Part shown: piece by piece, positions 1-38,078 of the stretch
Position numbering within the stretch: position 1 is the stretch's first letter
Layout of the letters: every line of letters starts with the position of its first letter
Made by a program: the position numbers and the translations under genes
DNA from: a virus
Direction: 5' to 3' (one strand)
Length of the DNA stretch: 38,078 nucleotides
IMG/VR virus record: IMGVR_UViG_3300021437_000052
Location: 1 to 38,078 of that record
The notes under the pieces: generated by a model
Databases searched by the model: none
The model's input: the letters and a program-made list of their open reading frames with translations, nothing else
Told to the model about the DNA's origin: nothing

Positions 1-43
1 TAACAACCCCTAGCACGATATAAATGATTGTCCGTAATTTCAT
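1..43 (-). CDS. N-terminus of a leftward gene with a hydrophobic start (partial)
   Basis: An ATG on the minus strand at 43 opens a frame that stays open to the window edge. It encodes only 14 visible residues, M-K-L-R-T-I-I-Y-I-V-L-G-V-V, which look like the start of a signal peptide or membrane segment. A TATTTTTG box on the same strand (48-55) lies only 4 bases upstream, so this ATG would be nearly leaderless if that box is used. Nothing can be said about function; the rest lies outside the window. Confidence 0.3.
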   Translation of the reverse strand, partial: MKLRTIIYIVLGVV

Positions 44-64
44 GGTACAAAAATAATAATTTTT

Positions 65-325
65 ATGACACAACAACAAAAAATAGTACATACAATGTTG
101 CTCTATGCTTTATGCAAGGTAACAAGTGGTGAATGCGCCTTTCTTATCAATCAACTAAAACAAAAGCCAAAACAAGACTTTAACAATATGGTTGGTAGTG
201 TAGATAAGTTTGTAAATAGCATCGAGAAAACATTTACACCCGAAGAGTTGGCTATATCAGATGAGATAGTGGATGCAATTCATGGAGTTATGAAAGAACT
301 CAAGGGGTCGGTGGTGGTTGATTAA
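65..325 (+). CDS. Small hypothetical protein, 86 aa
   Basis: I do not recognise this family. The 86-residue product is soluble and mostly helical in appearance, with an amphipathic N-terminal half containing two cysteines (about residues 17 and 24) and an acidic C-terminal half ending in a short hydrophobic tail. It is the only rightward protein-coding gene before 6404. Its stop overlaps the stop of the convergent membrane-protein gene by sharing the TTAA at 322-325, a tight arrangement that supports both being real. No clear TAnnTTTG box was seen directly upstream on the plus strand. Confidence 0.5.
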   Translation: MTQQQKIVHTMLLYALCKVTSGECAFLINQLKQKPKQDFNNMVGSVDKFVNSIEKTFTPEELAISDEIVDAIHGVMKELKGSVVVD

Positions 326-615
326 TTGCTATCGTACATTTCTTTCCACTTAATAGAGTCTTGTTCAATTCTGTGTTCTAAATCAACAAGTCTATCCTCT
401 AACCAAAATATTTCTGTGCTGTCTTTTTCAACCTTTCTAACAAACAAAGGGTACGTTTTATGAATGTCGTGAGTTTCCATCAAGAACACAATTATTGCCC
501 ACAGACCGCCTCCAAGCAATGCTACAAAGTGCCAATTCTTCATTAGGTAGCCAACAACCTTTGTTACCTTATTCACGTTTATCACTACGTTTATTTCTTC
601 TTTATCTTCGCTCAT
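322..615 (-). CDS. Single-pass membrane protein with C-terminal coiled coil (lysis region)
   Basis: The 97-residue product has a polar N-terminus, one strong hydrophobic segment at about residues 28-45 (WHFVALLGGGLWAIIVFLM), then a charged helical tail of about 50 residues that looks like a coiled coil. Its start overlaps the end of the upstream gene by 4 bases, so the two are probably co-translated. Lying two genes downstream of the endolysin, it may be a holin accessory, antiholin or spanin-type protein, but no family motif decides between these. The call is topology plus context only. Confidence 0.55.
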   Translation of the reverse strand: MSEDKEEINVVINVNKVTKVVGYLMKNWHFVALLGGGLWAIIVFLMETHDIHKTYPLFVRKVEKDSTEIFWLEDRLVDLEHRIEQDSIKWKEMYDSN

Positions 616-857
616 TTCGGTAGGTTTTTAAGTATATCTTGTTTTTCTTTTGCTCCGATACCTAGTAGCAAGGTCATACACCCGAAAATAGTAGTAAGCA
701 ATAGGCACGTAGAAGTCCAATCGAAGTTTGCAGGTTTAGTAAATTCAGTCCACAGAATAACGAATATTGCCGTTATTCCTAGCATAAAAGCAAGTACTCT
801 TTTGAGTCCGAATTTGCCTTTATCATCTTTGAGCATTTCAATTATTTTCATAGTCAT
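612..857 (-). CDS. Two-helix membrane protein, holin candidate
   Basis: An 81-residue protein with two hydrophobic segments, about residues 20-37 (VLAFMLGITAIFVILWTE) and 50-68, separated by a short polar loop, and charged ends. Size and topology match class II phage holins, small membrane proteins that open the inner membrane at lysis. It lies in the same strand and cluster as the M15 endolysin, with the candidate small RNA locus between them. The start could be M1 or M3, two codons apart. No conserved holin signature was identified. Confidence 0.5.
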   Translation of the reverse strand: MTMKIIEMLKDDKGKFGLKRVLAFMLGITAIFVILWTEFTKPANFDWTSTCLLLTTIFGCMTLLLGIGAKEKQDILKNLPK

Positions 858-875
858 AAAAAATATTTTACTAAG

Positions 876-910
876 TTGTTGTTTTATAACATAATATTTT
901 TGTATCTTTG
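876..910 (+). promoter_or_regulatory. Bacteroidota-type promoter for a small RNA
   Basis: TTGTTG at 876-881, then 21 bases, then TATCTTTG at 903-910, matching the Bacteroidota -33/-7 pattern (TTG and TAnnTTTG). It faces right, against the flanking leftward genes. No protein gene begins downstream, but a hairpin followed by a T-run lies 70 bases further on. The same TTGTTG-21-TATCTTTG arrangement precedes the chaperonin operon. Confidence 0.65.
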
Positions 911-916
911 TGCCAT

Positions 917-1004
917 CTGTTGAAAGTTATCTGTTCGGAACGCAGAGACCGAATCGCGCAAGGATAATTTGTAAGAACTGCCTCATGTCGAGTGGGGCGT
1001 TTTT
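917..1004 (+). ncRNA. Candidate structured small RNA, about 88 nt
   Basis: The start is estimated about 7 bases after the TATCTTTG box; the end is the T-run of an intrinsic terminator. Three hairpins can be drawn: TTCGG (934-938) with CCGAA (949-953) around a 10-base loop; a weak GCAA (958-961) with TTGT (969-972); and GCCTCA (980-985) with TGGGGC (993-998) followed by TTTTT (1000-1004). No plausible open reading frame fits. The RNA is antisense to the gap between endolysin and holin candidate and ends just before the endolysin stop codon. It could act in trans, regulate lysis genes in cis, or form a phage ribonucleoprotein. It is not a recognisable tRNA. Confidence 0.55.
980..1004 (+). terminator. 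Rho-independent terminator of the small RNA
   Basis: Six-pair stem GCCTCA/TGGGGC (one T-G pair) with a 7-base loop, followed by G and five T. The T-run is only on the plus-strand side, so it ends rightward transcription. The stem closely resembles the terminator after the major capsid gene (GCCTC...GGGGCGTTTT), which supports it as a genuine signal. Confidence 0.6.
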
Positions 1005-1006
1005 AT

Positions 1007-1483
1007 CTATATCAATACATAACCATCTTTATCTACTTTCCCTGCTTGCACTAATGCAAACAACTGCTGTGGCGTTGTTCCAAATACCTTTTGAAAGTGG
1101 GGGTTGTCGAAATAACCTCTATCTCCATGCTCCCATCCGAACTTTTTAAATGATGCAACAATATTATCCCAATCCCTTATTTTATCTTGGTTGGTATCTT
1201 CTGTGATACTGAAAGACACACTACCATCCGAATGTAGCAAACAAAAATCTACTGCCAATCCGTAATTATGAAAACTTTGTCCGCCTTTTGCTTGGGTTAC
1301 TATTGCCCCTGCGGTTGTTCGCCCTTGTGCATATAAAGCATCTTGTTCGGCAATAGTGCGAAGCCCTTGTGTTATACGAATACTCAATCCATTCGAGTGA
1401 ATATCCGCCAAAATGTCAGCCATTTCACTTCTTAATTTGGGATGCAATTTTGCTATCCTCGTTATCGTTGCTTTATCGTCCAT
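1007..1483 (-). CDS. Endolysin, peptidase M15 family (L-Ala-D-Glu or D-Ala-D-Ala type)
   Basis: A 158-residue zinc peptidase that should cut peptidoglycan stem peptides at lysis. Family signatures are clear: TQGLRT (about 38-43) and EQDALYAQGR (46-55), the zinc motif SFHNYGLAVDF (70-80) with ligands His72 and Asp79, and the C-terminal PHFQ with His129. The length fits single-domain M15C phage endolysins. There is no signal peptide, so export would need a holin. Its start overlaps the upstream spanin-like gene by 11 bases. The exact bond cut cannot be decided from sequence. Confidence 0.85.
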   Translation of the reverse strand: MDDKATITRIAKLHPKLRSEMADILADIHSNGLSIRITQGLRTIAEQDALYAQGRTTAGAIVTQAKGGQSFHNYGLAVDFCLLHSDGSVSFSITEDTNQDKIRDWDNIVASFKKFGWEHGDRGYFDNPHFQKVFGTTPQQLFALVQAGKVDKDGYVLI

Positions 1484-1778
1484 ATTTCTTACTTATTGAA
1501 TCCAATTTTCTCTCTAACTTAACGTTTAACATATAAATCTCCAACAACAACTTCTCTCTTTTCCTCTTATCCGTTACATATATCTCTTTCTCAATAGCGC
1601 AATCCTTATACAAGTTCTTATACCTCTCCGTCAGCTTCTGTTGCTCTATTATCGTCTTTGTATAACTTTTGTTATCTACATTCGCATCCTTTACCCCCGA
1701 CTTGTAAGAAAGTATCATCAGTCCGAATGTCATCAGACCTATCAGTATTCCTAACGACACTTTCTCTATAAATGGCAT
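1473..1778 (-). CDS. Membrane-anchored coiled-coil protein, inner-membrane spanin candidate
   Basis: The 101-residue product has an N-terminal hydrophobic segment (about residues 8-24, LGILIGLMTFGLMIL) followed by about 75 charged helical residues with repeated Lys, Glu and Leu. This is the layout of Rz-type inner-membrane spanins, which bridge the periplasm to disrupt the outer membrane. It sits directly upstream of and overlaps the endolysin gene, the usual Rz neighbourhood. No lipoprotein partner (o-spanin) was seen nearby. It may instead be a holin-associated or unrelated membrane protein. Confidence 0.45.
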   Translation of the reverse strand: MPFIEKVSLGILIGLMTFGLMILSYKSGVKDANVDNKSYTKTIIEQQKLTERYKNLYKDCAIEKEIYVTDKRKREKLLLEIYMLNVKLERKLDSISKKYGR

Positions 1779-1781
1779 GGC

Positions 1782-2045
1782 TCATTTGTTTTCGCTTCTT
1801 TGTTGTGCCTCTACCCAACTCTTAACATATTTCATGTCTTCGAGAATAAACTTAATGTCCGTTTTCATCTCGGTATCATTTATGTCGTGAGCATTTAACC
1901 TTTGGTCTTGAATGTCATTGCGTGTCCTGCTTTCCGACCCCTCCGATTTCATAACAAGACTACCTACCCAACAAACAATAGCAACCGCTATCGAAGTTAG
2001 AAAAGTAGTCCAATTTATAATTATCTTATTTGCCCTCTGTTGCAT
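1782..2045 (-). CDS. Single-pass membrane protein, possible holin or XhlA-like
   Basis: From the ATG at 2045 the product is 87 residues: a basic start, a hydrophobic segment WTTFLTSIAVAIVCWVGSLV, then a charged helical tail. An upstream ATG at 2069 would add eight residues but deepen the overlap with the next gene from 20 to 44 bases, so 2045 is preferred. The arrangement resembles small phage lysis membrane proteins, and the gene ends 3 bases from the spanin-like gene. Family assignment is not possible. Confidence 0.5.
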   Translation of the reverse strand: MQQRANKIIINWTTFLTSIAVAIVCWVGSLVMKSEGSESRTRNDIQDQRLNAHDINDTEMKTDIKFILEDMKYVKSWVEAQQRSENK

Positions 2046-2199
2046 CTTCTTTATCAGTAACCACCTCATCCACAGGTAGTGAGTTTAAAATGTCGGTGTA
2101 GGCAAGTATCGCCCCCTCGCAAGCATTTGCATTTGAAATAAATTGTTCTTTCTGTGCTTTTGTAGCCGCAATCTTTTGTTCTAAATCTTTTCTGTTCAT
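2026..2199 (-). CDS. Small coiled-coil protein, 57 aa
   Basis: Begins MNRKDLEQKIAATKAQKEQF and continues as one helix with an acidic C-terminus. Its ATG overlaps the TGA of the upstream gene (ATGA at 2196-2199), a typical translational coupling, and its end overlaps the following membrane-protein gene by 20 bases. Short N-terminal coiled-coil proteins like this often lie next to phage tail-fibre and lysis genes. Function unknown. The coupled start and continuous helical pattern argue that it is real. Confidence 0.6.
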   Translation of the reverse strand: MNRKDLEQKIAATKAQKEQFISNANACEGAILAYTDILNSLPVDEVVTDKEDATEGK

Positions 2200-2441
2200 A
2201 ATTTTAAATTTAATTTATTAATTGTATAGTTTATTATATAGCTGTCATCCGCACCCCATTTTATGAAGTCTTCACCATCAATTACAAAATCACCGCTTAA
2301 TACACATTCATTCTCTGCACTTGTTATATCCCATCCTATCTGTGCTTTATCCCCTCCTATTTCATACGAAATAATATGGAGTGATATAAACTCTCCATTC
2401 GGCTTTGTCGGTATTGTTATTGGTTGCATTTGTGTTTTCAT
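2196..2441 (-). CDS. Small tail-region protein, 81 aa
   Basis: I do not recognise a family. The 81-residue sequence looks beta-rich, with a proline-rich start (PITIPTKPNGEF), then alternating strands and acidic stretches. It directly follows the tail-fibre gene with an 11-base gap and is coupled by ATGA to the 57-residue gene. A role linked to the fibre (chaperone or tip component) is possible from position only. Confidence 0.55.
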   Translation of the reverse strand: MKTQMQPITIPTKPNGEFISLHIISYEIGGDKAQIGWDITSAENECVLSGDFVIDGEDFIKWGADDSYIINYTINKLNLKL

Positions 2442-2452
2442 GATGTTTTATT

Positions 2453-5400
2453 TTATGTTAATGTTGCCCACTTCCACGCGCCTCCAATGTACGCCCCGAT
2501 TTTAGAGTTTGTCGTATCTATTACACAAGCGGCTTTCCCTGTGTAGCTCGATGGCGTTCCCGATTCAACTCCTGCGCAAGTTGGAAAATAAACGTACCCA
2601 TCGGTTGCTGAAGTGGATAATGCCGCCTCGTTTCCTAGCACGATATTCCCTTTTGCGCTTATCCTGGCATTTTGTGCCATAGGAGTACCACCCGTTTGTG
2701 TGTAAAAAGCCAAATCCCCCGCTTCACTATTTGCTGTGTTGGTTAGGTTTATAAGGTTGATGCCTCCCGATGCGATACGTCTTGTTCCGTTAGCATGAGT
2801 AAATACCAATCCATTTGTAACATCCCATCCTAAACCCAGTTCTCCGCCTACCACACTATTAGTAGATGCAATTATCGTAGGCGTATTGTCTGACCCTCCA
2901 TTTGTTGTTCTGTAAGTAATACTGTTATTGCTTGTTCCGAAAGCCGCCTGTTGATTAAAGTTAGTATATAGCCCTGCTGCAAAGGCTTGTTTTATACTGA
3001 AACTATTATTTGTCCCAACTACCGCTAATGTGTCTGTAACATTCGGAATAGTTATTGTCCTTGTGCTTGTCGGTGTTCCTGTAAGTTTAAAGTAGTTTGT
3101 ACCGTACGTTCCGCTACCGACAATATATAAATCCCTTGCAGGTTTAGTCGTGCTTCCAATATCAATACCTGTTTGAAATAATAAAGCAGAGTTAATATTT
3201 ACAGATGCAAGGTTGTCGAGTGCTGTTGTTGCACCTCCGCCCGATGCCGCAGACCATGACGGAGCAGCACTTGTTGTCGCTGTCAATACCTGTCCTGTTG
3301 TGCCATTAGCAAGTCTTGTAAGAACACCGCTTGAGTTTCGGTAATACATATCGTAACTAGCATCACTTCCTAGTGTCATCGTTACACCTCCAATAACAGC
3401 ACCCGAACCTAATCCTCCGCTTGTTATTGTTCCATGAGCAGTCAAAGAGGATAAAGTAGTTACCGCAGTATTTACAAGTGTTCCCGAAGTAGGCAATGTT
3501 ACGCTTGTTGTACCCGTAACCGTTAGTGTTGTTCCGAAGTTACCACTTATCGTTAATGTGCTTAATGCGTTATTCGCCACTCCCGTTCCACCATAAGCCG
3601 CACCAACAACGCTACCATTCCACGTACCCGTAGTTATAGCTCCTGTTGTTCCTATCACCAAAGCATCTGTTGTTCCGCTATTTACTACAAATCTTATCGC
3701 ATTTGATGTTGTTGTTCCTATTACCAAATCAGCACTTGTCGAACTAAGATAAACCGCATTGGGAGCGTTAAAAGACCCTGTACCTGTAAACCCCGAAGAG
3801 TTCATTCCGAAATCCCCGTAATACGTTGTGTTTGTACTTTGGTCGTTATTTACAACTAAATCTGATGATGCCGCACCTCCTGCATTACTATTTTGTAATA
3901 TTACCTGATTAAAAGCATTTACACTACTCTGTGCGCTTATTAATGTGTTGGTAGGAGAATATGTTAATGTGCCTATGGTAACACTTGATGGTGTTATTGC
4001 CCCTAGTGCTAATGTGATAGCGGGAGTTGTTGTTGCTGTGGCTACCGTTCCGCTTACCCCATTTGCTGTTACTACCGATACACTTGTTACAGTACCACTT
4101 CCTTTGCTATTAAATGTCGTCCAATCCGTAGAACTTAAATACCCGTTGTGTGTTGAATCCGCTACGTGCTGTGATAGTGAAACCCCTGACCCTATTATCG
4201 CACCTGTTCCCCCCGTTACCGTTATACCATCTGTTCCTGCATCAGTTATGTTCCCTAGTGTTAATGCGCTTTGTTTATTGTTAAAGGTATTCCAATCCGT
4301 TGAACTCAAATAACCATCCGTACTTGTTGTTGCCTGTGTGATAGATATGACATGCGATGATATCCCTAGTGGTGCTGATGCGCTTGTTATCCTGTCTGTA
4401 TAAGCACTATTCCAATTCGTTTCTTCAGTAGTGGTCGGAATAACATAGCCATTGGTTAAAGCCAATGCTAATGTTCCGCTAGTAGTGATAGGACTTCCTG
4501 TTACGGTCAATCCTGTTGGTGTTGTCATCGCTACCGATGTTACCGTTCCGCCTGTTCCTGTTGCACTTAATGTTGTTCCGCTTAATGATAAACCACTACC
4601 TAGTGTTATTTCCTGTACGGGTGTTGTAGTACTTGAACTTCCAAGTAATTTACTTACAGCACTTACATCCTGCATCTTAGCGTATGTTACCGCATTGTTT
4701 GCTATCGTAGCCGCAAAACTTCCTGTACCGCTTCCTGTAACATCCCCTGTAAGCGTTATCGTTTGGTCGCCTGTATTACTTCCCGATATACTTGAAGTTC
4801 CTGTTACCGCCAATGTTGGTGTTGCACTTCCCGAAATCACTACGCTGTTTACACTAGAAGGAGTTATCGCCCCCAATGTTAGTGTTATCGCAGGAGTAGT
4901 AGTCGCATTTGCCACAGACCCACTCACCCCGTTTGCGGTAACAACTGAAACACTCGTAACCGTACCTGTGTAGGCATCAGTATATTGCGGTATATTCAGA
5001 ACATTACCTATTAATGTAGCAGCACCACTTGTACCCGAAGTAGTAAGCGATGTAATTCGGTTTGTGTATGCTGTATTCCAATTCGTTTCCTCCGTTGTCG
5101 TAGGTATTACATACCCCGAAGTTAAAGATAGTGCGAGTGTACCGCTCGTTGTTATCGGACTGCCTGTTACCGTTAGTCCTGTCGGAGTAGTCATGGCAAC
5201 GCTTGTTACCGTTCCCGATGAACTTGTTGCGGATAGTGTTCCTCCCGAAAGAGATAGTCCTGTACCTATGGATATTGGCTCAAATACGCCCGTTCCTGCG
5301 GTGCTACGTCCTATGAGTTTACCTGTTGCAACACTTGTTGATATTGTACCCGAAGTCGTTATCGTGCCACCTACAAGCATCCCTGCGGTGTGGATTGATG

Positions 5401-5788
5401 TTACTGTTCCGCCTCCTGTTCCGCTACTTGTTGTAACCTTTATATTCCCTACTGCATCTATAACCCTCCATTCGCCACCTGTGTAGGTCATGGTATCGCC
5501 CTGCGATATTGTTCCGCTTACCTCGATATATGTTTCATCGGGAGTAACAATAGTTACTACAAGGGTGCTGTCATCCGAGTTAGGATTATAAATAACGATA
5601 TTGCTGACTTCTGATTTTGTGCCGACATTAGGCATCTCGCAAATAGTAGTGAGCGAGTCATCTGAAACTAAAGTACGTTTAGATTGGTTTTTGTCGCTAT
5701 TGGTGAATGTAACAACAACAGGAATTGGAGTAACAGGACTTACCCCAAGCTGTATCTGTAAAATATCTCTGTTGTTTATTAAAATCAT
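2453..5788 (-). CDS. Long repetitive tail fibre / receptor-binding protein, 1111 aa
   Basis: The product is dominated by Thr, Ser, Gly, Val and Ala, with beta-strand repeats such as GTVTSVAMTTPTGLTVTG and NGYLSSTDWNTFNNKQ, as seen in long thin phage fibres. Residues 1-110 form a distinct non-repetitive head likely to join the virion. The middle contains near-duplicate blocks of 40-55 residues. The last 200 residues are less repetitive and end in YVYFPTCAG and a GAYIGGAWKW motif, a plausible receptor-contacting tip. The gene starts 3 bases after a virion-protein gene and heads the lysis genes, so it is probably expressed late. Several long antisense frames inside it are by-products of its biased codons. 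Confidence 0.8.
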   Translation of the reverse strand: MILINNRDILQIQLGVSPVTPIPVVVTFTNSDKNQSKRTLVSDDSLTTICEMPNVGTKSEVSNIVIYNPNSDDSTLVVTIVTPDETYIEVSGTISQGDTMTYTGGEWRVIDAVGNIKVTTSSGTGGGTVTSIHTAGMLVGGTITTSGTISTSVATGKLIGRSTAGTGVFEPISIGTGLSLSGGTLSATSSSGTVTSVAMTTPTGLTVTGSPITTSGTLALSLTSGYVIPTTTEETNWNTAYTNRITSLTTSGTSGAATLIGNVLNIPQYTDAYTGTVTSVSVVTANGVSGSVANATTTPAITLTLGAITPSSVNSVVISGSATPTLAVTGTSSISGSNTGDQTITLTGDVTGSGTGSFAATIANNAVTYAKMQDVSAVSKLLGSSSTTTPVQEITLGSGLSLSGTTLSATGTGGTVTSVAMTTPTGLTVTGSPITTSGTLALALTNGYVIPTTTEETNWNSAYTDRITSASAPLGISSHVISITQATTSTDGYLSSTDWNTFNNKQSALTLGNITDAGTDGITVTGGTGAIIGSGVSLSQHVADSTHNGYLSSTDWTTFNSKGSGTVTSVSVVTANGVSGTVATATTTPAITLALGAITPSSVTIGTLTYSPTNTLISAQSSVNAFNQVILQNSNAGGAASSDLVVNNDQSTNTTYYGDFGMNSSGFTGTGSFNAPNAVYLSSTSADLVIGTTTSNAIRFVVNSGTTDALVIGTTGAITTGTWNGSVVGAAYGGTGVANNALSTLTISGNFGTTLTVTGTTSVTLPTSGTLVNTAVTTLSSLTAHGTITSGGLGSGAVIGGVTMTLGSDASYDMYYRNSSGVLTRLANGTTGQVLTATTSAAPSWSAASGGGATTALDNLASVNINSALLFQTGIDIGSTTKPARDLYIVGSGTYGTNYFKLTGTPTSTRTITIPNVTDTLAVVGTNNSFSIKQAFAAGLYTNFNQQAAFGTSNNSITYRTTNGGSDNTPTIIASTNSVVGGELGLGWDVTNGLVFTHANGTRRIASGGINLINLTNTANSEAGDLAFYTQTGGTPMAQNARISAKGNIVLGNEAALSTSATDGYVYFPTCAGVESGTPSSYTGKAACVIDTTNSKIGAYIGGAWKWATLT
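4386..4546 (-). repeat. Tail-fibre repeat A, copy 2
   Basis: Encodes the block TSVAMTTPTGLTVTG through TEETNWNSAYTDRITS. The partner copy is at 5047-5210. The two differ at only a few residues over about 53, while their DNA has many synonymous changes. Confidence 0.75.
5047..5210 (-). repeat. Tail-fibre repeat A, copy 1
   Basis: Near-duplicate at protein level of the block at 4386-4546. A second repeat pair, encoding TSVSVVTANGVSG and ITPSSV, lies at about 4858-4960 and 3990-4092. The duplicated blocks probably extend the fibre shaft. Confidence 0.7.
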
Positions 5789-5791
5789 TCA

Positions 5792-6292
5792 TTAGTACAC
5801 TATATCAACATCTATTGAGCCACCCGACCCTGCTTCTACAATAACAGGGGAAAGTAAATCCGCGCGATTGGAGCGAGAGTTTCCTAGTTTACTTCTTACG
5901 ATAGGGATATTTACAGGCAATGTAGTAACTGCTGTTCCTGTATTATCGTATAGTTTCCCTGCTACGGTGAGTGCTGTAAATGTATATTGTTTGGCTTTTG
6001 CATCTAGTGCTGATATGATTGATGGCGCAGACCCTGAAATTTCAGATGTAAATGCTTTTTCGAGTATCGCGTATGTATCGCTCATCACCTGTGTTACTTT
6101 TCGTAATTCATTGGTTGATGAATTATATAACCAACTGCACAAAGGAAGTTCTGTAAGGAATTTAGTGTCTGTTCCCGTTACCCCTAGTTTGTTTGTAACA
6201 ATAGTTCCTGTTCCTGCCGATGATTGCGGTACTGTAACTTTAGTTGCCGAAGCAACAGTTGAAGGTATCTGATTAAAGGTGTTTGTTGCCAT
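5792..6292 (-). CDS. Virion or tail-associated protein, 166 aa
   Basis: I do not recognise the family by name. The sequence begins MATNTFNQIPSTVASATKVTV and is beta-rich, with a GTGTIVTNKLGVTGTDTKF segment like those in phage structural proteins where a value is crossed against a threshold or offset. Its last third is basic and ends SIDVDIVY. It is the first gene of the leftward fibre and lysis operon, 3 bases before the fibre gene, so a fibre-attachment or baseplate-like role is reasonable. A TAATTTTG promoter box precedes it. Confidence 0.6.
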   Translation of the reverse strand: MATNTFNQIPSTVASATKVTVPQSSAGTGTIVTNKLGVTGTDTKFLTELPLCSWLYNSSTNELRKVTQVMSDTYAILEKAFTSEISGSAPSIISALDAKAKQYTFTALTVAGKLYDNTGTAVTTLPVNIPIVRSKLGNSRSNRADLLSPVIVEAGSGGSIDVDIVY

Positions 6293-6308
6293 GATGGTAA
6301 ATTTTATG

Positions 6309-6316
6309 CAAAATTA
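6309..6316 (-). promoter_or_regulatory. Promoter box for the fibre and lysis operon
   Basis: Leftward TAATTTTG followed by CA, 16 bases before the ATG at 6292. It resembles the boxes of the structural operons, but the 37-bp-upstream palindrome found at those is absent here. It is divergent to the chaperonin promoter. Confidence 0.5.
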
Positions 6317-6353
6317 TACTTTTTATAAGGGTTGTGAAAAAAATATTCTTTAA

Positions 6354-6388
6354 TTGTTGCGTATATGATAATTTTTTATGTATCTTTG
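6354..6388 (+). promoter_or_regulatory. Promoter of the chaperonin operon
   Basis: TTGTTG at 6354-6359, 21 bases, TATCTTTG at 6381-6388, the canonical Bacteroidota pattern. The first ATG of the operon is 16 bases downstream, at 6404. An in-frame ATG at 6365 lies between the two promoter elements and would not be transcribed, which decides the start of the first gene. Confidence 0.7.
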
Positions 6389-6403
6389 CGCAAAATATTT
6401 ACT

Positions 6404-6691
6404 ATGCCAACAGTTATAATAGATAAGAGCTTCCTGCTAAAAGATGGCAAAACGGTTGCTCAATGTGAGGGTCGGTCGTTTTTAGAGAATGAATTAATCC
6501 ACAAGTTGCTGTTTTATACAGAGTGTCCTCAACACACTAAAAAGGAAATAAGCATTATACGATTTTACCGATGTATGTGGAAGAAAAAGAAATTAAAGGC
6601 ACATTTGATAGAGACCTTATTAAAGGATTGTGGATTTGAAAAGGTAAAAGAGGCGGAGTGGAAATTAAAAAGCGATAACGATGGAAAATAA
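6404..6691 (+). CDS. Hypothetical protein, first gene of the chaperonin operon, 95 aa
   Basis: I do not recognise a family. From ATG 6404 the product begins MPTVIIDKSFLLKDGKTV and is mixed alpha/beta, with a very basic stretch in the middle (residues about 60-68, MWKKKKLKAH) and a Lys/Glu-rich C-terminus. An ATG 39 bases upstream is rejected because it lies within the promoter. The gene overlaps the next by 11 bases. Leading a chaperonin operon, it could be a regulator or a client, but nothing in the sequence shows which. Confidence 0.6.
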   Translation: MPTVIIDKSFLLKDGKTVAQCEGRSFLENELIHKLLFYTECPQHTKKEISIIRFYRCMWKKKKLKAHLIETLLKDCGFEKVKEAEWKLKSDNDGK

Positions 6692-6965
6692 CGAATATTC
6701 AAAAGGGGCGATACATAAATTATTTGTGGGAGAGTCCAAAAAACCTTTCTTTGAGGTTGGAACTTATAATGAAGTGATAGATGCTACTATTGTAGAAATA
6801 ATCAAAGATATGAACTTTGAAATTGAAACGGGAGTAACAAAATTTCTAATTGTTGTTCAGAATAAGTCTGATAAGGTTAAATGGATATGGGCAGACCCGC
6901 AAGGATTTGTATTCTTTCCTCAATACGCTAAACCCAAAAACGGAGAAACACAAAATTTACGATAA
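6681..6965 (+). CDS. Hypothetical protein, 94 aa
   Basis: I do not recognise this family. It is a small alpha/beta protein with a central hydrophobic strand (TKFLIVVQNKSDKVKWIWAD) and an aromatic, proline-containing C-terminal part (GFVFFPQYAKP). It overlaps the previous gene by 11 bases and shares TAATG with the GroES-like gene, so it is translated as part of the chaperonin operon. Confidence 0.6.
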   Translation: MENNEYSKGAIHKLFVGESKKPFFEVGTYNEVIDATIVEIIKDMNFEIETGVTKFLIVVQNKSDKVKWIWADPQGFVFFPQYAKPKNGETQNLR

Positions 6966-7339
6966 TGGATGTACTACAAAACTTAATTGATGCCGCGAAA
7001 GGGGTATTAAATAATGATAATGCGATAGCTTTTATAGGACTTGAAGAAGCGATTGCTGATGCTGAAAAATTCCTAGATGTAAGGAATAAAATACCAACCC
7101 CTTTGTTTGACCGAGTGGTGATAAAACCATTTGAAGCCGAAACTAAACAAGGACTGATGATACTTCCTGTTAGCGATAATCAGCACTATGGAGTATTACT
7201 AAAAAAAGGTAAAGACGTTGAAGATGTTGGAGTGGACGAGGTTGTATTTTGGACAAATGAACTTGGCGAAACATTGAGTATTGATGGCGAGGACTTTATC
7301 CTTGCCCCTTTTCCCGAACTTAAAGCGGTTATACGATAG
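6965..7339 (+). CDS. GroES-like co-chaperonin with N-terminal extension
   Basis: A 124-residue protein whose residues 44-124 follow the GroES fold pattern. PTPLFDRVVIKP (44-55) corresponds to the first strand, ETKQGLMILP (59-68) to the mobile loop that docks on GroEL (compare GGIVL in E. coli), VGVDEVVFW (88-96) to the VGDxVxF strand, and IDGEDFILAPFPELKAVI to the final DGxxYxxxxxxDILAVI. Residues 1-43 form a helical extension not found in standard GroES of about 95 residues. It overlaps both neighbours and lies three genes upstream of GroEL. It should cap a chaperonin ring in the host cytoplasm. Confidence 0.8.
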   Translation: MDVLQNLIDAAKGVLNNDNAIAFIGLEEAIADAEKFLDVRNKIPTPLFDRVVIKPFEAETKQGLMILPVSDNQHYGVLLKKGKDVEDVGVDEVVFWTNELGETLSIDGEDFILAPFPELKAVIR

Positions 7340-8166
7340 TGCTAAAACCCATTTATAACAATTATCTTATCAAACCGATTATTGATGGAAACCCATTGAG
7401 AATGGTTGGACTTAATGGTGAGCCATTAGTAGTAAACCCGAAATTTGAGCCATTGATGCACACACCTCAATATGGACAGATAGTTGAGTTGCCGATAAGT
7501 TACAATAAAAAATATCGGTTACTTCCGAAAGATGCCTTTATATTCTTTTCTTATCTAGTTTGTGAGGAATACAAGAAAGTTGTTTATGATGGCGTTGATT
7601 ATTTCTTTTGCGGTGTGGATATGGTATGGGGTAGTGTTTGGGATATTAATAAATACGAATTAGGATTAGAGCCAACCGAAAACTATATCATTGCAGAATT
7701 GGTTATTGACGAAACGCTGATGGAAGGCGAAATGATATTGCGTGAACATGGAGAGAGAGAAAACCAAAAATTAAAGGCACACACTATTCATCCGTCAATA
7801 ACGGATATAATGGAAGGCGATACGCTGATTACACTCAAAGGCGCAGGAACACCGATACACAATAGCCCTTTGGTGTTTGTAAAGACAAATAATATACTAG
7901 GCGTAGAAAGGAATAATGTAATCATTCCCGTAAAAGGCAAACATCTGATTGAAGAGGATGATATAACAGACTATGCTGTATGGAAAGGATTGATAGTAAC
8001 AGAGGCACACCGACACAAGTTTCAGACGGGAACATATTTAGATGGCGACAATAAGGAGTTGATAGGTCGAAAGGTTACATTTATTCATGGTTTCAGCACC
8101 CGATTAAACTTGAATGGGAAAAAGTATGCGGTAGTAACGAATAGGGATTTAATATTTACAACATGA
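7339..8166 (+). CDS. Tandem protein of three GroES-like modules, 275 aa
   Basis: The start is GTG at 7339, overlapping the previous TAG. Three successive regions each follow the GroES order: an initial strand, a flexible loop, a strand like xxGDxxxF, and a closing strand with an ILxxV-type end. Module 1 (about 3-100): PIYNNYLIKP, LPKDAFIFF (62-70), YDGVDYFFCGVDMVWGSV (83-100). Module 2 (111-189): PTENYIIAE, MEGDTLITL (158-166), NSPLVFVKTNNILGV (175-189). Module 3 (191-275): a GLIVTE loop, IGRKVTFIHG (242-251), LNGKKYAVVTNRDLIF. Module sequences are very divergent. Plant Cpn20 has two such modules; three would be unusual. The order in the operon, directly before GroEL, supports co-chaperonin function. 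The domain call is pattern matching by eye. Confidence 0.65.
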   Translation: MLKPIYNNYLIKPIIDGNPLRMVGLNGEPLVVNPKFEPLMHTPQYGQIVELPISYNKKYRLLPKDAFIFFSYLVCEEYKKVVYDGVDYFFCGVDMVWGSVWDINKYELGLEPTENYIIAELVIDETLMEGEMILREHGERENQKLKAHTIHPSITDIMEGDTLITLKGAGTPIHNSPLVFVKTNNILGVERNNVIIPVKGKHLIEEDDITDYAVWKGLIVTEAHRHKFQTGTYLDGDNKELIGRKVTFIHGFSTRLNLNGKKYAVVTNRDLIFTT

Positions 8167-8279
8167 TAAAAACACAAGTCAAAAAACTATCCAACCTTAA
8201 AAAGAGGATGCGTAGTGCCAAGAAAAGAAAACAATATTACAAACAAAATAATCTAATAATTAAATACAATAAAAAATGA
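8163..8279 (+). CDS. Very basic small protein, 38 aa
   Basis: Begins MIKTQVKKLSNLKKRM and contains about 15 Lys or Arg among 38 residues. It overlaps the previous stop (ATGA at 8163-8166) and the next start (ATGA at 8276-8279), so it is coupled on both sides. That double overlap supports it being translated. It might bind nucleic acid or be a remnant left by insertion of the downstream homing endonuclease. No family is recognised. Confidence 0.5.
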   Translation: MIKTQVKKLSNLKKRMRSAKKRKQYYKQNNLIIKYNKK

Positions 8280-8785
8280 AAACAATTCCGCTATCTAAAA
8301 GAGGCAAGCACAAAGATATGTATTTCGCCATAGTTGATGATGTGGATTATGATGCACTTATGAAATATAACTGGGGCGTGTGTAAAAATGGGAGAAATAT
8401 GTATGCTATCAGGACAGATATTAGTTCGGGCAAAAGAAAAACCACACAGATGCACAGGGATATATTAGGTGTTTCTGATGCCAACATTATAATAGACCAC
8501 AAAGACCACGATGGATTAAATAATCAGAGAAGTAATTTAAGGGAATGTACTAAGGAAGAAAACTCAAGGAATAGAATCCCAAGAAAAAATGCGTCTTCGT
8601 CTTATTTGGGAGTCAGTATTCAGACAAACAAAAACGGATATACGTTTTGGAGGGCAAAAATAACACACAATAAAAAGAAAATAAATATAGGAAGTTACAA
8701 GACAGAAAAAGAGGCGGCTGTCGCGTATAATGACATGGCTGTAAAACTACATAAAGAATTTGCTAATATAAATACAATAATTTAA
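8276..8785 (+). CDS. HNH homing endonuclease with AP2 DNA-binding domain
   Basis: A 169-residue free-standing endonuclease. The HNH part runs from MHR (59-61) through DHKDHDGLNNQRSNLR (74-89) and TKEENSRNR; the catalytic His and Asn of the beta-beta-alpha metal fold are present. A C-terminal AP2-type DNA-binding domain follows (about 109-165: YLGVSIQ, FWRAKI, IGSYKTEKEAAVAYN). Such enzymes nick or cut DNA to spread themselves. It separates the co-chaperonin genes from GroEL, suggesting a late insertion into the operon. No flanking intron or intein signals were seen. Confidence 0.85.
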   Translation: MKTIPLSKRGKHKDMYFAIVDDVDYDALMKYNWGVCKNGRNMYAIRTDISSGKRKTTQMHRDILGVSDANIIIDHKDHDGLNNQRSNLRECTKEENSRNRIPRKNASSSYLGVSIQTNKNGYTFWRAKITHNKKKINIGSYKTEKEAAVAYNDMAVKLHKEFANINTII

Positions 8786-8795
8786 AAAAAGAAAA

Positions 8796-10487
8796 ATGAA
8801 AAAATTAAATTTTAGTTCGGAAGCAAGAAAAGAGTTGCTTGTAGGGGTAAATGATGCCTCTAATATGACAAAACAAACACTAGGGTTGTTGGGAAACTAT
8901 ATTCTGTTAAGGCAGGTAGTTCAAGATTCTTCAGGTAAGCGTTATCCACAATGGAGATATACCAAAGACGGAGTATCTGTTATTCGTGATATTTTCAGCG
9001 ACAACCAAGCAACTGATACTGGTATATCAATGGTGCGTTCTGCTTGTGAAGCAACGGTAAATATGGCAGGAGATGGCACAACTGTTACCTCTGTACTTAC
9101 CCAAGCACTTATGAATAGTGCCGATGCTGAATTAGACAAAGAAAGGCGCGCTATCTACCTTAAAAAAGGAATGGAACAGGCGTGTGAATTAGTTGTGTCG
9201 AAACTTGCAAATATAAAGGTTGCTATAAAAGATGGCGATGGAAACATTAATCACCAACTAGCAAAGGAGGTGGCAATGATTTCAGCGAATAGCGATGAGG
9301 AGATAGGCGGTATTGTTGCCGATGCTATCAAGTCTGTTACGTCTGACGGAATGATTACCGTTGAACGTTCAAATGACTACAAAACATCTATTGATAAAGT
9401 TGAGGGGGTATTGCTTTCGGGAACAGTAGTAAGCCCATACTTCATTACAAACCCCGAAAAGGCAACGTGCGAGTTTGATAATCCTTTGGTGTTGCTATAT
9501 GACAGAGAGATTTCAACGATTGCTCAATTAAAACCGATTATAGGAAAGATACTTGAAAGACAGCAAAAGGAACAAAGACCTATTCCTGTGGTTATCGTGT
9601 GCCAAGATTGCAAGAATGAGGCGTTATCATTCCTTGTAACAAACAAATTAAAAGGCAGTTTGATTGTTGGTGTTATTAAGATGTCGGACACAGGCGTTCA
9701 GAAGAGAAAGATACTTGAAGATTTGGCTATTGCTGTTGATGGAGATTTCATATCCGAAGAGCGTGGAATAAACTTAGAAAAGGTTACGATGGATATGTTA
9801 GGAAGTGCATCTAAAATCATCATTGATAAAACCGACACCATTATCGTAACAAAGAAACTTGATATTGATTCTGAAAAATCTGAAAAGGACTATACACATG
9901 AGGAGAAGCGATATGTAAAAAACCAAGCGAATTTAAAAAAACACATTGCCGAGATAAAACAACTTATGGAGAACGAGCAAAACCCCGATGATAAAAAGTT
10001 AGTGCAGGAGAGATACGCTAAACTTACAGGGGGTGTTGCTGTTATTAAGGTTGGAGGAAAGACCAATGAGGAGGTTGTGGAAAAGATTGATAGAGTAGAT
10101 GATGCGTTATGTGCTTCGCGTTCCGCAATAAAAGAGGGTATCGTAATAGGTGGCGGAAGTATCTACCTTAAATTATCGAAATTTATTGATTCTATGGATG
10201 CCGATAATGATGATGTTCGTGCAGGTCAGATGTTGGTTAAAAAAGCACTTGAAGAGCCATTTAAACAGCTTCTTGTCAATGCAGGGATAAGTGATGATTC
10301 ATTACTTGCGGGAGTGCGCGACAGCGATATAAATACAGGATATAACCTTGCTACTGAAAAGATTGAAAACCTACGTGATGCAGGGGTAATTGACAGCGCA
10401 ATGGTTGTAAGAGTTGCACTTGAAAATGCGGTTTCGGCAGCAGGACTTTTCATAAAGTGCGGAGGAACAATAATGCCTATTAGATAA
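8796..10487 (+). CDS. groEL: Phage GroEL-like group I chaperonin, 563 aa
   Basis: An ATP-driven folding chaperonin. ATPase elements are intact: TKDG with Asp58 (E. coli Asp52), GDGTT with Asp93 (Asp87), VDDAL with Asp436 (Asp398), the EGIVIGGG loop (448-454) and GYNLAT (515-520). The apical domain keeps SPYFI (213-217) and the LxxLV-type face of helix I (277-281). Differences from cellular GroEL: Tyr199 is replaced by Val, there is an extra Lys/Glu-rich stretch of about 20 residues near 352-380, and the C-terminus stops after TIMPIR without the GGM-rich tail. It is the main gene of the operon and overlaps the following small gene. Likely clients are phage structural proteins. Confidence 0.92.
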   Translation: MKKLNFSSEARKELLVGVNDASNMTKQTLGLLGNYILLRQVVQDSSGKRYPQWRYTKDGVSVIRDIFSDNQATDTGISMVRSACEATVNMAGDGTTVTSVLTQALMNSADAELDKERRAIYLKKGMEQACELVVSKLANIKVAIKDGDGNINHQLAKEVAMISANSDEEIGGIVADAIKSVTSDGMITVERSNDYKTSIDKVEGVLLSGTVVSPYFITNPEKATCEFDNPLVLLYDREISTIAQLKPIIGKILERQQKEQRPIPVVIVCQDCKNEALSFLVTNKLKGSLIVGVIKMSDTGVQKRKILEDLAIAVDGDFISEERGINLEKVTMDMLGSASKIIIDKTDTIIVTKKLDIDSEKSEKDYTHEEKRYVKNQANLKKHIAEIKQLMENEQNPDDKKLVQERYAKLTGGVAVIKVGGKTNEEVVEKIDRVDDALCASRSAIKEGIVIGGGSIYLKLSKFIDSMDADNDDVRAGQMLVKKALEEPFKQLLVNAGISDDSLLAGVRDSDINTGYNLATEKIENLRDAGVIDSAMVVRVALENAVSAAGLFIKCGGTIMPIR

Positions 10488-10654
10488 TGTCAGTAGGCGA
10501 ATTAAAAGCAAAGCTATCAGAGTTCCCAGACAAATGGGAGGTTTTTATAGATTACGAAGAAGGTAAACGTGTAGTAGATATAGGATGCCAACTAGAAGTA
10601 ATCGGGGTGTTTTGTATAGACGAAAACGAGGTTGGGTTGCAATTAGAGGGGTAG
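10487..10654 (+). CDS. Small hypothetical protein after GroEL, 55 aa
   Basis: ATG overlaps the GroEL stop (TAATG at 10485-10489). The product begins MSVGELKAKLSEFPDKWEVF, is acidic, and has the shape of one helix followed by beta strands (VGELxxxLxxFPDxxxV), a pattern common in small phage proteins of unknown role. It ends 1 base before the convergent stabilisation gene. Coupling to GroEL suggests co-expression. Confidence 0.6.
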   Translation: MSVGELKAKLSEFPDKWEVFIDYEEGKRVVDIGCQLEVIGVFCIDENEVGLQLEG

Positions 10655-10655
10655 C

Positions 10656-13600
10656 TTATCCGATAGTCGGACTGCTTGTAGTATAAGTTAAATCTATACT
10701 GAATAACTTGTTGTAGAGAGTGTCGCTGTACTTAAACTTGCACAAAAACCATCTGCTTCTCATAACATTTCCTGTTACGATTGCATTTGGCAAGTATGGC
10801 GGACTTGCTACAATATTTGGGGTGTGTTCATCCATGTAAACCTTAGAATACCAAACGCTTTCTTTCATTTTAAAGTTTGTATTAAGCAAGTGTGTAAACT
10901 GATTTTCTTGGTTGCTTATTTCTGTTACCTCGAATGGATAAATACCGCGCTGTTTGATAGTCTGCAATATCTTGTTGTTTTCGGGGTTGTCATTTACATA
11001 AAACCATATCTCACTTGCATATTGCTCCCCAAACCAATTATTTTGAGTAGTATTTGTATTTTGTGTGTATAATGCACCATATTTGAACGCTACAACATCT
11101 ACTCCGTTCTGACAGAAATAGTCGGGAACATAAGACCATGTTGTTGTAAACTGATTGTATTTCTCGTTAAATTCTATTGTAAGTCCGTTTGCATAATCTC
11201 CCTCTCCGAATGGCGCAACACTTAAAATGTATGTTCCGAAACGGGTATCGTACACTCCAACACAATTTACTTTGGTAGGGTTTGCAAGTATGGCTTTACA
11301 AAGGTTAGCCATAAATATTCGCATATTTGCCTCACTTGTTATATCAACAAGTCCGTCATTACTTAATCGTACAATAGCACTTCTGTAAACGTCTATAAAA
11401 TACTTTCTGTTACCATAGTACGCCCAGCTTTCAGGGTGTTCTCCTATACCAAAATCTTCTAGGTAATAATCTATCTTCTGTTGCGGTGTTAATACCAATG
11501 TTGAACTGCCAACAATACCGCTACCATTAGGACTTTGCATATTCTGTTGCTGTACAAGGATAGGCAACACTTTGTATTGCTGATACGCTTGTAGTGCCTC
11601 GTTCTGATAGAATAGGTAGTTTATGCCCCCGAAACTTGCGTTGTAGTCTTGGAAATTTGTATCGTATATCTTGCTTAATCCGTTTACATTACTGTTTACG
11701 AGTAGTTGTTCGGTGTATAAAACCCTTGCGCCACTTGTAAGTCTTTTTGCTAGGTTGTCAATTCTGTTAGGTCTTCCAAACCAATATGCTTCGGTAGATG
11801 CTAGGGATGTCCAACAATTACTAGCCCATGCTGTTTCGATGTAAGAATATTGGCGGAATGTTGTTCCTAAGTGTTGAAAAGGCATATTACAATATCTTCT
11901 GAAGCAGTCGCCCCCTGTGAATGTTTGCTCTGATGCCCTTACGATTGTTCCGCCTCTATCATCAAAATGCCCGAACATATCCGACCCATATATTCCGTTT
12001 GTGTTGATAGTCAAGTTAGGGTATGCTACCGCACTTACAACGCCATAAACGCTCCAATGATTTAAGTCGTTTGTTATCTTTACTTTGTCGTTTACATGAA
12101 AGTTATCGCCTCCAACTAATCTTACGCTATAATATCCTCCTCCTAAGTCGCCCGAAACGCTAAATGTCTGAAATAATTGATTAACCGTAGGAAGTCCGTT
12201 ATCATTGGGAACATATATTCTATTTCCATTAACATCCGTACCTATCGTTCCCCCCTCACCTACTTCATACATGGTTTCGTTATCGTTCTCAATATCCTTT
12301 GCAGGGGTATAAATTTCAAACAATACGTTCTCCCCTAAATTCTGTGGAACGGTTGGTGTCATCAACATAAGCACTACTCCCGTTGAAGCATCAAAAGACA
12401 ATATTTCGTTATCGTTGAAAGGGAAAAAGGTATCAATAGTATTTGTGTTTACTCGGTTTGCAATAAAACGTATTCTGTCGCCCTTTGTAAATTCGTAGAC
12501 TAGGTTTGATGATGGGTTTTCTGTCTTATATAATCCCGAAATATTCAATATCGTTACCGCAACATAATAAGCGGATGTGGCAGGAGCTGTGCTACCGTCT
12601 AAATGTTCATAATTCGTGCTTTGGCTTGTGAATTGTAAATACCTAGCCATTGCCTGATTTTTACTAGCCATTATGTTGTATAATAGCATATCCGCAGGTG
12701 GTGGGTTGTAGATTAAGCAACTTACCGTTGGCACGTATTCCATGTCTAGGTTTGGAGTAGCGTGTGGTGCTGCATATTCCGCTTCCGTTAAGAATGGTAT
12801 CTTTACCCTTGTTCCAAATATCCCTCTATTGGCTTCCGTTGAATAACCTGCGCGAGTGTTTACGTTACTGATACGTGCCTTGCTATTTGTTCCATAGGTT
12901 ATCTCTTGTCCGAACTCATAAACACCTCCGCTTTTTAGATATTGTACCGCAGGAAAGAAACTATTAGGGTTGGTATAAACCGTTTGGTCGTAGGTAATCG
13001 GGAAACGCATATCTACCTCAAAAGCATCTTGTCCCTCTGTAACATTTGCATCCGCTATTCTGTTTTTAAAGAAAACTAATGCTTTTTCTCTTACAGGCAC
13101 AAAGTCCATAAGTTGAGTGGCATCCGCTAGGTTTACAGGAAGATAGTTGCCATCATTTAAGAAAACGTAGTCGTAGGTTGTATTATCCGCTATTCCTAAT
13201 TCGTCTTTATTAAGCGTTATAACAAGCGATGTGTCGGAAATAGTATCTGTTGCCTGTGTATTTATTTCGTGAGCGTATATGCGAATATCGCGTACATTTG
13301 AGCTTCCTGTGGGTACGGTAATTGTTATTACGTTATCCTGTTGCGTATAATCCTCGCCTGTGGTATTTATAGGGTTAAGTTGTGTTTTAGGAAGTATATA
13401 ATTACTCTTTTGCGACAATACACTTCTCTCTTTATCTTTATATCCCCAATCACATTGAAATTGGTAAAGTCGTTTGTAGTTATAGTTTATTAGGTTTCCC
13501 TCTCCTTTTTGAATAGAAAAGTTGGCTAATGTTGTTCCAAATAAATTTGTTCCCGATGGAGCAATACCTGCATCACAAACCACACTTATTTTATCCCCTG

Positions 13601-14507
13601 CAACTACTGATAGCGTATATGTTGCTGTCTTTACGCCATCAAAGCCATCTTCTACGTCTATAATATGTATAGAGACCCCATTTTTATATATCGCTATTGA
13701 ATCTAAAAAACCACTTGTGTTTTTAGCGTTCATATTAAGAGTTACATAGTACGTTCCTGTGGTAGCCACAAGCCACCAATAATTTGTGGTGTCCCACTCT
13801 GCTCCAACATTAGGGTTTGCTTGGTTAAAAGGAAATGTCTGTGTTGTAGGGTCTGATAAACCTCCTGTTGTTGTGCTTGTAAATATAAAAATAGCATTTA
13901 ACCCACTCCACACATAAGTCGGTGCTGTCGGTGGCTCTTTTATCCTGTCAATAAACTTCGGCAAAAAAGGAAAAGAATATTGACCTGTATATGTTCCCGC
14001 CATGAACAATATCCCTGCCTGTATATTTATCTTCTTTGGCTCATTATACGATACTCCATCTGTCCAATTATCAGTCCAATACAACAACCCCTCATCTACA
14101 TTCAACTGAACAACACAATCGCCCGTTATAAGGTTTGTTTTCTTAAAGTTTAATATCGCTCCCGTAGTTGTTCCCGTTAAATCAAAATCATCTATCAATA
14201 CAGGCACAACACTATTCGTCCTTTCGTTATATTCTAATATTGAGTGCCTATTCTCATCATTCCAAACAAAATAATAAATCTTCTGATTAAGTTTATCCTC
14301 TACTGCTCCGATACATAAATTACTCCCACTAGGTAGCGTATATTCAACCAATGTGTTTCCGTTAGATGTTGTTACCGCACCCGTTGTTCCATCATTATTC
14401 GATAAGATACGCACGTTTTTCAACAAAGGAAAACCTTTATTGTATTCGGGCGTGATATCGCTATCCATCCCTGACTTGTCAAATGTGATTTTTTGATTAT
14501 ACGTCAT
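10656..14507 (-). CDS. Large tail stabilisation-type protein, 1283 aa
   Basis: The N-terminus (DKSGMDSDITPEYNKG, then LKNVRILSNNDGTTGAV) follows the pattern of the large tail stabilisation protein of crAss-like phages, where a GMxxD...P.....MKNVR start opens a long beta-rich protein. The rest is Asn, Thr and Tyr-rich with many short beta segments and no membrane helices, consistent with propeller or sandwich domains around the tail. It is the last gene of the leftward connector and tail operon, following the gp4-like protein, the usual order in these phages. The function is inferred from order and N-terminal resemblance. Confidence 0.65.
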   Translation of the reverse strand: MTYNQKITFDKSGMDSDITPEYNKGFPLLKNVRILSNNDGTTGAVTTSNGNTLVEYTLPSGSNLCIGAVEDKLNQKIYYFVWNDENRHSILEYNERTNSVVPVLIDDFDLTGTTTGAILNFKKTNLITGDCVVQLNVDEGLLYWTDNWTDGVSYNEPKKINIQAGILFMAGTYTGQYSFPFLPKFIDRIKEPPTAPTYVWSGLNAIFIFTSTTTGGLSDPTTQTFPFNQANPNVGAEWDTTNYWWLVATTGTYYVTLNMNAKNTSGFLDSIAIYKNGVSIHIIDVEDGFDGVKTATYTLSVVAGDKISVVCDAGIAPSGTNLFGTTLANFSIQKGEGNLINYNYKRLYQFQCDWGYKDKERSVLSQKSNYILPKTQLNPINTTGEDYTQQDNVITITVPTGSSNVRDIRIYAHEINTQATDTISDTSLVITLNKDELGIADNTTYDYVFLNDGNYLPVNLADATQLMDFVPVREKALVFFKNRIADANVTEGQDAFEVDMRFPITYDQTVYTNPNSFFPAVQYLKSGGVYEFGQEITYGTNSKARISNVNTRAGYSTEANRGIFGTRVKIPFLTEAEYAAPHATPNLDMEYVPTVSCLIYNPPPADMLLYNIMASKNQAMARYLQFTSQSTNYEHLDGSTAPATSAYYVAVTILNISGLYKTENPSSNLVYEFTKGDRIRFIANRVNTNTIDTFFPFNDNEILSFDASTGVVLMLMTPTVPQNLGENVLFEIYTPAKDIENDNETMYEVGEGGTIGTDVNGNRIYVPNDNGLPTVNQLFQTFSVSGDLGGGYYSVRLVGGDNFHVNDKVKITNDLNHWSVYGVVSAVAYPNLTINTNGIYGSDMFGHFDDRGGTIVRASEQTFTGGDCFRRYCNMPFQHLGTTFRQYSYIETAWASNCWTSLASTEAYWFGRPNRIDNLAKRLTSGARVLYTEQLLVNSNVNGLSKIYDTNFQDYNASFGGINYLFYQNEALQAYQQYKVLPILVQQQNMQSPNGSGIVGSSTLVLTPQQKIDYYLEDFGIGEHPESWAYYGNRKYFIDVYRSAIVRLSNDGLVDITSEANMRIFMANLCKAILANPTKVNCVGVYDTRFGTYILSVAPFGEGDYANGLTIEFNEKYNQFTTTWSYVPDYFCQNGVDVVAFKYGALYTQNTNTTQNNWFGEQYASEIWFYVNDNPENNKILQTIKQRGIYPFEVTEISNQENQFTHLLNTNFKMKESVWYSKVYMDEHTPNIVASPPYLPNAIVTGNVMRSRWFLCKFKYSDTLYNKLFSIDLTYTTSSPTIG

Positions 14508-14508
14508 A

Positions 14509-15306
14509 TTACCAGCGTGGCGTACCTGAATTTCCTTTTCTCATCGAGTCTAGCCATTCCTGTGCTGTTCCCTGTGAATATCTATGTACTGCTTTTCTTC
14601 GTGCTTTCCAATACGATTGCTCTGCTACCTGCTTCTCCCCTAATCCCATATTTCTATCCCTTTGAATCCACTTCCAATATATCCAATTCTTTACCGCCTC
14701 CACCAAATAAGGATGCACCATGTAGTCATTATCCTGCGAATCCAAGTCGGCTATATACACAAGTATTATACTTTTGTATGCCTGTGTTCCATCGCTTGTT
14801 TCGCCTGATGGCTGTCTTTTTACGGGTGTAAGTTTTATCTGATTGGTTGCGTAGTCTATTAAGTATCCTCCAACATTGTTATGCCCTCCGATATTAAAGT
14901 AAGCACCGAAGTTCTCCCCGTTTCTCCAATGGTTAGCAAGGTAGGTTGGGTTAGAAATCTGACCCCATAGTGTTCCTACGGTCTGCAATCCAACGGGTCT
15001 TTGTTGTGGCACTCCACAATCATTATAATATTTCTTTAAGTTCAAAGAAAGATTTTTGCCTAGTCCGTACAACTGCCCGTCCTGCCCCGTAACATTAACA
15101 CTTATGTACGTCATAAAGTCGGATGGCAGGTCTGTTGTTAAGTCCTCTTGGTTAATTGGTAACTCAACATACTTTGGAATGGTTGATATATCCATACCTA
15201 GTTCGCGAAGACAAGACGTGCCGAGTGTATATGCTCTGTTCCATGCATTATCAGGCAATCCTTGTTCTTGCAGGTATTCATCACATATTTGGTTGAGTAG
15301 ATACAT
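14509..15306 (-). CDS. Tail tubular / connector protein, P22 gp4-like
   Basis: A 265-residue protein beginning MYLLNQICDEYLQEQGLPDN and containing helical segments with AYTLGTSCLRELGMDIS (about 25-41) and YVELPINQEDLTTDLPSDFMTY, a pattern characteristic of gp4-like head-completion proteins in crAss-like and P22-like phages. The C-terminal half has a long helical hairpin (VHPYLVEAVKNWIYWKWIQ) and ends in a basic region. It should sit below the portal and join head to tail. It is 1 base from each neighbour in the tail operon. Confidence 0.65.
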   Translation of the reverse strand: MYLLNQICDEYLQEQGLPDNAWNRAYTLGTSCLRELGMDISTIPKYVELPINQEDLTTDLPSDFMTYISVNVTGQDGQLYGLGKNLSLNLKKYYNDCGVPQQRPVGLQTVGTLWGQISNPTYLANHWRNGENFGAYFNIGGHNNVGGYLIDYATNQIKLTPVKRQPSGETSDGTQAYKSIILVYIADLDSQDNDYMVHPYLVEAVKNWIYWKWIQRDRNMGLGEKQVAEQSYWKARRKAVHRYSQGTAQEWLDSMRKGNSGTPRW

Positions 15307-15307
15307 C

Positions 15308-15898
15308 TTACTTTATTGCTTTGTTTATAGGCGTTTCTGTTGGTGGTGTTACATACTTCTGAACACACATTTGTACTATCTGTTCCTGCACATTATTAGG
15401 CACGTTTATCGGCTTATCAACATCGTAGTCATCTATCGCCAATCCTAATCTCACTATCAATGGCATATTCGTTGTGTCGGTCATTCTAGGAAACCAAAGT
15501 TTAGCGTTCTCCGCATAATATATCTGTCGTCCTCCCATTAGTCCTGCCTTAATATTTTTTAATCTTCCGTATGTTCCTGCGTTCACAAGCACAAAGTTCA
15601 CATCGGGCGCACTCATGTACGAAACTGAAACCAATCCTCCCTCCTGCGGTAATTGAACGTATGAAGATGTAAGGTCTAAATAGTATTTACAAGTGGTGTC
15701 GTCTAGCAAAGGCGTTTGTTCTGTGAATGGAATAATAAATGCCCCATCGAGTTCGCCAATGTTCATTTTTTTGTTCTCATACCATATCTGCTTTACTGCT
15801 GATGCGTATGCTTCCCGAACATCCTGTATCACTTCCTGCCAATATCCTTTTCCTGTTTTAAGGACTACCTGTTGCGCTATGTTATATAATGAAGTCAA
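15308..15898 (-). CDS. Tail or connector component, 196 aa
   Basis: The N-terminal 35 residues are helical (IAQQVVLKTGKGYWQEVIQDVREAYA), followed by a beta-rich body and a C-terminal helix after VPNNVQEQIVQMCVQKYV. Small alpha-beta-alpha proteins of this kind act as connector or tail-completion proteins in podoviruses. It is tightly packed between two tail genes (1-base gaps). Exact role not recognised. Confidence 0.55.
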   Translation of the reverse strand: MTSLYNIAQQVVLKTGKGYWQEVIQDVREAYASAVKQIWYENKKMNIGELDGAFIIPFTEQTPLLDDTTCKYYLDLTSSYVQLPQEGGLVSVSYMSAPDVNFVLVNAGTYGRLKNIKAGLMGGRQIYYAENAKLWFPRMTDTTNMPLIVRLGLAIDDYDVDKPINVPNNVQEQIVQMCVQKYVTPPTETPINKAIK

Positions 15899-15899
15899 A

Positions 15900-16559
15900 T
15901 TATGCTAGTGTTTGTGTTTCTGTTGTAAGTTGATTTGCAAAACCTGCTATATCCACATCTTTTAAGTTAATACCTACAAGTTGTAAGAATACCGCCATTA
16001 ATCGGTTTGTATTAAATGTGTCGCACTCAAAGTCCACACTTCCTGTCGGGTTATATACAGGCTCGTTGTTTACGATTGTATAGTTCCATACAGGAGGGGT
16101 CGGGGTCTTGAAGTAATTTACTTTGGCAATGCCTATTGTCTTTGGTGCGAACTCAATCCCGTTGTCCACCTGTCTGTACTTTGTAAATCTGAAAGTTGGT
16201 TTTAGTATGCTGTTCGGTATCTGAATTTTATCCCAATCGGCACTATCAATAAGTTCGCTGTCATACCATAAACTATTATAGTAGTGAGAAACACTTGATA
16301 CATATTGCAGGTCTGTCGGGTACGATATAAGTCCTGTTGATGCAGGAACGGGAGTAGGGTTGCCTATCTTTAAGAATGTTTGCAAAAAGTTTGTTACAAC
16401 TTTTGTTTTAAAAAAGGTTTGGTAGTCGGTTGATAGCAACTGCAACTGCGCCTGATTCATAAACATATTCTGTTGAGCAGGAGTTAAGGTCTGACCAACG
16501 TTGTTCTTCTCCGCGATAGCCTCATATAGTTTTACGAAATAATCTACTGATATTGCCAT
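15900..16559 (-). CDS. Connector or tail structural protein, 219 aa
   Basis: N-terminal helices (VDYFVKLYEAIAEKNNVGQTL, PAQQNMFMNQAQLQLLS) are followed by a beta-rich centre with many aromatic residues and a final helix (TNRLMAVFLQLVGINLKD). Length and secondary-structure pattern fit head-tail adaptor proteins, and it lies 2 bases after a structural gene and 1 base before another. The family was not recognised, so adaptor or ring protein is inferred from operon position. Confidence 0.55.
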   Translation of the reverse strand: MAISVDYFVKLYEAIAEKNNVGQTLTPAQQNMFMNQAQLQLLSTDYQTFFKTKVVTNFLQTFLKIGNPTPVPASTGLISYPTDLQYVSSVSHYYNSLWYDSELIDSADWDKIQIPNSILKPTFRFTKYRQVDNGIEFAPKTIGIAKVNYFKTPTPPVWNYTIVNNEPVYNPTGSVDFECDTFNTNRLMAVFLQLVGINLKDVDIAGFANQLTTETQTLA

Positions 16560-16561
16560 AT

Positions 16562-18220
16562 TTATAATTTAGTTACCAATTTGCAAATCAACCTTGCGTG
16601 TGTTATGTCTGCTGTGTCTGAAAGCGTTGTTGTGTGTAAATTTACTGATACCGCATCCCCTGCTGTTAAAGATGCAAGTGTATTAATCACCATCTTTTGT
16701 ACAAATATTGACCCCGAAACATTCTGAACATCTATTGTTCTTATGTCGTCAGATGTAGTTATTCCTGTTCCCTCAATACTTATGTTTGTTGCAGGAGTTG
16801 AATTTTTGTACGCCCAATAATTTCCTATTAGTGTTTCCCCTCCTAAAACTTTAACGTCTGCCTCAAACGTCAATTCGTACATTCCTGTTGTAACAATATT
16901 CGCAACCCCGCTTAAAACGTTGTAGTCTTTATCGTTTGTGTCAATTCCTACTATCGAACTTTGGTATGCTGTTGCGTATTTAACGTTACCATTGACACTT
17001 AAATCGTATGTTGTTGTTCCCGAAGTTGTAGATGACGAAATATCTATGGAGTTATCAACACTTGTTACAACCGTAGATTTCCCATTTATTGTCCATGTAG
17101 TGTTTGCACCAACCGTTGAACTCGATAAGGCAATGTTATTCCCTGCTACCAATGTTGCGCCTAATATAGAATCTACCAAGTCAATAAAGGTTTGTGATAA
17201 TGTAAGTACATACGTCTTAGTTCCGCCTGAACTGCTTGAAGTAACACCTATGTACGAATTAGCCGAAATAATGTCATAAGCACTTACCAACCCTCCCAAT
17301 CCCACTACCTGCTGAAACTCGCCATCGCAACAAGTACAATCGCTGTTAAAACTGCCTAGCGCCTGTATCTGCGTAAGGTAGCCATTTATTAAATCTGAAT
17401 TACCGCAAGTCTGATTAGCCATTATCAAAGTCCAATATGACATTGCTAGTGCAAAATCTGTTGCTAATTGGCTATCGTTAGGGTTTGCTTGTCTTCGTGC
17501 CGCCATCTCATTTAATCCACACACCGTACTGCAATAACTTGTAGCATCCACAAATAAACTTTCACTTCCCCATACCGTATCTAATACCTTAAAATTAGAA
17601 GCATAGGCATAACTTAGATTTGTGATAACGCTTAACAATTCGGTTGTTGGTGAATAAAATGTATTGCTTGTTGTTGTCGCTGTTGTACCTACCGTTGGAG
17701 TTGGAGTTGATAATACACCGCCTATCACCATCGCCTCGTAGCTTATTGTCGCTGTTCTGTCAATAGTAGGAGTAATTGAATTTACTACATAAACCGTTTC
17801 GTCTTGTAATGTAATTAAAGGGCTAGGGGTGTAAACCGCAACCGTTCCGTTAATCTGAACAACAGGACTTGTGTATGTGAAATTAAATGTTTCGGTAGTG
17901 CTATAAAAAACCTCGTTATCATCATCCCACACCGTATATACTATTGTGTAAGTATCGTTTGTAGCTGTTCCGTCCGTATTCAAAGGCATAGCCATAGTTC
18001 GTATGCTATATCTGCTATCTGCGACATGAATATCATAATTTACAGCCGAAGGTACTCCCCCGTAATATACAACATCGCCATTAGATGCTGTTATATTAAA
18101 GCACCCATACATATATGTAGTAGGTAGCCCCTGCCCTGCATAATCTGTTGTGTCTGTTCCTTGAAATTGTTTAGTGCTTAGTCGTAAGTTCGCTATTTGC
18201 GAGAATGATACTGTTGCCAT
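16562..18220 (-). CDS. Virion structural protein with Cys-rich helical centre, 552 aa
   Basis: Three parts can be seen. Residues 1-140 are beta-rich and Ig-like; 195-300 are helical with several cysteines (YCSTVCGLNEM, NQTCGN, SDCTCCDGE); 300-552 is Ser/Thr-rich beta structure ending in a compact domain (YELTFEADVKVLGGETL) that resembles trimeric tip or TNF-like folds. It heads the leftward tail operon, so it may be an appendage or head fibre. Its promoter carries the 37-bp-upstream palindrome. The cysteine cluster may bind metal. Confidence 0.55.
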   Translation of the reverse strand: MATVSFSQIANLRLSTKQFQGTDTTDYAGQGLPTTYMYGCFNITASNGDVVYYGGVPSAVNYDIHVADSRYSIRTMAMPLNTDGTATNDTYTIVYTVWDDDNEVFYSTTETFNFTYTSPVVQINGTVAVYTPSPLITLQDETVYVVNSITPTIDRTATISYEAMVIGGVLSTPTPTVGTTATTTSNTFYSPTTELLSVITNLSYAYASNFKVLDTVWGSESLFVDATSYCSTVCGLNEMAARRQANPNDSQLATDFALAMSYWTLIMANQTCGNSDLINGYLTQIQALGSFNSDCTCCDGEFQQVVGLGGLVSAYDIISANSYIGVTSSSSGGTKTYVLTLSQTFIDLVDSILGATLVAGNNIALSSSTVGANTTWTINGKSTVVTSVDNSIDISSSTTSGTTTYDLSVNGNVKYATAYQSSIVGIDTNDKDYNVLSGVANIVTTGMYELTFEADVKVLGGETLIGNYWAYKNSTPATNISIEGTGITTSDDIRTIDVQNVSGSIFVQKMVINTLASLTAGDAVSVNLHTTTLSDTADITHARLICKLVTKL

Positions 18221-18236
18221 GAGATAAAAGTTTTTG

Positions 18237-18292
18237 CAAAATTAATATCTATTCCCTCCTACAAACGTATTGTTTTAGAGTTAAATTATGTA
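18237..18292 (-). promoter_or_regulatory. Tail-operon promoter with upstream palindrome
   Basis: Leftward box TAATTTTG (18237-18244), then exactly 37 bp, then TAAATTATGTA (18282-18292), one base off the palindrome TACATTATGTA. A TTTG lies 17 bases upstream of the box. The ATG at 18220 is 16 bases downstream. Confidence 0.7.
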
Positions 18293-18313
18293 ATATCAAT
18301 CATATATTATTTT

Positions 18314-18348
18314 TTGCTTACTACTTACCCCTTATCCCCTTAATTTTG
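18314..18348 (+). promoter_or_regulatory. Portal promoter
   Basis: TTG at 18314-18316 within a T-run, 24 bases, TAATTTTG at 18341-18348 followed by CA. The palindrome TAAATTATGTA at 18282-18292 lies 48 bp upstream and is shared with the divergent tail operon. A TTG that would extend the portal frame lies inside this box and is therefore an unlikely start. Confidence 0.6.
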
Positions 18349-18366
18349 CAAATTAAAATACTATCT

Positions 18367-20868
18367 GTGGACGATAAAGACTTTTCATATCCAAATCCTC
18401 TAGCATCTAGGGCAGAAAAGAAAACAAACGCTTATGGGCTAGCATATGCGGAGTTCATATACGCGCAATACTACAAGGTGTCGCCTATACTAAACGAGCG
18501 TACAGCACGTTTTAAAAACAACTTAAAGCATGCCGAAGGATTGCAGTCTATTACAGATGTTCGTACTTTCTATAAAAATAATCAAGGCACTTCGCCATTA
18601 AACCTAGATGTAAGACCTGTAAACTACATATCTAAGATTGTTGATATTATCGTGTCGGTGCTTATGGAGCAACCATTCACCGTTGAATGTAATGCCATTG
18701 ACCCTCAAAGCAAGATTATTGAAAGCGAAATAAAGTCGCGTGTTTATGCCGCGATGCACCTTAAAAAAGTAAATGACAAGTTTAATATCGAAGGTCGCAC
18801 AGGAATATCAATAGTACCGAAAGGGCAACCAATACCCGAAACAGATGAGGAAGCCGAGTTATTCCTTGAACTGCAAGGTAAGGTTGGTTTATCCTTAGCA
18901 ATGGAAGAGGCGATACAATACGTTCTCGATAATAACGATTTTGACTACGAAGTAAAACGTAAGATACTTAGAAACCTTGTAGCGTGTAAAGGGGCGGCTA
19001 TCATGACCGACTACGATGAAAACTACAACATAACGATAACAGCACCCGAATTTTATGATGTTGTTTATCCTTACTCCAAATACGATACCTTTAAAAATAT
19101 TCCTTATGTCGGACTTGTTACATACATGACCATTGAGGAAATAGCATTAAAGGCAAAGAAAGAGGATGGCTCACCACGATATACCGAGAAAGAACTTGTA
19201 GAGATAGCAAAAGCATATCAAGGACAAAACTACAACAACCCTGCTTGGAATGGAACGTGGGGAATGAGTTATGAGGGATTCTATCAAAACTCTACCTTAA
19301 TTAAACCTTTCTATAACTTCAATATTCCTGTTCTTCGTTTTTGGTTTTTGGCTGTTTCGCAGGAAACGCTTGTCAAAACATCCAAACTAGATAAGGCAGG
19401 ACGTGAAAAGATTTACTACGATTGGAAAGCAAAAGGAGCATCAGAAGATAGCACCAATATCAAACAGAACATAGCGGTAAAAGAAAAGGAATGGAGATAT
19501 GAGGGGTATTGGATAATGGGGTCGAAATACCTGTTTAATTACAAGGAAAGCGATGATATTCCACGTGAAAAGATAAAGGGCGGATATAACCCTAAAACAA
19601 CTCTCCCTATCAAAATTATCGCTCCCGACATCTACGACATGGAGAATAAGTCCATTGTAGAGAAAGCAATACCTGCCGAAGAGCAATTAAACCTTATTGA
19701 ACAAAAGATACAGCAATGTGTTATTGAGTTCCGACCAAAAGGGTATGCGCTGAATACCGCAGTACTTGAAGAAATGAAAGCGGGTAAAGGGAAAGATGAA
19801 ACACTAGACCCTGTTGCGCTTCATGACCAATTTACTCAAACAGGAAAGATATTGTATTATGCGGTAATGCAGGATGGTGTTACTCCTGCTAACATAAACC
19901 CGATACAAGACCTGCCAAATGGCTTCGGGGAAGCCTTCGGTGAACTAATGAACTTGCGTATGATGTATATGCAACAGATTAGGGACGTAATGGGATTTTC
20001 AGAAAGTATGGACACCACTATGCCTAGTGCTGAAATGCCGATAGGAACACAGCAGATGGCAAGACAGGCAACTATGAACTCACTTATGGGAACATATAAA
20101 GCCGCAGTAAACTTATTGGAAAGGGGGTTACAGGACGTATCTTTAATGATACAAGACTGTATAGAAAAAGATAGGGATGGATTTATTGCTGCCATAGGAC
20201 AAACAGCAACAAGTGAAATAGAAATGTTCAAACAGCTTCCATTAGCAACTATTGGTGTAAATATAAGAATAGGAAGTAGCGAAGAGGAAAAAGCCAAACT
20301 GAACGAATGGATAGGACTTGATGTTAAAAACTCACTTATAGATAGCGGACAGGCAATAGAAGTACAAGATGCCTTACGTCAGAATGTTAAACTTGCAAAA
20401 GGACTTTTAAGAAAGTTTGTTGCTATGAACAAGAAGATGGCGCAAGACCAACAATTACAAATGGTACAGGCAAATGCACAGACACAACAGCAGTCAGCAC
20501 AGGTAGCAAGTCAGATGAAACAACAGGAGGTGCAGTTGGAAATACAGGGCAAAGGACAACTTATTCAGATGGAATATAGTGCTAAAGATATGTTTGCCGA
20601 GAAAGAGTTTCAACGTGCATACAAATTACAGCAACTTAAAAATCTTGGTTCTAATACAGACAGCGAAATTGCGGCAGGGGGCAAAGTGAATGTACAAGAA
20701 GCGGCTAACAGAGCAAAGATTGTATCATCACAAATAGAGCAGAACACTCAAATTACGAAAGCCCACATCGTGCATCACAGCGACCATAGTAAAATTGAGC
20801 ATCAGAAACAGGCAGATATAGAGTTGCTAGAACACGAACCGCCCGAAAAGAAAGAAGAGAAAGACTAA
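18367..20868 (+). CDS. Portal protein, about 833 aa
   Basis: Forms the dodecameric ring through which DNA enters and leaves the capsid. The GTG at 18367 (MDDKDFSYPNPLA) is preferred over a TTG at 18346, which lies in the promoter box. Portal features: the N-terminal YYKVSPILNERTARFKNNLKHAEG region, the VRPVNYISKIVDIIVSVLMEQPF wing entrance, a long helical stem and crown, and a C-terminal Gln- and Lys-rich coiled coil (after about residue 690) ending in HEPPEKKEEKD. Length suits large podovirus portals. Unlike all other head genes here it is on the plus strand, with its own promoter and terminator. Confidence 0.8.
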   Translation: MDDKDFSYPNPLASRAEKKTNAYGLAYAEFIYAQYYKVSPILNERTARFKNNLKHAEGLQSITDVRTFYKNNQGTSPLNLDVRPVNYISKIVDIIVSVLMEQPFTVECNAIDPQSKIIESEIKSRVYAAMHLKKVNDKFNIEGRTGISIVPKGQPIPETDEEAELFLELQGKVGLSLAMEEAIQYVLDNNDFDYEVKRKILRNLVACKGAAIMTDYDENYNITITAPEFYDVVYPYSKYDTFKNIPYVGLVTYMTIEEIALKAKKEDGSPRYTEKELVEIAKAYQGQNYNNPAWNGTWGMSYEGFYQNSTLIKPFYNFNIPVLRFWFLAVSQETLVKTSKLDKAGREKIYYDWKAKGASEDSTNIKQNIAVKEKEWRYEGYWIMGSKYLFNYKESDDIPREKIKGGYNPKTTLPIKIIAPDIYDMENKSIVEKAIPAEEQLNLIEQKIQQCVIEFRPKGYALNTAVLEEMKAGKGKDETLDPVALHDQFTQTGKILYYAVMQDGVTPANINPIQDLPNGFGEAFGELMNLRMMYMQQIRDVMGFSESMDTTMPSAEMPIGTQQMARQATMNSLMGTYKAAVNLLERGLQDVSLMIQDCIEKDRDGFIAAIGQTATSEIEMFKQLPLATIGVNIRIGSSEEEKAKLNEWIGLDVKNSLIDSGQAIEVQDALRQNVKLAKGLLRKFVAMNKKMAQDQQLQMVQANAQTQQQSAQVASQMKQQEVQLEIQGKGQLIQMEYSAKDMFAEKEFQRAYKLQQLKNLGSNTDSEIAAGGKVNVQEAANRAKIVSSQIEQNTQITKAHIVHHSDHSKIEHQKQADIELLEHEPPEKKEEKD

Positions 20869-20874
20869 ATAAAA

Positions 20875-20902
20875 AAGCCCTGCTACTTTTGTAACAGGGC
20901 TT
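20875..20902. terminator. Bidirectional terminator between portal and convergent gene
   Basis: AAGCCCTG-C-TAC pairs with GTA-A-CAGGGCTT around a TTTT loop, with one C-A mismatch. It is flanked by A6 on the left and a T-run on the right, so it can end transcription in both directions. It lies 6 bases after the portal stop and 24 before the stop of the leftward gene. Confidence 0.85.
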
Positions 20903-20925
20903 CTTTTTTAAAGTAAACCTTTATC

Positions 20926-22077
20926 TTAGTTTTTCAGCATATTAAAGAATTGCTCCTTAAATGCAGGTTCGGTATCTAAAGCATCTATCAGCTTCTTATA
21001 ACCCATAAACGTTCTCTCTTCAGGCGTTCCCTTACACCAATAAAAACCTCCTGCCTTTCCGAAACCTACCACAACACCTCTTAACTCACCGACCTTCAAC
21101 AACTCTTTTACATCAACAACTTCTTCGGTATCATTCGCTTTCGGCTCGATATTCGCTACTAGCTCTGCCTTTTTCTTTTCAGCAACCCCAAGTTTTTCTA
21201 ATATCGTCTGATACGTTTGTTCCGATACTCTTGTCTTATCCGTTCCTATCTTATCTACAAACAGATTGATAGGACTTGTGCCGATAGGTGCTTGACAAAT
21301 CAACTCGCCACTCTTAAAGTAAATAGCGTTTGTTGCCTCGTTATGTATAATAATACCCGCATCTCTCGCCTCCAACATATAATGTTTCTTAACAAGGATA
21401 GGATTGTTTATCTCCGTCATGAACTTAACAGGATTCTTACGTGCCAAGCCAAGCATTGTTTGTCTTAACATCAAAGGATTTACCGACTGCTTTTCGTACT
21501 GATTGTCGTCAAGTATCAGTCTTGCATAAGCACATACCAACGTAAAATTTTCGGGGCTTCTTACGAATAATTCCGCCTCAAAACGTGCATCATCCGCTTC
21601 AACAACTTTACTCATCATCGCCTCGTCATCACGTAAAAAGAAGAAAGGGGTAACACTCTTATCTCTGTCCTTTTTAGACATATTCCCATCATGTAACGCC
21701 AAGCACTTTAATATACCATCTTCCGTTCCTCTTACGTCAATATGTCCGTCAAGCATAAGCAAACGAGTTACCGTCTTTTTTACCTTGTCATCAGGCGTTT
21801 GTTTCCATTTGATTATTTCATGCTCCCCTGCACAATGTCTGATATGTGTCCTCTCTACTCTTTTACTTTCGGGATTATACATATTCGTTTCAAACTCTAA
21901 TTTGATAGGATAACTTATAGGATATAAGTTTCTTTTCATCTGCTTTCCGCTTTTGTCAGAGGCATACGAAGTGTCTTGGTTTTTCTTTATAAGCCAAAAC
22001 TGATAGATTTTGTTGGGGTCGAAACTCTGCTCGTTAAGTTCGGTTGCAGAGCCGAATTGGTGCTGTTTTTTTGCCAT
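20926..22077 (-). CDS. Hypothetical phage protein downstream of the capsid gene, 383 aa
   Basis: I do not recognise the family. The ATG at 22077 (MAKKQHQFGSATELN) is preferred; a TTG 33 bases upstream lies inside the promoter box. The protein is soluble, rich in Lys and Glu, with an N-terminal beta-rich half containing RHCAGEHEIIKW, a central helical region (LVCAYARLILDD), and an acidic linker at about 295-325 (ANIEPKANDTEEVVDVKELL). It has its own promoter with the palindrome and lies between capsid and portal genes. A head-associated or internal protein is possible by position only. Confidence 0.55.
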   Translation of the reverse strand: MAKKQHQFGSATELNEQSFDPNKIYQFWLIKKNQDTSYASDKSGKQMKRNLYPISYPIKLEFETNMYNPESKRVERTHIRHCAGEHEIIKWKQTPDDKVKKTVTRLLMLDGHIDVRGTEDGILKCLALHDGNMSKKDRDKSVTPFFFLRDDEAMMSKVVEADDARFEAELFVRSPENFTLVCAYARLILDDNQYEKQSVNPLMLRQTMLGLARKNPVKFMTEINNPILVKKHYMLEARDAGIIIHNEATNAIYFKSGELICQAPIGTSPINLFVDKIGTDKTRVSEQTYQTILEKLGVAEKKKAELVANIEPKANDTEEVVDVKELLKVGELRGVVVGFGKAGGFYWCKGTPEERTFMGYKKLIDALDTEPAFKEQFFNMLKN

Positions 22078-22107
22078 TTGATTGTATTTTATTAAGATTA
22101 ATTGATG

Positions 22108-22163
22108 CAAAAGTACTCACTATGTCTTTATAAGTTATATCACAAAAGTCGATACATTATGTT
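22108..22163 (-). promoter_or_regulatory. Promoter with upstream palindrome for the 383-residue gene
   Basis: Leftward TACTTTTG (22108-22115), exactly 37 bp, then TACATTATGTT (22153-22163), one base off the palindrome. It lies between the capsid-gene terminator and the ATG at 22077. Confidence 0.7.
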
Positions 22164-22210
22164 ATGGAAATTTATTAACATTTGTAATGTTCGTGATGCT
22201 ATACAAAAGA

Positions 22211-22238
22211 AAACGCCCCACATTTCTGCGAGGCGTTT
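22211..22238 (-). terminator. Terminator after the major capsid gene
   Basis: On the minus strand AAACGCCTC pairs with GGGGCGTTT (9 pairs including one T-G) around a 10-base loop, followed by TCTTTTG. It lies 24 bases after the capsid-protein stop and separates this operon from the next promoter. Confidence 0.8.
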
Positions 22239-22262
22239 CTTGTTTGTAGGGCTACTACTTAA

Positions 22263-23696
22263 TTAGGATTTAAATACTTTAAACCATCTGTTTGGAGCAA
22301 AAAATTCTGGTCCAAACGTGCATTGAAAGTTGATTTGTTGATGGTCAACTGCTTCTGTGTACACTCCGTTTGCGCCACCTGTGAAATACTCTTCCCACTG
22401 ACGAGAATAACCGTCAGTTGATTTTTGGTAGTGAATAACGAAAGAAGGCAAGTTTTTAGTTTGCGACATATCATCCCAATTAACAGACTTGTCTGATTTA
22501 TCCATTGGAATACCAAGTGCCATATATAAGTATGGTTGACCTACTGCTCCAAGTAATTTAGGATATACGAACAAGTCGTAGTGTTTTTGGTGGAAAGTAC
22601 GACCTGACAAGCTGAAAGAGTTAAACATAAAGTCCACCCAATCATTAGCAGTACCTGTACCACCATAGTTCCATGCACCATTTTTCATTTCAGAACGAAT
22701 CCAACGAGAGTTGTAGTTCATTACATTAGAAGAAGAATAAAGCACGTATTCAGATGCGCCCATGTTAGGGTCAAGCTGTGAAGTAGATAAGTCCTCCCAA
22801 TCCTGTTCAGTCAAGAAAGAAACAAGGTTGTAAGGTAGAGCGTTACCATAGCTTTCGATGAAAGGAATCATACCTTCAAATGATGTTTGAGTTGAAGGTG
22901 CTGATGCGCTTCCTGATGGTAATTCTGTGAAAGTAGTGTTAGTAGTTTTGGTGTCGGTCAATAAACGTACTTCGCGCTCGTTTTTCAAACGCATAGACTC
23001 GTTCATTTGTGCCACGTAGAACCATTGGTCTTTACCGTCAACAACAATCCAAAGTTTCTCTGCTCTCGCATTACCTGATATGTTGTAAGAACCGTTCATG
23101 TTAGAAAGGTTGTTAAAATACCAAATTAATTGAGTGTCGCGAGAAGGATTGATTGTAGCGTATTCCCCAACCTGATTACCTGCTATGATAACAACGTCTG
23201 TTGTTGCAACCGCAGGGATGTTAGTACCAAGTTTAGTAGGGTAAACAGTTACGCTGTTTCCACTAACTGCTGTTACGATAGCTCTTGTTCCGTCAGGGAA
23301 TAAAAGCACCTGATTAACATATACAGGAACAACAGTTGTCTGATAGTTCGAGTAGTAAGGAGCATCAACGGTGTTGTCAGCAGGGAAAGTGTAGTCATAA
23401 GAAGATGACAACGTTAAAGTTACTGCCGCGTTTGTAGAACCAGCCGAGTGTGAACTGAACTGAAGAACCTCATGTAAGAAATTCTCTTCGCTATGACGAA
23501 ATTCTAAGTTTTGGATATATGAAATACCACCCATTTTTTGGGTAAGTCCGTTCATATTAAAGTCCTGTTTTCCGTAACGTTTAACCAAGTCAGGATAAAC
23601 TTCGGGAGCCAACAGTAAGCTCTCTGATACTTGTTGGCTTCTATACCAATTTTCAAGTGTAGGGGTCTGCGATATTGCAGGAGTTGTGTATGCCAT
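22263..23696 (-). CDS. Major capsid protein candidate, 477 aa
   Basis: A 477-residue protein rich in aromatic and small polar residues, with no membrane segment. It begins MAYTTPAISQTPTLENWYRS, followed by a helical N-arm (SQQVSESLLLAPEVYPDLVKRYG), a beta-rich centre with PVYVNQVLLFPDGTRAIV, and a long mixed C-terminal region. It follows the scaffold-like gene by 54 bases and ends at a strong terminator, the usual scaffold-to-capsid order. Codon choice is less varied than in its neighbours, with evenly spread preferred codons, as expected for a very highly expressed protein. HK97-type features cannot be proven by eye. Confidence 0.65.
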   Translation of the reverse strand: MAYTTPAISQTPTLENWYRSQQVSESLLLAPEVYPDLVKRYGKQDFNMNGLTQKMGGISYIQNLEFRHSEENFLHEVLQFSSHSAGSTNAAVTLTLSSSYDYTFPADNTVDAPYYSNYQTTVVPVYVNQVLLFPDGTRAIVTAVSGNSVTVYPTKLGTNIPAVATTDVVIIAGNQVGEYATINPSRDTQLIWYFNNLSNMNGSYNISGNARAEKLWIVVDGKDQWFYVAQMNESMRLKNEREVRLLTDTKTTNTTFTELPSGSASAPSTQTSFEGMIPFIESYGNALPYNLVSFLTEQDWEDLSTSQLDPNMGASEYVLYSSSNVMNYNSRWIRSEMKNGAWNYGGTGTANDWVDFMFNSFSLSGRTFHQKHYDLFVYPKLLGAVGQPYLYMALGIPMDKSDKSVNWDDMSQTKNLPSFVIHYQKSTDGYSRQWEEYFTGGANGVYTEAVDHQQINFQCTFGPEFFAPNRWFKVFKS

Positions 23697-23750
23697 AATA
23701 ATTTAAGTTTTTGTGTTTTTAATAATTGTTTTAGCCAATTAAATTTAATT

Positions 23751-24926
23751 CTATCTATTAGGCGGAACGTATGGCAATCCTTTCCTTTGTGTTGCTGATG
23801 GATTAGGTTTCCCTTTATCCCTCGTATCGCTCATTTTTTTATCTGTCTTTGCCGCCAACTCATAAGCAAACTTAATTTGGTCAACTGCCAACTTTTCAGC
23901 CGCTTTGTTTGCTGTAAGCCCTTTCAAAATAAAATTATAAACGATATTATGCTTTTCATCAGCCGTTTGAGCGTCTTTTGTTAATTCGTTCCAAATGGTG
24001 TTCAGATTTGTAAATAGCTTATCTGCTACCTGCTTATCCTCTTTGCTTACCTCATAATTAAATGGCGCAATCTCTACTGGCACGTCATTTATCTGTATTG
24101 GTAAGTCCTTTGAAAACTCGTATTTTACGCTGTTATTCTGACTTATAGCTTTTTTTACTCCTTCTTCCCATTGTTTAGATAACTCTTCAGCTTCTTTCTT
24201 TTGGGCTTGTTCTGCTTTTGTTTTCGCCTCAATCTGTTCGGGCGTTTCGGGCTTCACAAGTTTATATTCATCCTGCCTTTTAATCAAATCTTTCTGCTCA
24301 TTCGCCCAATCCCTTTTGATTTTTATTTCGGCAATCTCCTTAATCTCTCTTTGTTCATCTGTCAAATCCTCATCTTCTATTCCTGCGAACTGATTAAGGT
24401 TGTATTTTGTTTTTAACTCAAACTGAATTTCCTTTTCATCCCAATCGGGGTGTGATACTCTTAAACTTTCAGCCAATCCTTTTAGGGGGTCAGCAATTTT
24501 TGTGTAGTCTTTATTTAAGAACGCTATTGTGTTCTCGTCAAAGTCTTTCCCTTGTTCAAGCAGTTGCTTGTAGGTTTTCAGTTTTGGATTTTTTTCAAGG
24601 AACTCTGTTTCTTTCTTTAACGCTTCCAACTGCGTTTCATATTCTTTAACCTTTGCTTCATATTCAGAAGTTTTAGTTTTATACGTCTTAACAACATCGG
24701 GAGTATCCTCTCCGAAGTCGGTTTTCCACTCATCGGTTTCAAAGTACTTTTTACCTGTTGGTGCTTGTACTTCTGTTGCCCCCTCATCTGTTGTGGGCTT
24801 GGCATCTGTTACCTGTGTTTCACTTGGTTTTGCCGTTTCAACCCTTTCGCCATTCGGATTAACGTATGGTAATGATGGGCGTTCTGTTTCTGTTACTTCT
24901 GTTGTTATTCCTGCTACTTCTGACAT
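23751..24926 (-). CDS. Scaffold protein candidate, 391 aa
   Basis: A highly charged, Glu/Lys/Gln/Thr-rich protein lacking hydrophobic core segments. Residues 1-55 are disordered and acidic, 75-135 form a coiled coil (YKTKTSEYEAKVKEYETQLE), and 210-255 another helical stretch (TKAEQAQKKEAEELSKQWEE). The tail is basic and proline-rich (ending YVPPNR). This composition and a position directly before the capsid gene match phage scaffolding proteins. Its promoter carries the perfect 11-bp palindrome. Alternatively it is a minor head protein. Confidence 0.6.
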   Translation of the reverse strand: MSEVAGITTEVTETERPSLPYVNPNGERVETAKPSETQVTDAKPTTDEGATEVQAPTGKKYFETDEWKTDFGEDTPDVVKTYKTKTSEYEAKVKEYETQLEALKKETEFLEKNPKLKTYKQLLEQGKDFDENTIAFLNKDYTKIADPLKGLAESLRVSHPDWDEKEIQFELKTKYNLNQFAGIEDEDLTDEQREIKEIAEIKIKRDWANEQKDLIKRQDEYKLVKPETPEQIEAKTKAEQAQKKEAEELSKQWEEGVKKAISQNNSVKYEFSKDLPIQINDVPVEIAPFNYEVSKEDKQVADKLFTNLNTIWNELTKDAQTADEKHNIVYNFILKGLTANKAAEKLAVDQIKFAYELAAKTDKKMSDTRDKGKPNPSATQRKGLPYVPPNR

Positions 24927-24954
24927 TTGATTAAAAGATTAAATTATATTGGTG

Positions 24955-25010
24955 CAAAAATAAGGGGTATAATTATGCAATGCTACGTGTAACGAGTGAT
25001 ACATTATGTA
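24955..25010 (-). promoter_or_regulatory. Scaffold and capsid promoter with palindrome
   Basis: Leftward TATTTTTG (24955-24962) followed by CA and preceded by CCCCT, exactly 37 bp, then the perfect palindrome TACATTATGTA (25000-25010). The palindrome lies between the terminase stop and the promoter. No good TTG at the usual -33 distance, which suggests activator dependence. Confidence 0.75.
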
Positions 25011-25018
25011 ATGATAAT

Positions 25019-27103
25019 CTATCTGCTGTTTTGTTTTATCTTGTATTGATGAAAATAGTTGTGGGTAGGGCGTTGTTTTCTCTTTACCTCAAGCACCGCT
25101 TCAGCACCAACCATCCCAACCATCGAAGATACGGACAAGTCAAATGCTCCCCACTTATCTACGTCAAACGCTAACCAATCTTTTAGAGTGTTATTAAATG
25201 GCATATATCCCATGTCGCCCGTTTTCTCGTTATATCCGCAATGATTAGTTATCCAACTTGCCATATACTCAACCAACTGATTTCGTGTCTTCCCCTCTGT
25301 GTTGGCAAGTCCTCCATCTATATTCTTTGTAAGACTATCAATATAATCATCATTTGTCATGGACGGAGAAGGCAATATGTATTTGTGATAATCTCTGTTT
25401 CGGAAATAATCATTACAATTCTTGATGTTTCTTTCGGGCATTAAACCCCAACCAAAATACACACAACACATTATCATGTCTTCATATACTAATAGAGGGT
25501 CTTTCGGGCGACACCAATATTCGGAAATGAAATGCTTGTGTTTTATCGGGTGCATTACATCGTACTTCTTTACTCCATGCGAAGCCGCTTTTGATTGTCT
25601 TTTAGGGTCAACGGTATTTACTGCCGCGAAAGGGTCTAATGTGAACAATCCTATATGATTGTTTGCGGGGGATTTATACCTGTCGCGACCTAATATCCAT
25701 TGGTTACGTTGCTGTTCGGGCGGAAACCAAGAGAAACACCATCTCGACAGAGGGTTATCCTCTGAAGACTTTACCCATTCGACTTGACCATCTCTTACCC
25801 CATTCCTCCATTGGAAATAACCAAATTCTAATGTATTTTCTATGACATGAATATCGTTATGTTCTATCTGCTGATATATCTTTTCTAAATCCCAAACAAC
25901 TTTTTCGTTGGCAGGATTAGCAAACATATCGTCTTCGGTTAAAGGAAACTGCCTCTTAAACTCGTAATACCCTATTGTGTCGCCTTTATCTTTTCTTGCT
26001 TTTAACTCATCTAATATCCATTGTCTAGCTCCCTTTTTTATCAACTTGCCATCAATACCCATGATAGGTTCGTCAGGGGTTTCTATAACTGATGCACCGT
26101 ATTCATCCACGAATCCCTCCATTCCATCACAACTAGGAACAAAGTATCGCCATAGTCCGCTTAATGTACGCCCGTTCTCTGTGAGTTGCGAATGCAGTGA
26201 ATTATCCCAAATGGACTTAAATCCCTCTCCCCCTTTCTTTGTTTCGTTTACCGTTGAGCCGAAAAACATTTTCCCTATTATCGTGCCTCCAAGCACCAAG
26301 CACGTCCTTCCTATACTAAACCATTTTTCAACTGATACATCAACGGGGAATTTACCACTTTCATCAACCGCCACAATCTTCAATTTCATACCATCGTATG
26401 CGTTCTCTTTTGTGTTTCGCCAATCAATGTAAGTATTTAACGAAATCTCTTTTACCGTCTTTCTGTTTTTATATGACACTCGCTTTTGAGGCGTTTTAAA
26501 AACCAATTCCTTTTTTACATCTTCCGCACTTGCTACCTGTGGCTTAAAGAAGTCTGGCAATTCGATAAATCCATGAACGAGTTTATTAAACATCTCCTTT
26601 GCATCTTCTCCTGTTTTGGATATGATTCCGTATTTTGAATTGAATGTTTTTCTTGCTCTGTTTAGTATGATAGAATCCACCCTGTAAGAATAACCATCCC
26701 TCCTTAACTTTCCGTATGCCTGTCCTAAACACTCCTCATTGGTATCGCATAGATGCCAATGGTAAAACCAACGCCTATCTCTATCGCGGTAATCAGGATA
26801 ACCGCTATCAATCATAAACCAATTAAGATAAAAATAATGGTCGCCTGTTATATATGTAGGAACACCTTTTATGAATATCCAAATTCCATCAGTACACTTT
26901 CTGTCCTCTTCCTCTGCAAACCTTAATTGTTCATCTGATGATAAGTCCTCCCAATTTTCAGGCAGTTCTGTTCTCTTCCACTTTTGGTCTTTGGTTTGCA
27001 GTTCAAAGTTTTTTATTTGCTTAACAGGCGGCTGTTTGGGTAGAGTATATATCAACCCTTTGTATAAATCTATTACCCCACCAAACTGATTATTGTTTTC
27101 CAT
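25019..27103 (-). CDS. terL: Terminase large subunit, 694 aa
   Basis: The DNA-packaging motor: N-terminal ATPase and C-terminal RNase H-like nuclease. The N-terminal region has GVPTYITGDHYFYLNW and DRDRRWFYHWH, characteristic of crAss-like terminases. A degenerate Walker A appears as KLRRDGYSYR (about 131-140), and Walker B as LKIVAVDESGKF with the catalytic Asp-Glu near 245. The nuclease part has FTLDPFAAV (first Asp), LLVYEDMIM (middle acidic) and DKWGAFDLSVSS (last Asp). It overlaps the upstream gene by 14 bases. Family call is confident; the headful or site-specific cutting mode is not decidable. Confidence 0.88.
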   Translation of the reverse strand: MENNNQFGGVIDLYKGLIYTLPKQPPVKQIKNFELQTKDQKWKRTELPENWEDLSSDEQLRFAEEEDRKCTDGIWIFIKGVPTYITGDHYFYLNWFMIDSGYPDYRDRDRRWFYHWHLCDTNEECLGQAYGKLRRDGYSYRVDSIILNRARKTFNSKYGIISKTGEDAKEMFNKLVHGFIELPDFFKPQVASAEDVKKELVFKTPQKRVSYKNRKTVKEISLNTYIDWRNTKENAYDGMKLKIVAVDESGKFPVDVSVEKWFSIGRTCLVLGGTIIGKMFFGSTVNETKKGGEGFKSIWDNSLHSQLTENGRTLSGLWRYFVPSCDGMEGFVDEYGASVIETPDEPIMGIDGKLIKKGARQWILDELKARKDKGDTIGYYEFKRQFPLTEDDMFANPANEKVVWDLEKIYQQIEHNDIHVIENTLEFGYFQWRNGVRDGQVEWVKSSEDNPLSRWCFSWFPPEQQRNQWILGRDRYKSPANNHIGLFTLDPFAAVNTVDPKRQSKAASHGVKKYDVMHPIKHKHFISEYWCRPKDPLLVYEDMIMCCVYFGWGLMPERNIKNCNDYFRNRDYHKYILPSPSMTNDDYIDSLTKNIDGGLANTEGKTRNQLVEYMASWITNHCGYNEKTGDMGYMPFNNTLKDWLAFDVDKWGAFDLSVSSMVGMVGAEAVLEVKRKQRPTHNYFHQYKIKQNSR

Positions 27104-27452
27104 TCTTATTGTTTAGGGCAATCTTTTCGGCAATACCTAAGGTTTCGTGCTTTATTTTTTCGTTAAGTTCTTTTTGCTGTTCAGGCGACATCTTATTCCT
27201 TATCCATTCCAATAATTCTAGGTAAGGTATTTTCTCTGTTTGGTATTTATGTGCCATCTCGAATAATGGCTTGTTTTCAACGGTAAACATTCTATCACTT
27301 TCTTCATTTATACTTCTGTCGGTTGCATTAATGAAAGTAAGAGTTGATAGGTATGTGTTTACTAATGGGCTTTCTTTGAATTGTCTTAGTTCCGTTTCAA
27401 GGTCGGATATACGCACGAGCGCATCTTTTAGCGATGTGATTTTGTCGGACAT
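27090..27452 (-). CDS. Possible terminase small subunit, 120 aa
   Basis: A 120-residue helical protein with an N-terminal coiled coil (LKDALVRISDLETELRQFKE), a middle region, and a second helical part (LLEWIRNKMSPEQQKELNEKI). It directly precedes and overlaps the large terminase gene, the usual place of the small subunit, which recognises the packaging site. No helix-turn-helix was clearly identified, so the call rests on position, size and helical content. It lies after a terminator-like hairpin, so its expression may depend on read-through. Confidence 0.45.
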   Translation of the reverse strand: MSDKITSLKDALVRISDLETELRQFKESPLVNTYLSTLTFINATDRSINEESDRMFTVENKPLFEMAHKYQTEKIPYLELLEWIRNKMSPEQQKELNEKIKHETLGIAEKIALNNKNGKQ

Positions 27453-27477
27453 TTGATTAAATTATATTAAATTAAAA

Positions 27478-27495
27478 GGGGGATTTTACTCCCCC
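27478..27495 (-). terminator. Intercistronic terminator or attenuator before the terminase genes
   Basis: On the minus strand GGGGG, an 8-base loop, CCCCC, then TTTTAATTT. It lies between the beta-rich virion protein (stop at 27519) and the small-terminase candidate (start 27452). No TAnnTTTG box follows it, so some transcripts must read through, giving unequal expression. Confidence 0.7.
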
Positions 27496-27518
27496 TATCT
27501 TTTATTGCTTCCTATCCT

Positions 27519-28580
27519 TTAAAGGGCATTTATTAAGGTCTGAACCTGTGCGGCTGTTTCCTGTACATCTTTTCGTACAAACGTTGAGTTGCTAGGGTCA
27601 TTGTATAGTATCGCACAACCTGTTACTGCACCCTCAACAAATGTTGCTGTTAATGTAGCGTTGTTTCCACCGCCTGTTGTACTTACAGGGTTGCTTGGAG
27701 GTGCTGAATACGCTCCTGCATTTGCTACCGCTACCGTCTTTGCACCCATTACCAAAGTGAATGTTGCGCCTGTTCCTGTACCTCCTGTTACGGTGTCATT
27801 TGTTAATGTAGGATTTACGGTATAATCACCACGAGTTGTAAGAGTGAATGTTGTTATCGCTCCCCCTGTTACCGTATCTACGGTTATAGTAGCTTTCGTT
27901 CCTGTTCCTGTCGCTAATGTTAGCACATCACCTGCGGTATATCCTGTTCCGTTTGCTGTTTTTGTTGCTGTTGCTACCTCTGTATGCGTTACAAGCATTG
28001 TTGCTTGTGTTCCGTATGTTCCGCCCGATAAAGTCAATGTTGTTGTTCCTGCTACCATTGTAGTACCTCTCGATGCTACCGTTGCACTTTCAAGCACCTC
28101 GCCTGTTTCTGCATGAGCATTTATTTCAGCACAACGTAATGAATTTAGGTAATATACCGTATTCGATTCGCTATCTGTTGCAGGGAATGTTTTTCCTGTG
28201 GTTGCTGATACAACCGAAGCGGCATCATTTAATACAAATTTTTGTGATACCGAGCCATCATTCACCCAATAGTACATTGTGCTTCCTGTGTCGGTGTTAT
28301 CATTTATTGTTAATACGTTCTGATTGTTAAAACAAGTATCTTTTGTTCCTCCAAGTTCATCAACAACGGTAGATATAAATAAGATACCTGTTGATAGTGC
28401 CTGTAAAGCCGAAGTACTTATAGTAAGTGTCTGCGGTTTAGCATTTACTCCTGTTGAGGAAACGTAGGTTAATACTGCCTTGCTGTCCGAGTTATCGTAA
28501 GCATAGATTATTTGGTTTGCATCAAGTTTGAACGCATCCCCGTTTGAGTTGGTTAGTGATATACTAAGATTTGCTGCCAT
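27519..28580 (-). CDS. Beta-rich virion protein, decoration or head-fibre type, 353 aa
   Basis: Residues 1-150 form a mixed N-terminal part (MAANLSISLTNSNGDAFKLD). Residues 190-330 are Gly/Thr/Val repeats such as GTGYTAGDVLTLATGTGTKA and GGTGTGATFTLVMG, typical of beta structure in phage surface proteins. A helical C-terminus (ETAAQVQTLINAL) follows. It is the first gene before the terminase pair and is driven by a palindrome-type promoter. Likely exposed on the virion; the exact position (head or tail) is uncertain. Confidence 0.6.
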   Translation of the reverse strand: MAANLSISLTNSNGDAFKLDANQIIYAYDNSDSKAVLTYVSSTGVNAKPQTLTISTSALQALSTGILFISTVVDELGGTKDTCFNNQNVLTINDNTDTGSTMYYWVNDGSVSQKFVLNDAASVVSATTGKTFPATDSESNTVYYLNSLRCAEINAHAETGEVLESATVASRGTTMVAGTTTLTLSGGTYGTQATMLVTHTEVATATKTANGTGYTAGDVLTLATGTGTKATITVDTVTGGAITTFTLTTRGDYTVNPTLTNDTVTGGTGTGATFTLVMGAKTVAVANAGAYSAPPSNPVSTTGGGNNATLTATFVEGAVTGCAILYNDPSNSTFVRKDVQETAAQVQTLINAL

Positions 28581-28604
28581 TGTTATGAGGTTTTAAATTT
28601 TTTA

Positions 28605-28660
28605 CAAAAATAGATAACATAACAAAGGTAAGTATCGGTTAAAGTACACTACATTATGTA
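28605..28660 (-). promoter_or_regulatory. Promoter with palindrome for the virion-protein and terminase operon
   Basis: Leftward TATTTTTG (28605-28612), exactly 37 bp, perfect palindrome TACATTATGTA (28650-28660). The same palindrome lies 47 bp upstream of the divergent rightward box at 28708. Confidence 0.75.
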
Positions 28661-28680
28661 ATACTAATGTATATTGTTTT

Positions 28681-28715
28681 TTGGCTATCAGTTAGAGTTA
28701 TATCCCCTATTTTTG
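28681..28715 (+). promoter_or_regulatory. Promoter of the ejection-protein operon
   Basis: TTG at 28681-28683 in a T-run, 24 bases, TATTTTTG at 28708-28715 followed by CA and preceded by CCCC. This is the same geometry as the portal promoter. A partial second motif, CTAATGTA, ends 36 bp upstream of the box. Confidence 0.65.
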
Positions 28716-28743
28716 CACCTATTAATCACTTAATATTTAACAC

Positions 28744-29451
28744 ATGGCAGATATGACACAGCAGATTAGTAATTGGGCAGGAGGCGGAGCATCGGTTACT
28801 GAAGGAGCAGTACAACTAGGACTAGGGTTGATAAAGAAAAGGCAAGCTGACAAGATGTATCACCAATACGACATCCCTCCCGAAATACAACAAAATCTCA
28901 ATCAGGCAAACATAGAGGCTTTGAAAGGATTACCCCTAGAACAGAAACAAGAGTACCTTAATAACTTACAGAAGTCAAATGCTTATTCATTGAGTTCATT
29001 GGGTGATTTGAATGCAGGAATAAGAGGTGTTGCAGGAGCAAATGAGCAATTTAATCAAGGGTACGATAAATTACTAGGAGCTGATAGTGCCGCACGAATG
29101 GCTAATCAAGACAAGTTGTATGGATTGCGAAACGAAATGGCGGATTACAAAGATAAATCTTGGCAGTTTAATGTAAAAAATCCGTATGATGAAAAGAGAT
29201 TAGAGGGCTTAGCTTTACAAGGCGCAGGAATGCAGAATATGTCGCAGGGTTTTCAGCAAGGAAATACAGGAGGAAATCCGTATGGTAGTACATCGGAGCA
29301 AAATCGAGCAAAATCACAACAACCCCTCCCTCCACAATATAATGATGCAGGTAATTTTTATAACTATAACCCGTATAGCAATAAAGGCGGGGCGGTAAAC
29401 CAAACTCCATACGATTATGGGTATGGTTTAGATAGAACTGTAACAGCGTAA
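28744..29451 (+). CDS. Ejection / internal virion protein candidate, 235 aa
   Basis: The N-terminus (SNWAGGGASVTEGAVQLGLGL) is Gly-rich and weakly amphipathic, followed by a Gln/Asn-rich helical region (PPEIQQNLNQANIEALKGLP) and a disordered Gly/Asn/Tyr/Gln tail. This matches small internal proteins of podoviruses (T7 gp14 position and composition) that are ejected and inserted into the host envelope. It is the first gene of the rightward block ending in a giant protein, the same order as gp14-gp15-gp16. The assignment is by composition and order. Confidence 0.55.
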   Translation: MADMTQQISNWAGGGASVTEGAVQLGLGLIKKRQADKMYHQYDIPPEIQQNLNQANIEALKGLPLEQKQEYLNNLQKSNAYSLSSLGDLNAGIRGVAGANEQFNQGYDKLLGADSAARMANQDKLYGLRNEMADYKDKSWQFNVKNPYDEKRLEGLALQGAGMQNMSQGFQQGNTGGNPYGSTSEQNRAKSQQPLPPQYNDAGNFYNYNPYSNKGGAVNQTPYDYGYGLDRTVTA

Positions 29452-29453
29452 AT

Positions 29454-30965
29454 ATGTATAATAACACATCTATCCCAGCTTCCGAACTTTACGGCATAGG
29501 CAAAGGGCTTGCACAGGTAAACGACCCTAAGATTTGGCTTGAACAACAAAGGATGGGCGAGGAACGCGCGCAAAGGCAAGAGGCAGAAAAAGAACGTGCC
29601 GCAAAAGCTATTCACGAAGATATGCTTTCTAGGTTGAGCAAAATTAAGGACGGGGCAATACGAACAGAAGACCAACCCGAAGCGGCACAACGAATTAATG
29701 ATTATAAAAAATTAGTTCAAGGGATATATGCAAATGCAAAAGGGGGGCAATTAGGAGTAGATGACGAATTAAAATTGCAACAAGGGCTTAATGGTCTTAA
29801 TACGTGGACTGATAATGCATCAAAACAAGCGCAGTTGATACATCAAGTTGGGGCAGAATACGATAAGAATGATGTTCGTTATGGTGGCTCGTGGAACAAA
29901 GATGAGTTTTTAGATGCCGCAACAAAACCGATGAGTGAATGGAAAAATCAAGACATAACATCTTATTTGCCTATTCCAAAAAAAGATTTAGACCAAGAGT
30001 TTTTAAAAGCCAATAAAGACTACTTCAATAGCAATAATATTGCAAGTGTCGCGTACGACCCATCAGGGCAATTAAAAATAACGACAATTACTAATCCCGA
30101 TTTGGTAGAGCAAAGAAAAAATCAGTTTTTTAATGACCCAGATGTACAGGTGCAATTACACATGGCATCCACAAAATTACCTAAAACATCGGAGTTTTCA
30201 GATAAAGGAGGTGTGCCACAGGGATTAAAGACAAGAGAAGATTATTTACAGCAAGTAGGAACACCCGATGAGTTTTTTGATTATAGAAAACTATTTAATG
30301 ATAAGGTTACTTATGGTGGAATAAAAAAGGAATCGTTCAAACAACCACCACCGCCTTCCTCAATAGGAGGTGCTACATTCTCTCAAACACTACCTGTATC
30401 ACATGAAGTAGATGCTAATGGTAATGATATTTATACCACTAAGTTTGGCGACAAAGGAGTATTAGTTCCTTTTGATGGAAAGAATGAGTTGGTTACAAAC
30501 GCTACATACAATACTATTACAGACCCTAAAACGGGTAAAAAGGTAGTGGTTGGAGGAACAGCAACAGTAGCAAAAAATTCAGATGAGAACGATAAGTTGT
30601 TGGCAAAGTTTAATGAGGACGAGAAAAAGATACAGGAAAGAATTGATAAGTACGATGCCGAAAATCAGCCATTACCAACAGATAAGGAAGAATATCATTT
30701 AGCATACAGAAATAAGATGATGGACTTCGCAAAAGAAAAGCGAGAGTTGTATAATAATTACAAAAAGGCATTACAGGTAACTACAAAACCATTAGACGAA
30801 ACACAGGCGAAGGACTTGTTTACTTCTACTCATAAGGGTAATGTAAATCAGATGGTGAATGGTGTTCCTTTGTCGGGAGTTAAGGTAGTGGATAATAGAG
30901 CAAAGGCAACCTCTGAAGCACCGAAAGGGGAGGCGAAACCTAAAAAGGTTATAAAAGGATTTTAA
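29454..30965 (+). CDS. Internal virion / ejection protein candidate, 503 aa
   Basis: A hydrophilic, largely helical 503-residue protein. Residues 15-70 form a charged coiled coil (WLEQQRMGEERAQRQEAEKE), 75-260 are mixed, and 370-440 another coiled coil (DKLLAKFNEDEKKIQERIDK). The C-terminus is Lys-rich (KPKKVIKGF). It is 2 bases downstream of the previous ejection candidate and was probably next to the giant gene before an endonuclease gene was inserted between them. The role is inferred from the order. Confidence 0.5.
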   Translation: MYNNTSIPASELYGIGKGLAQVNDPKIWLEQQRMGEERAQRQEAEKERAAKAIHEDMLSRLSKIKDGAIRTEDQPEAAQRINDYKKLVQGIYANAKGGQLGVDDELKLQQGLNGLNTWTDNASKQAQLIHQVGAEYDKNDVRYGGSWNKDEFLDAATKPMSEWKNQDITSYLPIPKKDLDQEFLKANKDYFNSNNIASVAYDPSGQLKITTITNPDLVEQRKNQFFNDPDVQVQLHMASTKLPKTSEFSDKGGVPQGLKTREDYLQQVGTPDEFFDYRKLFNDKVTYGGIKKESFKQPPPPSSIGGATFSQTLPVSHEVDANGNDIYTTKFGDKGVLVPFDGKNELVTNATYNTITDPKTGKKVVVGGTATVAKNSDENDKLLAKFNEDEKKIQERIDKYDAENQPLPTDKEEYHLAYRNKMMDFAKEKRELYNNYKKALQVTTKPLDETQAKDLFTSTHKGNVNQMVNGVPLSGVKVVDNRAKATSEAPKGEAKPKKVIKGF

Positions 30966-30970
30966 AATAA

Positions 30971-31651
30971 ATGAAAAAACACTTGCATATATTAATTGTA
31001 TTTTTTACTTTTGTGCCATCATTAATAGCAGTTGCCGATGCTAATAAAAACAATATTAAAAACGATTACTCCTTAGTAGCTCGGCAAGGCGAACAGGGGC
31101 AATCGTTTTCTTTTTCTATGCAAAAAATATATTTATATGCAGGACGTGGTAGCCAAAGTAAGCCAACCGAAAATTATGTTTTAGTAGATGATAGAGATTA
31201 CGCATATCTCAATCAATTCAAATGGGGATTAATGAAATTGTATCATTGCGATAACCCTATTACTTATGCGCGAAGATACGAAACTATTGATGGTAAATAT
31301 ACCGCAATATTAATGCACAGAGTTATTCTTGGGCTAAAGGGAAGATGGGAGCATGGCGACCATATCAACGGAAACACAATGGATAATACAAGAGATAATT
31401 TGCGTATTGCCACTCACACAGAGAACATGAGAAACAGAAGACAATTAGTAAAGAAGGGGACTTCGAGATATAAGGGCGTTTCTTTTCATTCAAGTAAGTA
31501 TAACACTATAAGGTATTGGGTAGCGCATATAAAAGTTGATGAGGGGGATAAAAGAGCAAAATTTGACAACGAAATCAGTGCAGCTCGTCAGTATAACCTG
31601 TGGGCGATTCAATACAGAGGACAGTTTGCTAATATTAATATATTACCGTAA
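30971..31651 (+). CDS. HNH-AP2 homing endonuclease with an unusual signal-like N-terminus
   Basis: HNH part at about 115-156 (MHRVILG, GDHINGNTMDNTRDNLR, TENMRNRR) and AP2 part at about 165-222 (SRYKGVSFH, YWVAHIKV, AARQYNLWAIQYRG). The enzyme proper probably begins near Met50 at 31118 (MQKIYLYAGRGS). Residues 1-23 (MKKHLHILIVFFTFVPSLIA...) look like a signal peptide, followed by a short polar stretch, unrelated to the other endonuclease here. It shares TAATG with the giant gene. The insertion site is between two virion genes. The N-terminus may be a captured gene fragment, or translation may start at Met50. Confidence 0.8.
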   Translation: MKKHLHILIVFFTFVPSLIAVADANKNNIKNDYSLVARQGEQGQSFSFSMQKIYLYAGRGSQSKPTENYVLVDDRDYAYLNQFKWGLMKLYHCDNPITYARRYETIDGKYTAILMHRVILGLKGRWEHGDHINGNTMDNTRDNLRIATHTENMRNRRQLVKKGTSRYKGVSFHSSKYNTIRYWVAHIKVDEGDKRAKFDNEISAARQYNLWAIQYRGQFANINILP

Positions 31652-34600
31652 TGGACGATAAAACAAAACTGCTATACGATGCTGTTTCTAAAGATTATGA
31701 TGTAGGAACATTTGATGAATTTCAATCAAAACTTGCTGATCCCGAAAAGAGGAAGGCGTTTTATGATGGAGTAGGGCAAGAGTATCAATTAGGTACTTTT
31801 GATGAATTTAACAGCAAGATAGACAACGGAGTGAAAAAAAAAGCCCCTATGTCAAATTCGCAAATTGGTGGCGGAAACACGCCCACAAGCGGTTACGAAT
31901 CAGAAACCCTTTCTACTTCGAGTAATCAAACTCCTCCGACTAATTTCGTTCAAAAAGATGCGTTAAAAAACGCCCCCGAATACCACGACCACACACTTAC
32001 AAAACAAAACTTAGCAGGTTTCTTTGATAATAATATTTCCGAAGAGGGCAATGTTAATAAGGAACTTCCTCAATGGCATAATAGTTTTGACCCTGAAACA
32101 AATAAGGTAGCGAAACAAATACAGGGCGGTATTGAACAGGCAGACGTTGTGCATAAACAAGCATCTGAAAAGATACTTAATAATCAAAAGACTCAAGAGA
32201 ATATTATTAATCAGATAAACAATCCCAACACACCGCAAGATGTTAAGGAGCAGTTGGCTATGCAATACAAGGATATTGAATTACAAAATGTTCAAAACAA
32301 TGTGGTTGCAACAAAGGCGAAATTACAATCAGTGCAACTTAATAATGACAAGCAACATCTTTTAACTGCTCAACAAAATGTGGATGACCAAATATATAAT
32401 ATGGGAGTACATCCATTGGATGCAATGGGAACATTTGTAACGAGTGTTTATAACGGAGTTATTCCTGCGGTTGCAAAGAGTGTTGGTACAATTACTAAAT
32501 TGATTGGCGAAGCCCCGATAGCGAATGGTTTGCCATCACTTTCTGATATATCGAATGATGTTAATCAGGCAGGAGTTGGTTATCTACAAAAGGAAATAGA
32601 GAAAGAACAAGACCCTGCTAAAAAAGCACAATTACAGAAAGCGCAGACAGAGTATGCGAAATTACAGCCCGTTACCGATGTTATTGGAGATAAGTTAAAA
32701 GAGTTTGGAAATGATATGACAGCTTCGGGAAGCGTTTATCACCCCGAAAAACACGAGTTGGCTCAATCAGTTGGTGGACTTGTCGGCACAATAGCACAGA
32801 TAGGTTTAGGAACAAAAGAACTTGATTTGGGTGCTAAGGGAGCGCAGGTGATTACCGCTATAACATTCGGTGCTGATGGCGCAAATAACGCTTACGATGA
32901 GGCAACAAAGGCAGGACTTAAAGGACAGGACAGAACGAATTATACATTAGCGAGTGGTTTAATTAATGGGTCAATGGCTTATCTCCCTGCTGGGAAGTTT
33001 ATAGAAAGCGTTGCAGGAGAGAAATTGGCATCTTCAATGATGAAAGAAACGCTTGACAAAGTTGTAAAAGGTAATTTGACAGGGGATGCTATTTTTGATG
33101 CCGCGAAAGAAACGATAAAAGATAAGGGGCTTGATATAGCAAAGGAAACGGGAAAGAGTCTTGTTGAGGCAGGAGTATTTGGTTTAGCACAAGGAACAGC
33201 CGACTATGCTAAAAAGAAAGTAGCGAATAAAGTATTGGGTCGTGATGCCTTTGAGGCGCAACCACAGGATATAATCAATACCGCAAAGGAAATGATGACA
33301 GGGATAGGTATTGTAAGTTTATTCACCCATACACTAGGAAAGGTTGGTAGTTCAGATGCGGCATTGTACGATAAAGTAGTTAGTTTGGGAAACAATCCAA
33401 ATGAGGCAAAGAAGTTTAATGAGTTGTTGGATGCTAAGGTAAAGGCAGGGGATATAACACCCGAACAGGCAATGCAGGTGGGAGGAACATTTAAGGCGAT
33501 ACAAGAAGCCGACAAGTCTATTCCCGCTACGATAACGGATAAGGCAAAACGAATAGAGGCGATAAACCTTATTGCTGAAAGGAATAGTTTGGCAAAGGAG
33601 AATTTGGCATTGCAGGAAACAAAAAAGACATTAGACCCTGCGTTTAATGATGTTCACGATAAGGATATTTCCGAGAATGATGCCAAGATTGATAAGATAA
33701 ATTCTGACTTAAAGTTAATTGCTAATGGTGCAGAACGTACAGAGATGAAGCGTAAGGACTTAACACCAACAACAGAAATAGCGACACCCGAAGTTGCGAA
33801 AGAAACCGTACCCCCTACTTCCGAGCAGGTAGTAGCCGACAAGGTGGAGGAAACTCCCCTTGTTTCACCCGAAACACCAAAGGTTGAGGAGGCAAAGGTT
33901 GAAACACCCGAAGTTGTAAAACCTGAAATTAATTACAAAGGACAGCACAAAATTATAAGAGATGAAGAAAGCACAACAACCCTTGACGATATGACTAAAG
34001 GCGGGCGAATAGCCCCTGATGACTTTTATACACATACACATTTTTATTATGATAGAAATGATAAAGCAAGCAGAGAGAGTGTTGAAAAAATAAAGGCAAC
34101 GAAGGGAAAGCCAGAAGCTACAATAACAATATATAGAAGTGTACCAAAAGGGATTGAAAAAATAAATGAAGGGGATTGGGTAAGTTTATCTCCTACCTAT
34201 GCAAAAGAACATGGCAGACACCATGAAGATAAAAAACTTGACATGCCTGTTATTAAAATGAAAGTAAAAGTAAAAGATGTTATTTGGGATGGAAATGATG
34301 TGAATGAGTTTGCTTATTTTCCTAAAGATAAAGCTGAAACACCCGAAACCAAGCCGACCGAAGTTGTATCGGAAACCCCGAAAGCAAACAAACTTTCCGA
34401 TGATGATATTATTGCATCATTTACAAATCATACCAAAGGCAATACCATAAGTTACACTAAAATCGAGGATGTATTAAGTAAGAATAAGAACCCTAATTTA
34501 GATGGATTGACTGCTGATGACGTAGTAAAAGCCTTTGGAGATAAGATTAAGGTTACGGGGAAGCCTGATGGGGAAAGTGGGAAAGTTGAGGTTAAAAAAG

Positions 34601-37600
34601 AAACAGAGCCTTTCGATGGGAAAGATTATACCAAAGGAAAAACAAGTCAAGAGATAGCGGATGAGAAAGGGTTACAATTAAACGAACACGAGCATCTTCG
34701 CCATATTGCGGAAGAAAGCCAAAACCCTATGGAGTTGGCAACTGAATACCTTAAATTAAACACAGAAACCGCACCGAAGCAAGTTATGGCAGAGGCTTTT
34801 CACGACCATAACGTTACTCTTCGTAATGATGAGTTTGATAGATATTTTGATAAGAATAATAAGAATTACACTACCGCAAAACAATTTATAAGAAAAGACG
34901 GAGTGCCTTTAGATAACAAGCTAAAAGAACTGTCCGAGATATATGGCGTTGAAATGACACCACAAGATTTTGTAGATTATATAAGGCAACAACAATACAA
35001 ACAATTTTCGCCAAAAGAAATTCCGATAAGAACAAAGTTCAAAAATAGATTCGCAGAATTGACCGATGGTAAAGATTTAACACCTAGATTTGCACGCCAA
35101 ATAATAGAAGCGCAACTTAAAAAAGAAAATAAAGACTATGAAAAATACATCAACCAAGAGTTTAAATCAAGAGCAGAAGCCGAAAGCGAGTACTACAAAC
35201 AAATTGCAAACGGAACAATCAATATCGAGGGATATGAAAATGTTAGCAATGATGTCGGCAATAAACAAGGCGAAAAAGGACAGGGTAGTACTTCCAAAGT
35301 AAAGCCAACAGAAACCGCCCAACTCGGAGAGCAAAAAGTAATTCCCGAACAAAAGCAAGAGAAACTTTCTGCGAAGGAGTTGAGGGATAAAAGAGTGCAA
35401 GAAGTTTTACAGGCACGAAAAGAACGAAAAGCAAATGAGCAAAATCTTAAAGATTTAGGACGTTCTGATATTAAACAAGGAGGATTGCTCTCTGACGAAG
35501 ATTTCAAAGACTTTAAAGCCATTGCAAAAGCACACCTAGACTATCTAGGAGATGTTACAAAAGCATCTATCAAATCAGCAATAGATTATGCAAAAGAAAC
35601 GCTAGGGATAACAGACTTGCATGATGATGATTTAGGTAAAGTAAATTCAGAATTAGAAGGAAAAGATTTCGGAATGTCGCATAACAAGATTGATGCAGAA
35701 CGTGAAGAAATGAAACTTCCTCCTATTATCAAAACAATGTTTGATAAAAATGAAGAGATTGGCAGACACGCAATGGAAGAGGTACAATCATCACCCGAAC
35801 TACCTAGTATAATAGCAGACGACATTATTGATGCAGGACAAGGTGCTGAAATATCATTACGCAAACAGGCGATACTTGCTTTAGGTAGAGTTTCTGTACA
35901 CCATGAACTAGGAAAGGTTATTGATGCTATTAATGAAGCAAGAGCAAAAGGGCAACCACAAGCAATTATTGACGGATTATTAAAAGCAAAAGAAGGGTAC
36001 GAAGTAGCGAGAGATAAATACGACAAAGCTCTTAATGTTGCAGGGTCTATTTGGGGTAAATTCGGTAACTTTAGACAGATGATTGCGGATGAAAAATATT
36101 CATTCAAATCAGTTGAACGCGACTTTGAAGCGAGTGTAGGTCGTAAGATGACAAGTGCCGAAAAGAAAGAGTTTGAAACTATTATTGCAGACCTTAAAAA
36201 AGTAAACGAGGATAAGGATGCTGAAATAAAAAAGTTACAGGAGAAAGCACTAAAAAAGAAATCAGACAAAACTATTTCTGATGCCGAAACAGAACACAAG
36301 GCAAGTCCTAAGCGCAAAGCCGAAGCAGACAAAATTCGTAGTGAATATAAAAAGAAAGTAAAAGATTGGGATGTATCAATATACGAAAGCGCAAAGTCTG
36401 ATATGGTTGCGGAACGAGTTGCTAAAGGTAGAGAGAAAGGGCAAAGTATTGATACCACTATTGATAAACTTGTTGAGGAAGGACAGATTAAAAAAGAAAA
36501 TGCACCACGCATAAAAAAGGACTTTCACGATTTGTTGGGAGAGAAATCAAAAGAGGAATTGACTAAAGATGCTTTGGATGCTCACAAAGAAGGAGGTATA
36601 GAATCAAAGAAATTTAGGGATGCCACAAAAGAACTTGCTAAAACTTATTTTGGACAAGGATTGACTGCTGATGAAATTACATCTAAGGTAGCGAATGATT
36701 TAGGATTAGAACAAAAAGATATTCAAAAGGCAATTAGCGGTTATGGTATTCCTGTAATGACTAAAAAGGCGATTGATACAGAGATGCAGAATTTAAAGTC
36801 GGCATCACAGATTGCTATTAAAATAGAGAAATTAAAGAACGATGAACCAATTACAAAATCTGTACAAAAAGCAAAGAATGATGAGATAACAAAGTTGCAG
36901 GAACAATATAAAGGAGAGATTCTAAAAAAGAAAATTACTGAAGCAGAAAAGGGGTATGAGAAAAAAGAGAAACAAGCAAAGAAAGAAGAGGCGCAACAGA
37001 TAAAAGACCTAAAAAAGCAACTCGATAATATTCGTAAGGCAAACAGAATGTCTATGGAAGCACGTAACGACAGATTTATAGAGAACGCTAAAAAACGTAT
37101 CGAGAAGTTACAGGAAATGCTTGACACAGGAAACTTTGATGTAAAAGCGGAACAACCGCCACCTCTTACAATGTCAGATGCCTCAAAAGCACTTGACCTT
37201 AAAGAACGTCAGTTACAATCAAAGATTGACAAGAAGATACGCGATGAACGCGATGCCAACAAACCAAGACTTCAAAAGATTGGACAGGCAATTACCGACT
37301 ACTACCGAAGTGCTAAATTAGTTGCCTTTGGAGTATATGGAAAGTTATTCTCTTACGACTTAGCAACTGCTATAACAAAGTCCTTAGAAAATGTTTCCGC
37401 AACTATTGACCAAGAGAGATTTCCTAAACTATACGACAAGTCCGTAGTTGAAAAAGCATCTACCGCAAAGGAATTGTGGGATGATTACTACAAACACTTT
37501 GCAGATAAAGAAACTCGTACTGCTATCAAGCAGAAATTACAAAATCTAACCTCTGACTTTGAACATGAGTTTGGCGACCAACTAGAAAAACAATTTGGTA

Positions 37601-38078
37601 AGAATTGGATTGGACAAACACACTTAGCAGTTAAGATGCCATTGCTTATTGCAGAAACAAAACTCGCATACTCTAAACTATTGCGCGATGCTAGGGATAA
37701 CGGAATGAATCCCGACAATGAGTTTGACCAACAGCAAATGAAAGAATTTGCAGTAGCACAAGGTTACGATGCTATTCTTATGGGCGACAATAAAGTTTCG
37801 GAGGGAATAAGATGGCTAAAGAATTTAGGCGATAAAGAGGGTGCTAGTGGACTAGAGGCAACTGTTTCTTTCCTTACAAAATTTCTTATTCCTATTGATA
37901 AGATACCAAATAACTTTGTATTACGTTCTGTTCAGTATTCTCCTTTCGGACTTTTGAAAGGGGAAATGATGGCGCATAAAGCTGAATACGGGAAACCTTC
38001 GCCCGAAATGGTTGCAAGTGGAATAAACGACTTATACAGGGCGGTAGATGGGTTAAGCCAAGAAGATGCCACCAAGAT
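31651..38078 (+). CDS. Giant polyvalent virion protein with ADP-ribosyltransferase-like domain (partial, over 2142 aa)
   Basis: Open from ATG 31651 to the window end, no stop. Residues 9-57 hold two tandem repeats (DYDVGTFDEF and EYQLGTFDEF). Residues 250-510 alternate Gly/Ala-rich amphipathic helices. Residues 705-770 are a Pro/Glu/Val linker. Residues about 770-891 look like an ADP-ribosyltransferase: TIYRSVPKG (Arg829), GDWVSLSPTYAKEHG (841-855), NEFAYFP (885-891, Glu886). Further linkers, then FGMSHNKI and WGKFGNFRQM segments typical of polyvalent mobile-element proteins, long Lys/Glu coiled coils (1511-1850), and a hydrophobic YYRSAKLVAFGVYGKLF region (from 1885). Probably ejected with the DNA, like T7 gp16 or T4 Alt. 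Confidence 0.75.
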   Translation, partial: MDDKTKLLYDAVSKDYDVGTFDEFQSKLADPEKRKAFYDGVGQEYQLGTFDEFNSKIDNGVKKKAPMSNSQIGGGNTPTSGYESETLSTSSNQTPPTNFVQKDALKNAPEYHDHTLTKQNLAGFFDNNISEEGNVNKELPQWHNSFDPETNKVAKQIQGGIEQADVVHKQASEKILNNQKTQENIINQINNPNTPQDVKEQLAMQYKDIELQNVQNNVVATKAKLQSVQLNNDKQHLLTAQQNVDDQIYNMGVHPLDAMGTFVTSVYNGVIPAVAKSVGTITKLIGEAPIANGLPSLSDISNDVNQAGVGYLQKEIEKEQDPAKKAQLQKAQTEYAKLQPVTDVIGDKLKEFGNDMTASGSVYHPEKHELAQSVGGLVGTIAQIGLGTKELDLGAKGAQVITAITFGADGANNAYDEATKAGLKGQDRTNYTLASGLINGSMAYLPAGKFIESVAGEKLASSMMKETLDKVVKGNLTGDAIFDAAKETIKDKGLDIAKETGKSLVEAGVFGLAQGTADYAKKKVANKVLGRDAFEAQPQDIINTAKEMMTGIGIVSLFTHTLGKVGSSDAALYDKVVSLGNNPNEAKKFNELLDAKVKAGDITPEQAMQVGGTFKAIQEADKSIPATITDKAKRIEAINLIAERNSLAKENLALQETKKTLDPAFNDVHDKDISENDAKIDKINSDLKLIANGAERTEMKRKDLTPTTEIATPEVAKETVPPTSEQVVADKVEETPLVSPETPKVEEAKVETPEVVKPEINYKGQHKIIRDEESTTTLDDMTKGGRIAPDDFYTHTHFYYDRNDKASRESVEKIKATKGKPEATITIYRSVPKGIEKINEGDWVSLSPTYAKEHGRHHEDKKLDMPVIKMKVKVKDVIWDGNDVNEFAYFPKDKAETPETKPTEVVSETPKANKLSDDDIIASFTNHTKGNTISYTKIEDVLSKNKNPNLDGLTADDVVKAFGDKIKVTGKPDGESGKVEVKKETEPFDGKDYTKGKTSQEIADEKGLQLNEHEHLRHIAEESQNPMELATEYLKLNTETAPKQVMAEAFHDHNVTLRNDEFDRYFDKNNKNYTTAKQFIRKDGVPLDNKLKELSEIYGVEMTPQDFVDYIRQQQYKQFSPKEIPIRTKFKNRFAELTDGKDLTPRFARQIIEAQLKKENKDYEKYINQEFKSRAEAESEYYKQIANGTINIEGYENVSNDVGNKQGEKGQGSTSKVKPTETAQLGEQKVIPEQKQEKLSAKELRDKRVQEVLQARKERKANEQNLKDLGRSDIKQGGLLSDEDFKDFKAIAKAHLDYLGDVTKASIKSAIDYAKETLGITDLHDDDLGKVNSELEGKDFGMSHNKIDAEREEMKLPPIIKTMFDKNEEIGRHAMEEVQSSPELPSIIADDIIDAGQGAEISLRKQAILALGRVSVHHELGKVIDAINEARAKGQPQAIIDGLLKAKEGYEVARDKYDKALNVAGSIWGKFGNFRQMIADEKYSFKSVERDFEASVGRKMTSAEKKEFETIIADLKKVNEDKDAEIKKLQEKALKKKSDKTISDAETEHKASPKRKAEADKIRSEYKKKVKDWDVSIYESAKSDMVAERVAKGREKGQSIDTTIDKLVEEGQIKKENAPRIKKDFHDLLGEKSKEELTKDALDAHKEGGIESKKFRDATKELAKTYFGQGLTADEITSKVANDLGLEQKDIQKAISGYGIPVMTKKAIDTEMQNLKSASQIAIKIEKLKNDEPITKSVQKAKNDEITKLQEQYKGEILKKKITEAEKGYEKKEKQAKKEEAQQIKDLKKQLDNIRKANRMSMEARNDRFIENAKKRIEKLQEMLDTGNFDVKAEQPPPLTMSDASKALDLKERQLQSKIDKKIRDERDANKPRLQKIGQAITDYYRSAKLVAFGVYGKLFSYDLATAITKSLENVSATIDQERFPKLYDKSVVEKASTAKELWDDYYKHFADKETRTAIKQKLQNLTSDFEHEFGDQLEKQFGKNWIGQTHLAVKMPLLIAETKLAYSKLLRDARDNGMNPDNEFDQQQMKEFAVAQGYDAILMGDNKVSEGIRWLKNLGDKEGASGLEATVSFLTKFLIPIDKIPNNFVLRSVQYSPFGLLKGEMMAHKAEYGKPSPEMVASGINDLYRAVDGLSQEDATK
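34123..34323 (+). other. ADP-ribosyltransferase-like domain core
   Basis: Encodes residues about 825-891 of the giant protein. The R-S-E style order is visible: strand with IYRS (Arg829), the GDWVSLSPTYAKEHG segment (Ser845 and Ser847), and NEFAYFP with Glu886. This order is known from phage ADP-ribosyltransferases within polyvalent proteins. The residues are present, so the domain may be active. Assigned by motif only. Confidence 0.6.

Follow-up and report, generated by a model that had tools for sequence, protein, structure and literature searches.

A putative small-RNA unit was found in the 149-nt gap between the endolysin gene and the holin-like gene, where a promoter and an intrinsic terminator on the + strand frame a predicted non-coding RNA of 90 nt (915–1004). 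The window analysed here is the entire IMG/VR record IMGVR_UViG_3300021437_000052 (38,078 bases); because its right-end gene is open, it was regarded as a genome fragment. The sequence feature was confirmed as real and probably represents a gene for a small antisense RNA, one whose kind is already known, and the probability that 915–1004 is a real transcription unit was estimated to be about 0.75. A small-RNA unit was the best reading because the promoter and terminator lie well above chance, the promoter has a twin in the window, the RNA body is GC-rich although the gap is AT-rich, and the gap is not explained by any promoter on the minus strand. The initial annotation had proposed a phage small RNA opposite the lysis genes; this still describes the sequence best, although the hairpins were not unusually stable and no relative was found.

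Terminase and portal placed the window among the tailed phages of Flavobacteriia. The terminase relatives at 53–70% identity were metagenomic contigs only, and the terminase identity to Flavobacterium elemo phages was about 35%. PHROG matches were obtained for phage proteins of the window, and the relatives together with the promoter type suggested Bacteroidota as the host group. Two related HNH-type genes (8276–8785 and 30971–31651, the HNH call being made by eye) are inserted between other genes and are probably free-standing homing endonucleases; in the relative G001, a homologue lies directly before a gene pair that includes the terminase gene.

The promoter described in the initial annotation was present at 876–910 on the + strand. 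It consists of TTGTTG (876–881), the –33 element of a Bacteroidota sigma-A promoter, a spacer of 21 nt (882–902) and the –7 box TATCTTTG (903–910), which follows the TAnnTTTG pattern. The promoter scan recovered these elements and found the same layout before position 6401. In Flavobacterium psychrophilum the TAnnTTTG box is located at –12 to –5 (PMC9723704), and on this basis the RNA start was placed at 915, giving a length of 90 nt when the end is taken from the T-tract. The rho-independent terminator said to close the unit was also there (973–1004, + strand): its hairpin GCCUCAU/GUGGGGC pairs 980–986 with 992–998, so that the stem spans 980–998, and is followed by TTTTT at 1000–1004. The same terminator was recovered by an independent scan.

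Two promoter-then-terminator units were detected in the window, one in the 149-nt gap and the other in a coding region (6357 onward). Across 60 dinucleotide-shuffled versions of the complete window, the mean was only 0.083 units per version, and 8% of them held any. A + strand terminator arose in 1.35% of the gap shuffles. The GC content of the RNA (915–1004) was 46%, and that of its body without the terminator was 42%, as against 19% for the promoter part and 26% for the other gaps pooled; 6% of the 62-nt stretches taken from other gaps matched the RNA body in GC richness. RNA genes commonly stand out by a GC-rich body where the non-coding DNA around them is AT-rich.

The flanking genes both lie on the – strand, opposite to the unit, as had been noted. 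The gene at 1007–1483 encodes an M15 (VanY-type) endolysin according to Pfam (PF02557/PF13539) and PHROG endolysin families. The gene at 612–857 encodes a protein of 81 aa with two hydrophobic helices by hydropathy; it had no family match in the Pfam and PHROG scans, and only its position and topology mark it as a holin. It is overlapped by a gene for a second small membrane protein with one helix (322–615, – strand), as judged from gene layout and hydropathy. These genes belong to a leftward block running from 6292 to 322, in which every other junction overlaps or measures ≤12 nt; its likely promoter box, TAATTTTG (6309–6316, – strand), was assigned by position. The shuffle expectation and the uniqueness of the gap within the operon were counted for the view that such a unit is unlikely to be kept by accident in a packed genome. 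The minus strand of the gap contains no TAnnTTTG, so that a promoter for the holin-like gene does not explain it. Since the RNA lies wholly inside the only long gap of the operon, it is perfectly complementary to the endolysin–holin intercistronic stretch, from the endolysin stop codon to a point 58 nt before the start codon of the holin-like gene; provided that the operon reads through the gap, the whole RNA is by geometry complementary to the lysis transcript. Promoter, terminator, gap and antisense geometry can all be read directly from the DNA.

The statement that the unit contained no coding frame needed a caveat. A GTG frame (910–1149, 79 aa) passes through the RNA, and a TTG frame of 15 codons (920–967) lies inside it, but both look like chance frames. 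A small protein starting from GTG 910 was rejected, because the frame crosses the terminator and runs antisense to the conserved endolysin. No tRNA or tmRNA was found.

The predicted fold consisted of one long arm (924–970, + strand) and the terminator. The arm contains 15 pairs (924–938 with 949–954 and 962–970), and the TTCGG/CCGAA hairpin previously pointed out was real, forming its tip. In contrast, the GCAA/TTGT hairpin proposed alongside it appeared in neither the minimum-energy nor the centroid structure. The fold showed no significant excess of stability over 200 shuffles (z of –1.5), 16 of which were equally or more stable. The 5' end was unpaired and a 10-nt loop was exposed, with the terminator forming the tail. 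These features would also suit a transcript that uses its single-stranded 5' end or the AACGCAGAGA loop to act in trans on messages of the host or the phage; its position between the lysis genes would then be incidental. Such a trans-acting RNA, for which the seemingly early or constitutive promoter also speaks, is the main rival to cis-antisense action. Phage PAK_P3 is reported to have intergenic sRNAs of ∼100 nt with a possible action in trans (PMC4933390). Nevertheless, shuffled RNA paired with the start regions of the window no worse than the RNA itself did (the best pairing was –28.1 kcal/mol, and 22% of the shuffles were as good). Action in trans was considered rather unlikely.

Relatives of the unit were sought widely. 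Rfam gave nothing at gathering or relaxed thresholds, and the phage records gave no match past short chance pieces, hence none to sar or OOP. No homologue was found in plasmid sequences, in IMG/VR by exact 20-mer or stem-pattern scans, or in the genomes of 84,980 species by 20-mer scan. The sole match in 395 Bacteroidota genomes was a 20-mer within a protein-coding frame and was dismissed as chance. A single-sequence covariance model recovered only the window itself from 66 sources, 148 Bacteroidota genomes and 22 phage records. No sufficiently close relative with the lysis region was found in the collections by protein scans. The closest endolysin relative is L002 (64%), where the gene for the next membrane protein begins at the endolysin end and the gap is absent. 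As far as seen, the unit is not conserved, although no close relative carrying the locus occurs in the collections, so that this result reflects a shortage of material for comparison as much as a lack of conservation. Promoter–terminator units beside the endolysin gene in L039, L042 and L052–L055 were left uncounted, because the boxes resembling TATCTTTG seem to be the final endolysin codons, read on the same strand. A non-coding promoter-to-terminator unit of ∼90 nt was also observed in an unrelated phage with an M15 endolysin (L006:6702–6787); no sequence likeness to the present unit was seen.

The lack of conservation wherever searched, the modest z value of the fold and the missing gap in the nearest endolysin relative would fit a locus with no functional RNA at all, that is, a chance or decaying promoter next to a spacer terminator, or a unit that only terminates stray rightward transcription. 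But both promoter boxes are intact and spaced exactly as in the promoter of the GroEL operon, the unit occupies the only gap of a packed operon, and the count of units expected by chance was far below one. We regard a locus of this kind as unlikely.

The operon-start promoters of the window divide into classes, in which the sRNA promoter and the GroEL-operon promoter are twins. The latter (TTGTTG-N21-TATCTTTG, 6354–6388, + strand, recovered by promoter scan) precedes a rightward operon; within the 6965–10487 region under this sRNA-type promoter lies a GroEL-type chaperonin gene (8796–10487, Cpn60_TCP1), and weak homologues of the two genes before it adjoin a chaperonin in the relative G003. 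Another class is marked by ATTACATAATGT, which with 0–1 mismatches is centred exactly 44.5 nt upstream of TAnnTTTG at four minus-strand promoters (28651–28662, 25001–25012, 22154–22165 and 18283–18294, by motif scan), preceding the genes that start at 28580, 24926, 22110 and 18220. Among all 49 TAnnTTTG sites, the next-best copy at that position had 5 mismatches. ATTACATAATGT is probably bound by a phage activator of late promoters; the likely box of the lysis operon (6309–6316) has no such site. Being a twin of the GroEL-operon promoter and unlike the operator-bearing class, the sRNA promoter looks host-driven and would be early or constitutive. In the gap after the major capsid gene (22111–22262), a terminator hairpin (GCCTC...GTGGGGCG-TTTT) closely resembling that of the sRNA is followed by an operator-bearing promoter.

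Inside the spacer of the sRNA promoter there is a degenerate copy, ATAACATAATAT (886–897, + strand), of the palindrome-like late-promoter motif with 2 mismatches. It is a possible repressor site, since binding between both boxes would repress the promoter; because an equally good copy occurred in 1.5% of the shuffled spacers, it was treated only as a lead. A single regulator timing lysis, in which the phage factor that binds ATTACATAATGT also binds 886–897, is quite doubtful. If true, it would switch the antisense RNA off as the late genes are switched on, and the holin genes would be freed from repression.

As the element has some superficial motifs in common with the type II-C repeats and tracrRNAs of Bacteroidota, CRISPR mimicry was tested; the comparison set was 20 cas9 regions with arrays and tracrRNAs, together with 26 tracrRNAs identified by core pattern. 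An RNA-based anti-CRISPR imitating a Bacteroidota type II-C tracrRNA or a CRISPR repeat could account for a local likeness (AAGGATAATT...TTGTAAGAAC...GCCTC...GGGGC) to real Bacteroidota tracrRNAs and for a GTTGT...TTTG likeness to CRISPR repeats. When the same shuffle was applied to all targets, however, the tracrRNA likeness was not significant (p of 0.21 for the body alone and 0.10 with the terminator kept), a profile of the 26 tracrRNAs missed the RNA at E values up to 100, and the near-invariant tracrRNA core GGATnATTCCGTnGTGAAAAC was missing from it. The tracrRNA mimic was rejected on these p values and the empty profile search. The repeat likeness was equalled by 12% of window segments, and a CRISPR-repeat mimic was rejected. 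Mimicry of either sort is very improbable. RNA anti-CRISPRs (Racr) are likewise small phage RNAs behind a predicted promoter, but the window RNA does not significantly resemble the II-C repeats or tracrRNAs of Bacteroidota.

The function judged most likely for the unit, with a likelihood somewhat short of even, is that of a cis-antisense RNA which, in the manner of P22 sar or lambda OOP, restrains holin expression. Transcription, its timing, pairing and the effect on lysis, as we infer them, would proceed as follows. Host RNA polymerase would transcribe the ∼90-nt RNA (915–1004, + strand) early from the host-type sigma-A promoter and would stop at the terminator of the unit. The RNA might then pair with leaking lysis message, leading to processing or decay of the duplex or to a closed holin leader; alternatively, rightward transcription might collide with the leftward polymerase (transcriptional interference). 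Either way, the distal membrane-protein genes would be kept low early in infection, until late transcription outruns the antisense RNA and lysis follows. Because the RNA covers no start codon, any influence on translation would have to be indirect. Counted for cis-antisense control were the promoter and terminator, which lie far above chance, the unique gap and its lack of a minus-strand promoter, the twin promoter and its difference from the operator-bearing class, the GC-rich body, the full complementarity and the precedents in other phages. The missing homologues, the unexceptional fold, the absent gap in L002, the uncovered start codon and the identification of the holin by topology only were counted against it. 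If real, this would be a compact case of RNA-controlled lysis timing from a host-type promoter.

Searches of open-access papers found no small RNA described for any Bacteroidota phage; a lysis cassette under direct antisense control appears there only as a proposal for phage PAK_P4. The unit resembles the sar/OOP kind in signals matched by sequence, namely an opposite-strand promoter and an intrinsic terminator that would give a short RNA. P22 sar RNA (68/69 nt) similarly has its own promoter and terminator and is intergenic in a phage operon on the opposite strand. It covers the ant translation start, whereas the window RNA ends 58 nt before the holin-like start; the two have no sequence relation and other target genes, and sar was proven by experiment (PMC12197685) whereas the window RNA is predicted from sequence. 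Lambda OOP RNA (77 nt) is also a short terminated antisense RNA, transcribed within a phage operon from a promoter of its own, but it overlaps the cII coding sequence and serves lysogeny control, whereas in the lysis operon of the window the RNA overlaps only an intercistronic gap. Two further precedents come from Pseudomonas phages: for PAK_P4as15, which is antisense to an endolysin gene, a delay of lysis was proposed (PMC12197685), and in PAK_P3 early antisense RNAs cover late genes (PMC4933390). The window RNA resembles both in being antisense to late or endolysin genes with a proposed delay of late expression or lysis. PAK_P4as15, however, is ∼550 nt long and lies over the endolysin gene itself, while the window RNA is 90 nt long, has a discrete terminator and lies in the gap (PMC12197685, PMC4933390).

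Follow-up and report, generated by a model that had tools for sequence, protein, structure and literature searches.

A polar sequence element at fixed distance from the structural-operon promoters of an uncultured Bacteroidota phage, and different elements before the orthologous operons of its relatives

Six promoters of head, portal, packaging and main tail operons in an uncultured Bacteroidota phage share an element, TAcATTATGTaAT-N3-AAT, which we propose as the site bound by a sequence-specific regulator of transcription. The phage is represented by a linear 38-kb fragment (IMG/VR record IMGVR_UViG_3300021437_000052), which was analysed over its whole length of 38,078 bases and is called the window below. 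The element is polar, measures about 19 bp including its palindromic core, and has one orientation relative to the four leftward promoters; we have hardly any doubt that it is real. That a sequence-specific regulator acts at these structural promoters is well supported by the fixed spacing, by the restriction to structural operons, and by the finding of other elements before the orthologous operons of related phages. Protein binding, activation as opposed to repression, late timing, and the phage or host origin of the regulator are what we infer from this arrangement. The large terminase subunit (TerL) and the portal protein are 27-36% and 22-25% identical, respectively, to those of phi46:3, phi38:1, and the elemo phages. 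By these two homologous proteins the phage is a podovirus related to Pachyviridae, Pervagoviridae, and Elemovirus, at a long distance from the Cellulophaga phages phi46:3 and phi38:1 and from the Flavobacterium elemo phages.

The first-pass annotation of this DNA had described an 11-bp palindrome at four places, each separated from a leftward -7 box by 37 nt. All four motif copies and boxes are where they had been placed, and the gap is exactly 37 nt in 4 of 4 cases (Table 1). The 11-mer TACATTATGTA is present in two exact copies and two copies with one mismatch, all four intergenic, and a search of the entire 38,078-base record, as had been proposed, returned no other copy with one mismatch or fewer (14 more 11-mers differ at two positions). 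Only two of the copies are perfect palindromes; the other two are not, and conservation extends asymmetrically beyond the 11-mer. When the four copies were aligned we observed five additional invariant bases past the palindrome, on one side only and with the same polarity in all four copies. By itself the copy number is only moderately unusual, at about 3.5 times the expectation (6 matches counted on both strands; shuffled sequences gave 1.7 on average and 5 at most). The significance of the element comes from its position relative to promoters. A same-offset 11-mer with at most one mismatch was found in 4 of 13 upstream regions, while 1000 dinucleotide-shuffled sets gave a maximum of 2 and none equalled the observed count (0/1000). 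A chance alignment picked by eye in AT-rich sequence would fit the modest excess in copy number, but no shuffled promoter set came near the real one and the flanking invariant bases lie outside the original observation; we regard chance as extremely unlikely. A hairpin or terminator role was rejected, the arms being just 5 bp long with no U-tract, and an Rfam search of the window gave no matches.

Table 1. Element copies, -7 boxes, and controlled genes in the window
Feature	Position	Strand	Remarks
Copy 1, TAAATTATGTAATATCAAT (11-mer TAAATTATGTA, 18282-18292)	18282..18300	+	common to the divergent tail and portal promoters
Copy 2, TACATTATGTTATGGAAAT (11-mer TACATTATGTT, 22153-22163)	22153..22171	+	only the leftward promoter of the 394/383-aa head-region gene
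Copy 3, TACATTATGTAATGATAAT (11-mer TACATTATGTA, 25000-25010)	25000..25018	+	scaffold-major capsid promoter
Copy 4, TACATTATGTAATACTAAT (11-mer TACATTATGTA, 28650-28660)	28650..28668	+	common to the divergent decoration-terL and inner-virion operon promoters
-7 box TAATTTTG	18237..18244	-	leftward operon 18220 to 10656; 37 nt from copy 1
-7 box TACTTTTG	22108..22115	-	gene with ATG at 22077; 37 nt from copy 2
-7 box TATTTTTG	24955..24962	-	scaffold and major capsid operon; 37 nt from copy 3
-7 box TATTTTTG	28605..28612	-	decoration, small ORF, terL operon; 37 nt from copy 4
-7 box TAATTTTG	18341..18348	+	portal gene, ATG at 18367; 48 nt from copy 1
-7 box TATTTTTG	28708..28715	+	rightward operon 28744-38076 (window end); 47 nt from copy 4
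552-aa virion protein, opens leftward operon	16562..18220	-	L007 ortholog (31%) follows a Fur-type box
Portal protein	18367..20868	+	phrog_6547
Probable major capsid protein	22263..23696	-	phrog_13704 (virion structural protein); capsid role judged by size and by position behind the scaffold gene
Putative scaffold protein, opens capsid operon	23751..24926	-	role from position; no family match
Terminase large subunit	25019..27103	-	phrog_6681
Head decoration-like protein	27519..28580	-	phrog_9703, weak
First gene of rightward virion operon	28744..29451	+	L007 ortholog (37%), Fur-type box upstream of its operon

All six structural boxes read TAnTTTTG, which fits the TAnnTTTG consensus of the -7 element of the Bacteroidota primary sigma factor (PMC7366714). 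In the two divergent gaps the element also faces rightward boxes, at 48 and 47 nt, which had been missed earlier. The rightward spacing exceeds the leftward one by 10-11 nt, or about one helical turn, as judged from two promoters. If the -7 boxes are used and start near -11, the centre of the element falls near -54 on the left and -64/-65 on the right. A protein bound there, some 54 nt (left) or 64-65 nt (right) ahead of the start, would face almost the same side of the DNA helix in either direction. A canonical -33 element (TTTG about 19-21 nt from the -7 box) was not found in the six structural promoters: TTTG is at N17, at N24, or absent, and none lies at 19-23 nt. The chaperonin (6381) and 903 promoters carry TTG at N21 and have no element. 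Weak or misplaced -33 sequences had been read as a mark of activation; TTTG is indeed missing at the proper distance, but the mark is thin, as a global survey of Flavobacterium johnsoniae promoters could identify no -33 motif at all (PMC7366714). The element had also been assigned to all four leftward structural operons. The four named do carry it, but the leftward operon for tail fibre and lysis (box 6309-6316) was left out of this count, and it has no copy. As to the genes behind the boxes, the scaffold-capsid operon belongs to the box at 24962, the terminase to the one at 28612, and the "unknown head" gene to the one at 22115. The controlled genes also include a series that encodes virion structural proteins (phrog_14543, 13977, and 14478). 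Copy 3 immediately adjoins the terL stop codon.

Two readings without a regulator can be weighed against this promoter architecture. An AT-rich, UP-like element touched directly by RNA polymerase would account for a sequence that is mostly A+T and lies upstream of the promoter core, but such contacts need A/T tracts and not an exact sequence of 13-19 bases with fixed G and C, and other AT-rich promoters in the window have no element; we consider this reading improbable. The repeats might instead serve DNA packaging, replication, or structure, their distance from the boxes being a by-product of duplicated promoter cassettes. The four near-identical intergenic copies and the likeness of the two divergent gaps on their rightward side would fit. 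However, the four leftward spacers share little sequence, so that a recent duplication does not explain the identical 37 nt, and the promoters of relatives have unrelated elements, which makes this reading very improbable indeed.

By TerL the nearest relatives are L005 (70%), L006 (66%), and L007 together with L207-L211 (50-55%). The window's element was found at none of their visible promoters, and the sister phage L005 has neither this element nor the one described next at its one visible promoter. In L006, L007, L210, and L211 we observed TTTAGAATNATTCTAAA or near copies of it, a Fur/PerR-type box that ends 6-10 or 15-16 nt from the -7 box and precedes the portal gene, the scaffold-capsid operon, the gene of the 552-aa tail-operon protein, or the inner-virion operon. 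Protein comparison showed that these operons are orthologs of the operons in the window. In L207, L208, and L209 a GTTACA-like sequence lies 32-33 nt before the -7 box of the portal, scaffold, and decoration/TerL promoters. The L211 ortholog of the window's tail-fibre gene has no element, matching the element-free promoter in the window. The Fur/PerR-box promoters thus resemble those of the window in that a palindrome precedes the -7 box of orthologous operons at a nearly constant distance, but their box ends 6-16 nt from the -7 box, whereas the window's element stands at 37-48 nt. The two also differ in sequence, and the window contains no copy of TTTAGAATNATTCTAAA within 3 mismatches. The GTTACA sequence of the sister lineage is likewise short and at constant distance from the -7 box of structural operons, but it is a single half-site or direct repeat and lies nearer to the box. 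On a TerL tree the phages with the Fur-type box are basal and two changes of element type are needed, which is the minimum. This suggests that the Fur-type box is ancestral and that the window's element is derived, probably as its replacement. The orthologous structural operons look as if they carry elements that can be exchanged in evolution.

We take TTTAGAATNATTCTAAA for the Fur or PerR box of Bacteroidota because of the genes that follow it in Bacteroidota genomes. Among 72 proteins downstream of the box in these genomes, tallied without selection by function, were TonB receptors (4), AraC-type regulators (3), cytochromes (3), and FUR-family, FeoA, AhpC-type, and DUF4856 proteins (2 each). 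When separately hand-picked examples are included, the box precedes feoAB, feoA, FUR-family, TonB receptor, and AhpC-type genes. Only 2 of 148 sampled genomes had TTTAGAATNATTCTAAA with a promoter box, since the exact consensus plus box is a strict pattern. In IMG/VR, TTTAGAATNATTCTAAA stands 5-18 nt before TAnnTTTG in 114 stretches, compared to 9 for a matched control palindrome, with spacing peaks at 15 and 8 nt. The first gene downstream in viral contigs is most often phrog_5824 (function unknown), in 12 of 67 cases, or a portal gene, in at least 10. Major tail protein and small terminase genes are also seen downstream of the box in viral contigs. No FUR domain was found on the fragments of the relatives, which fits the use of a host protein and is no proof of it.

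These findings bear on the main rival explanation, namely that the element is the operator of a host or phage repressor that holds the structural genes off early in infection and is titrated by replication, host Fur playing this part in the relatives. The Fur-type box of the relatives lends weight to a titrated repressor: it stands on their structural promoters as it does before the host genes listed above, at similar spacings, and no FUR gene was found on their fragments. That box lies over the promoter core, the usual place of a repressor, and the window's element could therefore also act negatively. The element, however, is upstream of the core (37-48 nt before the -7 box) and not over it, and activators typically show such conservation of spacing and helical phase; overall we consider repression unlikely. 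An activator is favoured because the element is upstream of the core, the spacing is fixed, and the rightward offset is one turn. The first-pass annotation had proposed promoters activated by a sequence-specific regulator: the regulator is well supported, and activation is the reading that would best fit the position. We lean toward a late-gene activator that would work like Ogr of phage P2 without being Ogr. The regulator would recruit host RNA polymerase to the six Bacteroidota-type promoters (TAnTTTTG with no canonical -33 element) and would switch on the head, portal, packaging, and main tail operons jointly, late in infection.

P2-type activators bind a site centred near -55. In P2 and 186 (Ogr/B; Delta in P4) four late structural-operon promoters carry one common dyad element, much as the putative late promoters of the window do. 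The dyad of the P2 type is TGT-N12-ACA or TGTTGT-N13-ACAACA (PMC3931495, PMC5694545); in the P2-like phage Smp131 one element serves the divergent promoters PP' and PO' (PMC3931495), and the P2-like phage phiRSY1 has no sigma-70-type promoter sequence (PMC5694545). The window shares with this group the fixed upstream distance and the use of one element by divergent promoters, and is best described as analogous and not as a member: its element reads TACATTATGTAATN3AAT (TACAT-N-ATGTA plus an asymmetric tail) and not the P2 dyad, and the host RNA polymerase and the promoter type are different. The TACA...TGTA half-sites also resemble the operators of BlaI, MecI, and CopY. Those operators read TACA-N2-TGTA, whereas the window copies that keep both half-sites have a 3-base spacer (TACA-TTA-TGTA).

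The exact element looks private to the window phage within the collections searched. In IMG/VR the palindrome with a box at 23-52 nt gave no spacing peak at 37, and no contig carried two copies of the extended element among the matches listed. In 396 Bacteroidota genomes the element plus box gave 5 matches compared to about 10 for a reversed-pattern control, i.e., chance level or below, and a host regulon for the element was rejected on these counts. Both outcomes are expected for a lineage-specific regulator. TerL scans of IMG/VR returned a nearest relative at 70% and no relative with the element; a capsid scan and a TerL scan of GTDB returned no close relative with it either. In phi46:3, phi38:1, elemoA, and the Manatee Spring phage no common spaced element was seen at the structural promoters, and an apparent similarity at the phi46:3 gp117 promoter (TTACATAATACATTAG) was dropped since its spacing is not constant.

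In the open-access papers searched we found no late-promoter element or late regulator described for Bacteroidota phages and nothing relevant on Fur-controlled phage structural genes. The element is new in sequence; a common late-promoter element with a dedicated regulator is of a kind that other phages also have. More surprising are two further results, the exchange of operators before orthologous operons and the presence of a Fur-type box on structural operons of phages. Tentatively, the structural operons of many Bacteroidota phages may be under a host Fur/PerR-type box, and some lineages, that of the window among them, may have swapped to another regulator at a new, activator-type position with the genes unchanged, a reading to which we give somewhat less than even credence. 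If it holds, virion production would be tied to the iron or redox state of the cell or to operator copy number during replication. One lineage now offers a concrete late-operator candidate that lends itself to experiment, and orthologous operons are seen to carry exchangeable operators, one of which matches a host iron/peroxide box. This opens the question of what sets the timing of virion production in phages of a phylum dominant in the gut and the sea, and whether the metal state of the host controls it.

As for the regulator gene, no HTH_3, FUR, or Ogr_Delta domain was found in the window, a 38-kb fragment missing most of the early region, and no match to the Ogr_Delta zinc-finger family (PF04606) was found in the window or in five relatives, all of them fragments. 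Related phages encode small HTH proteins, for example at 22384-22686 of the L210 contig (HTH_3), which we list as leads only.

The Fur/PerR-type box TTTAGAATNATTCTAAA, found 5-18 nt ahead of the -7 boxes of phage structural operons and especially of those with portal genes, is spread over Bacteroidota phages and also occurs at some prophage-like loci in host genomes. Across 114 IMG/VR stretches (from L395 on) its spacing to the -7 box peaks at 15 and 8 nt. An exact Fur-type box is also present near 23470 in the early region of the G008 contig (L273), with an HTH_3 gene (22384-22686) within about 800 nt; this box is not paired with a -7 box at the customary spacing.

GTTACA, a third element type, lies 32-33 nt ahead of the -7 box at the structural promoters of the relatives L207, L208, and L209; at promoter 6172 it is one turn closer, 23 nt from the -7 box. 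In L005, the nearest relative of the window phage by TerL, the palindrome TTATATCTATTTGATATAA (3114-3132) overlaps the -7 box of the portal gene and is possibly a fourth operator type, as judged from one visible promoter. Divergent from the portal gene of the G009 contig (L274), a small protein (7371-7787) resembles by eye the DNA-binding C-terminal domain of DnaA.

Positions of promoters, boxes and genes
Feature	Sequence	Position	Strand	Remark
GTTACA promoters	G007 contig (L207, L208, L209)	9648, 10384, 13052, 15620
Fur/PerR-type box	L006	3459, 6111, 8643
Fur/PerR-type box	L007 contig (L204/L205)	13379, 21938, 27206, 33273
Fur/PerR-type box	L210 contig	783, 12938, 15600
Fur/PerR-type box	L211 contig	7095
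Promoter TTG-N21-TATCTTTG and downstream non-coding stretch	window	903-1013	+
GroES-like protein, phage-encoded	window	6965-7339	+
HNH endonuclease (phrog_99)	window	8276-8785	+	within chaperonin operon
GroEL chaperonin, phage-encoded	window	8796-10487	+
Second HNH-like ORF	window	30971-31651	+	judged by eye only; flanked by virion genes

The non-coding stretch that the window promoter TTG-N21-TATCTTTG faces is possibly a small RNA. Two hairpins are predicted in it, of which the second resembles a terminator and has a U run; this stretch has no match in Rfam and its predicted fold is no better than that of shuffles. The second HNH-like ORF of the window is probably mobile. Related phages likewise have a GroES-like protein and a GroEL chaperonin.

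What the first reader, a model, noticed from the sequence alone, without database searches (positions are those of the whole stretch)
34063..34325. ADP-ribosyltransferase-like domain in a probable injected giant protein
IYRS, GDWVSLSPTYAKEHG and NEFAYFP occur in the order of the R-S-E ADP-ribosyltransferases found in phage polyvalent proteins. The carrier follows two ejection-type genes and exceeds 2142 residues. T4 Alt is the known precedent of an injected transferase that modifies host RNA polymerase. Linkers on both sides suggest a self-contained effector module.
Basis: partly seen in the sequence, partly recalled or inferred. Interest (0 to 1): 0.7.

Follow-up and report, generated by a model that had tools for sequence, protein, structure and literature searches.

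The report
Unrecognised phage ADP-ribosyltransferase family in virion protein
A short-tailed phage that probably infects a Bacteroidetes bacterium carries, inside a giant protein that looks built to be injected into the host, a widespread but mislabelled domain that very probably is an enzyme of the ADP-ribosyltransferase kind, of a family that none of the libraries searched names as such.

Summary
The motifs are real and are not chance. They lie in a ~130-residue domain (residues ~763-892 of a ≥2142-aa ORF that runs off the contig end). IMG/VR holds at least 242 loci with it, and 167 phage records match. Over 67 diverse members Arg829 and Ser847 are invariant; Glu886 is Glu in 64 and Gln in 3. 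AlphaFold2 models of two members put these residues at the end of strand 1, just after strand 2 and just before strand 5. Every listed PDB structural match of both models is an ADP-ribosyltransferase (ART) fold, although Z is only 2-6. No Pfam or NCBIfam model or solved sequence matches; PHROGs calls the family 'ParB C-terminal domain'. Profile comparison with known ART families was not significant, so kinship rests on fold and site.

Yet this domain does occur in genuine polyvalent proteins, three times beside an H-Y-D ART-PolyVal domain. In the window's carrier, a related contig shows both ends conserved and the middle, with the ART, replaced, within a three-gene block syntenic with virion proteins of Cellulophaga phages. 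Injection is likely; activity and target are untested.

The parts
31651..38076 (+). Giant carrier ORF, at least 2142 aa, no stop before the contig end
   Evidence: contig is a 38078-base virus record
31651..31845 (+). N-terminal ~65-aa tag made of two ~30-aa repeats; homologous to a short separate structural protein (phi46:3 gp119, phi19:3 gp128) and to the N-termini of other giant proteins
   Evidence: 65% identity to phi46:3 gp119, E 6e-28; 78% to L132; PHROG 24532; BKO1-TP3 5553-aa protein
33748..33930 (+). Linker before the domain (residues 700-760), 80% P/E/T/V/K/S
33937..34326 (+). Predicted ADP-ribosyltransferase-fold domain, residues ~763-892
34129..34140 (+). IYRS in predicted strand 1; Arg829 (34135-34137) invariant in 67/67
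34171..34215 (+). GDWVSLSPTYAKEHG: predicted strand 2 then helix; Ser847 (34189-34191) invariant, Tyr850 and His854 66/67
34303..34323 (+). NEFAYFP; Glu886 (34306-34308) immediately before predicted strand 5; Glu in 64/67, Gln in 3
34327..34404 (+). Linker after the domain (residues 893-918), 73% P/E/T/V/K/S
37777..37917 (+). C-terminal stretch (residues 2043-2089) weakly conserved with the L132 giant protein
   Evidence: 36% identity over 47 aa, E 0.008
28744..29451 (+). 235-aa protein, first gene of the block; homologue in L132, same position as virion structural genes phi46:3 gp117 / phi19:3 gp126
   Evidence: 39% to L132 254-aa protein, E 5e-28; synteny
29454..30965 (+). 503-aa protein, second gene of the block; homologue in L132, same position as virion structural genes phi46:3 gp118 / phi19:3 gp127
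   Evidence: E 6e-7 to L132 496-aa protein; synteny
30971..31651 (+). HNH endonuclease gene inserted between the block and the giant gene; absent at this place in L132
   Evidence: Pfam HNH_3 5e-8; PHROG 99; L132 gene order

Best explanation
Residues ~763-892 form a compact domain of the ADP-ribosyltransferase (ART) superfamily with an R-S-E-like active site (Arg829, Ser847, Glu886), belonging to a widespread phage family that the libraries searched do not recognise as ART. It is one cargo module in a giant virion protein whose ends are conserved and whose middle is exchanged between phages. Likely working: the protein is packed in the particle, enters the host with the DNA, and the ART uses host NAD+ to attach ADP-ribose to a host macromolecule early in infection. 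Shown: sequence, conservation, fold resemblance, domain context, cargo exchange. Inferred: catalysis, packaging and injection. Target unknown.
For: Conservation of the three residues over 67 members. Window domain model pLDDT 92, pTM 0.85: Arg at the end of strand 1, Ser just after strand 2 at the start of a helix, Glu just before strand 5; catalytic Glu at the start of strand 5 is the ART rule as stated in PMC12340436. All 21 PDB entries with Z >= 2 for the window model are ART folds, best Z 4.1, rmsd 2.8 A over 79 residues. A second member modelled separately (L069, a solo protein) again gives only ART folds in its 50 listed rows: KptA Z 5.7, Arr 5.0, TreTu 4.7, diphtheria toxin catalytic domain, PARPs. 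Same polypeptide as ART-PolyVal, MuF_C, PBECR3, SLT, LPD38, LPD39, LPD23 or ADPrib_exo_Tox in relatives. Virion-gene synteny, N-terminal tag shared with a structural protein, middle swapped in L132.
Against: Foldseek gives no PDB hit better than about E 0.1 and all Z stay below 6, a range that can mean only a common arrangement. Profile-profile comparison with ADPrib_exo_Tox, ART-PolyVal and T4 ModA/ModB is no better than controls. No Pfam, NCBIfam or PDB sequence match. Side-chain geometry could not be inspected (no coordinates). No proteomics of this phage; solo versions in mycobacteriophages lie among non-structural genes, so the family is not bound to virions.
Confidence: 0.7

Rival explanations
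1. The domain is an ART fold that consumes NAD(P)+ (glycohydrolase) or modifies nucleic acid, rather than modifying a host protein as T4 Alt does.
For: Structural rows include Tse6 (NAD(P) glycohydrolase toxin, my knowledge), KptA (RNA 2'-phosphotransferase) and RNA- or protein-modifying Rhs toxins in one tied band; the motif is close to the mixed R-Y-E site of the RNA-modifying RhsP2 (PMC12340436), since Tyr850 is nearly invariant too.
Against: Nothing favours one substrate class over another; Glu is kept in 64/67.
Confidence: 0.35
2. The carrier is an internal virion protein that stays in the envelope channel or capsid, and the ART domain is a structural or regulatory remnant without activity there.
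For: Synteny with three-gene internal-protein blocks of podoviruses; in L132 the whole middle is different and no ART was found there, so this cargo is not obligatory; Gln replaces Glu in three members.
Against: Arg, Ser, Gly-Asp and, in the window, Glu are intact; a structural remnant would not keep exactly these positions over 67 members from many phages.
Confidence: 0.2
3. The family is a ParB-like or other nuclease/nucleotide-binding domain, as PHROG 2579 and several phage records label it.
For: Label 'ParB C-terminal domain' in PHROG 2579 and in mycobacteriophage records.
Against: No ParB fold among the PDB rows of either model, no Pfam ParB match; the solo mycobacteriophage proteins that bear the label consist of this domain alone. 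The label is most likely an annotation carried over.
Confidence: 0.03

Closest known systems
ART-PolyVal (Pfam PF18760), ARTs of phage polyvalent proteins, H-Y-D site (Iyer et al. 2017, PMC5512222)
   Same: ART-superfamily prediction; module inside giant phage proteins with MuF, LPD and other domains; occurs in the same polypeptide as this domain in three genomes
   Different: Site H-Y-D with YHGT and QIKSA motifs against R-S-E here; no Pfam match; no detectable profile similarity
T4 Alt/ModA/ModB (Alt/VIP2 and Mod families, R-S-E clade)
   Same: R-S-E order; Alt is packaged and injected with the DNA
   Different: No significant profile similarity to ModA/ModB; Alt itself not compared; carrier is a multi-module podoviral giant protein
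ADPrib_exo_Tox-like ARTs (Pfam PF03496)
   Same: YR in strand 1, S after strand 2 before a helix with A, E near strand 5; L094 carries both domains
   Different: STS and E-x-E signatures absent; profile comparison not significant
PHROG 2579 ('ParB C-terminal domain')
   Same: Same family: E 9.5e-29 over 761-895
   Different: Its label is not supported by fold
Compact ART folds KptA, Arr, TreTu
   Same: Best structural rows (Z 4-6) for the second model
   Different: 5-15% identity; substrates differ

Membership tests
ADP-ribosyltransferase superfamily | Split beta-sheet ART fold | tested here: met
   All listed PDB rows of two family models are ART folds; caution: Z 2-5.7 only
ADP-ribosyltransferase superfamily | Three site residues at strand 1, strand 2 and strand 5 | tested here: met
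   R829, S847, E886 conserved and at those secondary-structure positions
ADP-ribosyltransferase superfamily | Site residues converge on an NAD pocket | not testable with these tools
ADP-ribosyltransferase superfamily | NAD-dependent activity | not testable with these tools
   Needs an enzyme assay
ART-PolyVal (PF18760) | Match to the Pfam model | tested here: not met
   No match for the window domain or any of 20 members
ART-PolyVal (PF18760) | H-Y-D active site | tested here: not met
   R in 67/67 at the strand-1 position; definition from PMC5512222
Alt/VIP2 and Mod ARTs (R-S-E clade) | R-S-E residues | tested here: met
Alt/VIP2 and Mod ARTs (R-S-E clade) | Sequence-profile kinship | tested here: inconclusive
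   hhalign with two T4 sequences, ModA and ModB, no better than controls; T4 Alt not compared
ADPrib_exo_Tox (PF03496) | Match to the Pfam model | tested here: not met
   No match; profile comparison not significant
Polyvalent proteins (carrier) | Several distinct catalytic or effector domains in one phage polypeptide | tested here: inconclusive
   The window's carrier shows no second recognised domain; relatives of the domain lie in clear polyvalent proteins
Injected virion protein | Present in the particle and delivered | tested here: inconclusive
   Synteny and N-terminal tag shared with genes annotated as structural; no proteomics
ParB C-terminal domain (PHROG label) | ParB/sulfiredoxin fold | tested here: inconclusive
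   Not among the PDB rows; no Pfam ParB match

The most novel reading that the evidence does not exclude
An undescribed ART family with an R-S-E-like site, widespread in phages and in a few bacterial and archaeal assemblies and hidden under a ParB label, is used as an exchangeable early-infection effector in genuine polyvalent and ejection proteins, where only H-Y-D ARTs were thought to occur.
Probability: 0.55. Interest if true: 0.6.

Novelty: new variant of a known kind. Interest (0 to 1): 0.48.

Why it matters
Hundreds of phage proteins labelled hypothetical or ParB would become testable predicted ADP-ribosyltransferases. The solo ~130-aa forms in mycobacteriophages that grow on Mycobacterium smegmatis are directly assayable. 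The swapped-middle architecture of the podoviral giant protein shows where such phages keep early effectors.

Tried and rejected
Pfam, NCBIfam, PADLOC and PDB sequence searches of the domain gave nothing usable; the weak Pfam rows on the carrier (TFIIA_gamma_N, ORF239-like) are below their cut-offs and were dismissed. hhalign against ADPrib_exo_Tox-like, ART-PolyVal-like and ModA/ModB sets did not separate from reversed-sequence controls. ModA and ModB scans of IMG/VR returned only near-identical copies. T4 alt was not in the T4 stretch fetched. A scan with the C-terminal 270 residues of the carrier found no relatives, and the 503-aa neighbour found none among phage records. A toxin-antitoxin reading (Arthrobacter L106 domain followed by a weak HTH; Bask21 gp133 followed by a gene annotated HTH) was not supported: the two HTH parts are unrelated by BLASTP and Pfam support is weak. 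Foldseek against PDB alone was too weak, and no ParB fold was among the PDB rows.

Full report
The window is a whole 38,078-base virus record. Its terminase resembles those of Flavobacterium, Cellulophaga, Tenacibaculum and Maribacter phages, and its portal those of the same groups except Tenacibaculum. These are short-tailed flavobacterial phages such as Pachyviridae, so the host is probably a Bacteroidetes bacterium (inference).

Observation. ORF 31651-38076 (+) has 2142 codons and no stop before the contig end; no long open frame at the other contig end obviously continues it. The unit is residues ~763-892, flanked by linkers that are 80% and 73% P/E/T/V/K/S.

Family. Pfam and NCBIfam do not know the domain; PHROG 2579, labelled 'ParB C-terminal domain', does. 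It occurs in at least 242 IMG/VR loci, 167 phage records, most of them mycobacteriophages, two Arthrobacter plasmids and 16 loci in bacterial and archaeal assemblies. In mycobacteriophage Bask21 it is a complete 129-aa protein. In 45 complete IMG/VR carriers the ORF length ranges from 154 aa to over 3500 aa.

Site. Over 67 diverse members Arg829, Gly841, Asp842, Ser847 and Ala851 never change; Tyr850 and His854 are 66/67; Glu886 is Glu in 64 and Gln in three.

Fold. The window domain model has pLDDT 92 and pTM 0.85. Arg829 ends strand 1, Ser847 follows strand 2 at a helix start, Glu886 precedes strand 5. All 21 PDB entries with Z >= 2 are ART-superfamily folds, the best Z being 4.1 with rmsd 2.8 A over 79 residues. 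CNFy residues 576-684 and TreX are counted as ART folds from my own knowledge. A second, separately modelled member, the solo protein L069 (pLDDT 86), gave 50 listed entries, again all ART folds, the best being KptA at Z 5.7. Each Z is low; the weight lies in the uniform result from two family members plus the positions of the conserved residues. Against it, profile-profile comparison to three ART groups did not rise above controls, so I claim the fold and an R-S-E-like site, not descent from a named family.

Iyer et al. [quoted passage not shown] The present domain nevertheless shares polypeptides with ART-PolyVal, MuF_C, PBECR3, SLT, LPD23, LPD38, LPD39 and ADPrib_exo_Tox. In three genomes the domain and ART-PolyVal lie in one ORF (G001, G042, G053). 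It is thus a second ART-like group in such proteins, if the fold call is right. Whether the later survey PMC9503650 counted it under some family name could not be checked, because its supplements were not available.

Carrier. The first 65 residues are 65% identical to phi46:3 gp119, a 102-aa protein annotated as structural, and similar to phi19:3 gp128 and to the start of a 5553-aa protein of Bacteroides phage BKO1-TP3 annotated as DarB-like. In phi46:3 and phi19:3 the tag gene follows two genes of ~228 and ~507 aa annotated as virion structural and precedes a giant virion protein. The window has 235 and 503 aa, an HNH endonuclease gene, then tag and giant protein in one ORF. Contig L132 has 254 and 496 aa then a 2482-aa giant protein; all three are homologous to the window's, but the giant proteins match only at residues 1-130 (53%) and weakly at 2043-2089. 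The middle, where the ART sits in the window, is different. This is the pattern of a delivered protein with conserved ends and exchangeable cargo; packaging and injection are inferred.

Mechanism. Most likely the domain transfers ADP-ribose from NAD+ to a host macromolecule early in infection. NAD+ consumption or nucleic-acid modification are open rivals, and Tyr850 makes an R-Y-E reading like RhsP2 possible. The target is unknown and RNA polymerase is only an analogy with T4 Alt.

Noticed in passing
window 18346-20868 (+) against 25019-27103 (-): The portal gene lies on the strand opposite to the terminase and several genes away, whereas in L132, phi19:3 and elemo phages portal and terminase are adjacent and co-directional: an inversion or translocation within the structural module, or an assembly join.
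   Followed up: partly
window 7339-10487 (+): A GroEL-like chaperonin (563 aa, PHROG 5725, E 1.5e-105) and a possible GroES-like gene (7339-8166, E 0.0014) with an HNH endonuclease gene (8276-8785) between them; elemo phages also carry GroES/GroEL.
   Followed up: no
window 30971-31651 and 8276-8785: Two HNH endonuclease genes whose best match is PHROG 99, one placed directly before the giant gene and overlapping its start codon.
   Followed up: partly
window 10656-14507 (-): A 1283-aa virion protein whose C-terminus weakly matches the crAss-like phage muzzle C-terminal domain (Pfam PF25729, E 3e-5, just under the cut-off).
   Followed up: no
L070:5391-14018: A 2876-aa Mu F-like protein carries this domain and, at its C-terminus, a stretch resembling a canonical R-S-E ART (LYRG ... 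SSFS ... SEFVV), read by eye.
   Followed up: partly
L108, L110, L113 (Sinomonas): Solo chromosomal members with Gln in place of the catalytic Glu, perhaps inactive forms.
   Followed up: no
phi46:3 gp119/gp120 and phi19:3 gp128/gp129 (L118, L169): The N-terminal tag that is fused to the giant protein in the window and L132 is a separate small gene just upstream of the giant gene, in another frame in phi19:3: gene split or recoding.
   Followed up: no
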